Source of the DNA: Leptolyngbya sp. Prado105
GTDB lineage: Bacteria > Cyanobacteriota > Cyanobacteriia > Leptolyngbyales > Leptolyngbyaceae
Direction of reading: 5' to 3'
Assembly: GCA_025454375.1 (NCBI GenBank)
Contig: JALOOO010000006.1
Span: 1-52,296, forward strand
Length of the DNA stretch: 52,296 nucleotides
The translations under genes and the position numbers were made by a program. This document shows, piece after piece, positions 1 to 52,296 of the stretch (position 1 is its first letter; each line of letters begins with the position of its first letter). Below the pieces are notes generated by a model that was given only the letters and a program-made list of their open reading frames with translations, did not search any database and had not been told where the DNA came from.

Positions 1-1370
1 GCAAAGTTCAGGATATTCTGAATATCTGCCCCGCGACTTGAATTAGTAGAACTCTTGATGCGAGCTAGATTATCCAAGTCGATAGAGTTCGTAGCGGTAA
101 TTTCGATTTTCCCAGGCGTTCCTCGCCCGACTTCGTTAGATTCGATAGCAGATCGATCATCTAGCTTAAGTGATCCAGTTCGGATTTGAATTCCGCCGCT
201 ATTGCCTTCTCCTGTCTCTAAAATATTACTTGTGATGCTTGATCCTGTCCTGAGGTCAGCCCGATTCTTGAGATCAATAAAAATTTGACCCGAATTTCCT
301 TCACCTGAGATGTTTGTGGTAATTCTTGAGCGATCGCTCATCACTAGCGATTGAGCATTAATGCGAATATTACCGCTGTTTTCAACTTCTCCAGATAAAA
401 CATTGTTATTAATAACACTCTGCGATGATAGCGCAACACTTCCAGTTGCATCTAGCAGAATGTCCCCTGCTTGTCCTTGGTCAGTTCCATTCGTAAAGCC
501 GATTCGTGAAATCAGACTGCGGTTTGATAGATTAATGTCACGAGCATAAACCGATATACTTCCCTGGTTATCTCCGACCGCTGCAACTTGAGCATTACTG
601 AGTGAAATATCTCCCCTTGGCACATCAATATTAGGAAAGAGGCGACCTTCAGCGTCAAATTTGATCGCCCCAGTTCCTGAAATTGCGGCAAGATCGATAT
701 GTCCGCCTGGGCTAAATATTGAGAGTCGATCTCCTTCTCTGTCTAATCGAATATTGCCACCAGCAAGGGTAAGATTTTGACCTAGGCGCACACCCAAAAC
801 AGCGCGATTCTCGATTAATCCTGGATTAATCTGGGTGAATAGTAATGCGGAAGGTTGAACAGTTAGTAAGGCTGGAGTTTCAGGAATTGTTGCGCTAAAC
901 TCTCCTTGATCGCCAAATCGAATTCCATTTGCAGTTGATCCGACAAATGATCCTCGCACATCTAGTTGAGCATCTTTACCAAATAGAATCCCGTTCGGAT
1001 TGAGTAAGAATAGATTCGCTGCTCCATCTACTCCTAATGTGCCATTGATATTCGAGGCGGTGCTACCCGTCACACGAGTCAGAATATTCTGAATTCCCGT
1101 AGGATTTGCAAAGTACACCTTCGCCCCATCTCCCACATTGAAATCCTGGAAACTATGGAATAAATTTGCGCCTCGAATCGCTCCACCTGTGATCTGATCC
1201 CCACCTAGTACACTAGGTGCAATGCTCGATCGCTCCCCGCCTAACGTCCCATCTGGAACAATCTGAGCTTGCGCTACCGCACCTGATAAGAGTAATACAC
1301 TACACAGAAATCCTTCTCTGAATCGATTAAATAGCCATTTACGTCGCGATCGAGAATCATGAGTACCCAT
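1..1370 (-). CDS. Filamentous haemagglutinin N-terminal domain (TpsA-like) exoprotein, C-terminus beyond window
   Basis: The frame is open from an ATG at 1370 to the window edge (456 codons, no stop), so the gene is partial at its 3' end. After a basic N-terminus comes a hydrophobic signal segment ending in AVAQAQ, then QIVPDGTLGGERS and GGAIRGANLFHSF, a FANPTGIQNILTRVTG block and LFLLNPNGILFGKDA. These are the hallmarks of the two-partner-secretion carbohydrate-dependent haemagglutination-activity domain. The rest is Gly/Asn/Ser-rich with repeated I-x-I and G-N-x-G patterns, typical of a right-handed beta-helix. It should be exported by Sec and then by an outer-membrane TpsB pore, but no TpsB gene is in the window. 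It closely resembles the two TpsA-like genes at 2298-8194. The function of this protein (adhesin or other) cannot be told from the sequence. Confidence 0.85.
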   Translation of the reverse strand, partial: MGTHDSRSRRKWLFNRFREGFLCSVLLLSGAVAQAQIVPDGTLGGERSSIAPSVLGGDQITGGAIRGANLFHSFQDFNVGDGAKVYFANPTGIQNILTRVTGSTASNINGTLGVDGAANLFLLNPNGILFGKDAQLDVRGSFVGSTANGIRFGDQGEFSATIPETPALLTVQPSALLFTQINPGLIENRAVLGVRLGQNLTLAGGNIRLDREGDRLSIFSPGGHIDLAAISGTGAIKFDAEGRLFPNIDVPRGDISLSNAQVAAVGDNQGSISVYARDINLSNRSLISRIGFTNGTDQGQAGDILLDATGSVALSSQSVINNNVLSGEVENSGNIRINAQSLVMSDRSRITTNISGEGNSGQIFIDLKNRADLRTGSSITSNILETGEGNSGGIQIRTGSLKLDDRSAIESNEVGRGTPGKIEITATNSIDLDNLARIKSSTNSSRGADIQNILNF

Positions 1371-1589
1371 TCTAGAAACCCCTACTAAGAGCCAATCTTC
1401 ACAGCTGAAACCTACGTTTGATTTTTTCACCTTTCGAGGCAAATTCATCATTTTGCTTACGTAAATTCACGGTAAGGGTTTCTAAATCTCACAATGAGGG
1501 ACTTATGCAAATGAGAAAATAGATTGAATCTGCTGGATAATGGTAGACATTCTGTGAGCCGCTCTGAACTCATCCAGGCAATGACAACA

Positions 1590-2002
1590 ATGGCAAAAGA
1601 TCTGTTTCATTATGTGGTCAAAGAAGCTCTAATTACAGAAGGGTGGGAGATTCCCACGATCCCTTTCCTGTAGATTATGGTGATGTGCAAATGCAGATTG
1701 ACCTCGGTGCTGAACGATTACTTGCTGCCCAACGCGACTCAGAAAAAATTGCTGTAGAAGTGAAAAGCTTTACCAACCCCTTCGCCATCTCTGAGTTTCA
1801 TACTGCTGTCGGTCAATACCTTAACTATCGTCGGGCACTGCGATCGCAAGAGCCTGCAAGAATTTTGTACCTCGCCGTTCCTAACCAAACTTACGAAGAA
1901 TTCTTTCGCCTCAGATTCATTGAGGAAGGGATTAAAGAATACCAACTCTATTTGGTTGTTTATGATGTAGAAAATAGGAGGATTGTGCGATGGATAAGAT
2001 AA
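1590..2002 (+). pseudogene. xisH: xisH, fdxN-element excision controlling factor, broken by a one-base frameshift
   Basis: From ATG 1590 the frame reads MAKDLFHYVVKEALITEGW, a normal XisH start, then hits a stop at 1671-1673. The rest of XisH lies in another frame, which can be opened at GTG 1643 and runs HDPFPVDYGDVQMQIDLGAE and onward to the stop at 2002. Inserting one base after the ATT at 1650-1652 would join the halves as GWEI(T)HDPF, as expected for the family. The second half carries DLGAE...IAVEVKSF, which fits the D...ExK core of the restriction-endonuclease-like fold known for XisH. Known role: XisH with XisI is needed for excision of the Anabaena fdxN element. Here no recombinase (xisF) is visible. 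Either the gene is inactive or the sequence has a one-base error. Confidence 0.8.
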
Positions 2003-2325
2003 ATCACTATCGGCAGATTATTCAAGAAATTCTCATTGCTCATAGCCAAATTCAGCCTGCTTATGGCGAGATTGAAATGGGAGTCTTGTTTGATTTAGAG
2101 CGCGATCGCTATCAAGTTCTCCGAGCAGGCTGGCTGCAAAAACGTCGCGTCTACGGCGCTCTGATTCATATTGATATTAAAGATCAAAAAATTTGGATTC
2201 AATATGATGGCACAGAAGTCGGAGTTGCTAATGAACTGACCGAGCAAGGAATTCCTAAAACAGAGATTGTGCTAGCCTATCACTCCCCTTTCATACGTCA
2301 ATATGATGGGTTTGCTGTGGGTTGA
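1990..2325 (+). CDS. xisI: XisI, fdxN-element excision controlling factor
   Basis: This 111-residue protein has the usual XisI length and motifs: MDKINHYRQIIQ at the start, YGEIEM, FDLERDRYQVL, GW, HIDIKDQKIWIQYDGTE, GVANEL and IVLAYHSPFIRQYDGFAV at the end. It starts inside the end of xisH (13-base overlap), the normal xisHI arrangement, which implies translational coupling. Because xisH is frameshifted, coupling from the full xisH frame would be lost unless the shift is a sequencing error. Its 3' end overlaps the convergent TpsA-like gene by 28 bases. XisI homologues are common in cyanobacteria that have no fdxN element, so a role in excision here is not implied. Confidence 0.9.
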   Translation: MDKINHYRQIIQEILIAHSQIQPAYGEIEMGVLFDLERDRYQVLRAGWLQKRRVYGALIHIDIKDQKIWIQYDGTEVGVANELTEQGIPKTEIVLAYHSPFIRQYDGFAVG

Positions 2326-5300
2326 GTGGGACAAGCCGCGATCGTTGGTGAAGTTGCTTCAGACGGTTGAGCCACCAAAACAACCTTTCCGTCAACAGTC
2401 TTGATCCAGCCTTGAGCTTCGATAATTGGAGATGAACTCGATTGAATTGCGGGATTGGCAGTCGATCGATTAGATGCAAATCCTTCTAAACTCGCAAGCT
2501 GACTCACGACTGAATCTCCAGCAAGAGGATTGATCGGATTCGGTGGTAAACTTCCGGCTCTACTCACCGTGAATTTTCCAACTTTTGCTAGCTCTGAATT
2601 TCGAGGACAAACTTGAGCAATTTGATTACTGGCATCAAGAATGTTATTTGAAAGTTCGACAACTCCTTGTGTGGGTTGCACAGTTGGTTGAACGATCAAC
2701 ACATTCCCCTGAATGCCAAGCTCAGAACTTGCCGTAATTGTATTTTGTCCAGGAATCAGCGTGCTAGATGGTGCAATTCCTAACAAAGCTTGAGTTGTAA
2801 TCGCAATATTGCCCCCTCGTCCTGCTCGTGCATTCGCTTGAATCGTATTATTTTCAGCGGGTTTAGCAACGATCGAACCTGCACTAATGGCAATGTTTCC
2901 CCCATTACCAGAGACTTGCTCTGTCCCAGCACTCGCAGAAATTCTACTATTTCGCCTTAGTACCAATGCGTCAGGCGCAGTAATCGTGACGTTACCGCCA
3001 TCAGTAGCCCCAGAACGAGCGCTAATTCGCGCATCATTTGCTAGCCGAACAAATGGTGCATTGATCGTAATGCTTCCGGCGTTTCCACTTCCGAAGCTTA
3101 CAGCACTAATCGCTGCTTCGTCGAGAATGTCTAAGCGTTGAGCATTGACTAAGACATTGCCACCGTTGCCTGCTCCAACACTTGAAGCAAATAGCCCAGA
3201 CGAGGCGGGAACTCTGTCTTTACCTTGGAACGTAATACTATCGCGCACGTTTAAGGTAATATTGCCACCAGGCTGATCATTTTGTGCGATCGCAAGAATA
3301 CTCCCACCTTCAACAAATCGAACTGAATCTGCCTCAAGCAAAATGTTGCCCGGTTTCCCTAATGCGTCTAGTGCTGAACTTACAGAGATGAAGCTTCCTT
3401 CCCCATTCTCAGCAATTCCATTAAACAAAACACTTCCCCGTGCTTTGATCGTCACATTGCCAGCATTTCCTCGTGCTTCAGTATTTGCAGTAATATTTCC
3501 GGCTGTCATTGTTAGTGAATCGACATCAAGCTGCACGTTGCCTCCTTGTCCAGATCCACGAGTTGTTGAAGTAATCGATCCATCTACAATCGAGAGAGAG
3601 CCTGTTTGAAGTGTGATGTCTCCTGCATCGCCTCCACCTCTAGTTGAGCTATTGAGTCTACTTAATCCAGTCCTAGAGCGTCCACCAATCTCAATTCTAT
3701 CTAGAGCTTTGATAATGATGTTTCCACCTTTGGCGTTAGCAGTGGATTGAGAGGTTAAAGTTGAGATTACAGCCCCATCACGAACTTGCAGACGACCAGT
3801 ACTAATTGATAAATCTCCAGCATTTCCAGTCCCTAGAGTACCAGAACTAATCAGGCTGGTCGTTCTTCCATCCTTGCCTTCACCCGCAATATCAACCATT
3901 TCTGATGCGTTAATGATGAGATTCCCGCCTCGTCCTGAGCTATTCGCTCCAGTGCCCGTCGAAATTATTCCACCATCCCGAATTGTTAGCCGCCGTGTGC
4001 TAAGTGATATCTGTCCAGCATTGCCCACCCCAAACGAATTCGTGGAAAGGGTACTATTGCCAAAAATAAAATCATTATCGCCAATCTGAATGAGTTCTGA
4101 GGTATTGCCTTTGAGTTCAACGCCTTCTGAAGCAGTGATGATAAGATTTCCACTATTGCCCGCTCCATTTGCTGAGGTCAGAATTCCTCCACCATTTAGA
4201 ATCGATAGCAAGCGAGCTTGAATCTCAATATTTCCGCCATCAGCGGCTCCACTACTGACTGAAGTAATTCTTCCACTCATCGTAATGGTGTCTGCTTTGA
4301 TCTTGATATCTCCCGATCGTGTACCGTTGCTAAATGCAAGGATAGAATCTCCTAACCCGTCAAGCACGATCGTGCCTGCTTGAATATCAACATTGCCACT
4401 TCTGCCCGGTAATGCTGCACCGACATTATCTCCGATCGAGCCGAGAATACTGCCGCCTGAGAGGAGCAGGGTATCTTGCACTTGAACAGAAACGTTAGCG
4501 CTTGTCGTAGCTCCATTGCTTAGAAATGTGAGAATCCTAGACTGATTCGTGAGATTGAGATTGCGAGATGCAATATTAATATCTCCTGTCGTTTCTCCAG
4601 ATTGCAAGTTGCGGGAGGAGGCAATCGTGCTGCGATCTAATGTAATCGTGTTAGAGGCTGAAAAATTCACACTTTGCCCAAGACTATTTGTTGCCACTTC
4701 CCCGATCGAGGTTCGTTTCAGGAAGATATTTTCGGCTGCGATGCGAATACTCCCTGTCGCTTCTACAGGTTGATTCTCTAAAGGTCTGCTTTGAGTATTA
4801 CTGTAGTCGAGTGAAGCATTTCCTGTCGCATTCAAAACTAAGTTGCCGACACGACGCTCTGAGCCGCCAATCTCTTTGACTAGAACAGGGAGGAGCGGGC
4901 TGTCCGTGACAGTAATATTTCGCCCAGTTAAAACAATGTCATCTAGCCCACCTGAAACAAGGATAATTCCTTGATTGTTTAGCGTCACATCTGCACGTTG
5001 CACTCCTGTTGGAAAGGAGAGTTGCCAGCGATCGCTGAAATTCGTCAATGCAACTGATCCCGGTGCTGCTAATCCACCAAGTTCGACTCGACCTCCTGGC
5101 ACTGTAATCTGTCCACCCTCAGATGTCACATTACCGCCAACTAGAAGCAGGCTTTTTCCAGTTGGCACAGTTAAGCCAATAGAATCGGTCGATCGAGCGC
5201 GATTCACAATTTCGCCACCTTGAAGCTGACTAAACAACAGCGCAGAAGGTTGAACCGTTAACAAAGGCGGAGCTTGCGGATTCGTTGTACTAAATTCGCC

Positions 5301-5732
5301 TTGAGTCCCAAACCGAACACCATTCGCCGTCGAGCCAATGAATGATCCCTTGACATCTAAGCGTGCATTCTGACCGAAGAGTATGCCATTTGGATTCAAG
5401 AAAAACAGATTTGCACTCCCATCAACTCCTAATGTGCCATTGATATTAGAAGCACTGCTGCCTGTGACGCGAGTGAGAATGTTTTGAATGCCTGTCGGAT
5501 TGGCAAAGTAAACTTGCGAACCATTGCTGATATTAAAATCGCCAAAGCTATGAAAGAGATTTGAACCTCGAATCGCTCCTCCTGTGATTTGTTCTCCGCC
5601 TGAAGTCCGAGGAGCAATCGTCGATCGCTCATTTCCCAAAGTCGTATCGGGCGTAATCTGAGATTGTGCGACTTGAGCAAAGAGTAAAATGCTTGAAGCA
5701 ATCAGGAGATTCAAAAAGTTAAAGCGGAACAT
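2298..5732 (-). CDS. TpsA-like filamentous haemagglutinin-domain exoprotein (distal gene of the CHAT operon)
   Basis: I chose ATG 5732 (1144 residues) because it opens a clean signal peptide (MFRFNFLNLLIASSILLFAQ, ending near VAQSQ) and follows TAGG at good spacing, 8 bases after the upstream stop. A TTG at 5756 would add 8 residues. The secretion domain has QITPDTTLGNERS, GGAIRGSNLFHSF, FANPTGIQNILTRVTG and LFFLNPNGILFGQNA. A long beta-helix of G-x-G-G-N-I/V repeats follows, then the usual cyanobacterial C-terminal block with IAQVCPRN, LPPNPINPL and IIEAQGW. The protein would be secreted across both membranes by a TpsB partner that is not in the window. It is last in the minus-strand unit that starts with the sigma-like gene at 13964, and it ends convergently within xisI. 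Confidence 0.88.
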   Translation of the reverse strand: MFRFNFLNLLIASSILLFAQVAQSQITPDTTLGNERSTIAPRTSGGEQITGGAIRGSNLFHSFGDFNISNGSQVYFANPTGIQNILTRVTGSSASNINGTLGVDGSANLFFLNPNGILFGQNARLDVKGSFIGSTANGVRFGTQGEFSTTNPQAPPLLTVQPSALLFSQLQGGEIVNRARSTDSIGLTVPTGKSLLLVGGNVTSEGGQITVPGGRVELGGLAAPGSVALTNFSDRWQLSFPTGVQRADVTLNNQGIILVSGGLDDIVLTGRNITVTDSPLLPVLVKEIGGSERRVGNLVLNATGNASLDYSNTQSRPLENQPVEATGSIRIAAENIFLKRTSIGEVATNSLGQSVNFSASNTITLDRSTIASSRNLQSGETTGDINIASRNLNLTNQSRILTFLSNGATTSANVSVQVQDTLLLSGGSILGSIGDNVGAALPGRSGNVDIQAGTIVLDGLGDSILAFSNGTRSGDIKIKADTITMSGRITSVSSGAADGGNIEIQARLLSILNGGGILTSANGAGNSGNLIITASEGVELKGNTSELIQIGDNDFIFGNSTLSTNSFGVGNAGQISLSTRRLTIRDGGIISTGTGANSSGRGGNLIINASEMVDIAGEGKDGRTTSLISSGTLGTGNAGDLSISTGRLQVRDGAVISTLTSQSTANAKGGNIIIKALDRIEIGGRSRTGLSRLNSSTRGGGDAGDITLQTGSLSIVDGSITSTTRGSGQGGNVQLDVDSLTMTAGNITANTEARGNAGNVTIKARGSVLFNGIAENGEGSFISVSSALDALGKPGNILLEADSVRFVEGGSILAIAQNDQPGGNITLNVRDSITFQGKDRVPASSGLFASSVGAGNGGNVLVNAQRLDILDEAAISAVSFGSGNAGSITINAPFVRLANDARISARSGATDGGNVTITAPDALVLRRNSRISASAGTEQVSGNGGNIAISAGSIVAKPAENNTIQANARAGRGGNIAITTQALLGIAPSSTLIPGQNTITASSELGIQGNVLIVQPTVQPTQGVVELSNNILDASNQIAQVCPRNSELAKVGKFTVSRAGSLPPNPINPLAGDSVVSQLASLEGFASNRSTANPAIQSSSSPIIEAQGWIKTVDGKVVLVAQPSEATSPTIAACPTQPTANPSY

Positions 5733-5740
5733 AGCAAAAC

Positions 5741-8194
5741 CTAAATTTTGGGACAATGAGCAGGGTTCAACATTGAAGCATCGGCATTGCTGACCAGGAT
5801 GATTTCGTTCCGCTCATTTCTGATCCAACCTTGAGCTTCAATAATGTTTCGAGCAAGTTGAGTCTTGGGTAAAGTACTTGTTGTTAGACTATCAAGACTA
5901 GCAAGTGGAATTGGCACTGTTCCGGATAGCGAACCAAGCGGATTTGGTGGCGCGCTACCTCGCCCACTGACTACAAATCGACTTATCGATCGACCAATCA
6001 ACCCTCTGCGACAAACTTGAGCAATCTGACTACTCGCATCAATCAAATCAGCAGGTAATTCTAGCAAGCCCTGTGCAGGCTGAACATCGGGCTGTGTAAT
6101 CGAGATATCCCCTTGTACACCCAATTCTGAACTTGCTGTAATGTCACTTCGAGTCGTTGGAGCAGCAGCAGGTTCGATTCCAAATCGTCCTTGAGTGCTG
6201 ATCGTGACATTTCCGCCTCGACCTTGAAAAGCATTCGCTCGAATATCACTATTTTCACTGGGGACAGCAACTATCGCATTCGCATTGATGCGAATATTGC
6301 CACCTTGCGCGCGATTATTTGCACTTGCATTAATTTGGCTCCCTCGCCGCAAGACTAAAGTATCCAAACCGCGCAAGCTAATCTCGGCTCCAGTCCCTTG
6401 ATTTAGACCTGTTACAGCCGTCAAACGACTCTGATCAACAACAACTTGTCTTGCCGTAATCTCAAGTGTTCCAGCATTTCCAGTTGGGCTACTCACACTC
6501 AAACTCGATCGATTTCTTAAGAAGACAGAATCTGCATTCACAAGCAGATCACCTGCCGCACCAACTGGGTTAGCACCTCGCGCGATCGCTTGAGCCGAAA
6601 CTTCAGCCCCATCTCGAATACTCAAGCGATTCGTCGAAATTCTGAGGGTTCCAGCATCTCCAGTACTTTCAGTCTGTGCAGTTAGTAAACTGGGAACGAC
6701 AAAAGGGAGATTCTGAGTCGTGCCAGCGACTTCTACACTTTCTGAAGCATTTACTGTTAAAGTGCCTCCTCGTCCTGTCGCACCCTGAAATACTCTGGAA
6801 GACACTAACCCTCCATCCCGTAAGCTAAATCGACGTGCATTAATCGTTAAATCTCCCGCATTCCCTTGAGAAAACGTTTCAGTTCTGAGGATACTGAAGT
6901 AAGCATCAGTATTAAACTCGGTTCCAATCACTTCAACAGTGTCAGCATTGACGGTTAAGTTGCCTGCATTTCCGCTAGAGCCTAAAGCCGAGTTCGCAAT
7001 CACTCCACCTCGTCGAATGCTCAATCGATTGGTATTGATCGTCAAATCTCCGGTTCGCCCCGCTCCTTGAGTCGAGCCACCAAAGCCAGGTTGTCCATCT
7101 GGAACTGTCCCAAAAACTTCAACGGAATCTGTAGCATTGATCGTGATATTAGCACCCTGACCTGTGCCTAGGGTTAATGCTCGAAATGATCCCCCATCTC
7201 GAACAATCAACGATCGTGCATTCAAGGTCAAATTTCCTGCATTAATTGCACCAGAATTGATCGCATCGATCGCTCGATCGCCAACAATTTCGATTCTTTC
7301 TTGAGCATTCAGCGTAATGCTTCCAGATTGAGTTTGACTCGTCACGAAAATCTGTGCCCAGTCTGAACCAGAATTCTGTGCATCTAGTAAGAGATTGCGT
7401 CCAGTCAGAATGATCTGCCCCCCGTCTCCACCCTCAATGCGCGATCGAGCCTGCATGACGATATCCGCTTGAGCGACATTTTGTGGAAAGCTCAGTCGAA
7501 AATCAGAACTCAGTCCAATTTCACCCACGCCTGATAATCCACCGACTTCAAGCCGTCCTCCTGATGCAACAACTCCGCCATTTTCAAATAAGACATTCCC
7601 CCCTACTAGGAGCAGCGATTGACCTTGATCCAATTGAAGTCCCTGAAAAGGGGGTGTCCGAACTGTGATAGCACCCCGAGGAAACTGCGTGTAAAGTAAA
7701 GCCGAAGGAGCAACATTGAGCAACGCTGGCGCTTGTGGATCAGTCGTCCCAAAAACACCACGATCGCCAAATCGAATTCCATTTGCTGTTGAACTTACAA
7801 ATGAGCCTCGTAAATCTAAGCCTGCCCCTTGATTGAAAAGTACTCCATTCGGGTTGAGTAGAAATAAATTAGCAGCCCCCTCTACTCCTAAAACGCCCGA
7901 AATCGTTGAAGCAGTGCCTCCTGTAACGCGCGTAAAAATATTTTGAATCGCAGTTGGATTCGCAAAATAAAGCCGCTGCCCTGTATTGATATTAAACTCG
8001 CTAAAGCTATGAAACAAATTTGTGCCGCGAATCGCTCCGCCTTGGATGAGAGACGGGATCGCGCCACTACTTGGAACAAACTGCGATCGCTCACTTCCCA
8101 AGGTCGTATCCGGGACAATCTGAGCAAGAGCAGATCCGGGTGACAGAAGCATCATCAGGACAGAGAAAAGCCAGGTGAATCGCATCATCTTCAA
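5741..8194 (-). CDS. TpsA-like filamentous haemagglutinin-domain exoprotein (first of tandem pair)
   Basis: An 817-residue protein with a signal peptide (MKMMRFTWLFSVLMMLL, cleavage after GSALA), then QIVPDTTLGSERSQ, GGAIRGTNLFHSFSEF, FANPTAIQNIFTRVTG and LFLLNPNGVLFNQGA. This is the TPS secretion domain, with conserved NPNG and a following beta-helix of GNAGNLTI-type repeats. The C-terminal block IAQVCRRG, APPNPLG and IIEAQGW matches the neighbouring TpsA. It is a tandem paralogue of the gene at 2298-5732 with an 8-base gap and lies 9 bases after the DUF928-like gene, so co-transcription is likely. The 1152-codon neighbour is longer mainly in the beta-helix. The ligand or surface role is unknown. 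Confidence 0.88.
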   Translation of the reverse strand: MKMMRFTWLFSVLMMLLSPGSALAQIVPDTTLGSERSQFVPSSGAIPSLIQGGAIRGTNLFHSFSEFNINTGQRLYFANPTAIQNIFTRVTGGTASTISGVLGVEGAANLFLLNPNGVLFNQGAGLDLRGSFVSSTANGIRFGDRGVFGTTDPQAPALLNVAPSALLYTQFPRGAITVRTPPFQGLQLDQGQSLLLVGGNVLFENGGVVASGGRLEVGGLSGVGEIGLSSDFRLSFPQNVAQADIVMQARSRIEGGDGGQIILTGRNLLLDAQNSGSDWAQIFVTSQTQSGSITLNAQERIEIVGDRAIDAINSGAINAGNLTLNARSLIVRDGGSFRALTLGTGQGANITINATDSVEVFGTVPDGQPGFGGSTQGAGRTGDLTINTNRLSIRRGGVIANSALGSSGNAGNLTVNADTVEVIGTEFNTDAYFSILRTETFSQGNAGDLTINARRFSLRDGGLVSSRVFQGATGRGGTLTVNASESVEVAGTTQNLPFVVPSLLTAQTESTGDAGTLRISTNRLSIRDGAEVSAQAIARGANPVGAAGDLLVNADSVFLRNRSSLSVSSPTGNAGTLEITARQVVVDQSRLTAVTGLNQGTGAEISLRGLDTLVLRRGSQINASANNRAQGGNIRINANAIVAVPSENSDIRANAFQGRGGNVTISTQGRFGIEPAAAPTTRSDITASSELGVQGDISITQPDVQPAQGLLELPADLIDASSQIAQVCRRGLIGRSISRFVVSGRGSAPPNPLGSLSGTVPIPLASLDSLTTSTLPKTQLARNIIEAQGWIRNERNEIILVSNADASMLNPAHCPKI

Positions 8195-8203
8195 GTGTAT
8201 CGA

Positions 8204-8851
8204 TTAGCTTTGTGTACAGAGATTCGTGAGAAGTTTTTTGTAGTACTTGGTGAACTCTGGCGAGGGATTTTTTACTTCACTCAGCACCTGAACTGCATCT
8301 GACCATAATCGACGATCTTGATCCAGTAAATAATCTGCTTTAGCAGACGCGATCGCTTCATCTGAACCTGCCTTTGTCTTTTCAAGTTCTTTCAATTTAG
8401 CAAGATGTTGTTCTCGTTCAGTCTGAGAAATGACGGCTACAGAGTCCCACGGGTCGTCCGTTGGAGCTAATACTGGATCTGCTGATGGTTTGCTAATGAG
8501 TTGCCATCTATAAACCTTATTGGGCTGTAAGGGTTGTTGAGCGCCATAGGCAATTTGGCGCATGTTCGGGGTGAGTTGAGTTTCCCAGACAATGTCATTC
8601 GTGTCCTCATCTTGAACAATCAGCCCGACCGCTTCTCCCTGCCAGGTAAATAAGGGTCGATCGCTAATTACTCTAGAGTTCTTTTCAAGCAAGCCAGGAG
8701 TCATGGGACACACACCGCTCCGAGTCCCAAGCGTTACTCTCGGTCTGCGTCCAATCCATGACCAAAATTGGGCTGAAACAGGTGCAATCGAAACGATCGC
8801 ACTGGCTACAACGAGTCCAGATACTACTAAAAGAGTTGAAAACTTACGCAT
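8204..8851 (-). CDS. DUF928-like secreted protein
   Basis: A 215-residue protein with a signal peptide (MRKFSTLLVVSGLVVASAIV, cleavage near VSAQ). It then has GTRSGVCPM, a segment DRPLFTWQGEAVGLIVQDED, PLQPNKVYRWQL and the C-terminal LWSDAVQVLSEVK. The order Cys-Pro, xRPxF, QDE, Pro-Leu-x-x-x-K-x-Y-x-W and W-x-DA-x-x-x-L matches my recollection of DUF928, a cyanobacterial family often found beside CHAT-CHASE2 genes. No catalytic motif is visible. Its start overlaps the end of the CHAT-CHASE2 gene by 8 bases, so it is probably translationally coupled to it. Given a periplasmic location, it could be a partner of the CHASE2 sensor domain or of the exoproteins (inference). Confidence 0.65.
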   Translation of the reverse strand: MRKFSTLLVVSGLVVASAIVSIAPVSAQFWSWIGRRPRVTLGTRSGVCPMTPGLLEKNSRVISDRPLFTWQGEAVGLIVQDEDTNDIVWETQLTPNMRQIAYGAQQPLQPNKVYRWQLISKPSADPVLAPTDDPWDSVAVISQTEREQHLAKLKELEKTKAGSDEAIASAKADYLLDQDRRLWSDAVQVLSEVKNPSPEFTKYYKKLLTNLCTQS

Positions 8852-11252
8852 AATTTCTCCTTCTCATTGCCGATAAACTGTACGCGAGAAACACCGAAGA
8901 GGGTAAAAACCAAGGCAGAAGCACCAAAGCTGAGATATAAACTTGCAGCGCTAGCAAGGTATATATCCCGGTTATTCCGACTAATGCAGCCGAAACTTGT
9001 AGACGAGTCATCTGATTCCATCGCTGCGATCGCCGAGCGACCAAAAGCGCGATCGTTTTGCCAAGCACAACGGCTAGACCGATCATCCATAGATCAGGAA
9101 TCGGAAGAACTAAATGCCGATGCAGCCAGTGATGGGTCATGTACGCCAGCGATTCCCCACCTGTTAACCACTGTTGACCTGTTTTGTACTTGAGCGCAGT
9201 GGGAGAGAGAAAGCGATCGGGTGTATCTCCCATTCCTAAGCGTTCATCACTTCCGGGTGCGACGAGTACAATTTGCTTAGATAGTAAGGGAAACTGATAT
9301 TTTCCAGAGTCATCTAAGAGTTGCCAAGCGGGAATGAGTTGGTAAGCTGTGCTAGGCGGAAGTGAGAAGTCAACAATCGGTTCAAGTCCAAGTGGCGCTT
9401 GCCAATTGAGCAGGGTAGGGACTCTCCCATTTTGAGGAGCGTGTTGTTTTAAGGCTTCGAGCAGTTGGGTGCGCAGATCGAGAACGCGATCGCGTCCCGG
9501 TTGAGGCATTCTACTAACTTCTTCTTGTCCTGCTTGGACGAGAGAAAGTAAATAAGCGATCGGGCAAGTTTCCTGACATTGCTGCTGGGGGACTTCGACA
9601 AAGTGGGGATGTCCTTGAATATTGCCAAGCATTGTCCAGTTTGGGCTTGTAATTCCCATATGCTCATTGACCCCGATTTCGCTGCTATTTTTCTGAGTCG
9701 AGGCGAATGTAATCCAAGCGCCACGATTGAGCGTTTGTCGAATCGATTCTCCCAGGATTTGATCGCCTTGAGGTACATTCTTTTGCGGAGAGTCGAGTAA
9801 TACATCAAATCCGATTACCCGTGCATTGTTTTTCTGGAGTCGATTTAGAATGGATGCTAAATAAGTGCGATCGAGGGGTCTAAATTGATTGACTCCAGCC
9901 GCATTGAAAGAATCTGTATCCATCTGCACGAGTGCGACGGGGGGAGCTTCGTCGATCGGGATTTGAGCCGTGATCGTTCGATATACAGATTGCGTGTAGA
10001 GTCGTCCATCTCGAAGCAAGTCTTGAACCGGAAGCAATGCACTCAGAGCGATGCTTGCCGCTAATACAATTGCCTCGGTTCGAGTGGGTAAAAGCTGGCG
10101 AAATCGACCTTTCCAATGGACAGGTGCAAGTTGAAATAGCTTTGCTCCAGGGTGACAGAACAGAGAAGGGACGAGGGACGCTGAAGGATAAGTATGGCTC
10201 TTTTCCATTCGGAGAAATTGCCGTGCGGCTAGGACTGAATCGTAGACATCCAAGCTTTTTCCTAAGCCTTGTAAGAAATGAACTAAGAAATCTTGTGCGA
10301 CTCGATTGTGGATCGGTTCGCGCATGACGACGACTTGCCCAAAGCCGAGATCGATGAGCGAATCGGCAATGCTCAACCCACTACAAGAGTTAAAGATCGC
10401 AACTTGTAAGCCGCGTTTTTTAGCTGCCATGAGTTGGGGTTTGATTTCGTGAATTGAAATCGAGACACCCGGTGCAATTCCGAGTTCTCCACCTGTGAGA
10501 GCAGTTTCGTTACTATGACCCGCGAAAAAGAGAACATCCCATCCTTGCTCATCTGCGATCGCGCTTGTAATGTCTTGAATGACTTGAGCCGCCGTTTTAT
10601 CCGGTTGCCAACCGACGAATTTGACTTCTGCGAGCTTTTTGAGCGATCGGACTGCTTCTCGATCGGTTTTGAAGTCGAGTCCGGTATCATCGCCTAAAAT
10701 TGCTAGAATTCGCGCTCGTCGTGATCTGAGCGATTCGGATTGAGTCGGGGCACTGATATTGAGTGGGGCACGAATGATTTGAATCGCGCCTGTAGAAGCA
10801 AATTCTGTGCCGAGTTCCCAAGCTTCCCAGGGAAAGCGATCGAGCGCAATGGGCGCACAGGTGAGAAAGACTCGAATCGGTTCTGTGCTTTCTGGATTCG
10901 TTTTAATCAGTTTTTGGCTAGCAGACGCGATCGTCGATCGAATGTCGTAGAGTTCTGCACTGCGGAGCCATCGGTGAAACTCGTACATGAGCTTTGTTTC
11001 GGCTCGGATTAGCTCAGCGTGCCAATCGACGTGAATCGTAGCAATGCCGCCGCCAACGGTTCGCCCTCGGAGTTGGTCGGATTGATAGAAGTTGAGATAG
11101 GTCTGCCGCCAGTCTTGATAGAGTTGAGTCAGGGCTTGAGGATAGTTGACTTGTACAGTTAGGCTTTGCCCCTGTCCCCAAGACAATTCAAACAGACAGA
11201 TCTGCTCAACTTTCTGAACTTTAAGATGAAAAGTGTAGATGTTTGGTTTCAT
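8844..11252 (-). CDS. CHAT-CHASE2 membrane protein (caspase-like domain plus extracytoplasmic sensor)
   Basis: From ATG 11252 the protein has 802 residues. A GTG at 11306 would add 18 residues that fit the family poorly. The N-terminal half is a CHAT (caspase/HetF-associated) domain with VLFFAGHSNE and IFNSCSGL, placing the catalytic pair at His246 and Cys290. A membrane segment (TEAIVLAASIALSALL) precedes a CHASE2 domain that includes PPVALVQMDTDSF, RPLDRTYLASIL and ARVIGFDVLLD. Three more hydrophobic segments close the protein, ending RRRNYA. Expected topology is CHAT in the cytoplasm and CHASE2 in the periplasm, so an external cue could control a cytoplasmic protease-like activity. Both catalytic residues are intact. 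The substrate is unknown. It lies in the operon with a sigma-like regulator and exoproteins. Confidence 0.88.
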   Translation of the reverse strand: MKPNIYTFHLKVQKVEQICLFELSWGQGQSLTVQVNYPQALTQLYQDWRQTYLNFYQSDQLRGRTVGGGIATIHVDWHAELIRAETKLMYEFHRWLRSAELYDIRSTIASASQKLIKTNPESTEPIRVFLTCAPIALDRFPWEAWELGTEFASTGAIQIIRAPLNISAPTQSESLRSRRARILAILGDDTGLDFKTDREAVRSLKKLAEVKFVGWQPDKTAAQVIQDITSAIADEQGWDVLFFAGHSNETALTGGELGIAPGVSISIHEIKPQLMAAKKRGLQVAIFNSCSGLSIADSLIDLGFGQVVVMREPIHNRVAQDFLVHFLQGLGKSLDVYDSVLAARQFLRMEKSHTYPSASLVPSLFCHPGAKLFQLAPVHWKGRFRQLLPTRTEAIVLAASIALSALLPVQDLLRDGRLYTQSVYRTITAQIPIDEAPPVALVQMDTDSFNAAGVNQFRPLDRTYLASILNRLQKNNARVIGFDVLLDSPQKNVPQGDQILGESIRQTLNRGAWITFASTQKNSSEIGVNEHMGITSPNWTMLGNIQGHPHFVEVPQQQCQETCPIAYLLSLVQAGQEEVSRMPQPGRDRVLDLRTQLLEALKQHAPQNGRVPTLLNWQAPLGLEPIVDFSLPPSTAYQLIPAWQLLDDSGKYQFPLLSKQIVLVAPGSDERLGMGDTPDRFLSPTALKYKTGQQWLTGGESLAYMTHHWLHRHLVLPIPDLWMIGLAVVLGKTIALLVARRSQRWNQMTRLQVSAALVGITGIYTLLALQVYISALVLLPWFLPSSVFLAYSLSAMRRRNYA

Positions 11253-11344
11253 CGGAGTAAGCTGAATGCTATAGAGAGTAGCTCTGAATGATTTGAACTC
11301 ATGCACAGAGTTTGAAGGATAGAGAGTGGATCAAAATCGTTTCT

Positions 11345-12601
11345 TTAAGTGGATTCATCAATCTCAAAGCCAAAAGGGGGAATTTCAAACACATCGGTCT
11401 GGTGTGCAGTAATCGTGACTTGAAATTTCTCATTCCAATTGCCAATAACTTGTGCATATAGGACACTTTGATCGTTGTCTTCTAATGTTTGCTCAAACAA
11501 GAGGGCTGTCTCATCTCGAATTGCTAATTTTAAGTTTGCAGGCATTCTTGTGTCCGGTTCCGCACCCAGTGCAATCAGGAGCATCCATTCAGATGATTGT
11601 TCTGATACGATCCAGGTGACAGCATAGAGTCGAAAGCTTGCTTGTGCAGATTGTAGCGTTCGATAAGCTCCTCTAGCTGTCGTAGGAATGTGAACGCCTT
11701 GCAATTCTAAGGTCGATCGAATACTGTCGAAGTCTTCTCTAAGCGATCGCAAAGCTGATAATCCGGGGAGTAGCATCCAGCCGAGTCCTTGCGCGATCGT
11801 GTCAATCTGATTTGTCAACCACAGTCTTGCATTGATCGAAGGCGGCTCAGGTCTAGAATAAAGTGCATTGACTAAAGTTGGATCACTCAGGAGGGTTAAG
11901 CCTTCTTCAGCCGTTAGTACGTCCCAAGGGGCTTGATTTTGTAGATCTAAGGTTGCTAACTTTTCTCGGAGTGCAAGGGTCGATCGGATCGGCTCTAAAA
12001 TCGGAAGTCGAATTGCAGTTGGCTCTAAACATCGAAAATTTAGTAACAATGTATTTGCGTCAGGACTAAACCAATCTAGAGGCAGAGAATAGATCCAGTC
12101 TGAACTTGCTTCGAGCCGCTTAATATTTTCTTGAATTTGGTTGTAGGTTAGAAATCCTGAAATTGCGGCTTGATCTGCTTCGTCTAGGACTTGAACTAAC
12201 ACATAAAAGTGAGCGACAAAATCGGGATGCTCAATCGCTGCGATCGAGACATCGATCTGATCCTCGATCGAACTTCCAACTGAAATTACGCACACCTTAA
12301 ATGCGCCAACTTGAATATTACAAGCTTCAGGCATCAAGTTCGGATAGCCTGTCTGCCAGATAGAAGCTTGCTCAAATCGAGTGCTGAGATCGGGCGCTCG
12401 CTCACTCAGCCATTGCTGAAATCCAAGTGTGCCGAGTGCAGAAAGATAAGTCTGCCAGCGTAGTTCGCACGTGCGAATTGTTTCGCTGAGTGTTGCGGCT
12501 TGTTGTACTTGCTCTGGGGACAGTTCGACTTGGGCGGGGTTGAGTGCGTTCCAGTCGGGGAGATCAAAATCATCTAAAAGTGAACTAGGTAGGTTAGACA
12601 T
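11345..12601 (-). CDS. DUF1822 family protein
   Basis: The start at ATG 12601 is chosen because a strong GAGGA lies about 10 bases upstream. It gives 418 residues (MSNLPSSLLDDFDLPDW) and overlaps the end of the sigma-like gene by 8 bases. Segments such as RWQTYLSALGTLGFQQWL, CNIQVGAFKVCVISVGSS, HFYVLVQVLDEADQAAISGF and LPLDWFSPDANTLLLNFRCL match my recollection of DUF1822, a cyanobacterial family of unknown function. There is no signal peptide or membrane segment. Members are commonly encoded with a sigma-like gene and a CHAT or CHASE2 gene, as here. A role as a cytoplasmic partner of the sigma-like protein is an inference from the overlap only. Confidence 0.78.
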   Translation of the reverse strand: MSNLPSSLLDDFDLPDWNALNPAQVELSPEQVQQAATLSETIRTCELRWQTYLSALGTLGFQQWLSERAPDLSTRFEQASIWQTGYPNLMPEACNIQVGAFKVCVISVGSSIEDQIDVSIAAIEHPDFVAHFYVLVQVLDEADQAAISGFLTYNQIQENIKRLEASSDWIYSLPLDWFSPDANTLLLNFRCLEPTAIRLPILEPIRSTLALREKLATLDLQNQAPWDVLTAEEGLTLLSDPTLVNALYSRPEPPSINARLWLTNQIDTIAQGLGWMLLPGLSALRSLREDFDSIRSTLELQGVHIPTTARGAYRTLQSAQASFRLYAVTWIVSEQSSEWMLLIALGAEPDTRMPANLKLAIRDETALLFEQTLEDNDQSVLYAQVIGNWNEKFQVTITAHQTDVFEIPPFGFEIDEST

Positions 12602-13964
12602 AGCTGGACTTCCTCGAAGCGAGATAATGACAGAGACGGCGGGCGAGTAAACTGCGAAAAGGTTGATTCCGAATGGGAGACTGCGCCTCGCTTTCAGCTT
12701 CTTCAATCACGCTCTTTAGTTGCTCATCTAAAATTAAATCTACTTTTTGTTCTAGGTGCTGTAGGCGATCGACTGCTGCATAGAGTTTTGCTTTATCGAT
12801 GACAAGACTACGTAAATCAGATAGCGATCGCTGACGAATATCGGCTCTTAAATCTGTTAGTTTTAGTAGACGTGTGACTTCATATTGCTTTTTTAATCCG
12901 ACTTGGGGCGCAATCTCGCTCATCGATTGCCCTTGACAGTGAAAGAGATGCAGTGCAGTTAAGAAAGCATCTTCAGGCTTACGTTTGCGCTGAAGCGTTT
13001 CTAAAACCGTTGGAATCACTTGTGCGATCGCGCGATCGAGACAGGTTAAAAATTGAGCTTGGTAAAATTTGAGAAAATCTAAGGCTTCATCTTCTTCAGA
13101 AGGAGATTGAATCTGATCGACAATCGGTCGCATCTCTGGCTGATCTAGCGAAACTGCTTCAACTGCACCTCCTCTTGCTAGAATCCGAGCGCGACGAAGC
13201 TGAGTTGCGCTCGCGTTTAGCTGATTTAAGATGGCTTCAGGGTTGACTCTTTTTTGAGTGCGATCGTATAGCTCGTCAGCGATGCGGTTGAGTTGTGCTG
13301 TCGTTGGGGGTTGACAGAGTTGTTTTGATCCTGAGAGCTTCTGTTTTAGCCGATCTTCTCGATAAACTGCATGAAAGCTCTGGAGCAGTTCTGAGCTGTA
13401 CTTGACCTCGGTTTCTGAAAGCTGATAGCCTTCGCTGAGGATTTGCTGAAGTTGCTTGGGTCTTGTGTCATTTAAGATCGCCCAATTGCTAGCAATATAA
13501 ACCCCATGCTCTAGTAAAAATCGCTTGAGTTCAGAATGCTGCTTGACTTGTAGGCTTACCCAGGTTCCCAGTGCAGCTTTGGCGGGGTCAAACGACTGTA
13601 AGATAATCTTCCACAGCGATCGAGTGTTTGGTCTGTGAGATCGTCCATCGTCGTCTAGGACAAACGGCAATAGGTCGGAGTAAGTAAATCCATTGCGATT
13701 GCCAAATTTGAGACTGAGATTTCGGCAAGCCTGATCGATTTGATACGAAATGAAACATCTCAAACAGAGTTCTGCGACAGTTTCGCCAGATTGCGATCGC
13801 TGCCAGAGTTCTCGTTGAATGGTCACATCGGGCACTTCTGCCTGTTCCATCCAATCCGGGAACTGTTCATAGAGGTAGTTTTTTGCACTGGTCATGATTT
13901 CAACCCGTCGTCTGCCCGCTGAATCTAACTTCACGAGTTGCCAGTAGTTCGATCCGAAACTCAC
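12594..13964 (-). CDS. Sigma-70-like regulator of the CHAT/DUF1822 cluster
   Basis: A 456-residue protein starting at GTG 13964, with AGGG 8 bases upstream. A later ATG at 13895 is less well supported by its upstream sequence. The C-terminal third has a helix-turn-helix-like stretch, FHCQGQSMSEIAPQVGLKK followed by QYEVTRLLKLTDLRADI, reminiscent of sigma region 4. The central part YDRTQKRVNPEAILNQLNAS is unusual, and I cannot point to a canonical region 2. Cyanobacterial relatives in this genomic context are usually called sigma-70 family proteins, but I rate that as probable rather than certain. As the first gene of the six-gene unit, it could control the unit itself. Confidence 0.55.
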   Translation of the reverse strand: MSFGSNYWQLVKLDSAGRRRVEIMTSAKNYLYEQFPDWMEQAEVPDVTIQRELWQRSQSGETVAELCLRCFISYQIDQACRNLSLKFGNRNGFTYSDLLPFVLDDDGRSHRPNTRSLWKIILQSFDPAKAALGTWVSLQVKQHSELKRFLLEHGVYIASNWAILNDTRPKQLQQILSEGYQLSETEVKYSSELLQSFHAVYREDRLKQKLSGSKQLCQPPTTAQLNRIADELYDRTQKRVNPEAILNQLNASATQLRRARILARGGAVEAVSLDQPEMRPIVDQIQSPSEEDEALDFLKFYQAQFLTCLDRAIAQVIPTVLETLQRKRKPEDAFLTALHLFHCQGQSMSEIAPQVGLKKQYEVTRLLKLTDLRADIRQRSLSDLRSLVIDKAKLYAAVDRLQHLEQKVDLILDEQLKSVIEEAESEAQSPIRNQPFRSLLARRLCHYLASRKSSYV

Positions 13965-14000
13965 AGTTTTTACCCTACTTCAAGCTGACCGTCTTTTATT

Positions 14001-14022
14001 CTTTCATTTCCTTTAATGAAAG
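14001..14022. promoter_or_regulatory. Inverted repeat upstream of the sigma-like operon
   Basis: A perfect 8-base inverted repeat, CTTTCATT-TCCTTT-AATGAAAG, sits 37 bases upstream of the GTG start of the sigma-like gene in the A/T-rich 200-base gap before the subtilisin gene. Its place fits an operator or a 5' leader hairpin. No factor can be assigned. Confidence 0.35.
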
Positions 14023-14164
14023 TCACGATCTTTTTCCGTATTATTACGTAACAACTGTGAGTTGACTCGTTCTACGGCTATTTGGGCTATATTTCTGACG
14101 GCGATCGACTGATGCAATTTTGCCCAAACTTGATGAATTGAGTTGAATCAGTGCGTTTGTACGA

Positions 14165-15361
14165 CTAACTAATGGTGGTTTGGATTAGAATCTGGCGGAG
14201 TTGAGCAGGACTTAAATCAGGATTTGCACTCAGCATCAATGCAGCAACTCCTGCGACATGAGGAGCAGCCATTGAAGTTCCTCCAAAAGCCTCATATTCA
14301 TCATTGGGAATCGTCGAATAGACATTAACACCAGGTGCAACGATATATCGCATTGCTGGGTCATTTCCAGCGAGATTAGAAGCCCAATCTCCAGTATCAG
14401 CCATGTAGCCATACTCGTCGATCGCGCCGACTGCAACGCCCCATTGCTTAGCGTAATAGCCTGGGTAGCCCGGTTCAGATTGCCCATTGTTTCCTGCCGA
14501 CATGACAACCATTGCACCTCGTTCTGTTGCATATTGGATAGCCTGTGCAATTTCAGGAGCAGGAGACGATCCGCCTAAACTTAGATTAATCACATTTGCG
14601 CCATTGTTTGCTGCATAGACGATTCCCTCTGCGATGTCTAAATCGGCACCGCCCGTTTCTCCCAGGACTCGAATCGGCATGATCTCTGCATCGAACGCGA
14701 CTCCAATAATTCCTGCGCCATTTCTCTCAGCCGCGATCGTGCCTGCAACATGAGTTCCATGCCCATCAAAATCCATCGGGTTATTGTCCCCGCTGACAAA
14801 ATCCCAACCAATTAGATCATCGACATAGCCATTGTAATCGTCATCAATACCATTGCCTAAAATTTCATCTTGATTAATCCAAATGTTGTCATTGAGATCG
14901 CTGTGGGTAAAGTCAACGCCACTATCAATAACTGCGACGACGACATTTCTGCCTGTATAACCAGCATTCCACACTTCGGGAGCGCTTACTGCATCTAGTC
15001 CCCAAAGATTAAGATCATGATACTGATCAGCAACGTCTGCAAAACGGGATCTCCCAATTGAAGCAGCGACAGCAGCAGCAGCATCGACTAAGCCATAACC
15101 GTAGACTGGACTAAATGAATGTGATGCTGGAAAGATTTGAGAAGTAACAGACTCTGAGCTTGAGCTTGTGAAGCCTTCACAAGCTTGAGATGCGAGGGTG
15201 ATATCACCTGCATCTAGCTCGGTTTGCTCAGAATGGCTAGAGGGACGGAAGCGAGAAGACGTGAATCCGCAGTCGAGTTGAGATTTGCTAGCTTGAGAAG
15301 CTGAGTCAGTAAATAAGCTAGAAACAATGTCTAAAGCGTTGCTTGCTTGAGAGAAGAACAT
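14165..15361 (-). CDS. Subtilisin-like serine protease (S8)
   Basis: A 398-residue protein from ATG 15361 with GAGG eight bases upstream. The S8 catalytic residues are all present: Asp146 (VAVIDSGVD), His201 (DGHGTHVAGT), oxyanion Asn291 (MSAGNNG) and Ser363 (FGGTSMAAPHVAG). Calcium-loop-like acidic stretches (NDNIWINQDEILGNGIDDDY) lie between Asp and His. The first 80 residues are Ser/Gln-rich without an obvious signal peptide, and GYGLVDAAAAVAASIG just before the catalytic domain resembles the propeptide junction of cyanobacterial subtilisins. It ends soon after the Ser motif, with no C-terminal add-on domain. It follows the MinD-like gene by 70 bases, and both sit beside the divergent GG-leader peptide locus. 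Processing of those peptides is possible but unproven, because the C39 transporter can already cut the leader. Confidence 0.92.
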   Translation of the reverse strand: MFFSQASNALDIVSSLFTDSASQASKSQLDCGFTSSRFRPSSHSEQTELDAGDITLASQACEGFTSSSSESVTSQIFPASHSFSPVYGYGLVDAAAAVAASIGRSRFADVADQYHDLNLWGLDAVSAPEVWNAGYTGRNVVVAVIDSGVDFTHSDLNDNIWINQDEILGNGIDDDYNGYVDDLIGWDFVSGDNNPMDFDGHGTHVAGTIAAERNGAGIIGVAFDAEIMPIRVLGETGGADLDIAEGIVYAANNGANVINLSLGGSSPAPEIAQAIQYATERGAMVVMSAGNNGQSEPGYPGYYAKQWGVAVGAIDEYGYMADTGDWASNLAGNDPAMRYIVAPGVNVYSTIPNDEYEAFGGTSMAAPHVAGVAALMLSANPDLSPAQLRQILIQTTIS

Positions 15362-15431
15362 AGAGCGACCTCTGAATTGATCATTGAAGCGACGCTAATT
15401 CGTAGTTATCGTAGAAACTCACTTATGCAAA

Positions 15432-16253
15432 TTAGTACCGACGCATTGTTGATTGTTGAGGGTCAATGCGCGATCGCGATTGATCTTGAACTTGCGCGGC
15501 AATGGCTTGAATCCCTTTTGACCAAAGGTGATCGGGATGTCGCAAGCAGAAAATATCACTGCTAGCTAGCAGAAACATCTCATCACAAACAGGTAGAATC
15601 CCAGCGACTGGAGCTTGATAACTGTTCTGAATCTGCTGTCGGAGTGCCTCAAAATTTAAGCTTGGCAATGCTTTATTGACGACTAAAAGCATCTTTGGAA
15701 CCTCTAGCTTTCGCGCAACGTCGATCGTCACTGCCGTCCCTTGATAATCCTGCTTATCTGGACGCAAAATCACCACCAGCACATCAGAAATGATCACCGA
15801 AAGTAACGTCTCCTCATTGATTCCAGGATGAGTATCAATAAATAAGTAATCTAGCTGCAATCGCTGCATGATTTCTCGAAACCCATCATTGAGCAATCGC
15901 GCATCATATCCTTCTCGAAGAATGCGCGAAATCTCTCCCGTTTTGATGCTAGATGGGATCAGATAAATCTTGCCGCGATTCCCTCCAAACCAGCCGCGTC
16001 CCGTCGAGATAATCGAACTGACATCATGAACCGTCGCCTCGATCGCACAACGTCCCCAAAGATAATCATTCAGAGTATATTTGACCTTTGTTTCATCGAG
16101 TCCAAACGGGACATGAATTCCAGGAGATTGAATATCAGTATCAACGATCCCGACTCGATAGCCTGACTTTGCAATCCAGGTTGCTAGATTTGCCGTCACA
16201 TTCGATTTTCCGGTTCCGCCTCTAAATGAGTGGATTGACACAATTTTTGTCAT
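15432..16253 (-). CDS. MinD/ParA-like ATPase
   Basis: ATG 16253 (273 residues) has GAGAA upstream and leaves 11 bases after the sensor gene. An upstream start at 16289 would overlap that gene. The Walker A is SFRGGTGKSN (residues 9-18). The ATP-binding Lys16 is present, but the signature Lys of deviant Walker A motifs is Arg11. Other ParA/MinD marks are VGIVDTDIQSPGIH, the switch LDYLFIDTHPGIN and ILRPDKQDYQGT. Known relatives are membrane- or polymer-associated positioning ATPases. Because Arg replaces Lys, dimer-dependent hydrolysis may differ. It is encoded directly after the haem/HAMP sensor, so I infer that its state is linked to that sensor. This is not the housekeeping minD, since minC and minE are absent. 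Confidence 0.85.
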   Translation of the reverse strand: MTKIVSIHSFRGGTGKSNVTANLATWIAKSGYRVGIVDTDIQSPGIHVPFGLDETKVKYTLNDYLWGRCAIEATVHDVSSIISTGRGWFGGNRGKIYLIPSSIKTGEISRILREGYDARLLNDGFREIMQRLQLDYLFIDTHPGINEETLLSVIISDVLVVILRPDKQDYQGTAVTIDVARKLEVPKMLLVVNKALPSLNFEALRQQIQNSYQAPVAGILPVCDEMFLLASSDIFCLRHPDHLWSKGIQAIAAQVQDQSRSRIDPQQSTMRRY

Positions 16254-16264
16254 GACTGCTTTTC

Positions 16265-17335
16265 TCAATTGTTCTTCGGATCTGTCCACTGGTCGCGAAT
16301 CTGCTTTGCACTCTGCTGTAATTTCTGAAAGTAGTCTGTTTCTTCGATTTCTGAAACCTGTTGAATTCGCTGATTGTGGTCGATTTCAACTCTCAATTGC
16401 CGGAGTTGCTCTGCTAATTTTTGCTCTCGATCGCGAACTTCTCGCACCATGCGCTGAAAGACTTTACCGAGTTGTCCAAGTTCGTCCCCTCGCTGTGCAA
16501 TTTTGTTCAATCCTTTGCGCTCCAAGATCTCGACCTCTGCTGCATCGACGTTTTCTAAACAGAGTTGTTCTGCTAGATGTGCCATTGGCTTTAGAGGTCG
16601 GATCACACGCCGCTTTAACAAATAGTTCACGAGCAAGAGAACTAATGCAAAAATGACGGTAAAGATATTGATAAAGATAAACAGCGCTTGACGAGCATTA
16701 CTAAAGACTTCATGAGCAGGTAAATAGACAATGCGAGTCCCAATAATCTCATTGAGATTCCAGCCGTATCCATTTTCGCTGCCATAGCGATCGCGATGAC
16801 TCTTGGGAGCTTGCTCAGGAATCCCATGACACTTTAAGCAACTTTCTTGATGAATCGCCAGAGGTTGAGCGCTATAGAAAAGCTGATTCCGAAAGCCAGA
16901 GAGTGTTTTCAATGTGCGATCGTTTTGGAATCGTTCGATTAGCTTTGCTTCAAATAGATCAGACTTATCGGCTAGATTTGTTGGATTGAGTGCAGCCGTT
17001 TTGTAGAGATAGTCTTTGTACTTCCAATTTTCTTGTAATCGGCTAAAGACTTGATGAGAAGCAACACTCGGAATGCTCTCAGGAATGAGGCGGGTTTGAG
17101 AATCTAGCTCAGTTCGTAGAAGAGGAGTGACCTGCTCATTGGTGTAGCTGCTGACCGAATTCATTAAGTGCATGACGAGTTGAGCGCGATCGCTAATTTC
17201 GGTTTCTGCTCGATGCTCTAATGCTTTAGAAAGCGCAAAGCCTCCTAATCCAATTCCAGCAATAAAGATCAAAGACAACAATATTGTGAATTGCGAAGCG
17301 AGCTTTAATCGACGCAGATTTTCTCTAATTTTCAT
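16265..17335 (-). CDS. Membrane sensor with Tll0287-like (DUF3365) haem-type domain and HAMP
   Basis: A 356-residue protein. A first membrane segment (residues 16-36) is followed by an extracytoplasmic domain with ESCLKCHG (Cys166, Cys169, His170), a c-type haem attachment motif, and with FYSAQPLAI and LNEIIGTRIVY, as in the DUF3365/Tll0287-like family. A second membrane segment lies around residues 213-240, then a HAMP domain (RRVIRPLKPMAHLAEQL) and a coiled coil ending near DYFQKLQQSAKQ. It has no kinase, cyclase or methyl-acceptor domain, so output is probably through protein contact, plausibly with the MinD-like ATPase encoded 11 bases downstream. It is divergent from the GG-leader peptide operon with about 200 bases between them. 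Redox or ligand sensing is inferred from the haem motif. Confidence 0.82.
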   Translation of the reverse strand: MKIRENLRRLKLASQFTILLSLIFIAGIGLGGFALSKALEHRAETEISDRAQLVMHLMNSVSSYTNEQVTPLLRTELDSQTRLIPESIPSVASHQVFSRLQENWKYKDYLYKTAALNPTNLADKSDLFEAKLIERFQNDRTLKTLSGFRNQLFYSAQPLAIHQESCLKCHGIPEQAPKSHRDRYGSENGYGWNLNEIIGTRIVYLPAHEVFSNARQALFIFINIFTVIFALVLLLVNYLLKRRVIRPLKPMAHLAEQLCLENVDAAEVEILERKGLNKIAQRGDELGQLGKVFQRMVREVRDREQKLAEQLRQLRVEIDHNQRIQQVSEIEETDYFQKLQQSAKQIRDQWTDPKNN

Positions 17336-17367
17336 CGCAGTATTCTCCTACTCTGAATAGCTTCTAG

Positions 17368-17488
17368 CTCTGAGCGAGTCAGAGTTATGCAGGATCTCAT
17401 CCAAAAGTTGGAGATCCTTTGATGGAGAGTAAAACAGCGATGTTCAAACGTTTTTACGATGTGGAACTCGGTTACTAGCTCCTATAGT
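17368..17488. promoter_or_regulatory. Divergent control region with two palindromes and a candidate -10
   Basis: This region lies between the HAMP-sensor gene (minus) and the first GG-leader peptide gene (plus). It holds CTCTGA-GCGAG-TCAGAG (17368-17384) and AGGATCTC-N12-GAGATCCT (17391-17418), both perfect inverted repeats. TATAGT at 17483-17488 is a plausible -10 for the peptide operon, 52 bases before its ATG, though no good -35 is evident. The second palindrome could also form a hairpin in a leader transcript. No binding factor is known. Confidence 0.4.
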
Positions 17489-17540
17489 GTGTACATGTTC
17501 AAGAGAACAGCAACCCACTCAAAACAAAGGAGAAACAACC

Positions 17541-17780
17541 ATGTTGAACGAAATCAAAGCAATCGAACTGTCTGACAACGAATTGGATGTGGTTAGCGGT
17601 GGCGCGATCACGATCGGTGATGTTCAAGGCTATGCTCAAACCGCAGTCAATGACTTCTTCCAAAAGAACATGACCGTAGCACAGCAGACCTTCGCAGGTC
17701 CTAATGGCAGCGGCACAGGTTCGGTGGTGAATCTTGGAATCACGGGTGGGTTTTCTGGGCAAAACATTGTCGTCGGTTAG
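17541..17780 (+). CDS. GG-leader (CTB-type) bacteriocin-like peptide 1
   Basis: A 79-residue precursor starting at ATG 17541 after AAAGGAG. The leader IELSDNELDVVSGG ends in a double Gly, the cleavage signal of C39 peptidase transporters. The mature part starts AITIGDVQGYAQTAVNDFF and contains QKNMTVAQQTFAGPNGSGT, which is shared with the next two genes. It has no Cys, so lanthionine or disulfide formation is excluded. The end is NIVVG. This matches what I know as the CTB family of cyanobacterial bacteriocin-like peptides. It is the first gene of a set of three with 40-80-base gaps, upstream of a dedicated NHLP-type exporter. Its activity is unknown: it may be antibacterial, a signal or a surface peptide. 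Confidence 0.85.
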   Translation: MLNEIKAIELSDNELDVVSGGAITIGDVQGYAQTAVNDFFQKNMTVAQQTFAGPNGSGTGSVVNLGITGGFSGQNIVVG

Positions 17781-17856
17781 TTCATTTTGGGAGGTGAACA
17801 TTCACTTCATCTCCCAAGGTCAATTTTCAATCTATCTAAACTAAGGAGAAACAATC

Positions 17857-18093
17857 ATGTCTGAATTTAACGCGATCGAGCTTTCCGAAACCGAATTAGA
17901 TGCAGTTGCAGGCGGCGCAATTACGATTAGCGATGTTCAAGGCTATGGGCAAACTGCATTCAACGACTTCTTCCAAAAGAACATGACCGTAGCACAGCAA
18001 ACCTTCGCAGGTCCTGGAGGTAGCTTCACTTCATCTGTGACGAACCTGAGCGAAACCAAGACCTCAGCAGGTCAAACCATCGTTGTCGGCTAG
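17857..18093 (+). CDS. GG-leader (CTB-type) bacteriocin-like peptide 2
   Basis: A 78-residue precursor, ATG preceded by AAGGAG. The leader is IELSETELDAVAGG, and the mature part begins AITISDVQGYGQTAFNDFF. The block FFQKNMTVAQQTFAGP is identical in peptide 1. The tails differ: Ser/Thr-rich here (SFTSSVTNLSETKTSAGQ) but again ending IVVG. This pattern of a conserved leader and core block with a variable C-terminal third points to tandem duplication with divergence of the exposed part. It has no Cys. It lies between peptides 1 and 3 in the same direction and is presumably on one transcript with them and exported by the C39 transporter at 21391-23538. Confidence 0.85.
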   Translation: MSEFNAIELSETELDAVAGGAITISDVQGYGQTAFNDFFQKNMTVAQQTFAGPGGSFTSSVTNLSETKTSAGQTIVVG

Positions 18094-18132
18094 TTTGAAA
18101 CATCACCCTCTATATTTACAGGAGAAATCATC

Positions 18133-18378
18133 ATGGAACTCAAATCGAACCTCATTGTTGAATTGTCTGAAACCGAATTGGACAATGTTGCAGGCGGATT
18201 GTCGGTCACTATCGGCGATGTGGGCGGATTTTCTCAGACTTCTGGCAATGGATTTACCCAGAAAGGAATGACGATCGCTCAACAAACCTTTGCCGGACCA
18301 AACGGCAGCGGAACCGCTTCGGCTTTCGACTTCAAATTCATTGACACCTTTGCAGCACAGAGCCTTGCTGCAAGCTAA
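18133..18378 (+). CDS. GG-leader (CTB-type) bacteriocin-like peptide 3
   Basis: An 81-residue precursor with ACAGGAG before the ATG. The leader is VELSETELDNVAGG. The mature part is SVTIGDVGGFSQTSGNGFT then QKGMTIAQQTFAGPNGSGT, clearly related to peptides 1 and 2 but the most diverged of the three. Its C-terminus (FDFKFIDTFAAQSLAAS) lacks the IVVG ending. It has no Cys. A strong intrinsic terminator follows 24 bases after the stop, so the three paralogues form a transcription unit that can be made in excess over the downstream export genes. Confidence 0.83.
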   Translation: MELKSNLIVELSETELDNVAGGLSVTIGDVGGFSQTSGNGFTQKGMTIAQQTFAGPNGSGTASAFDFKFIDTFAAQSLAAS

Positions 18379-18402
18379 ATCTGATTCCGCTCTGTAATCC
18401 TC

Positions 18403-18437
18403 AAATCTCCGATTTCTTCAAGGAATCGGAGATTTTT
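18403..18437 (+). terminator. Intrinsic terminator after the three paralogous peptides
   Basis: A perfect 12-base stem (AAATCTCCGATT at 18403-18414 with AATCGGAGATTT at 18424-18435) and 9-base loop run into a T tract (18433-18437). It separates the peptide genes from the fourth peptide and the export genes. Read-through would set the precursor-to-exporter ratio. Confidence 0.8.
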
Positions 18438-18504
18438 CTCACAAGTTGCATCACTTCTTAGCCTACAGAACTAATGTTATCGCAGCAATCATGGAGAAAG
18501 CACA

Positions 18505-18792
18505 ATGAATGACGACCACGCTCACCTGTGCCGAAGGCAACGCGATCTGTCTGAACTTTCGGAAGCAGAACTCGACCAAATTTCAGGCGGAATCGACATT
18601 TTTCTATCCGGTTCCTTCTTTGATCAACAGCTAAATTTCTCTCGGCGAGGTCGGCGCAGACGCAGAAATTCACAAGGCTCCTCTAGCTCATTTTCTTCTG
18701 CTTTTCAGTTCGCAGGTTCTGGCTTTAATTCTGTCGAAGATGTCTTAGCCGTTCTTAGAGGACTCGCCAATCTATTCGGTAGAAGAAGCTAA
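18505..18792 (+). CDS. Arg-rich GG-leader peptide precursor
   Basis: A 95-residue ORF with GGAGAAAG before the ATG. The leader DLSELSEAELDQISGG has the same double-Gly signal as peptides 1-3, but the mature part is unrelated: GIDIFLSGSFFDQQLNF, then a very basic run (SRRGRRRRRNSQG), a Ser/Phe-rich stretch and VEDVLAVLRGLANLF. It lies after the terminator and 40 bases before the tandem-cNMP-domain gene, so it belongs with the export genes rather than the peptide set. The basic segment could be a cationic antimicrobial region or could bind acidic polymers. I do not recognise the family beyond the leader. Confidence 0.75.
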   Translation: MNDDHAHLCRRQRDLSELSEAELDQISGGIDIFLSGSFFDQQLNFSRRGRRRRRNSQGSSSSFSSAFQFAGSGFNSVEDVLAVLRGLANLFGRRS

Positions 18793-18832
18793 GCACTCTT
18801 CTTCATCGTTCACTCGAATCGGGAGTTACCCC

Positions 18833-19924
18833 ATGACAGAAATCCTCCTTAAGGAGCTAAGTAATCAAGACATTGACTGGCTGATTGCCGCAGGCTACCA
18901 ATCTGAAATCGAAGCGAATACCGTTCTCATTCAACCAGGGCAACCCCTAGAAGAGTTTCATATTTTACTAGAAGGAAGATTAGCCGTTTCGCTAGCTCAA
19001 GCCGAGCAAAACCCGCTAGGACGAGCCTTTGCTGCCTTAGAAGGAGGGCATCTCATAGGGCGCGAAATTGCACAACTCTCAAGCGGTGAAATTGTTGGAG
19101 AAATCCCTTTTCTCGAAGCCTATACGCCCTCAACAACTATTCGGGCTGTCACTCGATCGAAGATCTTATCGATTGCGCGATCGCAGCTTCTACAAAAGCT
19201 CGAACAAGATTCTGGGTTTGCTGCCCATCTTTATCGTGCAAGTGCTGTCTTACTAGCAAGTCGCCTCGAACAGATGATGCACCAGCTTGGGCGCAGTACT
19301 GTTGTGCTAAGCCAACCGCAACTGAGAGAAGCGCTGATTGTGTTTGCGGAATTGCATGATAGTGACATTGACTGGCTGATTGCCGCAGGACGAGTGCATC
19401 AAATTGCCGCAGGAACGATTTTAATTCGACGAAATCGACCGATTGAAGCACTGCATATTTTGCTTGATGGTGCAATTGCACTGACGACTTCTGAAGAGGA
19501 GAACAATCCATTAGCGACAGTGTTCTCGAATTTAGAAGAAAATCCAGCGATCGAGAAGGAGTTTGCAAGGCTTTCGCGGGGCGACATCATTGGAGAAACG
19601 CCTTTTGTTGAGGCGCAATCTCTGAGTGTGAATGTGCGAGCGGTTAAAGCATCTCAAGTTCTCTCAATCCCTCAGTGGCGGCTGTCTGCGAAGTTACTTC
19701 ATGACATCGGCTTTGCTGCAAGGTTCTATCGAGTACTGGCAATGTTACTTGCAGATAAGCAGCAAGCGATCGTCTCGCGTTTAGGGTATGGCAGGTTGAG
19801 CTACAGCCAGGGGCAATCTCTCAATTCTAGCTATGCGAACGAGTTGAGTAGTCATTTTCTGACGCAAATGGCACTGGCTGGAGCGCGGTTTGAATGGATG
19901 CTGCAAAGAATTCGGATTAACTAA
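18833..19924 (+). CDS. Tandem cyclic-nucleotide-binding-like domain protein of the NHLP locus
   Basis: A 363-residue protein with two copies of a CRP/cNMP-type beta-roll. Each starts DIDWLIAAG (near residues 14 and 178) and contains FHILLEGRLAV or LHILLDGAIAL and then a GEIVGEIPFLEA or GDIIGETPFVEA turn. In both copies the Arg that binds the cyclic phosphate in true cNMP sites (PR-A-A in the phosphate-binding cassette) is missing: the first reads TPSTTIRAV and the second SLSVNVRAV. Canonical cAMP or cGMP binding is therefore unlikely. It has no DNA-binding domain. Proteins of this type occur in cyanobacterial NHLP-type bacteriocin loci. Its place before the HlyD-like gene (13-base gap) suggests a role in export or its control. 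Confidence 0.75.
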   Translation: MTEILLKELSNQDIDWLIAAGYQSEIEANTVLIQPGQPLEEFHILLEGRLAVSLAQAEQNPLGRAFAALEGGHLIGREIAQLSSGEIVGEIPFLEAYTPSTTIRAVTRSKILSIARSQLLQKLEQDSGFAAHLYRASAVLLASRLEQMMHQLGRSTVVLSQPQLREALIVFAELHDSDIDWLIAAGRVHQIAAGTILIRRNRPIEALHILLDGAIALTTSEEENNPLATVFSNLEENPAIEKEFARLSRGDIIGETPFVEAQSLSVNVRAVKASQVLSIPQWRLSAKLLHDIGFAARFYRVLAMLLADKQQAIVSRLGYGRLSYSQGQSLNSSYANELSSHFLTQMALAGARFEWMLQRIRIN

Positions 19925-19937
19925 AGGGGTTAAGGTC

Positions 19938-21389
19938 ATGGTCACAGAGCAAAAGGCACAGAAAACAACCCTCTTTCGCAAAGAAGCATTAGCACGAGTT
20001 GCTTCTCCTGAAAGACTGGATCAATTCGTTCAGGTTGTTAGTCCGCAACGATGGCTTTCTTTGATTGCACTGGGTTCTCTCGTTGTAGCAGGTGCAACTT
20101 GGAGCGTTTTGGGGAGAGTTCCCATTACAGTGACAGGGCGGGGAGTACTTGCTTATCCAAGTAAGGTGACCACTGTTCAGGCACAAAGTTCTGGGCGAAT
20201 TCTAGCACTGATGGTGCAAGTTGGTGACTCTGTGAAAAAAGGACAAATTCTAGCCACGATCGATCAGTCAGAATTAGAAAGTCAACTTAAGCTAGCACAA
20301 GAAAAATTAGCACAGCTAAAAGTTCAGGATCAAACCGCTACCTCAGTTCAGACCCAGCGAAATTCGGTTGAAAAAATCGCGATCGCACAGCAGCGTCAAA
20401 CCCTTCAACAGAGCTTAAGCACCGTTCAATCTCTCTCGCCTATTTTGAGAGAAAAGGGGTTAGATGCGATTCAGCGCGAACGGCAAAAGCTCCAAGAACG
20501 CTTACAAACACTTCGAGAAATGGTTCCCGTCTACAAGCAGCGATGGGAACAGCGACAGGCGATTCTCACGCAAGGTGCAATTACGAGAGATGTTGCCCTG
20601 CAAGCTCAACAAGACTATCTCAACTCTCAAGCACAAATTAGTGAAGTCGAATCTCAACTCAAACAACTTGATGTCAAAGAAACCGATGCTCAACGAGAAT
20701 ATCTGCGCAATGTGAATCAAGCAGATGAGCTACAAGCTCAAATGAAAGCATTAGATAGTCGAGTTGCCGGACAAGTCGAGCAAGATTTAGCAACCGATAC
20801 CAATCGTCAAAAAGAAATTCAAGAAACACAGCGACTAATCACTCAGCTAGAGCAACAACTCAAGCAGAATAGTCAGATTATTAGTGACTATTCTGGGCGA
20901 GTTTTAGAACTCACCGCAAAGCCAGGACAACGACTTGAACCGGGTGCAGGAATTGGCACGATCGCAGCACAAGCAGACACTGCTCAACTGATGAATATTG
21001 CCTTTCTCCCCGTGAGTGAAGGCAAGAAACTGAAACCCGGAATGTCCGTCCAGATTACGCCAACTACTGTGAAACGTGAAGAGCTAGGTGGAATCAAAGG
21101 CAAGGTCAAAACCATCTCTGCTTATCCCGTCACCCAGCAAGGAATTGCAAGCCTAATTGGCAATCCTGACATCCTACCGAATTTGATCTCTGAAGGCGCA
21201 CATCTCGCTGTCCTTGCTGAACCTCAGACTGACGAATCGACTCCTAGCGGCTATCGGTGGTCATCTTCAAAAGGAACCACACAAAAGCTCACTCCAGGCA
21301 CAACCACGAGTGTAAGAATCACGATCGAAGAACGCGCTCCGATCAGCTTTGTTCTCCCCATCCTCAAATCTTGGACAGGAATGAATTGA
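19938..21389 (+). CDS. NHLP bacteriocin system secretion protein (HlyD/MFP family)
   Basis: ATG 19938 gives 483 residues (MVTEQKAQKTTLFRKEALAR). An earlier ATG at 19890 would overlap the previous gene and is less likely. One membrane segment (WLSLIALGSLVVAGATWSVL) is followed by a biotinyl-lipoyl-like half (VQAQSSGRILALMVQVGDSV), a long coiled coil (about residues 95-310, Gln-rich) and the second half (SGRVLELTAKPGQRLEPGAG). A beta-barrel region with LKPGMSVQITPTTVKREELG follows. This is the periplasmic adaptor of a type-1-like export complex, linking the ABC transporter to the outer membrane. The ABC gene starts 1 base after its stop. Confidence 0.9.
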   Translation: MVTEQKAQKTTLFRKEALARVASPERLDQFVQVVSPQRWLSLIALGSLVVAGATWSVLGRVPITVTGRGVLAYPSKVTTVQAQSSGRILALMVQVGDSVKKGQILATIDQSELESQLKLAQEKLAQLKVQDQTATSVQTQRNSVEKIAIAQQRQTLQQSLSTVQSLSPILREKGLDAIQRERQKLQERLQTLREMVPVYKQRWEQRQAILTQGAITRDVALQAQQDYLNSQAQISEVESQLKQLDVKETDAQREYLRNVNQADELQAQMKALDSRVAGQVEQDLATDTNRQKEIQETQRLITQLEQQLKQNSQIISDYSGRVLELTAKPGQRLEPGAGIGTIAAQADTAQLMNIAFLPVSEGKKLKPGMSVQITPTTVKREELGGIKGKVKTISAYPVTQQGIASLIGNPDILPNLISEGAHLAVLAEPQTDESTPSGYRWSSSKGTTQKLTPGTTTSVRITIEERAPISFVLPILKSWTGMN

Positions 21390-21390
21390 T

Positions 21391-23538
21391 ATGACTCAGC
21401 GATTGCGCCGCACCCCCACTCTACTACAAATGGAGGCAGTGGAATGTGGATCTGCCGCTTTAGGAATGATTTTGAGCTATTACGGGCGGATTGTTCCGTT
21501 ACCTGAATTGCGCGAGGCTTGCGGCGTTTCGCGCGATGGCAGTAAAGCCTCAAATATTCTCAATGCTGCGCGAAGCTATGGACTACAAGCAAAAGGCTTT
21601 AAGGTCGATCTCACCGGACTGCAAGAACTCGCTTGCCCTTACATCGTCTTTTGGAACTTCAATCATTTTTTAGTCGTTGAAGGCTTCAAGCAGCAGCGCG
21701 TCTATCTCAATGATCCCGCGACAGGTTCTAGAACCGTCTCTTTAGACGAATTTAGCGAAGCTTTTACAGGAGTCGTTTTAGTTTTTGAGCCGGGTGAAGC
21801 TTTTGAGAAAGGAGGACAAAGATCAAATCTCGCAATGGCTCTATGGGAGAGATTGCGAAACTCGATCGGTTCATTACTTTTCGCGGTGATTGTTGGGTTT
21901 CTCCTAGTTCTGCCTGGGTTAGCAATGCCAGCATTTTCGCAGGTCTTCATTGATCAGATTTTGATTCAAGGGCGGGAAGATTGGTTGCGTCCTTTAGTCA
22001 TTGGCATGATGTTTACCGCGATTCTGACAGGGTTACTGACGCGCTTGCAGCTTCAACTTTTGCGCCGAATGCAGATCAAGCTTGCCATGTCGATGTCGAG
22101 TCAGTTTCTGTGGCATATTTTGCATTTACCTGTAAGCTTTTATGATCAGAGATTTTCAGGAGAAATTAGTAGTCGGATTCAACTCAACGATCGATTAGCA
22201 AGTCTCCTATCGGGTCAGCTTGCAACCACCGTGATTTCCGGGGGGATGGTCATATTTTACGCAATTGTCATGCTGCAATACGATCGGATTCTCACCCTGA
22301 TTGGCATTGTTTTCGTCCTGGTTAATCTGCTCTCACTGCGCTGGGTTGGACGACAGCGAGCCGATGCCAATGTGCGACTCATGCAAGAACAAGGAAAAGT
22401 CGGTGGCGTTGCGATCGCAGGGCTACAAAGTATGGAGACGCTGAAAGCTTCTGGATTAGAATCGGACTTTTTCGCCCGTTGGGCAGGGTACTATGCCAAA
22501 GCGATGAATGTCCGTCAAGAAATGGGCAGCTTGAATCTAAAACTAGGAACACTACCCGGATTTCTCTCTGGCTTATCTTCGATGCTGCTGCTTGCCGTTG
22601 GAGGGCTGAGAGTCATGGATGGTGCGCTGAGTATTGGGATGCTGGTCGCGTTTCAATCCCTGATGCAGCAGTTTATGCAGCCTGTGAATCAATTAATTAG
22701 CTTAGGATCAGACTTACAAGAGCTAGAAGGAAACTTAAACCGATTGGACGATGTGTTGAGCAATCCAACTGAAACGATTACAGAACGTTCTAGCAGTTTA
22801 CCTGCACAGCCGAAGTTACAAGGCTATCTAGAACTACGGAATCTCACATTTGGCTACAACCGCACGACCGCGCCTTTAATTGAAAATTTTAATTTATCCC
22901 TCAGCCCCGGTCAGAGAGTTGCATTAGTCGGGGGAAGCGGCTCTGGGAAATCCACGATCGCGAAACTGGTCGCAGGACTCTATCAACCTTGGGCAGGAGA
23001 AATCTACTTTGACGGAGAAGCAAATTTACCCAGAGCTATCTTTTCTAACTCAGTTGCAATGGTAGAGCAAGACATTGTACTTTTTGCGGGATCAGTTCGC
23101 GATAATTTGACCCTGTGGGATTCGACAATTCCTGATCGCAATTTAGTTCAAGCTTGCCGGGATGCTGCGATTCACGAGGTCATTTTATCGCTACCGGGAG
23201 GTTACAGTGCCAACTTACTTGAAGGTGCAACCAATCTCAGCGGTGGGCAACGGCAACGGTTAGAAATTGCGCGAGCGTTAGTCAATAATCCCTCGATCGT
23301 GATCATGGATGAAGCCACGAGTGCATTGGATACCGAAACTGAAAAAATAATTGACTACAACTTACGACTTCGCGGCTGTACTTGCTTAGTTGTAGCGCAT
23401 CGGCTGAGTACAATTCGCGACTGTGACGAGATCATTGTATTTGAGCGTGGCAGAGTCGTACAGCGCGGCACCCCTGAGCAGCTACAACAAGTCGAAGGCG
23501 CATATTTGGATCTCATCAGAAGTGAAGGAAAGGGATAA
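21391..23538 (+). CDS. NHLP-family bacteriocin export ABC transporter with C39 peptidase
   Basis: A 715-residue protein with three domains in order. The C39 peptidase (residues 1-130) has its catalytic triad at Cys19 (AVECGSAALGMI), His92 (FNHFLVVEG) and Asp108 (LNDPATGSR). A six-helix permease follows from about 150 to 440, and then the ATPase with Walker A GGSGSGKST around 514-522, signature NLSGGQRQRLEIARAL, Walker B IVIMDEATSALD and H-loop VVAHRLST. All key residues are intact. It should cut the double-Gly leaders of the four nearby peptides and pump them out together with the HlyD-like adaptor. The next gene starts 2 bases after its stop. Confidence 0.95.
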   Translation: MTQRLRRTPTLLQMEAVECGSAALGMILSYYGRIVPLPELREACGVSRDGSKASNILNAARSYGLQAKGFKVDLTGLQELACPYIVFWNFNHFLVVEGFKQQRVYLNDPATGSRTVSLDEFSEAFTGVVLVFEPGEAFEKGGQRSNLAMALWERLRNSIGSLLFAVIVGFLLVLPGLAMPAFSQVFIDQILIQGREDWLRPLVIGMMFTAILTGLLTRLQLQLLRRMQIKLAMSMSSQFLWHILHLPVSFYDQRFSGEISSRIQLNDRLASLLSGQLATTVISGGMVIFYAIVMLQYDRILTLIGIVFVLVNLLSLRWVGRQRADANVRLMQEQGKVGGVAIAGLQSMETLKASGLESDFFARWAGYYAKAMNVRQEMGSLNLKLGTLPGFLSGLSSMLLLAVGGLRVMDGALSIGMLVAFQSLMQQFMQPVNQLISLGSDLQELEGNLNRLDDVLSNPTETITERSSSLPAQPKLQGYLELRNLTFGYNRTTAPLIENFNLSLSPGQRVALVGGSGSGKSTIAKLVAGLYQPWAGEIYFDGEANLPRAIFSNSVAMVEQDIVLFAGSVRDNLTLWDSTIPDRNLVQACRDAAIHEVILSLPGGYSANLLEGATNLSGGQRQRLEIARALVNNPSIVIMDEATSALDTETEKIIDYNLRLRGCTCLVVAHRLSTIRDCDEIIVFERGRVVQRGTPEQLQQVEGAYLDLIRSEGKG

Positions 23539-23540
23539 CG

Positions 23541-26477
23541 ATGCTAGCAGAACAGACCTCACAAAATTCTTACTTTCTCAAAAGTAATGAGCCATTACTC
23601 CTCAATGATCGAGACACCATCTGGCTTGTCCAGTCCGGTTCATTTGCAATCTTCGCGATCGCAGTCGAACATGGCACACCCAAAGGAAAACGCCGCTACC
23701 TATTTAGTATCAAAGCAGGCGAAGCAATGTTCTGTGCAAAGCTTCAAACCGCAGGCATTCAGCATCAATTAATGGCAGTCGCCTTAGAAAACGTTGAACT
23801 TATCGCGCTCAAATCACCAGAAATCTCAACGTTCAATTTTCAACCTGAGACAGACGAGCAGCGAAGCAGAAAAAAAATGCTTGAAAGTAATCCTCTCACC
23901 CATTGGAGCCGCACAGAATTCCTCGATCGCTGGATTGATCACTTAGGCTCTGCCCTTGCAGAAATTGCTTCACCGAAGCTACCCACTCCATTCGAGCCAA
24001 CAGGATGCGGCATTCTAGCAGAGGGTGAAATCTTCCAGCCAACACAGGTCATCTGGGCGCGAATCCTTCAAGGACGAGCAAAGCTGCTAGGGCGACTCGA
24101 CCTCACATTCGACACCGAACGAATTCCACTTCAAATGAACCTATGGCTCAGTGCCATAGATGTCGTCGAAATAGATTACCACACGACTCAGAGCATTACA
24201 GACGAGAAAATTCTACTCAACGGAATCCATCAACTACAACTCCTGGTCTTACAAATCATTCAATCTCTTGAGCAAGACGAATTACAACAAGAGTTAAAAC
24301 GTTTTGAAGCGAGAGAAAACTTAAACAGTCAAGCAATTTTAACGACGCTTTGCGATTTTTCGACCGTTTTTGAACCAGACTCCCCCGCAAGCGAAGCCCT
24401 CAAACCCGCACCCAGCCCAGAAGAAGCCTTACTCATCGCAGCAGGCGCAGTAGGACGATCGCTCAACATTACAATCTTACCTCCTGCAAAATCAGAGGAT
24501 TTACAACGAGTCCGAGATCCATTAGACGCAATTACACGAGCCTCTCGAATCCGAATGCGAAGAATTACCTTACGCGATCAATGGTGGACTCAAGACAATG
24601 GCGCACTACTAGGCTACACGATCGAAGGTGAACGCCCGATCGCATTAATTCCCATTTCAGAAAATCGATACGAGATGATCGACCCCTTAGAGCAGACTCG
24701 GCGCATCTGCGATCGTAAAACTGTTTTATCCCTTTCTCCAACCGCTTACACTTTCTATCGTCCTCTACCCGAACCGTTGAAAGCCCTGAATTTACTCCAA
24801 TTCGCAACTCAGGGACACTTAAAAGAACTCATTACGATCGTCGTCACTGGAATCGCAGCAACTTTACTGGGAATGATCACCCCCCAAGCAACCGCAATTC
24901 TGATTGACCAAGCAATCCCTGATGCAAACCGCTCAATTCTACTTCAAGTCACACTTGGATTACTTGCAACTGCTTTAGGAACCACATTATTTCAGCTTAC
25001 ACAAAGCATTGCAACGATGCGATTAGAAACATTTGCCGATTCAACCACTCAAGCCGCAGTCTGGGATCGACTCCTCAATCTGAAAGTGTCATTCTTTCGA
25101 GACTATTCTGTTGGAGATCTCAGTGCGAGAGTCTCTATCATTGGGCAAATTCGCCAGAAGCTCAGTGGAACCATTTTAAAGAGCTTATTTTCGAGTCTAT
25201 TCTCACTGTTAAATTTAGGGTTGCTCTTCTACTACAGCGTCCCCCTTGCATGGATTGCTCTCTGTGTCGCATTCCTCAACATTACAGTCACGATTATCGC
25301 TGGAGTCCTCACACTCAAGCAAGTTCGACCCTTACTCGATCGACAAGGGCAACTCTTCGGCACAATGGTACAACTGATCAACGGCATTGCAAAATTTCGA
25401 GTCGCAGGAGCCGAGCCGAGAGCCTTTGCCCATTGGGGGCAATCCTACCGACAGCAATTAAAACTAACACTCAGCACAGAAGCGATCGAAGACAATCTTA
25501 CCGTGATCAATCATGTGCTTTCCGCTTTGACTCCTGCCATTCTGTTTGCTTGCTCTACCTACTTGATCCAGCATTCCCAATCCTTCACGACCGGGACATT
25601 TCTTGCCTTTAACACAGCCTTTGGAACCTTTATTGGAGGTGCAACAACCTTAAGTACAACCGTCGTCGATATTCTAGAAATTCTGCCTCTATGGGAGCGA
25701 GCGCAGCCCATTTTACAAGCTAGCCCAGAAGTCGATTCTATCAAATCCGCAGATCCAGGTCGGCTTTCAGGCAGAATCGAACTCGATCGCATCATGTTTC
25801 GCTATCGTGACGACGGAGCCATGATTCTAAATGATGTCAGCTTACAAGCAGAGCCAGGACAGTTTATAGCACTAGTCGGAGCCTCTGGGAGTGGGAAGTC
25901 TACACTACTTCGATTGTTACTAGGATTTGACATGCCCGAATCAGGGGTCATTCGATTTGATGGACAGGATTTAGCTGGGTTAGATATTCATGCGGTTCGG
26001 CGACAGCTTGGAGTCGTTTTGCAAAATAGTCGAGTCATGGCAGCCTCAATCTTTGAGAACATTGCGAGTAATGCGCTCATTAGTATGGACGAAGCTTGGG
26101 AAGCAGCACGGATGTCAGGATTTTCAGAAGACATTGCTGCAATGCCCATGGGAATGCACACTGTAATCAGCGAAGGCGGCACAAATCTATCTGGTGGACA
26201 GAGACAACGATTGCTCATTGCCCGTGCTTTAGCTCTGCGCCCAAGAATTCTGCTCTTTGATGAAGCGACGAGTGCCTTGGACAATCGCACTCAAGCGATC
26301 GTGAGTGAGAGCTTAGAGCGCTTGAATGTAACACGAATCGTGGTTGCCCATCGTCTTAGCACCATTCGCAATGCTGATAAAATTTATGTCCTAGCGAATG
26401 GGCGACTCGTTCAATGTGGAAATTTTGATCAGCTTGCCAGTCAGGATGGAATGTTTCGGCAGTTAATCATTTTCTAG
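23541..26477 (+). CDS. NHLP bacteriocin export ABC transporter permease/ATPase subunit (second subunit)
   Basis: A 978-residue protein. The N-terminal half (to about 420) lacks a peptidase and instead has a cNMP-like or cupin-like beta region (SNEPLLLNDRDTIWLVQSG, then IKAGEAMFCAK) and a long adaptor segment. The permease region runs from about 430 to 710 (LLGMITPQATAILIDQAIPD is the first helix). The ATPase has Walker A GASGSGKST near 780, NLSGGQRQRLLIARAL, ILLFDEATSALD and VVAHRLST. This is the long partner typical of NHLP-type systems and probably forms a heterodimer with the C39 transporter. It is the last gene of the plus-strand locus; a weak terminator-like hairpin follows. Confidence 0.92.
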   Translation: MLAEQTSQNSYFLKSNEPLLLNDRDTIWLVQSGSFAIFAIAVEHGTPKGKRRYLFSIKAGEAMFCAKLQTAGIQHQLMAVALENVELIALKSPEISTFNFQPETDEQRSRKKMLESNPLTHWSRTEFLDRWIDHLGSALAEIASPKLPTPFEPTGCGILAEGEIFQPTQVIWARILQGRAKLLGRLDLTFDTERIPLQMNLWLSAIDVVEIDYHTTQSITDEKILLNGIHQLQLLVLQIIQSLEQDELQQELKRFEARENLNSQAILTTLCDFSTVFEPDSPASEALKPAPSPEEALLIAAGAVGRSLNITILPPAKSEDLQRVRDPLDAITRASRIRMRRITLRDQWWTQDNGALLGYTIEGERPIALIPISENRYEMIDPLEQTRRICDRKTVLSLSPTAYTFYRPLPEPLKALNLLQFATQGHLKELITIVVTGIAATLLGMITPQATAILIDQAIPDANRSILLQVTLGLLATALGTTLFQLTQSIATMRLETFADSTTQAAVWDRLLNLKVSFFRDYSVGDLSARVSIIGQIRQKLSGTILKSLFSSLFSLLNLGLLFYYSVPLAWIALCVAFLNITVTIIAGVLTLKQVRPLLDRQGQLFGTMVQLINGIAKFRVAGAEPRAFAHWGQSYRQQLKLTLSTEAIEDNLTVINHVLSALTPAILFACSTYLIQHSQSFTTGTFLAFNTAFGTFIGGATTLSTTVVDILEILPLWERAQPILQASPEVDSIKSADPGRLSGRIELDRIMFRYRDDGAMILNDVSLQAEPGQFIALVGASGSGKSTLLRLLLGFDMPESGVIRFDGQDLAGLDIHAVRRQLGVVLQNSRVMAASIFENIASNALISMDEAWEAARMSGFSEDIAAMPMGMHTVISEGGTNLSGGQRQRLLIARALALRPRILLFDEATSALDNRTQAIVSESLERLNVTRIVVAHRLSTIRNADKIYVLANGRLVQCGNFDQLASQDGMFRQLIIF

Positions 26478-26501
26478 ATTCTGCAAGAATGCTATTTTTT
26501 T
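26478..26501 (+). terminator. Weak terminator-like hairpin after the NHLP operon
   Basis: A 5-base stem ATTCT-GCA-AGAAT (26478-26490) is followed by GCTA and then seven or eight T residues. The stem is short and the T tract is offset by four bases, so termination is plausible but not strong. Confidence 0.35.
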
Positions 26502-26622
26502 CATTTCAGAAAATGTGGGCACAATGAACTGCTTTGATACTTGTCTAGCAAGTGTTAGTGCCTCTGCCAGATTACTCAATCTAAAAATTGTATTGATCAA
26601 TTGATTTCTTTTGCTTGAACCT

Positions 26623-26650
26623 CTCCCACCTGGCAAAGCCGAGGTGGGAG
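26623..26650. repeat. Right-end hairpin of the tnpB element
   Basis: CTCCCACCT (26623-26631) pairs with AGGTGGGAG (26642-26650), and the loop contains GGC-AAA-GCC with one bulged G. It lies 5 bases past the tnpB stop. In IS605-type elements this zone gives the scaffold of the guide (omega/re) RNA, which then runs past the element end. The guide would therefore lie in 26500-26625. Confidence 0.65.
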
Positions 26651-26654
26651 ATTC

Positions 26655-27944
26655 TTAAGACACTAGAAGTCTTAAAGGTCTGTCCAAAAGACCGCTACAC
26701 AGTTTCTCGATGTCGAGATTCTGCTTACTTTTAAGCGCCCACTTCCTGAGAATGTTGGCACTGCCATTCAGATCAGCGTTGATTCGATGTCCTGATTTTG
26801 TGATGTAGAGTCCTCGTTTGGCACGCTTCCCAGAGAAGGCTTTCTCCACTGGGTTATCGGCATTCCAAACAGGCAAATCATCGTTATCGATGAAGCTTGC
26901 TTGCGAAGTGTAAGACTCTTCTTGCTCGAACACTTCAATGCCGTCTTTAGCGGCAAAGTGTTTGACATAGCTAATCATTCGAGCATGGGGGATCTGCACG
27001 AACTTCTGATTGTTAATTCGTCCTAGATTCACCGACTTCTTAATGCCGGGATTGTAACCGATTACGATTTTAGAAATTCGGTGTTCCAGGCAGTGATTTA
27101 CGATCAAACGCGCTGCCTTCTTGATCGTGTCATCCACGCGAAAATTGCGTTTCCGAGTGAGTGCGGCTTGCCGATTCGTAAAACCTTGAATGCCTTGCTT
27201 GTCTTTAATCGACTGCAATCGAGCATTTTCCTTATTGAACCATTGGTTGATTGATTTTAGTTTTCTGCCATCAATTAAGAAGGCAGTCCCATTGGTGTCA
27301 ATACAGGCTGCAAGGTTATTTACCCCTAAATCAATGCTCAACACGGCATTCGGGTCTAAATCAGGCTTGCGTTCCTCCGCGTCGTAAACAAACTGCACCG
27401 CAAAATAACGAGCACTGAATCGAGGTACGATCCGCAGTTCCGTAATCTTTTTGTCGAGAAGATCGGGCGGAACTGAAATCGTGATTGTTTTGAACGTGCG
27501 CTTGTGTTGCGCTTTGTATTGTCTCTTCCATTCATTGCTAACTGGAAGTTTAATCACGCCGTTTTCGACTTTGATTTGGGGATAGACCAAGGGGAAATAT
27601 CCCTCCTTGTCGAGATAGCGTGGCAGGCTCACCTTCACGCCAATGGAGCCTTGTTTCTTCATTGCTAATAGCTTGAAGAACCCTTCCATTGCTTCGTCCA
27701 CGGATTTGAGGCAAGACTGTGCAACCTGACTATGCAGCAAAGCGTAATTCTCATTCGATTTGCAATGATGATAGTTCGCCTCATAAGGCAAGTATCGCTC
27801 CTCTGCAAAGAAGAATTGCCGCACACTGTATAGCCCCACGTTGTACATATTCTTGGCAAGTCGGCATTGCGTTCTGAGAAACTCGAACCCCTCTGCCGAT
27901 AAGTGTCGAAGCTGGTTGACACGAGTTTGATGCAGTGCTATCAC
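26655..27944 (-). CDS. tnpB: TnpB-family RNA-guided nuclease lacking the zinc finger
   Basis: A 429-residue protein from GTG 27944. AAGGAG abuts this codon, which is too close for a normal site, so the true start may be a few codons on (CTG codon 4 is in frame); this does not change the domains. The RuvC residues are Asp205 (LSIDLGVNNLAA), Glu343 (EQEESYTSQAS) and Asp391 (INADLNGSANI), all present. The usual Cys4 zinc finger between Glu and the last Asp is replaced by a stretch with no Cys (ASFIDNDDLP...SGKRAKRGLY), a known TnpB branch. The N-terminal part (LHQTRVNQLRHLS, KNMYNVGLYSVRQFFF) matches this branch. It is likely an intact RNA-guided DNA nuclease of the element. Confidence 0.88.
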   Translation of the reverse strand: MIALHQTRVNQLRHLSAEGFEFLRTQCRLAKNMYNVGLYSVRQFFFAEERYLPYEANYHHCKSNENYALLHSQVAQSCLKSVDEAMEGFFKLLAMKKQGSIGVKVSLPRYLDKEGYFPLVYPQIKVENGVIKLPVSNEWKRQYKAQHKRTFKTITISVPPDLLDKKITELRIVPRFSARYFAVQFVYDAEERKPDLDPNAVLSIDLGVNNLAACIDTNGTAFLIDGRKLKSINQWFNKENARLQSIKDKQGIQGFTNRQAALTRKRNFRVDDTIKKAARLIVNHCLEHRISKIVIGYNPGIKKSVNLGRINNQKFVQIPHARMISYVKHFAAKDGIEVFEQEESYTSQASFIDNDDLPVWNADNPVEKAFSGKRAKRGLYITKSGHRINADLNGSANILRKWALKSKQNLDIEKLCSGLLDRPLRLLVS

Positions 27945-28006
27945 CTCCTTAGTTTTACTGGTGAGGTGATTATATCAGTAAAACTCTGTGGCTTACCAGC
28001 CACGCA

Positions 28007-28060
28007 GGAACCACTCTGTATCCCCAACCTGCAAGCGAGGTTAGGGTGTTTCGTGGTTCC
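28007..28060. repeat. Imperfect hairpin upstream of tnpB (left-end candidate)
   Basis: GGAACCAC (28007-28014) pairs with GTGGTTCC (28053-28060), and inside it CCC-AACCT pairs with AGGTT-GGG around the loop GCAAGCG. A smaller hairpin, GTGGCT-TACC-AGCCAC (27988-28003), lies between it and tnpB. Such subterminal hairpins are recognised by TnpA in IS200/IS605 elements. Confidence 0.5.
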
Positions 28061-28187
28061 CGAACCCTCCAAACCCGATAAATCCCAGAATTTCTACCCT
28101 TCGATAGAGTTCAATGCCTCTCTGAAGGCTTGAGACAAATTTTCTAGTTACCTCATAATATGACCTTGTGTTGATTTGGAAAAGCGT

Positions 28188-29573
28188 GTGGCAGAGTTTG
28201 ATTTGTTGGTCATTGGCGGCGGCTCTGCGGGATTATCTGCCGCGAAACGCGCCGCTCATCATGGTGCGAAAGTTGCGATCGCGGAACCCTCTTGTTTAGG
28301 CGGAACTTGCGCTGCACGCGGTTGCATTCCCAAAAAACTAATGGTCTATGCCTCCAACTTTTCTCAATACTTTGAGGATGCAGTTGCTTATGGCTGGAGT
28401 CAACCACAATCTCAATTCAACTGGCAACGCTTGATCACCGCAGTCAATCAGGAAATTCAGCGACTCGATCAGCTTCACCTAGAGTCCCTTAATAAGGCAA
28501 ACATCACACTGTTTCGACATAAAGCAGTTTTTGTCGATCCGCAAACCGTTCAAGTAGGTAACCAGAAAATTACCGCAAACTGTATCTTGATTGCAGTAGG
28601 CGGCAAAGCAATCAAGCCGGACATTCCGGGTCGTGAATTTGCGATCGTATCCGACCAGATGTTTCATCTACCCGAACAACCCCAGCATTTTGCGATCGTT
28701 GGGGGTGGATACATTGGAGTTGAGTTTGCGGGCATTCTTCAAGGGTTGGGTTCTCAAGTCACACAGATTGTTCGTGAGGAGCAGATCCTCGATCGCTTTG
28801 ATGACCTGATTCGAGCAGGTGTTCAAAAAGGCATGACGCAACACGGGGTTCAGTTTCTCATGAATACGGAAGTCGAGCGCATCGAAAAAAATTCAGCAGG
28901 CTTACAGCTTTTTCTTTCCAACGGCGACCCAATGACGGTTGATACGCTATTGTTAGCAACCGGACGTTCTCCCAACCTGGATGATTTACACCTTGAGAAT
29001 GCAGGGGTTGAACTCGCGGGTAAAGCGATTGCTGTCAATGATGATAATCAGACAAATCAAGCGCATATCTATGCTGTAGGAGATTGTATTCATCGCGTTC
29101 AACTCACGCCCGTTGCGATCGCTCAAGGTCGCGCTTTTGCTGACACTGTTTTTGGTAATTCGCCGCATAGAGTAACCTACGACCATATTCCTTCTTCTGT
29201 GTTTGGCAAACCCCAAGCAGCGTTTGTAGGACTGACTGAAGCTACCGCAAGAGAGCAATTCGGAGCCGATCAAATTGCAATTTACTGCACCAAATTCACG
29301 CCACTGTTTCACAATCTGACTGGAAGAGAAGAGAACGTTGCGATGAAACTCGTGGTCGATCGACAGAGCGATCGCCTTTTAGGCGTACATATGGTCGGAG
29401 AACCCGCCGCAGAAATTATTCAAATGGCAGCGATCGCGCTAACCGCAGGCTTAACCCATCAACAGTTTAATGCTACGATGCCTCTGCATCCGACGACTGC
29501 CGAAGAAATGACTACACTGCACTTAAATGAAATGCCAGCAGAACCTGTGCAACCCTGCTGGATGTGTAATTGA
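28188..29573 (+). CDS. gor: Glutathione-reductase-like FAD disulfide oxidoreductase
   Basis: GTG 28188 is preferred (GGAAAAG at good spacing, 461 residues). A TTG at 28176 is in frame. The FAD site is LLVIGGGSAGLSAAKRAA, the redox pair is in GGTCAARGCIPKK (Cys-x4-Cys), the NAD(P) site is VGGGYIGVEFAGILQGLG, the second FAD motif is IYAVGDCIHRVQLTPVAIAQ, and the active-site His is in MPLHPTTAEEM. RGCIPKK and HPTTAEE are closest to glutathione reductases of the cyanobacterial type. The chain ends PVQPCWMCN, a Cys-x2-Cys tail that typical glutathione reductases lack. It reduces glutathione disulfide with NADPH by homology. It stands alone on this strand and converges with pstB. Confidence 0.85.
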   Translation: MAEFDLLVIGGGSAGLSAAKRAAHHGAKVAIAEPSCLGGTCAARGCIPKKLMVYASNFSQYFEDAVAYGWSQPQSQFNWQRLITAVNQEIQRLDQLHLESLNKANITLFRHKAVFVDPQTVQVGNQKITANCILIAVGGKAIKPDIPGREFAIVSDQMFHLPEQPQHFAIVGGGYIGVEFAGILQGLGSQVTQIVREEQILDRFDDLIRAGVQKGMTQHGVQFLMNTEVERIEKNSAGLQLFLSNGDPMTVDTLLLATGRSPNLDDLHLENAGVELAGKAIAVNDDNQTNQAHIYAVGDCIHRVQLTPVAIAQGRAFADTVFGNSPHRVTYDHIPSSVFGKPQAAFVGLTEATAREQFGADQIAIYCTKFTPLFHNLTGREENVAMKLVVDRQSDRLLGVHMVGEPAAEIIQMAAIALTAGLTHQQFNATMPLHPTTAEEMTTLHLNEMPAEPVQPCWMCN

Positions 29574-29628
29574 GGTTAAGCGGATTGTATTTTACGATCG
29601 TGTTTGGAGCATGATAATGCTGAAAGCT

Positions 29629-30396
29629 CTAGCCCCTTGCTCCAGTCACATAAGCGTTTGTCAAGGGATGTTGCGGCGCATTGAACAGTTGCGCCGCAGA
29701 ACCGACTTCAATCAGGTGTCCGGCTCCCTCCTGTACCCAAAATAAAGCAACTTGATCAGCGATTCGCTTTGCCTGCGCTAAATTATGCGTGACGACAATC
29801 AGCGTGAATTTCCCACGTAGATTGATAATCAACTGTTCCACCACTTCACTAGACAGTGGATCAAGCGCGGAACACGGTTCATCCATCAACAGAATTTGGG
29901 GATTGAGGGATAAAGCTCTAGCCAGACACAGACGCTGTTGCTGACCTCCTGATAGAGAAAGGGCGGGTGCTTTCAGCCGATCTTTTACTTCATCCCATAG
30001 CCCAACATTTTTTAAGCTCATCTCGACAATGTGATCAATCTCGTCTCGCTGCCGAATGCCATGCTCCCGTAGCGGAAATGCTATATTTTTCATGATCGAT
30101 AGGGGAAAGGGATTTGGCTTCTGAAACAACATGCCAACTTGCCGTCGCACGTCGAGAACATCTAAGGTTTGAAGATTCTGGTTGTCTAGCAGAATTTTGC
30201 CAGTCATCTGAGCTTTAGGCGTTAATTCTACTAATCGATTCAAGCAACAGAGAAAGCTAGTTTTACCGCATCCCGAAGGCCCGATAATTGCGGTGATGCT
30301 ACCCGGCGCGATCGACAAACTAACCTCTCTAAAAGCAGGCTTGTTGCCATAGTGCAAACTCAATTGCTCAATGTGCAGCGAAGGAGGGTAAATCAT
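29629..30396 (-). CDS. pstB: Phosphate ABC transporter ATP-binding protein PstB
   Basis: ATG 30396 (255 residues) lies 2 bases after the pstA stop. A longer frame to 30444 would run into pstA. Motifs are Walker A IGPSGCGKTS, Q-loop FQKPNPFPLSI (the NPFP motif is typical of PstB), signature LSGGQQQRLCLARAL, Walker B ILLMDEPCSALDP and H-loop VVTHNLAQAKRIAD. It energises high-affinity phosphate uptake through PstC/PstA. It is the last gene of arsR-pstSCAB and has no phoU after it. Confidence 0.95.
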   Translation of the reverse strand: MIYPPSLHIEQLSLHYGNKPAFREVSLSIAPGSITAIIGPSGCGKTSFLCCLNRLVELTPKAQMTGKILLDNQNLQTLDVLDVRRQVGMLFQKPNPFPLSIMKNIAFPLREHGIRQRDEIDHIVEMSLKNVGLWDEVKDRLKAPALSLSGGQQQRLCLARALSLNPQILLMDEPCSALDPLSSEVVEQLIINLRGKFTLIVVTHNLAQAKRIADQVALFWVQEGAGHLIEVGSAAQLFNAPQHPLTNAYVTGARG

Positions 30397-30398
30397 GA

Positions 30399-31283
30399 TT
30401 AGACCACGAGAATACGAGACTTGCGAAATCGTTCTGCGAGCCAAGAAATGGTGCTATTAATCACGACTAGAATCGTGACTAAGATGAGCGCTGAACCGTA
30501 GGCGTTTGACTCGCCACCGGAAACATTCATCGCGAGATCGAAAATATGCACGGATAGCGCTCTTCCCGAATCCCAGAGCGACTCCGGCATTCGATCGACA
30601 TAACCACTCGTAAAGATGAGCGCTGCCGTTTCTGCGATCGCTCGTCCGATTCCTAGCAACAATCCCACCATCAATCCCGGCATGGCGGCAGGAAGCAGGA
30701 GTTCCCAGAGGGTAGCAGTCCGCGTCAGTCCTAATGCTGCCGCAGAGCGACGATAATCTTCTGGGACTGCTCGAAGTCCTTCTTGAGTCGAGCGAATCAG
30801 AATTGGTAGCACCATACAAGCTAACGTTAATCCGCCGGAGAGAATCGAAAATCCGAGACCTAGTGTTTTACAGAAAAAAGCATTGCCAAACAATCCGAAT
30901 ACGATCGAAGGCACACCCGCTAATGTATCTAGACTCAAGCGGACAGAACGACCTAACCAGCTTTCATTCGCGGTAAATTCTGCTAGCAGGATTGCCGTAC
31001 CAACGCCCAACGGAATTGAAACAGCCATGCAAACTCCCACGATCAAGCCTGTAGAAACCAAGATCGGAGCAATCCCGCCTTCTCGCCCTGCGTTTAATGG
31101 TTCCGTGATGAGGAATTCCCAAGACACTTGCCCGATTCCATGCCAGAAAATATCAGCGAGTAGCCAGAATAGAGCGCCACTGACTAAGACAACGACTACC
31201 CAGATTCCTAAAGTCACAAATCCTTCTGAACTCCGAGAAGACGAAGTGCGAAAGGTTTGAGTTGCGGTTATTTGTCTAGTCAT
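30399..31283 (-). CDS. pstA: Phosphate ABC transporter permease PstA
   Basis: A 294-residue membrane protein with about six helices (VTLGIWVVVVLVSGALFWLL is the first). It carries the permease EAA loop ALRAVPEDYRRSAAALGLTR and the PstA patterns GVGTAILLAEF, GVPSIVFGLFG and GRAIAETAALIFTSGYVDRMP. It overlaps pstC by 8 bases at its start, giving translational coupling. With PstC it forms the channel for phosphate in the plasma membrane. Confidence 0.95.
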   Translation of the reverse strand: MTRQITATQTFRTSSSRSSEGFVTLGIWVVVVLVSGALFWLLADIFWHGIGQVSWEFLITEPLNAGREGGIAPILVSTGLIVGVCMAVSIPLGVGTAILLAEFTANESWLGRSVRLSLDTLAGVPSIVFGLFGNAFFCKTLGLGFSILSGGLTLACMVLPILIRSTQEGLRAVPEDYRRSAAALGLTRTATLWELLLPAAMPGLMVGLLLGIGRAIAETAALIFTSGYVDRMPESLWDSGRALSVHIFDLAMNVSGGESNAYGSALILVTILVVINSTISWLAERFRKSRILVV

Positions 31284-32148
31284 ATAGATGCCCTCGATTC
31301 AGAACCTCTGCGATCGCGACTAGCATTCCAATTAGCAGCATCAGAATAACACCACTGACAAACAAAGCAGAGCGATGCTGATCTACAGCGTATGCCATCT
31401 CCAATGCAATATTTGCCGTGAGAGTACGAACGGGATCAAACACACTGTCGGGAACCTGAACAACATTGCCGCAAACCATTAAGACTGCCATTGTTTCTCC
31501 GATCGCTCGTCCTGTTTCCAAAATTACCCCTGTAATTAATCCAGCGCGGGCAGCAGGAAACACTACATTTCGGATCATTGCCCACCGTCCCAGTCCTAGT
31601 GCTGCACAACCTTTGAGATAGTCCGGTGAGACATTAGCAAAGCTAGCATCAGCAACCAGTGCGATCGTGGGCAAGATCATTAAGCTAAGAATCAGCGTTC
31701 CTGCTAGCAAACTCGGCCCTGGTGGATGCAGTCGTCCAATCAAGGGCACGAGTACTACTAAGCCCCAAAAACCGTAAACAACCGAGGGAATTCCTGCTAG
31801 CAGTTCGATCAGTCGGCGATAGAATTGCGCGATTCTAGGGGGTGCATAGTATTGACAAAACACTGCCGACAAAATGCCGAGAGGCGTTGCGATCACCACA
31901 GAGGCTGCCATCACGAGCAGCGTCCCCACAAGCATCGGAGCAAGATTAAACTCATGGCTTGCCGGATGCCAAGAAGAATCTGTGAAGAAGCGAAACACTC
32001 CAACTTGCTGTAGTACAGGAATCGCCTCCCACGCTAGAAAAAACAGAATCAGCAGCACGATCGTGCCAGAGACGAGCGCAATGGCTCGGAGTCCCCAAAC
32101 GAACGCGGCTTCACTGCGACGGTGGAACGAAGTATTGCTGTTGAACAA
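31276..32148 (-). CDS. pstC: Phosphate ABC transporter permease PstC
   Basis: A 290-residue, six-helix permease starting at TTG 32148 with AAGG about 9 bases upstream. No in-frame ATG or GTG occurs before the first helix, so the 38-base overlap with the end of pstS is probably real. Motifs are TPLGILSAVFCQYYAPPRIA, GIPSVVYGFWGL, the EAA loop SPDYLKGCAALGLGRWAMI and ETGRAIGETMAVLMVCGN. It is the partner of PstA in phosphate import. Confidence 0.93.
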   Translation of the reverse strand: MFNSNTSFHRRSEAAFVWGLRAIALVSGTIVLLILFFLAWEAIPVLQQVGVFRFFTDSSWHPASHEFNLAPMLVGTLLVMAASVVIATPLGILSAVFCQYYAPPRIAQFYRRLIELLAGIPSVVYGFWGLVVLVPLIGRLHPPGPSLLAGTLILSLMILPTIALVADASFANVSPDYLKGCAALGLGRWAMIRNVVFPAARAGLITGVILETGRAIGETMAVLMVCGNVVQVPDSVFDPVRTLTANIALEMAYAVDQHRSALFVSGVILMLLIGMLVAIAEVLNRGHLYD

Positions 32149-32962
32149 TGTCTTTTACCTTCGGTGAACGCGCAAACTCAATAAATTCTTTCTGCAATCC
32201 GGTCGGAGCCGTTTTAGTCACAAGATTAAGCGGGCGTGAGATCGGAAATTTGCCAGATGCAACATTGGCGATCGAAGCTTCAACGCCTTTCACAGGCAAT
32301 AGCTTAATCGGAGTGCCATTTGTTACACCATATTCGGCTGACCCGATCGACACATAGCTGATCGCATTGGGATTTCCGGCAACGGTTTTAATCCCTTGCT
32401 CATTGTCTCCAATCACTACATCCGCTTTAATTGCTGTTGGCTCTAGCTTAAAGTATTGTGCGAACAACTCCAGGGTAGAGCGTCCCTCAGCCTTGTTTAT
32501 AACTGTAATCGGCGCATCCTGTCCGCCTACTTCTTTCCAGTTCGTAATTTTTTTTGCATAGATATCTGAAACTTGCTGATCGCTTAATTGCTTCACCGGA
32601 TTGTCTTTATGCAGAATCACAGAAACGCCATCGTTGGCAACGGTGAACGCCTGCAAATCTTTTTCGGTATTTTTTAACGATCGAGACACCATGCCGATGT
32701 CTGCTGTCCCTTGACGGGCATCTGCAATTCCCCGCGAAGAACCACCCGTCTGCACATCAATTCGGGCACCCGGATGTTCTGCCTCATAGCGTTTTGCAAT
32801 TTCAGCGGTCAGCGGTGCAACGGTACTCGATCCGGTTAAGACAATTTTGCCTTGTGTTGAGTCGGTTGCTTGAGTCGAGCTAGAAGGGTTTGCACAGGAA
32901 TGGAGCGATAAGCTAGCGATCGCTAGAGATAAGGGGGCTAGAGTTCGTAGATAAGTCATCAT
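32111..32962 (-). CDS. pstS: Phosphate-binding lipoprotein PstS
   Basis: A 283-residue protein. The signal ends LSLHSC, with Cys23 as a lipobox-like site, then KIVLTGSSTVAPLTAEIAKR. The phosphate-contact signatures of PstS are present: TGSSTV, QTGGSSRGIADARQGTADIG and NKAEGRSTLELF. It is a short PstS of the kind that keeps a single binding lobe pair. It captures phosphate in the periplasm for PstCAB. It lies between arsR (26-base gap) and pstC. Arsenate is a known analogue substrate of such proteins, which gives the arsR linkage biological sense. Confidence 0.93.
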   Translation of the reverse strand: MMTYLRTLAPLSLAIASLSLHSCANPSSSTQATDSTQGKIVLTGSSTVAPLTAEIAKRYEAEHPGARIDVQTGGSSRGIADARQGTADIGMVSRSLKNTEKDLQAFTVANDGVSVILHKDNPVKQLSDQQVSDIYAKKITNWKEVGGQDAPITVINKAEGRSTLELFAQYFKLEPTAIKADVVIGDNEQGIKTVAGNPNAISYVSIGSAEYGVTNGTPIKLLPVKGVEASIANVASGKFPISRPLNLVTKTAPTGLQKEFIEFARSPKVKDIVQQQYFVPPSQ

Positions 32963-32988
32963 GCAAAAAGAGGTATCAACAAGGTCGT

Positions 32989-33294
32989 TTATTCAAACGA
33001 GAGCAGACAGCAGCCTAAATTAATGGCTCGATGAGTCTGGGCAGGTCGTACATGAGTAGCAAGATGATATAGCACAGCTTTACCATCGCGAGTTGAGGTA
33101 ACAAAGCCTTCTTGCCGCAGCACCTTCAGATGATGAGACAACAAGCTTTGCTCCAGTCCTAAAACCGCATTCATGTCCTGAACGTGCAGCGATCCCTCCA
33201 TCAACAGTTGCAATACAGTGAGCCGAGTGGAGTCCGCCAAAATTTTCAATTTGTGGGCACAATCGGACTGGGAGGTAAGTTGAGTAGAACTCAT
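32989..33294 (-). CDS. arsR: ArsR/SmtB-family repressor linked to pst genes
   Basis: A 101-residue winged-helix protein: LADSTRLTVLQLLMEGSLHVQD, recognition helix EQSLLSHHLKVLRQEGFVTS and wing RDGKAVLYHL. The usual arsenic site CxCxxC in the DNA-binding helix (ELCVCDL) is absent; that position reads LHVQDMN. Instead it has Cys12 and an adjacent pair Cys95-Cys96 near the C-terminus. A similar C-terminal pair (Cys95, Cys96, Cys102) binds As(III) in Acidithiobacillus ferrooxidans ArsR, as I recall, though here the chain ends at 101. It heads the pst operon, and a matching palindrome lies upstream (33346-33361). It may repress pst genes in response to metalloid or another thiol-binding ligand. 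Confidence 0.85.
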   Translation of the reverse strand: MSSTQLTSQSDCAHKLKILADSTRLTVLQLLMEGSLHVQDMNAVLGLEQSLLSHHLKVLRQEGFVTSTRDGKAVLYHLATHVRPAQTHRAINLGCCLLSFE

Positions 33295-33345
33295 GCGGGT
33301 TACTCTACTGGCTACACTGCAACCATAAATGGAACGAGCATTGAT

Positions 33346-33361
33346 ATGAACCCATATTCAT
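33346..33361 (-). promoter_or_regulatory. SmtB/ArsR-type operator candidate upstream of arsR
   Basis: The sequence ATGAACCCATATTCAT contains TGAACC-CA-TATTCA, very like the classical SmtB site TGAACA-GT-TATTCA. It sits 52 bases upstream of the arsR ATG, where an autorepressor would bind. It supports self-control of the arsR-pstSCAB operon. Confidence 0.6.
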
Positions 33362-33386
33362 ACCAATTCTGGTTGGTTGAGGTTTT

Positions 33387-33416
33387 GTTAACCTTTTTTT
33401 AACCTCTATTTGTTAG
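33387..33416 (+). promoter_or_regulatory. Pho-box-like direct repeats
   Basis: GTTAACCT-TTT-TTTAACCT-CTA-TTTGTTAG gives two good matches and one weak match to the cyanobacterial Pho box (8-base PyTTAAPyPyT repeats with 3-base spacers). It lies 93 bases upstream of arsR. The consensus reads on the strand opposite to the operon, which lowers confidence, but no plus-strand gene follows for it to serve. Confidence 0.5.
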
Positions 33417-33492
33417 AGCGAGGCTAGGGAGAATTGAGCTTCCCCTCTTACATTCTTGTGACACAACCGGATTGAAGAGAGGGCATTTACAC

Positions 33493-36400
33493 CTACAGTT
33501 CTGGCTTGAGCAGATTAACGATCGTGCGAATCAACTGTTCTGGCTCCAGTGGTTTGGTTAAGTGTCGCTGGAATCCAGCCTGCATCGCTCTTTTTTGATC
33601 GAGTTCAGCAGCATAGGCAGTCAGCGCGATCGCGGGAATCTGTCCGCCTTGATTTGAGAGATGCGATTCGCGTTGCGAAGCCTCGAAGAGTCGAATTTGC
33701 TCAATCAACATATAGCCGTCGATCTCTGCCATGCCAATATCGCTCACGATCAAATCTGGAGTAAATTGATCAATCAACTGTAATGCTTCTGAGCCAGAGG
33801 CAGCAGCGGTCACGGTTGCTCCATATTGTTCTAGTAGAAACGCTTCAAACTCACGAGTATCTGTGTCGTCGTCTACTAGCAGAATTTGTACGTTTTGCAG
33901 GCGCGTTTTTAAATCGGCTCCAGTTTGAATCGGTTCGACGGCGATCGGACTTGCCTGTTGCAGCGTCGGCAACTGCACCACAAAAGTTGCACCTTTTCCT
34001 TCACCGTCACTTTCGGCTTTGACTGTGCCGCCGTGCAGTTCGACAATTTGCCGCACGATCGCCAGCCCCAACCCTAATCCGCCAAATTTGCGCGTCGTGG
34101 AACCATCTTCTTGGCGAAAATACTCGAACACATCCGGCAGAAATTGCGGACTGATGCCCTTTCCAGTATCGATGACTCGAATTTGGGCGATCGTATTCCC
34201 TTCAGCTTCAACTTGCCGTAGTTGAACACTCACCCGTCCGCCGTTATCGGTAAATTTGACAGCATTGGTAAGCAGATTCCAAGCAACTTGCTGAAGTCGA
34301 GCAGCATCTCCAAAGATCGAAGCCACGCCTGAATCGAGGTCGAGCGTGATTTGAATATTCTTCGCGCTGGCTGCTAAGCTGACGGTTTCAACAGCAGCCG
34401 AAATCACAAATGCTAGATTGACCGGAACCGCGTTGAGCGTGAGTTTGCCTTGCATAATCCGCGAGATGTCGAGCAAGTCTTCGATCAGTTGCGATTGCAG
34501 TTTGGCGTTGCGCTCGATCGTGGCTAACGCATCTTTTTGACGGGCTGCATCGAGTCTGCCCGTTTGTAGAAGTCGAATCCAGCCCAAAATCGGATTGAGC
34601 GGGGTGCGGAGTTCGTGGGACAACACCGCGAGGAATTCATCTTTGATGCGATTCGTTTGCGCGAGTGCCTCAGCGCGGGTTTGTAGCTTACTGACAAGGT
34701 GCGATCGCTCCAACGATGCCGCGACCTGATTGACTACAACCTGCATTAATTCGAGTTCATCGGGAGTAAAGCGATCGCGCTGACGAGTGCCCATCCCCAA
34801 CGTGCCCAGAACGCGATCGCCAACGAGAAGCGGATGACTGGCATAGGCTCGAATACCGATCGACTGAACCGGAAGCGCCAAAGGATGATCGGATGACAAA
34901 GCATTTTCAACGACAGCAGGTTGGCGACATTGCGCCACATAGCCACACACGCCTTGCCCTAGTTCCAACACTCCAGCCAATTGAGCAATCTCCTCGGAGA
35001 TGCCGCCGTAGGCATGAAGGTGCAGATAGGGTTGATCGGCTTCAACCAAGTAGTTGAAGTAGACTTCGAGGTTTAAGTGCTTGGAAAGTTTGGTAAAGAT
35101 GCGGGCTAAGAAGATTTTGGGGTCTTCGTTGAGCAAGAGATCGGCAGCGACTTCAGAAAGCAAATTCAGCCGTTCGTTTTTCGCTTGCAGCGCGGCTTCG
35201 ATTTTTTTGCGATCGCTGATGTCAATCACAGAACCAATAAATCCTTTAAATTGCCCATCAACGCCAAACCAAGGACTTGCCGCATCGATCGCCCAACGAT
35301 ACTCTCCGTCTTTACGCCGCAGCCGATACTCTAACCGAAAGGCTTCATGGCACTCACTTGCGCTCAGGAAAATTGTTTTAGAGCCTTCAGAGTCCTCTGG
35401 ATGAACTACATCTAGCCACCCAAGCCCCAAACCTGTTGCTTCAGTTTGACCTGTAAAGTCATACCAACTTTGGCTCAGGTAGGTGCAATAGCCCGTAGAA
35501 TCAGTCACCCAGACCATCACAGGGGCATTGTCTGCCATGTTGCGGAATCGCTCTTCGCTTTCGCGTAAAGCTGCTTCTGCCTGTTTGCGATCGGTGATAT
35601 CTCGTGTCACTCCTGCGACTGCCTCGACTGCGCCCGTCGCATCAAACAGCGGCACTAAAATATACTCATAGGCTCTGGTTCCAACGGCACTCGTGTAAGG
35701 CGTTTCATCTTTAATGGGTTGGCGCGTCTCAATCACTTGCTGAATTTGATTTTGCAGTCGAGCCGCTAAATCTTCGGGATAATCTAACTCAAAAAAGTTT
35801 TTGCCCACTGCCTCGATCGATGTTTTTTGCCAGAGGTCGAGCAACGATTGACTAATGTAGGTGAATCGTCCTAATAAATCGAAGGTGTAAATAAAATCGG
35901 GAACGGAAGCAGCGATCGCATCGAACTTTCGCACCTGGCGTTCGAGTTCATCTGAGGTCTGTTGCAAGATCGCTTCTGCCCGTTTGCGATCGCTGATGTC
36001 GGTAAACACGATCGCGACTTGGTGCATGGCAGCATCTCCGACCCGCCACACCAAAACGTCAAACCAGCGATCGAGCGTATCTGAACGGATTTCGGTGCGA
36101 ATCGACTCGCCCGTGTGGACGACTTGCGCGTAAAGGTCGTTCCAGAACTGTTCTACTCCTGGTGCGAGTTCGCCGCCCGGAAGCACTTCGAGATAAATGA
36201 CGCGGCTCGCTCCCAGAGACTCACCCAAAATCCGAGCCGCAGTCGCCTGAATCTCGTTGACATCGGTGAGCAGGCGCAGCACCTCGGAGAGGGCGCTCAG
36301 AAAGTTATCCGCTCCGGCAGTTTGACGCACGATCGAGTTGCCATTCTGCGGCAGGATTGATTCTTGAATCTGAGCCGAATTGAGTTCGATTAATCGATTC

Positions 36401-36543
36401 TGTACCGCCGTTTTCAAATCCGCTGACCAGGTTTCGATCGCGCCTAACGGCGTTTGCGCCCAGTCGTGCGATCGCAGCAGCACATTGTCACCGTTGCCCG
36501 CAACCAGGTTTTCAGCCATTTTCTTCCGTTCTTCTGCCCTCAT
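33493..36543 (-). CDS. Multi-PAS/GAF hybrid sensor histidine kinase with receiver domain
   Basis: ATG 36543 (1016 residues) overlaps the stop of the XRE gene as ATGA. Longer starts would lie inside that gene. Order of domains, approximate: a PAS-like region (115-190), PAS (215-320, ends AVAGVTRDITDRKQAE), PAS/PAC (330-450, FIGSVIDISDRK), GAF (465-610, GQGVCGYVAQCRQPAVV), HisKA (DEFLAVLSHELRTPLNPILG), HATPase (NLLTNAVKFTDNGG, DTGKGISP, GLGLGLAIVRQIVELHGG) and a C-terminal receiver (ILLVDDDTDTREF, phospho-acceptor Asp in IVSDIGM, Lys in LTKPLEPE). No membrane segment is seen, so it is a soluble sensor. No dedicated response regulator is adjacent. The input signal is unknown. Confidence 0.93.
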   Translation of the reverse strand: MRAEERKKMAENLVAGNGDNVLLRSHDWAQTPLGAIETWSADLKTAVQNRLIELNSAQIQESILPQNGNSIVRQTAGADNFLSALSEVLRLLTDVNEIQATAARILGESLGASRVIYLEVLPGGELAPGVEQFWNDLYAQVVHTGESIRTEIRSDTLDRWFDVLVWRVGDAAMHQVAIVFTDISDRKRAEAILQQTSDELERQVRKFDAIAASVPDFIYTFDLLGRFTYISQSLLDLWQKTSIEAVGKNFFELDYPEDLAARLQNQIQQVIETRQPIKDETPYTSAVGTRAYEYILVPLFDATGAVEAVAGVTRDITDRKQAEAALRESEERFRNMADNAPVMVWVTDSTGYCTYLSQSWYDFTGQTEATGLGLGWLDVVHPEDSEGSKTIFLSASECHEAFRLEYRLRRKDGEYRWAIDAASPWFGVDGQFKGFIGSVIDISDRKKIEAALQAKNERLNLLSEVAADLLLNEDPKIFLARIFTKLSKHLNLEVYFNYLVEADQPYLHLHAYGGISEEIAQLAGVLELGQGVCGYVAQCRQPAVVENALSSDHPLALPVQSIGIRAYASHPLLVGDRVLGTLGMGTRQRDRFTPDELELMQVVVNQVAASLERSHLVSKLQTRAEALAQTNRIKDEFLAVLSHELRTPLNPILGWIRLLQTGRLDAARQKDALATIERNAKLQSQLIEDLLDISRIMQGKLTLNAVPVNLAFVISAAVETVSLAASAKNIQITLDLDSGVASIFGDAARLQQVAWNLLTNAVKFTDNGGRVSVQLRQVEAEGNTIAQIRVIDTGKGISPQFLPDVFEYFRQEDGSTTRKFGGLGLGLAIVRQIVELHGGTVKAESDGEGKGATFVVQLPTLQQASPIAVEPIQTGADLKTRLQNVQILLVDDDTDTREFEAFLLEQYGATVTAAASGSEALQLIDQFTPDLIVSDIGMAEIDGYMLIEQIRLFEASQRESHLSNQGGQIPAIALTAYAAELDQKRAMQAGFQRHLTKPLEPEQLIRTIVNLLKPEL

Positions 36544-36758
36544 GCTTTTAATTCTTTTGTAGGAAAATACTTCCTTTGCATAGGTGCCAAGGGCGAAGGT
36601 GTGGCTTGTCCGTTTTCCCACTGATTGATCGTCGGAAAGGTAACGCCAATCTGAACCGCAAACTTTTCCTGAGTCAGCTTCAATCTCTGCCGCAGTTTAC
36701 GAATCAGTTGACCAATGGCGGGCTGTTCGATCGCTGAATGTTCCTGATAAAAAGCCAC
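36540..36758 (-). CDS. Small XRE-family HTH regulator
   Basis: A 72-residue protein with one HTH_3 domain: AIGQLIRKLRQRLKLTQEKF, then AVQIGVTFPTINQWENGQAT. This is the cyanobacterial XRE type often paired with hybrid kinases. The ATG of the kinase overlaps its stop, so both are translated together. It may relay or limit the kinase output (inference). The tail after ATPSPLAPM is short and unlike the helix usual at this place, so the C-terminus may be altered. Confidence 0.82.
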   Translation of the reverse strand: MAFYQEHSAIEQPAIGQLIRKLRQRLKLTQEKFAVQIGVTFPTINQWENGQATPSPLAPMQRKYFPTKELKA

Positions 36759-36892
36759 ACCTTTTCACATTTTATAGAGTCCTTTGTTTATAGATAAGCT
36801 AAAGTTTGTTTGAGAGAAAGTTCATCTACCGCGAGGTAGAAATTGCTGTGCTGACCTTAACCAAGCTGAATCGGTTGTGTTGCAAAGATTTT

Positions 36893-37029
36893 GGTTATGT
36901 CGCAAATACTTTTTAGTGACAAACAAAGTATCTTGTTCGCATTCCGTTAATCACTCATTCCGAAGAGTTCTTTGATAAACTACTACAGAATATTAAGCCT
37001 CCCCACCCTACCATTTTTGCGACATAACC
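36893..37029. repeat. MITE-like element with 14-base terminal inverted repeats
   Basis: GGTTATGTCGCAAA (36893-36906) and its exact complement TTTGCGACATAACC (37016-37029) bound a 137-base A/T-rich stretch with no ORF. The ends resemble IS6-family termini (GGTTCTGTTGCAAA-type). A further diverged copy, GGTTGTGTTGCAAA, sits at about 36873-36886. Flanks AAGATTTT (left) and AAGATTGC (right, after one extra C) match at 6 of 8 bases, so a target duplication is possible but not clean. Confidence 0.5.
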
Positions 37030-37089
37030 CAAGATTGCGAGTGGATTGAATCGAGAGGTCTTCTTGCAACAAACAGTGCAGGAATCAAT

Positions 37090-37215
37090 CTAAAAATCAC
37101 TATCTAGAGCTAGAGAACCAAATTGTCCCAGAGCATTGAGGATTCTTTGCACGTCTTTAACATCTTCACCGTTGTCACCAAACCGTAGAGTTCGTTGATT
37201 GGTTTGAACTGACAT
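37090..37215 (-). pseudogene. Truncated peptidoglycan-binding-domain ORF (41 residues)
   Basis: ATG 37215 with CAGGAGAAAC upstream opens MSVQTNQRTLRFGDNGEDVK, then DVQRILNALGQFGSLALDSD. This is the first half of a PG_binding_1 domain (L-R-x-G-D-x-G-E-D-V-x-x-Q-x-x-L). The frame stops at a TAG just where GDFG normally follows, and I find no continuation in other frames. It may be a decayed gene or a short peptide that is still translated, since the ribosome site is good. Its 5' region (37256-37390) is shared with the pentapeptide-repeat gene at 42456-43118. Confidence 0.6.
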
Positions 37216-37255
37216 ATTGTTTCTCCTGAGTTGTTTGAACTTTGGTTTTAGTTAA

Positions 37256-37390
37256 GCGCTTTGCTGAACTGTCTTAATCGTAGAGATTCATCTCAAGAGC
37301 TACATCTGAAGAACGTCTCGACTCCCACTCAACGAAGTAGAGCTAATCGAGTTAACATTCGTTGATTGACTGAGCATGATTACTTAAATC
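37256..37390 (-). repeat. Upstream module copy A (shared 5' region)
   Basis: About 135 bases, roughly 80% identical by eye to 43201-43335 (copy B). Both lie 40-85 bases upstream of minus-strand genes that begin with a good ribosome site. The best-kept core, on the minus strand, is TGGGAGTCGAGACGTTCTTC (one mismatch within about 35 bases around it). It is probably a duplicated promoter or leader region. Confidence 0.6.
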
Positions 37391-37728
37391 TTTTGTCAAT
37401 GAGCAATGCCCTTTGCACTTGCACTCATCGAAACGGCATAGATTGCAGGCCTACAATCAGATTGACATTATCATAGAAAGTAGGTTTTATTGTTAGTAGT
37501 AGACCTGTAAGGGTTTGCTTGTTGTACTCCTCTTCTATTTTCCCCTAATCAATAGATACACCGTATAGGGAAGTTGGTGTGATGTACTGTTTGATGTACT
37601 GAAGGAGAAGTTTTTAAGCAGTAATCACGGGAAGCGATGGGCGATCGACGAATCAAGTCTGATCAGGTTAGTATTTCTGCATTTGATTGCTCTAGTAAAT
37701 CCTAGTTTGTCAAAGGAAGGTTCCAATC
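37391..37728. other. Intergenic, no gene recognised
   Basis: This 338-base stretch before dctQ contains no ORF I can support. A 22-codon ORF starts at ATG 37637 but has no coding support. The ribosome site AAGGAAGG just before 37729 belongs to dctQ. Confidence 0.5.
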
Positions 37729-38361
37729 TTGCCTACTCTGATTAAATCTTCCCACATTCGAGTGCTGCTCAAGCTAGCTCAAGCGATCAATACAGTGAGT
37801 GACAAGCTGGGTCAATTGAGCCAATGGATGGTTCTACTGACGATCGCAGTGGGATTCTACAATGTGACTGGGCGCTATTTTGGGCGGTTTATTGGACTAA
37901 AACTTTCCTCAAATGCCCTGATCGAACTCCAGTGGTATCTCTTTTCGCTCACGTTCTTTTTCGGGTTTCCCTACATTTTGAAACAAGCTGCCAATGTGCG
38001 GGTCGATTTTCTCTATGCCAATTGGAGTGAAAAACGCCGTGCCCTGGTTGATTTTCTGGGTACTGTTTTTCTGTTGATTCCCTTTTGTGTGTTGGCAATT
38101 TGGGTCAGTCTTAACCCGGTTTTGCAGTCTTGGGGACTACTGCCCGATGGGACTTGGGGAAGTTGGGAAATGTCCTCTGATGCCCATGGCTTACCGCGAG
38201 CGCCGATTAAAACGATGCTGGTTGTTGCTTTTGTCTGGTTGCTGGCTCAAGCGATCGCTCAAGCAGTGAAGTGTTTAGCTGTTTTGAAAGGCTATCTGCC
38301 ACTTTCTCAGATCAGTCAAGCGGATGATCAGTCTCCGGATCATCCGCTTCCACTAGAGTAA
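37729..38361 (+). CDS. TRAP transporter small permease (DctQ)
   Basis: A 210-residue membrane protein from TTG 37729 with AAGGAAGG about 9 bases upstream. It has four hydrophobic segments, including SQWMVLLTIAVGFYNVTGRY and ELQWYLFSLTFFFGFPYILK, followed by NVRVDFLYANWSEKRRALVD, the DctQ signature region. It forms the small membrane subunit of a Na+-driven TRAP importer with the DctM subunit encoded 36 bases on. Cyanobacterial TRAP systems of this type have been linked to glutamate or 2-oxoacid uptake. Confidence 0.88.
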   Translation: MPTLIKSSHIRVLLKLAQAINTVSDKLGQLSQWMVLLTIAVGFYNVTGRYFGRFIGLKLSSNALIELQWYLFSLTFFFGFPYILKQAANVRVDFLYANWSEKRRALVDFLGTVFLLIPFCVLAIWVSLNPVLQSWGLLPDGTWGSWEMSSDAHGLPRAPIKTMLVVAFVWLLAQAIAQAVKCLAVLKGYLPLSQISQADDQSPDHPLPLE

Positions 38362-38397
38362 CTCTGACCGCTTCCACTTTTTCTCTGGACTTTTCCT

Positions 38398-39744
38398 ATG
38401 GACTATCAATGGTTAGCGATTGCAATGTTTTTTGGCTTCTGTTTGATGCTGATGAGTGGCTATCCAGTTGCGTTTTCCTTTGCAGGAACAGCGATCGTGT
38501 TTGGGCTGATTGGTTGGCTAGTAGATGCGTTTGATCCGAGTCGATTATTGCTATTGCCAAATATCTGGTTTGGCACGATGTCCAATTTCACGTTGTTAGC
38601 GATTCCCTTTTTTGTTTTTCTAGGGGCTGTGTTGGAAAAGTCGGGATTGGCAGAAGAACTCTTGGAAACGATCGCGATTGTGCTGGGTCCTTTGCGCGGT
38701 GGCATGGCACTAGCGGTCATTCTTGTGGGCACAGTGTTAGCAGCAGCGACAGGCGTTGTGGCAGCGACGGTGATTATGATGGGAATGCTATCGTTGCCTG
38801 TGATGTTGCGCTATGGGTATGACAAACAGCTTGCAGCAGGGGTGATCGTGGCATCGGGAACTTTGGCACAGTTGATTCCACCCAGTTTGGTTCTGTTGGT
38901 GTTGAGCGATCAACTGGGTGTGTCGGTGGGAGATTTGTTTCTAGGTGCGTTGATTCCAGGGTTAATGCTCTCTGGTGTGTATGCTTTGTATGTTTTAGTT
39001 CTGGCTTTTTTCAAGCCCGACGTTGCGCCTGCTTTACCTTGGGAGGCTCGGCAATTGAGTGGATTCGCGCTGATCAAACGGGTGCTGAAGGTTGTGATTC
39101 CGCCTTTAATCTTAATTTTCGCGGTTCTCGGCAGTATTTTCTTTGGGATTGCGACACCGACTGAAGCGGGTGCAGTTGGGGCTGTCAGTGCTTGTGTTTT
39201 AGCCGCAGTGAATCGAAAGCTGAATTGGGAATTGCTGCGATCGGCAAGTCATGCCACTGCTATTGTGACCACTATTGTGCTAATGATTTTGTTTTGCTCG
39301 TCGTTTTTTAGTCTTGTCTTTGATGCCTTGGGCGGCAAAACACTGATTACAGAATTGCTCGTCAACTTACCAGGAGGGAAACTAGCGTTTCTCATTGTCA
39401 GTAATCTGGTAATCTTTCTGCTAGGTGTGTTTCTAGAATTTATCGAAATTTGTTTTATTGCGATGCCGTTGTTAGTCCCTGCGGCGCAGCAACTAGGGCT
39501 TGATATGGTGTGGTTTGGGGTGGTGATGGCGATTAATTTGCAAACTGCTTTCATCTCACCGCCGATTGGCTTTTCGTTGTTCTATTTGCAGAGTGTGGCT
39601 CCGAAGACAGTCCGAACGATCGATATCCACAAGAGTGCTATCCCGTTTATGGTGTTACAGGTTGCGGTTTTGATCGTGGTGATGGTGTTTCCTCAGACGG
39701 TGCGATGGTTAATTGAGCTTTCAGCGCAGCCACTTAGCCCTTAA
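38398..39744 (+). CDS. TRAP transporter large permease (DctM)
   Basis: A 448-residue protein with about 12 membrane segments. DctM marks include [80 protein letters not shown] and [20 protein letters not shown]. It forms the translocation path of the TRAP importer. Its last 11 bases overlap the end of the convergent binding-protein gene, so the three subunits are in two opposed units. Confidence 0.93.
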
Positions 39745-40843
39745 GATTGCGATAGCTATAGCGAGTAAAACTCTGCTCGTTGATGTTGTTCCAGGCAGAA
39801 ATGTTCTGACGAAACTGATTCCACTCAGCAAAAATCGTCTTGAAGTCGCCATCTTTAGCACTGAGTTCATTGAACAATGCAGATGAGGCTTTTTCTGCGG
39901 CTACTAAGATTTCGTTGCTATAGGGTCGGAGTTGGACTCCACTTTTGAGCAGACGTTGCAGAGCTTCATTGTTACGAGCATCGTAGCGAGCTAGCATTTT
40001 GACATTGGCTTCAAAGGAAGCGGTTTGAATCGCTTCCTGATATTCGATCGGCAACTTTTTCCATTCGTTTAGATTGATCTGAACTTCTAGGGATGCTCCT
40101 GGTTCCCACCAACCGGGATAGTAATAGTACTTGGCAACTTTGTGTAAGCCTAGCTTTTCGTCGTCATAAGGTCCCACCCATTCAGCTGCGTCGATCGCAC
40201 CAGTTTGCAACGCTTGGAAAAGTTCGCCCCCTGCTAGGGTTTGCACAGTTACGCCCAGTTTGCCCATAACTTGACCGCCGAGTCCCGGAATCCGCATCTT
40301 CAAGCCTTGTAAGTCGCGCAAGTTCGAGATTTCTTTGCGAAACCATCCGCCCATCTGGGCACCCGTGTTGCCCGCAGGAAACTGAATGACTCCAAATTTG
40401 CGGGCATACAACTCCTGTAGCTTGTTGAGTCCGCCACCTTCATACAGCCAAGCATTCTGTTGTTGAGCCGTCAATCCAAAGGGTAAGGCAGTTCCAAAGG
40501 CGGTAGCTGGGCTTCTTCCCACATAGAAGTAGGCGGCAGTATGACCACAGGGTACAGCCCCTTGAGAAACAACATTGAGGACTTCTAAGGGAGGTGCGAT
40601 TTCTCCGGCGGGACGTGGGGTAATCTTAAATCTGCCACCCGTTAAGGCTGCGACGCGATCGACAAATTCTTGAGCGCCCCCGAAGATGGCATCTAAGGTC
40701 ATGGGCCAACTGGTTGCCATCTGCCAGTTCAGAGTAGGTAGGGTTGCATTGGATCGCGCTGTTGCGCCAGTGCGACAAGCGGCTAGCGTTGATCCGGTAA
40801 TCGTACTTGCGATCGCGGTTTGTAGAAATCGTTGGCGTTTCAT
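39734..40843 (-). CDS. TRAP transporter substrate-binding protein, TakP-like
   Basis: A 369-residue lipoprotein. CAGGAG precedes the ATG, and the signal ends STLAAC (lipobox, Cys23). The mature part matches the 2-oxoacid-binding TakP type: [51 protein letters not shown], then [20 protein letters not shown] and [15 protein letters not shown]. These segments include the residues that in TakP coordinate the carboxylate and cation. The substrate is therefore probably a 2-oxo or dicarboxylic acid rather than a sugar acid (inference). It is transcribed towards dctQM, which is unusual for TRAP sets that are normally co-directional. Confidence 0.92.
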
Positions 40844-40934
40844 CCTAAACTCCTGGTTTCCTGTTTTGTTTCCTGCATTCCTAGCGTCGAGATACTCTCT
40901 GCTTTAGCATTGAGTTAAACGGCTCACTCGTGCC

Positions 40935-42347
40935 TTAAGTTTGCAATGTGATTAACATAAAGTAAGCAGTAGAAATGCCTGCTAAAATCAAGCTTGATTT
41001 CAGTCTTTGCGTGTCTTTCTGAGCTACTGTTGCAACCGCATGAGCAATCAACCCTGCCGCAACTCCGTCTGCGATCGAAAACGTCAGGGGCATGATCAAA
41101 ATGACGAGAAACGCAGGAATCGCTTCTGCGAGATTATTCCAATCAATCAAACGCACACCCCGCATCATCATCACGCCGACCATGATCAGGAGGGGTGTCG
41201 TCGCAAATGCGGGAATGGCAGCAAATAAAGGAGTAAAGATTGTCGAAATCAGAAAGAGAATGGCAACTGCGATCGCCACAAATCCACTCCGTCCCCCTTC
41301 AATAATTCCAGACGCAGAGATGAGATAGGGAATCGCAGGTGTACTACCTATCAATGCTCCAAATACGCTCCCTAGCCCGTTTGCAAGCAGAGCGGACTGA
41401 GAACGACGGAGTTCACCCTCGGCAGTTAGTTGGTCTATTTGATGTCCCAACATATTGAAAGCACTAATCGTATCTGATAGCGACACAAATAACAAAATAA
41501 ATACAACCGCGATAAAATTTCCCAATTGTGACCCAGTAAGATAGTGTATGCCTGAGATCGCTTGTCCCATCAAATCGTAGGGAAAGTGCGGCAGTGCAAA
41601 AATGCTCTGAGGCAAGGGTGCTACACCACAGCCCCAACCCAGTAGAGCAGTGCCCACAATTCCCAAGGACAGCGCACCTTTCACTCGTCGAATGGTCAGG
41701 AGTGAAGTCAGTAGAATTCCAACGATCGCAATGAGCGTCGCGGGCTGTTTTAAGCTCCCTAAGATCGTCGTCGTTGCCGTACCCGATACAATAATGCCTG
41801 CACCAAAATAGGGCGGCGCAACTTTTCCAGAGAGCGCAATGTAGGACAGAAATAAACCCAAGCCTACGACCATTGCTTGCTTGAGAGACTGGGGAACTGC
41901 GTCGTTCAATGTGCTGCGAAAGGGACTCACCGACAATCCAGCGAATAAAATACCTTGAACCAGTGCGGCAGTAAGCGCCAAACGCCAATTCATGCCCATT
42001 CCTAGCACGATCGAAAAGGCAAAGAGCGCTGCCGTTCCAGTGCCCGGACTCAGCGCGAAGGGATAGTTTGCAAGCACACCGACTAGAATGCTCGCGGCTG
42101 CCGAACAGAGTGCGAGTGCGACTAGAATCTGCTCAAATAGATCGCCGGGTTGTTCGAGAAAAACAGCATTTCCCAAGATATGAGCATTCACAACCAGAAC
42201 GGGAGCAAGTGCCATAAAGGTTGTGAGACTGGCTAGCCATTCAGTACGATAGTTCGTGCCCAATTGTTCAAATCGAAAATAATCGCTGATCAGTTCTGGT
42301 AAGGAGGACAACGTGGGTTTGAAGAGGGCAGTTCTTTGTTTGAGCAT
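40935..42347 (-). CDS. NCS2/AzgA-type purine permease
   Basis: A 470-residue protein with about 12-14 membrane segments. AzgA-branch marks are FFRFEQLGTNYRTEWLASLT-like at the start (here DYFRFEQLGTNYRTEWLASL), TFMALAPVLVVNAHILG, FALSPGTGTAALFAFSIVLG, FVSLSDTISAFNMLGHQI and the STPAIPYLISASGIIEGGRS region. Relatives import adenine, guanine or hypoxanthine with protons. The start at ATG 42347 has no clear ribosome site. It stands alone, 92 bases from the TRAP binding protein. Confidence 0.88.
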   Translation of the reverse strand: MLKQRTALFKPTLSSLPELISDYFRFEQLGTNYRTEWLASLTTFMALAPVLVVNAHILGNAVFLEQPGDLFEQILVALALCSAAASILVGVLANYPFALSPGTGTAALFAFSIVLGMGMNWRLALTAALVQGILFAGLSVSPFRSTLNDAVPQSLKQAMVVGLGLFLSYIALSGKVAPPYFGAGIIVSGTATTTILGSLKQPATLIAIVGILLTSLLTIRRVKGALSLGIVGTALLGWGCGVAPLPQSIFALPHFPYDLMGQAISGIHYLTGSQLGNFIAVVFILLFVSLSDTISAFNMLGHQIDQLTAEGELRRSQSALLANGLGSVFGALIGSTPAIPYLISASGIIEGGRSGFVAIAVAILFLISTIFTPLFAAIPAFATTPLLIMVGVMMMRGVRLIDWNNLAEAIPAFLVILIMPLTFSIADGVAAGLIAHAVATVAQKDTQRLKSSLILAGISTAYFMLITLQT

Positions 42348-42455
42348 GAAGAGATACCGATACAGGATGGGGGCAATTTAGTTTGAAGTTGGGAAAAGAC
42401 GGTGATATGCAAGAAGCTAGTAGCGTTGCACACCTGAAAAGAGGTATCCACAGAT

Positions 42456-43118
42456 CTAGACCCGTACCTCCGACTTCTTCTTCCAAGGAACAGGGGGGTA
42501 AGCTTCAATCAGGTGCCAAAGAATCGGGGTGAGATATTTCCATCGACCTGGATCTCCGTCTGGAACTACATTGCTATCTCGATTGAGCATCTTCCACTCT
42601 TGCAAACGGTTGCGCTGACCGCCCACACACACCATAATTTCGCCTTCCGCATCGCAGTACCACACGACGGAAACTAACTCGAAGTGCATCGATTTTACCT
42701 CGCGCATGTTTCCGATCGCATAGTGTAAGTTGGCAGAGCTTAGGTCGGCACAATTTAAGTTGGTAGAACTTAAGTCGGCATAATTCAAGTTGGTAGAACT
42801 CAAGTCAGCAAAACTCAAGTCAGCAGAACTTAAGTTGGCATAATTCAAGTTGGTAGAACTCAAGTCAGCAGAACTCAAGTCAGCAAAACTCAAATTGGCA
42901 AAACTCAAGTTGGCACTCTGCAAGTCGGCACTCCGCAAGTCAGCATGATGCAAGTTAGCAAAACTCAAGTTAGCAGAACTCAAGTTAGCAGAACTCAAGT
43001 CGGCATTATGCAGGCTGGCATCTCGCAAGTTCGCGATCGCGCCTTCCTCCCCGTCCGACTGAATCCATAATCTGTGCTGTTCAATCTTTGCCTTGATTTC
43101 TTCATGGATGATTGCCAT
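42456..43118 (-). CDS. Pentapeptide-repeat protein
   Basis: A 220-residue protein. Residues 1-30 are charged (MAIIHEEIKAKIEQHRLWIQ), then about 21 pentapeptide units of the form A/T-N/D-L-S/N-S run from roughly 32 to 137 and would form a right-handed quadrilateral beta-helix. A C-terminal part with SVVWYCDAEGEIMVCVGGQR and WKYLTPILWHLIEAYPPVPW follows; I do not recognise it. No signal peptide is seen. Such proteins are abundant in cyanobacteria and mostly of unknown role. Its upstream region is the duplicated module B (43201-43335). Confidence 0.9.
   Translation of the reverse strand: MAIIHEEIKAKIEQHRLWIQSDGEEGAIANLRDASLHNADLSSANLSSANLSFANLHHADLRSADLQSANLSFANLSFADLSSADLSSTNLNYANLSSADLSFADLSSTNLNYADLSSTNLNCADLSSANLHYAIGNMREVKSMHFELVSVVWYCDAEGEIMVCVGGQRNRLQEWKMLNRDSNVVPDGDPGRWKYLTPILWHLIEAYPPVPWKKKSEVRV
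42722..43030 (-). repeat. 15-base tandem repeats within the pentapeptide gene
   Basis: The coding strand repeats units of about 15 bases related to TCTGCTAACTTGAG or TCTGCTGACTTGAG. They encode the pentapeptides, and two larger blocks (NLNYANLSSADLS-like) are themselves repeated. High DNA identity between units suggests recent slippage or duplication. Confidence 0.8.
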
Positions 43119-43200
43119 AATTCATCACCTTTTGGGTTGGACGACGGAGAACAAAGGATCTTGATGATGTAGCCTCTTTCTCATTAGTTTTTGCGGGAAG

Positions 43201-43335
43201 GCGCTTTGCTGAACTCTCTCGATCGTAGAGATGCAGCCCAAGAGAAACATCTGAAGAACGTCTCGACTCCCATTCAACGAAGTAAAGTCAAACCGCTTAA
43301 CCTTCGTTGATCCAGCGAGTATCATTACTTAAGCC
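43201..43335 (-). repeat. Upstream module copy B (shared 5' region)
   Basis: The partner of 37256-37390, lying 83 bases upstream of the pentapeptide-repeat gene. Conserved stretches on the plus strand are GCGCTTTGCTGAACT, ATCGTAGAGAT, ACATCTGAAGAACGTCTCGA and ATTACTTAA. An ORF overlapping it is not kept in copy A, which has a stop in the same frame, so a regulatory or leader role is more likely than a coding one. Confidence 0.6.
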
Positions 43336-43651
43336 TTAAGGAGCATTCTGAACGAGATCCCTCTGGATGACACCAACACACATTCAGCCAAAGGGAGAAC
43401 CTGGAAACCAGTTAAGTTGTTCTAGAATTTGGTCTAGCACAGGAGTCATCAGGTTGACGGTGTAATGTAGCTCGACTTCAATACAACCTGAGTTTGCTCT
43501 ATGCGATCAAGGAGTGCTTTTCCTGAGTTAGCTTCACAGGAATTGAGACAGCGATCGAGAGCGGCTGCCTAGAACAGTGAGGACTGCCCGAGGAGCCAGC
43601 TATTCACGATTAGATTTGGAATCGGTAGACCTAGCTACCCTACAAATCATT
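43336..43651. other. Intergenic with hairpin repeat copy A and a possible gene remnant
   Basis: A minus-strand frame without a start, ending at 43384, reads NLMTPVLDQILEQLNWFPGS and may be a decayed C-terminus; I do not recognise it. A second feature is the hairpin repeat at 43523-43600: GGCT-G-CCT (43563-43570) with AGG-AGCC (43591-43597), a worn copy of the hairpin at 44003-44038. Confidence 0.45.
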
Positions 43652-43831
43652 CTAGTTTGTAGTTCTGTACTGTCCTGAATATCCTTCAGACCAACCTTTA
43701 CGGTGTCCTTTAGAATATTCTTCTTCCTGCCCTGGAAATTTATCCGGAGACGGCTGTTTTCCACAATATCCATCTTGATATCCTACTTGGTAGGCGTGAG
43801 AGGATGGTTGAGAAGAATTGTTCCAAAACAT
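43652..43831 (-). CDS. Small Gly/Tyr-rich protein, 59 residues
   Basis: ATG 43831 is preceded by GAGGG at about 9 bases. The product is MFWNNSSQPSSHAYQVGYQD, then GYCGKQPSPDKFPGQEEEYS and KGHRKGWSEGYSGQYRTTN. It has two related G-Y/W patterns (VGYQDGYCGK and KGHRKGWSEGYSG), no signal peptide and no membrane segment. I do not recognise a family. Its length, ribosome site and patterned sequence suggest a real gene. A hairpin repeat lies 55 bases after its stop, at the same distance as after the SLH gene. Confidence 0.55.
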   Translation of the reverse strand: MFWNNSSQPSSHAYQVGYQDGYCGKQPSPDKFPGQEEEYSKGHRKGWSEGYSGQYRTTN

Positions 43832-43961
43832 AATTTATTCCCTCGCATTTCTTAGTGAGCATAGTTTGGCAAATATTGATCAAGGATGACTACATAGCGA
43901 GAACAAATCTTCATAACATTCACCTTGGCAGATTGATCTACCTTGGGGTGATACGAAGGTG

Positions 43962-44040
43962 GCTGAGTCAACCTTGCTGGAATTGAAACAACGATCGAGG
44001 AAGGCTGCCTAGGAACAGTGAGTGCTGCCCTAGGAGCCTA
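43962..44040. repeat. Duplicated hairpin module copy B
   Basis: About 78 bases matching 43523-43600. It holds GGCT-G-CCTAGG (44003-44013) pairing with CCTAGG-AGCC (44029-44038), a 10-pair stem with one bulge and a 15-base loop. It lies 53 bases beyond the stop of the SLH gene. There is no T tract, so it is not a classical terminator; RNA processing or stability is possible. Confidence 0.6.
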
Positions 44041-44090
44041 GTGGTCTAGTAACGAACTGGGAGACTGCAAAAAGTCGTGATATTTGAAGG

Positions 44091-44381
44091 CTATGCTGCC
44101 TCTGAAACTGCCTCTGAATTTGCGATTGAAGCTGAGATCAGTTCTTTGAGTCGATCTTCTAAATCTATGCTTGAAGCTGCGATCACTTCATTGAGTCGAT
44201 CTAATGCTTGATTCAGAAGCGAAACGGCTTCGGCTCTCGACAGAGGTTCATTTGCTCTAAATGTTCCATCTGGATAGCCCACACTGATACCATACCTTTC
44301 GATTAAAGATTGCAAATCCTTGAAGTAGCAGTCGGTAGGTTTGACATCTTTTAGTTGGCTAACTGAGGTAAAATCAGTCAT
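44091..44381 (-). CDS. Single-SLH-domain small protein
   Basis: A 96-residue protein with AAGGAG before the ATG. After MTDFTSVSQLKDVKPTDCYF comes one S-layer homology unit, YFKDLQSLIERYGISVGYPD then GTFRANEPLSRAEAVSLLNQ, and a helical tail (LNEVIAASSIDLEDRLKELI). SLH modules normally occur in threes on exported proteins, but this has one and no signal peptide. Short SLH proteins of this kind occur in filamentous cyanobacteria; their role is unknown. It is in the same direction as the 59-residue ORF and the pentapeptide gene. Confidence 0.8.
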   Translation of the reverse strand: MTDFTSVSQLKDVKPTDCYFKDLQSLIERYGISVGYPDGTFRANEPLSRAEAVSLLNQALDRLNEVIAASSIDLEDRLKELISASIANSEAVSEAA

Positions 44382-44508
44382 GTTTTTTCTCCTTAAATTC
44401 TGATTATCTAGCTACAAATTGCTTCGCACCTATTCCTGAGTAGCGTTGCTGTAGTTCTCAGCATTTCTGCATATTTTGCACCTTCACCCCCCAGCACTCT
44501 TTTCGATG

Positions 44509-44631
44509 CTAAAGTTGTTCTCTGCCTAACTCAACTGCTAGCTCACACAGATTTTCTGGGGTTGTTGCTGCTTTGAGTTGTTCTTGTAGCCTAGAAGCGA
44601 ATTGATGATTCTCAAATCCATAAATCTCATA
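44509..44631 (-). pseudogene. Remnant of a Nif11-like leader peptide gene
   Basis: A minus-strand frame ending at TAG 44509-44511 reads ENHQFASRLQEQLKAATTPE then NLCELAVELGREQL. The pattern (L-x-x-x-L-x-x-A-x-x-P-E-x-L-x-x-L-A-x-E-x-G) fits the Nif11 N-terminal leader domain of cyanobacterial RiPP precursors. It has no usable start codon; upstream in frame is a stop at 44632-44634. Its 5' side abuts the dispersed repeat at 44620-44645, consistent with truncation there. Confidence 0.5.
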
Positions 44632-44645
44632 TCAATTCTCATGTT
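44620..44645. repeat. Dispersed repeat copy 1
   Basis: A 26-base element, ATAAATCTCATATCAATTCT then CATGTT, identical at 25 of 26 positions to 52152-52177. A second related block follows it (ACTCGTGTTGTCAAT at 44655-44669, compared with ACCCGTGTTGCCAAT at 52216-52230), but at a different distance. The rest of 44382-44821 holds the Nif11 remnant and nothing else I recognise. Confidence 0.55.
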
Positions 44646-44821
44646 GTAAAAATTACTCGTGTTGTCAATTGCGATTCAATGGAATTGATGTAGGAGTTGA
44701 TTCAGTCAAGTACGTAGTGTTGCGATCGCTGGAAACTAATGGTAGGGTTTTACCATGATTTCTTGCTTAGATTGAGCGATCGCTGAATAGTCTTTTGCAT
44801 TATCCATCAGGGGGATCTCCA

Positions 44822-45448
44822 ATGTCGCTATCTAATGGTTTGAGGAACGAACATCTTCAAGAAGAAGAAGCCGCAAAATTACAAACTTCTGTTGACGCGA
44901 TGAAGCAGCGAACAGGATCGGAAAAAGCAAGAGAACTGGGGATAGCCGCGCTTCTTTTAGAAAACAATCAGAATCTTTCAGCGTTTGCGGTTCTGCAACA
45001 TCCTATCGACTCTGAACAGGATTTAGTAAGCGCTTACTACTATCTTGGGGAAGTTTTTGAGAACGCTAACCAGTTCGATGAGGCTCAAAAGAATTACAAG
45101 ATCGCTGCTCGGCTCGCCTCAGGAGTGCTGTGCGCTGCAAAAGCTGGGTTAGCCAGAGTAGAAACAGAGCATGATCAGAAACAAACACGGCTCCTAAGCG
45201 CAAAAGCTGCTTTTGAGGCTTTGCAGAAAATAACTAATGATGATTTTGTCCCAGTACCAGGTGGAGAGCAGAAAGGCGATATAGTCGATCTGCTTAGTCA
45301 GCTACTTCCTGGAGCGGACAATGGGAAAAAAAAACAGCTAATATTATTAATGTGTACGGAAAACCCAGTGGACATCCAATGCGGCAATTGCGCTCCTAAT
45401 AAAAGATTGGGGGCTGGTGGTTGCACTATTCTCTGCAAGGAAGGATGA
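44822..45448 (+). CDS. TPR-like protein with Cys-rich C-terminus
   Basis: ATG 44822 (208 residues, MSLSNGLRNEHLQEEE) follows GGGGGA. A TTG at 44795 is in frame. The middle has tetratricopeptide-like helices (ARELGIAALLLENNQNLSAF, SAYYYLGEVFENANQFDEAQ, KNYKIAARLASGVLCAAKAG). The last 35 residues have five Cys: LLMCTENPVDIQCGNCAPNK then RLGAGGCTILCKEG. No signal peptide is seen. The Cys set could bind a metal, but the spacing matches no site I know. Function unknown. Confidence 0.7.
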   Translation: MSLSNGLRNEHLQEEEAAKLQTSVDAMKQRTGSEKARELGIAALLLENNQNLSAFAVLQHPIDSEQDLVSAYYYLGEVFENANQFDEAQKNYKIAARLASGVLCAAKAGLARVETEHDQKQTRLLSAKAAFEALQKITNDDFVPVPGGEQKGDIVDLLSQLLPGADNGKKKQLILLMCTENPVDIQCGNCAPNKRLGAGGCTILCKEG

Positions 45449-45522
45449 CAAAGGGTAATAACTGATTATTCTGAGACAACTTCTTCACTTTCTCCTTTAA
45501 AGGGTTAAAGCACCTGTCTAGA

Positions 45523-45666
45523 ACCCACCGTTCGCGTTATCGACTATTTATAGTAATTGATCCTTAGATCTAAACTACAGATAGCGTATAAAGGCAGATT
45601 ATACCGCTGCTTGCAGTTTGAGATCGGCTCTAAAACGCTACGAATAGTGTTACGCGAACGATGGGT
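45523..45666. repeat. Inverted-repeat-bounded 144-base segment (possible IS/MITE remnant)
   Basis: ACCCACCGTTCGCGT (45523-45537) and ACGCGAACGATGGGT (45652-45666) are inverted copies with one mismatch. The gap before the TpsA-like gene (45449-45775) holds nothing else that I can support. The pattern fits the ends of a small non-coding element. No target duplication is clear. Confidence 0.4.
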
Positions 45667-45775
45667 AGAAAGCTGCGATAATGAGTATCCGCTTGCAGCC
45701 CAGTGCTTCTGACCTAAATCTTTTGTACAAGAGCTATGAAAGAGCAATACGGGAAGCTGTAATAACTCCATACTT

Positions 45776-48136
45776 ATGAACAAGCCTACCTATCGTTTTT
45801 GGTTTGCTGCCTTAGTTTCACTTTTCTTGCTAACTGAAGCAACCTGTTCTCAGGCACAAATTTCTAGCGATGAAACAGTGCCTACTGAAGTTACCAGCTC
45901 AAATGGTCGCGACTTTGAGATTAATGGTGGTAGACAAATTGGCGGGAATCTTTTCCATAGCTTTGGTAATTTTTCAATAATCACGGGTGGTTCAGCAACC
46001 TTTAATAATTCATTAGATGTTCAGAATATCATTAGCCGGGTTACAGGTAATTCCATCTCCAGCATTGATGGTTTGATCTCAGCCAGAGGCAATGCCAATT
46101 TCTTTCTAATTAATCCAAATGGAATTATTCTTGGCGCTAACGCCCGCTTGGATATTGGTGGCTCAGTCCTATTCAGTACAGCCGATCGTCTGAACTTCGC
46201 TGATGGCAGTTCTTTCAGCGCAACGAACACTGAAGCCCAGCCTCTGCTAACAATCAGTACTCCGATTGGATTGCAATTTGGAAATAATCCAGGAAAAATC
46301 ATCAGCACTGCTCAATCTGAAGCCCCTCAAGTCCGTCCTGACAAAACATTAGCGCTTGTGGGCGGCGATATAGTGCTAGATGGTGCTTATCTATTGGGCG
46401 AAGGGGGAAGACTTGAAATTGGGAGTGTTGCCAGTAATAGCTTTGTTGGGCTAACTGCAATTTCTAAAGGCTGGAGACTAAATTACGATGCTGTGCGTGC
46501 TTTTCAAGATATTCAACTATCCGAAGCTGCTATTGGTGGAGTAGACATTGACGATATTCAGTTGCGGGGTAGGCGGATTGCAATCAATAATTCAATAATC
46601 AGTACCCTGACCTCAGGGGCAAGCCCAGGTGGAAATCTTGTAGTAAAGGCTTCCGATTCAGTAACAATTAGCAATGACAGTACATTATCTACTACAACTG
46701 GTGCAATCTCAATTAGCTCCACCCAGCCTGGCGGTGATATCGTTGTTGAAACGCCACGATTATTCGTTAACAGTAAATCTTTTATCAGCGCGACGACTCA
46801 AGGACTCGGACAAGGTGGAAATATCTACGCGAATGCGCCTGAATCACTAGAAATAGATGGACAAGGAGATTTGACTCAACTCACCACTCAAACCTTCGGC
46901 AGTGGAAATGCTGGAGACATAAATGTAACGACTAAGAGAATGGTTGTGCGTGAGGGTGGGCAAATTACTGCTTCGGCTGTCGCGTTCCCTGAAGTGGCGG
47001 TATCAGGCAATGCGGGAAGGATCAACATCATCGCTTCTGACTCTGTGGAAGTTAGCGGTCAAGGTGTGTCAGAAGATACGCCTTTTCCATCGAGTTTAGT
47101 TGCGAGAACGAGGGGTTCATCTACTACTGGTAATGGAGGAGGCATACAAGTTGATACAGGTCGTCTATCACTTCAAAACGGGGGGGCAATATCAGTTGCT
47201 GCTGAACGGGGTAGTACTGGTCAAGCTGGTTCTTTGACGATTAATGCCGCATCTGTAGTAGTCAGCGGTTCCAACAGTACAATCTCCGCTGCCAGTACAA
47301 GCCCTAAGCCTGCTGGGGATGTAATAATCAATACAAATCAACTGCTAGTCGGAAATGGGGCAGCTATCAACGTAAATAGCCAGGGCACGGGTTCTGCGGG
47401 TAACTTATTCGTCTCAGTTCGCTCTATTGAACTCAATGATCGAGGACAAATTGCAGCGACCAGCAACTTTGGAAATGGGGGTAACATTGATCTCCAAGCC
47501 AGTAATACGCTCTTACTGCGTAACAATAGTCAAATTTCCACTACTGCTGGAGATGCTCAAGCAGGCGGCAATGGGGGCAACATCACGTTTAATGGCAACT
47601 TCATTGTGGCTGTGCCGCGAGAAAACAGTAATATCTCAGCCAATGCCTTCTCCGGTCGCGGCGGCAACATTCGCATTACGACGCAAGGCATCTTCGGGAT
47701 TGAGCCTCGTTTCAGAGAAACATCTTTGAGTGACATTACCGCAAGTTCTCAATTTGGCATCAGTGGCACGATCGTGCTGAATACCCCAGATGTTGATCCG
47801 AGTCGAGGCTTAGTGCAGTTAGCTACAGAGTTGCAAGACACGAGCGGATTGATTGCCAGCGGTTGTCCAGCGGATGAAGGCAATTCGTTTTCGATTACTG
47901 GGAACGGCGGATTACCAGAAGACCCGCGACAGCCACTAATGGGCAACGGGGTTTGGTTAGACGATCGAGCACCAGGACAAGCTCGATCGATAACACCCGA
48001 CGCAATTCCTCAGATCGTCGAAGCACAAGGCTGGATTAAGCATCAAGATGGCAGCATTAGTCTAGTTGCTACCTATCCAAGCAGCATGACACAAGCTGTT
48101 CGCCCTATTTTCTGTTCAGTGCCATCTAGTCCTTAA
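45776..48136 (+). CDS. TpsA-like filamentous haemagglutinin-domain exoprotein
   Basis: A 786-residue protein with a signal peptide (FWFAALVSLFLLTEATCSQA, cleavage before QISSDE). The TPS domain is more diverged than in the other three: FEINGGRQIGGNLFHSFGNF, DVQNIISRVTG and NFFLINPNGIILGANARLDI. The beta-helix repeats (GNAGDINVTTKRMVVREGGQ-type) run to about residue 670. The C-terminal block GLIASGCPADEGNSFSITGN then GGLPEDPRQPL and IVEAQGWI is typical. It is alone on the plus strand and overlaps the end of the NTF2-like gene by 11 bases. No TpsB partner lies nearby. Confidence 0.87.
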   Translation: MNKPTYRFWFAALVSLFLLTEATCSQAQISSDETVPTEVTSSNGRDFEINGGRQIGGNLFHSFGNFSIITGGSATFNNSLDVQNIISRVTGNSISSIDGLISARGNANFFLINPNGIILGANARLDIGGSVLFSTADRLNFADGSSFSATNTEAQPLLTISTPIGLQFGNNPGKIISTAQSEAPQVRPDKTLALVGGDIVLDGAYLLGEGGRLEIGSVASNSFVGLTAISKGWRLNYDAVRAFQDIQLSEAAIGGVDIDDIQLRGRRIAINNSIISTLTSGASPGGNLVVKASDSVTISNDSTLSTTTGAISISSTQPGGDIVVETPRLFVNSKSFISATTQGLGQGGNIYANAPESLEIDGQGDLTQLTTQTFGSGNAGDINVTTKRMVVREGGQITASAVAFPEVAVSGNAGRINIIASDSVEVSGQGVSEDTPFPSSLVARTRGSSTTGNGGGIQVDTGRLSLQNGGAISVAAERGSTGQAGSLTINAASVVVSGSNSTISAASTSPKPAGDVIINTNQLLVGNGAAINVNSQGTGSAGNLFVSVRSIELNDRGQIAATSNFGNGGNIDLQASNTLLLRNNSQISTTAGDAQAGGNGGNITFNGNFIVAVPRENSNISANAFSGRGGNIRITTQGIFGIEPRFRETSLSDITASSQFGISGTIVLNTPDVDPSRGLVQLATELQDTSGLIASGCPADEGNSFSITGNGGLPEDPRQPLMGNGVWLDDRAPGQARSITPDAIPQIVEAQGWIKHQDGSISLVATYPSSMTQAVRPIFCSVPSSP

Positions 48137-48512
48137 TTTGAGCCATCAGGGCAGCATCATTCCAGTAAGAAGACACCTGCTGAAACTTGCCAGACTCGTG
48201 CATTTCAAACACACTAATTCCTTCAGCAACTCCCTGCTTTCCGCTCTTTCCCAACACTCGCATCGTCCATTTTACCGCCGCTCCATTGTCTGCAATAAAA
48301 ACATTGTCTTGAGAGAGTTCCAACTTCTCAAATGCCATTGAAAGTAGTCCAAAGAAGGCTTGAGCATTCTCACGCGCTTTGCTCGGCGGCTTGCCAACCG
48401 GGTCATAAATCACCGCATCTTCTGTGAAATTTTCAGCCCATTTTGCTGCATTCATGGCTTGAAGACTGGAAAAGTAGGCTGTGACTAGATTTTGAATTAA
48501 CTCAGGCGACAT
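48126..48512 (-). CDS. NTF2-like / SnoaL-type protein
   Basis: ATG 48512 (128 residues) is chosen for GGAGGA about 9 bases upstream; a longer start at 48533 lacks this. The sequence MSPELIQNLVTAYFSSLQAM, WAENFTEDAVIYDPVGKPP, VKWTMRVLGKSGKQG and ISVFEMHESGKFQQVSSYWN fits the NTF2-like fold of SnoaL and ketosteroid-isomerase relatives. Such proteins act as small isomerases or cyclases, or as binding domains. As the last gene of a unit with two oxygenases it may act on their product (inference). Confidence 0.82.
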   Translation of the reverse strand: MSPELIQNLVTAYFSSLQAMNAAKWAENFTEDAVIYDPVGKPPSKARENAQAFFGLLSMAFEKLELSQDNVFIADNGAAVKWTMRVLGKSGKQGVAEGISVFEMHESGKFQQVSSYWNDAALMAQIKD

Positions 48513-48529
48513 TAAAATTTTCCTCCATT

Positions 48530-49390
48530 TCAACGATTCACTTTTCTACCATAAGCAATCATCCCGAAACTGGTGACGTACATGAGTAGGCTATAGACCG
48601 CAGCAGGCACAGCCATGTCAAGATTGTTGAGTAAACCAGCGGTGATCGCGATCGCTAATGTTCCATTCTGAATTCCCACCTCGATCGCAATGCAAATCTG
48701 TTGATTCAGTGGCAACCGAAACAGCTTTCCAGCAAAAAATCCTGTCAATGTTGCCAGTAGATTGAGTAACAAAACTCCAATTCCAACCTGTACAATGAAT
48801 CCTGGAAGTTTACTGCCTTCACGGATTAGTAACAGCGCAATAATCAATGCAAGTAACCCTGCTGCAAGCCGACTCGTTTGTTTTTCAAGCCGCCTTGCTG
48901 TGTTGGGAAACTGGTGACGAATGCTCATCCCGATCGCGGTAGGTAGCAGCGTAATCAAGAAAATTTGCAGCATTGTTTGTCCGATTGGCAGTGCAATTGC
49001 CGCACTTTCTCCTAGGAAATGCTGAAGCGCCAGATTGGTAAAGATCGGAATCGTGAAGACTGTGATCACGCTGCTCAGTGCTGTGAGCGTCACCGAGAGC
49101 GCAACATCGCCTTTTGCCAGGTAGGTAATGAGATTCGAGGAAGGACCACCGGGACAGACGGCTAAGACAATTAAGCCAACCGCGATCGCGCTCTGCATCG
49201 GAACAAAGAGTGTGATCAGCACTCCAATCAGCGGCAGGATCAGCACTTGGCAGACAGCCCCTACTAGAACTGCTTTAGAGTCGCGAGTAATCCGCTGAAA
49301 GTCTTTTGGAACCAGGCTCAGTCCCATTCCTAGCATGACAATCGCGAGAGATAACGGGAGTAAAACACTAGTGAAGAAATTGCTTTGCAT
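48530..49390 (-). CDS. BASS (bile acid:Na+ symporter) family transporter
   Basis: ATG 49390 gives 286 residues; a TTG at 49408 would add six. About nine or ten membrane segments are visible, with BASS features LAIVMLGMGLSLVPKDFQRI, LIVLAVCPGGPSSNLITYLA (the crossover region with CPGG-S-N) and the second repeat IAIEVGIQNGTLAIAITAGL (E-x-G-x-Q-N). These motifs form the Na+ and substrate sites. Relatives carry organic anions such as 2-oxoacids, pyruvate or bile acids. It is not SbtA. Gaps to neighbours are 17 and 40 bases. Confidence 0.88.
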   Translation of the reverse strand: MQSNFFTSVLLPLSLAIVMLGMGLSLVPKDFQRITRDSKAVLVGAVCQVLILPLIGVLITLFVPMQSAIAVGLIVLAVCPGGPSSNLITYLAKGDVALSVTLTALSSVITVFTIPIFTNLALQHFLGESAAIALPIGQTMLQIFLITLLPTAIGMSIRHQFPNTARRLEKQTSRLAAGLLALIIALLLIREGSKLPGFIVQVGIGVLLLNLLATLTGFFAGKLFRLPLNQQICIAIEVGIQNGTLAIAITAGLLNNLDMAVPAAVYSLLMYVTSFGMIAYGRKVNR

Positions 49391-49430
49391 CGTAATAGAA
49401 ATGGACAACTAGAGGGGAAGAATCGTGCGA

Positions 49431-50621
49431 TTATCGATCGATAGGTTCAGGATGATAGTCATACAGCCACTTAAATTGCAAATCTGCAAGCCAAGTAGGA
49501 ATTAATTTATAACTCCAGTTGCGGACGAAGCAGGCGATCGGGTGTGTGGCTTGTCCAGTTTGACCGACCTGACGAGAGGTTGCGAAAACACGAGCAATCC
49601 GATCGCATCGACTCGCTTCAAACTGACGTAACATTGATGGAATCGTCTCTGATTCCCGAACTAACACCAGTTGCCGAATCAATTCAAAGGAATCCTCGAT
49701 CGCCATACAACCGCCTTGACCAAGGTTAGGTTGCACAGGATGGGCAGCATCACCAATCAGTGTGACTCGCCCTTGCCCCCAGACTGTTCCCAACGGCTCA
49801 CGATCGTAGATATCATCTCGATAGATCGGTTGGGCACTCAAGGCATCAAGAATGGCCGGAATGGGGTTAGCATAGTTAGAAAAGCGCGATCGCAGTACAT
49901 TCCATGCGCCTCCTTCCGCTTCATCTGTCCCACCCGCAGCAGCATTTGCGAAAGCATAGAATGCAAAACGCCCCGCACCCACATCAAAGTAGCCCAAGCG
50001 ATCTCCTTGCCCCCAATATTCTGCCCAACTATACTGCTTGTCGATCGGAAGGTCATCGCCTTCAAAATAACCGCGCCAGCAGCAAGTTCCGCTGTAGATG
50101 GGATGCTCTAACCGGGGTTTCCCTTGGGATTGTGACCGTACAGCAGAATAAAGCCCATCCGCACCGACTAAGACATCTCCTTCAGCACAGTGACCGTTCT
50201 GAAAGAACACTCGAATCTTGTCCGTTTCCTCGTAGTTCTTGAACGCATATCCAGTTTTGACAGTTTCCGGTGGGAGTGCTTCGTAGAGAATTTGCTGCAA
50301 GTCCGATCTCAGTAAACAAACTCCCATATCTTTAGCCTGAGCAAGATTTGGCGTGCTGCGGTAGAGTAATTCTCCATGCTTGCTCAAGAAGCCGCCTTCT
50401 AAGATGGTGCCGCCTTGTTCATAGAGGCGATCGTAAATCTTCCGATCCCAGACCCACTGATACACCTGCATCGCATTGTGCTGAATGAAGATACCACCCG
50501 CACCGGATAGCATTTCCGGCAATGAGCGCTTCTCATAGACCTCGACCTGGAATCCTGCATCAAGACAGATTCGCGCTAAGGTTAATCCCCCAATTCCACC
50601 ACCAATCACGATTATTTTCAT
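49431..50621 (-). CDS. FAD-dependent monooxygenase (PHBH/zeaxanthin-epoxidase-like)
   Basis: ATG 50621 (396 residues) has AAGGAG upstream. The FAD-binding motif is IIVIGGGIGGLTLARICLDA, the DG motif is VLVGADGLYSAVRSQ, and the GD motif is VTLIGDAAHPVQPNLGQGGC. These define the class A flavin monooxygenases. The pattern after GD resembles zeaxanthin epoxidase-like and related hydroxylases. No membrane segment is seen. Substrate unknown; the Rieske oxygenase encoded upstream suggests joint action on a ring or polyene compound. Confidence 0.9.
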   Translation of the reverse strand: MKIIVIGGGIGGLTLARICLDAGFQVEVYEKRSLPEMLSGAGGIFIQHNAMQVYQWVWDRKIYDRLYEQGGTILEGGFLSKHGELLYRSTPNLAQAKDMGVCLLRSDLQQILYEALPPETVKTGYAFKNYEETDKIRVFFQNGHCAEGDVLVGADGLYSAVRSQSQGKPRLEHPIYSGTCCWRGYFEGDDLPIDKQYSWAEYWGQGDRLGYFDVGAGRFAFYAFANAAAGGTDEAEGGAWNVLRSRFSNYANPIPAILDALSAQPIYRDDIYDREPLGTVWGQGRVTLIGDAAHPVQPNLGQGGCMAIEDSFELIRQLVLVRESETIPSMLRQFEASRCDRIARVFATSRQVGQTGQATHPIACFVRNWSYKLIPTWLADLQFKWLYDYHPEPIDR

Positions 50622-50650
50622 CGAACCTTTCTCCTTGGTTAGCATTGCAA

Positions 50651-52102
50651 TCAGTAGAGTTTGACGGTTGGAATTCCATATAGTGGGAGACTACTGATAA
50701 AGGGACGCTGTAACTGAACCAGTTGCTGCTGCCCTAGAATGCTGAGGAGTGCAATCGCAAGGCAGCCTAAACCGACTTGCAGCGGCAAGAGTAAGAGTGC
50801 AATGATCCCCAAAACAACAGCCGCGATCGCAACCCATTGACAAACTTTCTGAGCCTTCACCATCCATTCGACTGCGCGGCGACAATCAGGGCATAGTTTA
50901 GTGTGTCGATGCCAGCGATCGTAGAGTTGGTCATCGCTAAGCGTTTCCTGCCTTTCAGAATAGAGCGTATTGAACGCAGGGGTTCCGCCGCCAAATCGAT
51001 TCAGCCAAGTTTTCAAAGCCAAAATTCCTTGATCAGCAGGACTGGGAAGAAAGAATTTTCGCTCTGTCGTTGCTTCGTTCTGTGTTTGGGCGTACATGGC
51101 TGCTAGATCCTGATCACCGATTCTATATACCATAAGATGTGGTAGCCCAATTCGCAAATCACGAGGTAACAATGCCAAAAATAGCTTAATCGCTTGTTGA
51201 GCCAGATTGAATGAGGAAGTAGCAGGCGCATCTATCAAGAACTTTCCAATATATCGGCAATGTCCTGGGGCTGTTGGAACAAAATAGATTTGAAAAGTCT
51301 GGGTAGCACCTGTGGGTAAGCGATACTGAGCGACGGTTGCACAGGGCGGGCGGAACGATCGCGTCGCTTCCATTCCTTGATTGGAGAGATTGTATCCGCC
51401 ATGTTTGAGAACAAAACCACCTTCGGCACTAATCTCGCCAACCAGTTCAAAGCCGTCCATTGGAATCGCGGACGCAGGTGAAAAAGCTCCAACTCCTTCA
51501 TGCAAAAACTGAGCATGAGACGGATCAAAGTTACTTTCGATCGAAACCGTATAGCCGACCGGAACCTCGACCATATACCAATCGGACTTAGCCCATTGCG
51601 GACTCGGATCGCTCAACATTGCGGGCTGCTTTTGCTGACATTCTTCCCAGGCGGCTGAACTATGATCGAGCCAAACCCAAAGCAATCCATGCTCAACTTG
51701 AGTCGGATAAGTGTTGACTTGAGCGCGAACATTGCGACAAGCGGAGGATTGAGCGTCTGAATCAGCTATCATCGGAATTTTTACACACTGTCCACTGAGG
51801 TCGAAGCACCAACCATGTTGACGACAAGCAAGGGTTCCATTTGGCTGAATCTTACCCAGAGAAAGCTGGGTTAATTTATGAGGACAAACATCATCCATGA
51901 CTGCCCACTGCCCATCATATTGCCAGACCACTAGCTTCTTACCTAATACAGCGATCGTAGTAGGACAAGAACTATCCAAATAGGTCAATGGGCTAACGGG
52001 ATACCATTGTTTCAGCCAGTTGAACTGCTGCCCTACTACGGATTGTGACTCTAAATCGCCTGACGGGTTTGGCTGGTTCACTTCTACAGTCATAATCGAC
52101 AT
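50651..52102 (-). CDS. Rieske non-haem iron oxygenase, PaO/TIC55-like
   Basis: A 483-residue protein. The Rieske cluster ligands are CPHKLTQLSLG (Cys, His) and CRQHGWCFD (Cys, His). The mononuclear iron site is in NFDPSHAQFLHEG. Near the C-terminus a Cys-x2-Cys (LCPDCRRAVEW) precedes a membrane hairpin (WVAIAAVVLGIIALLLLPLQ then VGLGCLAIALLSILG), an arrangement typical of the pheophorbide a oxygenase/TIC55/PTC52 family. These act on chlorophyll-derived tetrapyrroles or similar ring compounds at membranes. The start may be ATG 52102 or 52093. It is the first gene of the four-gene minus-strand unit. Confidence 0.9.
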   Translation of the reverse strand: MSIMTVEVNQPNPSGDLESQSVVGQQFNWLKQWYPVSPLTYLDSSCPTTIAVLGKKLVVWQYDGQWAVMDDVCPHKLTQLSLGKIQPNGTLACRQHGWCFDLSGQCVKIPMIADSDAQSSACRNVRAQVNTYPTQVEHGLLWVWLDHSSAAWEECQQKQPAMLSDPSPQWAKSDWYMVEVPVGYTVSIESNFDPSHAQFLHEGVGAFSPASAIPMDGFELVGEISAEGGFVLKHGGYNLSNQGMEATRSFRPPCATVAQYRLPTGATQTFQIYFVPTAPGHCRYIGKFLIDAPATSSFNLAQQAIKLFLALLPRDLRIGLPHLMVYRIGDQDLAAMYAQTQNEATTERKFFLPSPADQGILALKTWLNRFGGGTPAFNTLYSERQETLSDDQLYDRWHRHTKLCPDCRRAVEWMVKAQKVCQWVAIAAVVLGIIALLLLPLQVGLGCLAIALLSILGQQQLVQLQRPFISSLPLYGIPTVKLY

Positions 52103-52151
52103 CTGCTTGTTTAACTCTAATCATGCCTCGTTGCTAAAGATTTTACAATCT

Positions 52152-52177
52152 ATAAATCTCATATCAAATCTCATGTT
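52152..52177. repeat. Dispersed repeat copy 2
   Basis: The partner of 44620-44645 (25 of 26 bases). It lies 50 bases upstream of the Rieske gene start. I see no gene in 52103-52296. Confidence 0.55.
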
Positions 52178-52296
52178 CTGCCCATCAACGATTCAGGTCA
52201 GCAGTGCTTAAGATCACCCGTGTTGCCAATCCCGATCGAATTTGCTTGAATCACCAAGGATGCTTTCTCCGATCGCGGCATTCGCTCAATTCGATA

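Follow-up and report, generated by a model that had tools for sequence, protein, structure and literature searches.

Sigma factors of the RseA-RpoE type are released by an envelope signal and then activate their own operon together with envelope genes. In type III-E CRISPR systems (Craspase, Csx29-Csx30-RpoE), a sigma factor and a third protein that binds it are both associated with a CHAT protease (PMC9729208, PMC10028731); cleavage of this sigma-bound partner, Csx30, by CHAT is the precedent for a direct path from such a protease to a sigma factor (PMC9729208). In the HetF-PatU3-HetZ system of Anabaena, a protease cuts the antagonist of a regulator, which is thereby set free (reviewed in PMC12288457). 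Closest to the locus described here are the EACC2-caspase systems of Kaur et al. (2021, eLife), in which a caspase-type protein with a constant N-domain and a variable C-terminus, CHASE2 among the variants, stands beside a sigma factor and a DUF1822 protein; both the grouping and its function are predictions (PMC8195603).

The locus lies in a window of 52,296 nucleotides (the whole stretch of DNA analysed) from Leptolyngbya sp. Prado105. It has the CHASE2 sensor and the sigma and DUF1822 neighbours of that family, and the first-pass annotation's view of the combination as undescribed gives way to the prediction of Kaur et al. A conserved N-terminal region, a candidate counterpart of the constant N-domain, precedes the CHAT domain. 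The locus departs from their description in that DUF928 is a regular fourth gene, the DUF1822 protein belongs to the same Pfam family but has a predicted fold that is not TPR, and the sigma factor falls outside the ECF group as defined by spacing; new here are a common promoter-like motif and its target gene set. Unlike Craspase, the cassette has no CRISPR parts: neither a CRISPR effector nor Csx30 was found among its recurrent neighbours, and PADLOC gave no match. Its candidate input is the membrane CHASE2 domain, its likely targets are exported proteins, and DUF1822 is a putative partner of the sigma factor that may be unrelated to Csx30. With HetF-PatU3-HetZ it would share a cyanobacterial protease that sets a regulator free. 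As in the RseA-RpoE type, an envelope signal would free a sigma factor acting on its own operon and on envelope genes, although a caspase-family protease fused to its own sensor domain would take the place of DegS/RseP and no transmembrane anti-sigma factor is seen.

Architecture and conservation of the cassette

All six genes lie on the minus strand, with the overlaps and gaps that the first-pass annotation had given. A sigma-like protein of 456 aa (12594..13964) is followed by a DUF1822 protein of 418 aa (11345..12601; Pfam E 1.3e-44), a membrane protein made up of the conserved N-domain, a CHAT protease and CHASE2 (8844..11252), an exported DUF928 protein with a signal peptide (8204..8851) and two TPS-domain exoproteins (5741..8194 and 2298..5732). 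Overlaps of 8 bases join the sigma-like and DUF1822 genes (12594-12601) and the CHAT and DUF928 genes (8844-8851); the intergenic gaps are of 9, 8 and 92 bases, the last between DUF1822 and CHAT, where an alternative GTG start at 11306 is possible for the CHAT-CHASE2 gene. Beyond the six genes stand xisH-xisI and then a third TPS exoprotein gene, truncated at the contig end (3..1451, minus strand).

Across cyanobacteria the first four genes recur as a cassette of conserved order. The arrangement is not due to chance, because in 57 of 68 loci DUF928 is the next gene 3' of CHAT (with the identical 8-base overlap in 26) and in 52 of 74 DUF1822 is the next gene 5' of it; a fused sigma-DUF1822 reading frame at one locus, L066, was left out on account of its low-coverage assembly. 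Protein distances among the four genes are correlated (r 0.70-0.86), and the comparison supports their reading as one inherited unit. CHAT-DUF928 pairs also occur with no sigma gene nearby, which counts against the explanation favoured below. The co-occurrence proposed by the first-pass annotation holds for four genes and fails for the TPS genes. These follow the cassette in 8 of 56 loci, most of which belong to one clade, and are therefore a clade-specific addition rather than a constant part; commoner neighbours are exported proteases of other kinds, such as TPR-CHAT proteins.

The cassette proteins

Searches of the sigma-like protein against Pfam, NCBIfam and PDB sequences gave no significant sigma match, and a family of paralogues was therefore used as a bridge. 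This family, which adjoins a paralogous DUF1822 (24 of 27 of its sigma genes do so), matches Sigma70_r4/r4_2 above the Pfam cut-off and region 2 weakly, and hhalign joins the sigma-like profile to it with a probability of 99.6% and E 1.8e-23. The AlphaFold model has a pLDDT of 91, and its five top Foldseek hits are all sigma factors, the best at E 2.7e-3 and none reaching E 0.001. Judged by homology to regions 2 and 4 through profile-profile comparison, the first gene encodes a real but very divergent relative of the sigma-70 superfamily, in keeping with what the first-pass annotation had suspected. It is not an ECF (group 4) factor, defined by regions 2 and 4 fewer than 50 residues apart (PMC11119718): the protein has 456 residues, and in a Pfam-recognised relative region 2 ends at 160 and region 4 begins at 317. 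A sigma-like paralogue on contig C119 has no detectable relation to it.

DUF1822 is predicted to fold as an alpha/beta domain with a C-terminal beta-sandwich (pLDDT 90). It resembles none of the known anti-sigma factors, a further point against the favoured explanation. In the third protein Pfam recognises CHASE2 (E 1.3e-16) and CHAT (E 3.2e-7), with transmembrane windows at about 413-431, 739-757 and 783-801 in GTG-start numbering; the dyad His246/Cys290, said from the start to be intact, is indeed present, and all 96 of the 96 proteins compared share it. The DUF928 assignment here (Pfam E 1.6e-4) is below cut-off and draws on the fixed position of the gene; at the equivalent position of a second, paralogous cassette of this genome, DUF928 is clear (2e-40). 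Both complete exoproteins carry the N-terminal TPS domain of TpsA proteins (Pfam TPS 1.1e-46 and 8.1e-54, in the order given above; NCBIfam adhes_NPXG in each). No cognate TpsB adjoins the TPS genes, the four TpsB genes of this genome all being on other contigs.

A common promoter-like motif

The sigma gene is preceded by a bipartite promoter-like motif, TGCATAAG-N11-CAGAAATA, at 14085..14116 (minus strand, as are all sites and genes named here; score 29.1, exact core match). The window holds six sites scoring at least 15, against 0.075 expected. Others precede CHAT-CHASE2, within the 92-base gap (11274..11305, score 16.3), the third TPS gene (1478..1509, 20.9) and two likely regulon members: an S8 subtilase (14165..15361, Pfam 4.6e-60; site at 15398..15429, 15.7) and a Tll0287-like/HAMP sensor-like membrane protein (16265..17335, Pfam 2e-37; site at 17360..17391, 22.7). 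The first-pass annotation had overlooked the copy in the gap, the third TPS gene with its copy, and the one before the subtilase. With CHAT and the third TPS gene each behind a copy of its own, the unit cannot simply be the single transcript that had been supposed. Scans for consensus sigma-70 promoters and terminators gave no excess over shuffled sequence.

When the matrix was applied to the extracted loci, at the same threshold, 79 sites fell upstream of genes, with 4 more within coding sequence and 10 in the remaining intergenic sequence, and the reversed matrix gave 2. The upstream sites are correctly oriented and a short distance from their genes, which encode the sigma factor, TPS exoproteins, exported TPR-CHAT proteins, subtilases and CHAT itself; 54 of them lie outside the training set, since the genes behind them are not the sigma gene. 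Starts resembling signal peptides are enriched behind the motif (30/47 vs 163/586, p 1e-6), and 8 of the 12 subtilases adjoining cassettes have it. Genome-wide counts of motif matches were 15 against 2 in the control for Leptolyngbya sp. Prado105, 25 against 3 for Calothrix brevissima NIES-22 and 14 against 0 for the 8.3-Mb genome of Leptolyngbya sp. SIOISBB, where 13 of the 14 fall in a 57-kb stretch surrounding the cassette. This matrix recognises no motif at about 30 of 71 sigma genes, which weighs against the explanation favoured below, and the paralogous loci on contigs C187, C96, C119 and C358 have no strong one. The motif occurs with TGCAT or TGAAT, and the variant at the sigma site agrees with that at the other sites of its locus in 21 cases for C and 9 for A, with one A/T pair. 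TGAAT and TGCAT loci are also separated by sigma residues including 361 and 371, which are close to the recognition helix; only 5 loci are of one kind, and this comparison is not counted as evidence.

A possible protease-sigma circuit and its alternatives

We think it probable that the locus is an autoregulated alternative-sigma cassette in charge of a regulon whose members are exported proteases and exoproteins, the CHAT protease being its probable switch. The common motif gives good grounds to infer that the exoprotein genes are under control of the cassette sigma factor, which lends support to the regulation that the first-pass annotation had proposed for them. The motif at the kinase-regulator operon with a TpsB gene, described below, fits this reading too. 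The cassette's own sigma factor would read the motif and, since a copy stands upstream of its own gene, the system would amplify itself. We speculate that CHASE2, perhaps with the exported DUF928, might sense a cue from the envelope or outside and activate CHAT on the cytoplasmic side; CHAT might then cleave DUF1822, as a partner holding the sigma factor, or the flexible linker of the sigma factor itself (residues 275-287), and such cleavage might release sigma activity.

The motif could instead be the site of some other regulator or sigma factor, with the cassette sigma gene only one target, which we consider unlikely. A HisKA_3 kinase/LuxR regulator pair, at C267, is one candidate: it carries the motif in two genomes, here before the kinase-regulator operon that contains one of the TpsB genes and, in Calothrix brevissima NIES-22, before the kinase gene. 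Counts of the strict motif in 42 family genomes moreover do not separate carriers of the sigma gene from non-carriers. The clustering of sites at the sigma gene in SIOISBB speaks for the cassette sigma factor instead, as do a motif variant that goes with the locus, a block spacing that a sigma factor could use and the closeness of the start codons.

A module for cell death or conflict, as Kaur et al. envisage, with CHAT auto-activating on invasion or damage, the sigma factor adding a transcriptional response and the exported proteases being toxic, is the prediction already made for the family (PMC8195603) and suits effectors that include TPR-CHAT proteins and C14 caspases. The targets are mostly exported, TPS exoproteins and a TpsB among them, so that surface or envelope functions fit better, and the cassette proteins match none of the PADLOC defence models; we hold this account to be quite improbable. 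It is very unlikely that we are looking at a plain operon neighbourhood, with TPS genes inserted downstream by chance and unrelated CHAT substrates. The rarity of TPS genes downstream of cassettes and their number in this genome (about 13) are what such a neighbourhood would give, yet TPS genes at other cassettes (L057, L058 twice, L059), like the third TPS gene here, have motif copies of their own.

Read as a whole, and tentatively, the cassette could be a non-CRISPR chromosomal circuit. A membrane-bound protease of the caspase family would act through a divergent sigma factor on an island of exported caspase-family proteases and of exoproteins, a cascade from proteolysis through transcription to proteolysis with a definable promoter code. 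The control and roles of the many CHAT and caspase-like proteins in filamentous cyanobacteria are poorly understood, and the motif offers a concrete handle on them: it names likely target genes, predicts the sigma factor that would drive them and makes the link from protease to sigma factor testable with a reporter. If the circuit is real, CHAT-to-sigma signalling, known from CRISPR systems, would be a general bacterial circuit for surface responses.

A conserved four-gene cassette

The first-pass annotation had proposed a six-gene unit on the minus strand, and its positions, strand, overlaps and gaps are all borne out: a sigma-like gene (12594-13964), DUF1822 (11345-12601), CHAT-CHASE2 (8844-11252), DUF928 (8204-8851) and two TPS exoprotein genes (5741-8194 and 2298-5732). 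Pfam finds DUF1822, CHAT, CHASE2 and the two TPS domains in these genes, and the DUF928 copy scores under the cut-off; DUF928 is clear in a paralogous cassette on contig C96 of the same genome, where DUF1822, CHAT-CHASE2 and DUF928 follow in that order. This genome holds four more DUF1822 matches beyond the cassette copy. A xisH-xisI pair, a family controlling excision of the fdxN element, lies between two TPS genes (1643-2325, plus strand), and the 3' end of the second shares 28 bases with it.

A survey of the closest genomes and 80 loci from named cyanobacteria shows that the first four genes are conserved together, while the TPS genes are not a constant part of the unit: they join the cassette at only a minority of loci, chiefly those of Calothrix relatives, and the genes 3' of DUF928 more often encode exported TPR-CHAT proteins, C14 caspases, subtilases or trypsins. 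Of 74 loci, 52 have DUF1822 as the gene immediately upstream of CHAT; the sigma-like gene is at most 3.5 kb away in 39 of 62, and DUF928 is immediately downstream of CHAT in 57 of 68, overlapping by exactly 8 bases in 26 of those. Over 48 loci the four genes have correlated protein distances (0.70-0.86), a figure to which species relatedness alone adds. The CHAT His and Cys residues, described earlier as intact, are invariant in 96 proteins, two paralogues included.

The sigma-like protein and DUF1822

The sigma-like protein of the window has no Pfam match. Its AlphaFold model (65 sequences) reaches a pLDDT of 91 with one disordered linker (275-287), and a Foldseek comparison with the PDB places sigma factors in all of its top five positions, with a best E of 2.7e-3 that is insufficient alone. 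The proposed sigma-like nature is supported by hhalign through a C187 contig paralogue of 409 residues, encoded directly before DUF1822 with Sigma70_r4 and r4_2 over the cut-off and a weak r2: the two families align over 402 columns (probability 99.6%, E 1.8e-23), and controls in the same comparison gave nothing. Because DUF1822 adjoins the sigma gene in 24/27 loci of this paralogue family, sigma and DUF1822 are read as the old core. Under the <50-residue definition of the ECF class (PMC11119718), the window protein falls outside it. A second sigma-like copy, on contig C358 (locus L152, 6275-12341), precedes polysaccharide export (SLBB/Poly_export) and Wzz-like genes and is accompanied by neither CHAT nor DUF1822.

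The predicted structure of DUF1822 (pLDDT 90) combines an alpha/beta domain with a beta-sandwich at the C-terminus, with an ApaG-like domain as best PDB match; this predicted fold disagrees with the TPR label of Kaur et al. 2021.

A promoter-like motif shared with exported-protein genes

Upstream of the sigma gene the loci are mostly unalignable, except for a TGCATAAG-N11-CAGAAATA block and an RBS-like block closer to the start. Of 71 upstream regions, 3 contain the former without mismatch and 18 with at most two; none of 1420 shuffled regions contains it with up to two. At 13990-14030, some 60 bases ahead of the start codon of the sigma gene, and at the equivalent place in relatives, a conserved AAGGAGGTGAAA(A)AATT block looks like a full Shine-Dalgarno sequence and may start a very short leader ORF.

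A matrix trained on 20 sigma-gene sites only and applied to all loci gave, at a score of at least 15, 79 correctly oriented sites upstream of genes, 4 within genes and 10 elsewhere, against 2 with the reversed matrix; the loci are related, so such counts are not independent events, and the control counts within single genomes are unaffected by kinship. The genes behind the sites encode sigma (25), TPR-CHAT (21), TPS (5), DUF1822 (4), CHAT (2), one trypsin and others, the motif having been discovered upstream of sigma genes, so that only non-sigma sites test it independently. Eight of the 12 subtilases present lie behind sites, and signal-peptide-like starts are enriched among genes downstream of sites (30/47 vs 163/586). 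The TGCAT/TGAAT-type variant at the sigma site agrees with that at the other sites of its locus (21 C/C, 9 A/A, 1 A/T).

The window holds six sites scoring at least 15, where 0.075 would be expected, and all six are on the minus strand. Five precede the sigma gene, CHAT (within the 92-base gap), the third TPS gene (3-1451), a subtilase and a Tll0287-like protein; the sixth, at 8957 within the CHAT gene, may be a chance match. A plus-strand peptide exporter cluster (17487-26477) comprises a gene for a small peptide whose double-glycine leader reads VSGG, followed by cNMP-binding, HlyD, C39 peptidase-ABC and ABC genes, and has a weak motif copy at 18447-18473; the equivalent cluster of Calothrix brevissima NIES-22 is preceded by a strong one. 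A transposase-like minus-strand ORF at 26655-27944 is probably of the TnpB/IS605 type.

Across whole genomes, the motif matched 15 times in this strain (control pattern, 2) and 25 times in NIES-22 (control, 3), where the genes behind most of the strong sites encode exported TPR proteins, TPR-CHAT or a trypsin. A kinase gene is preceded by the motif in both, and in this strain its operon ends with TpsB, the transporter type that TPS proteins require. The genome of Leptolyngbya sp. SIOISBB, in which the cassette bears the TGAATAAG variant, has 14 matches (control, 0), of which 13 fall within the 57 kb around the cassette (6938-6995 kb, L325-L328), nearly all shortly upstream of TPR-CHAT, C14 caspase, subtilase, TPR or similar genes; this stretch is an island encoding exported TPR-CHAT proteins, caspases, subtilases and trypsins. 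No strong copy was found at the paralogous loci of the Prado105 genome, and in 42 genomes a strict pattern with two mismatches, whose matches there are mostly chance, did not discriminate by sigma-gene presence. Under this matrix the motif is not recognisable at many sigma genes, and therefore other cassettes may have other codes. In L081, L083, L079, L105 and L093 the genes behind DUF928 bear a different variant, GGCATATCCTC...CAGAAATACAT, which perhaps serves another sigma paralogue as its code.

A proposed regulatory circuit

At the level of sequence, these results establish an inherited cassette whose protease is intact, a homologue of sigma factors, and a motif common to sigma and exported-protein genes. 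We infer that the motif is a promoter because it is bipartite and near start codons, and that the cassette sigma reads it, since sites cluster around sigma, variants agree and the sigma gene is the one most often preceded. More speculatively, CHASE2 and the exported DUF928 would supply the signal input, and CHAT would cut DUF1822 or the sigma linker, freeing the sigma factor. The closest tested precedent is Csx29/Craspase, which cleaves sigma-bound Csx30 (PMC9729208).

The combination had been thought to lack a described function, but the caspase/sigma/DUF1822 neighbourhood was already described by Kaur et al. 2021 (PMC8195603), who proposed a transcriptional output with unnamed targets. Our literature searches found neither DUF928 tied to this neighbourhood nor anything relevant to the motif. 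To that earlier description the present analysis adds a fourth gene, a corrected predicted fold, the sigma homology, a promoter-like motif and a probable regulon.
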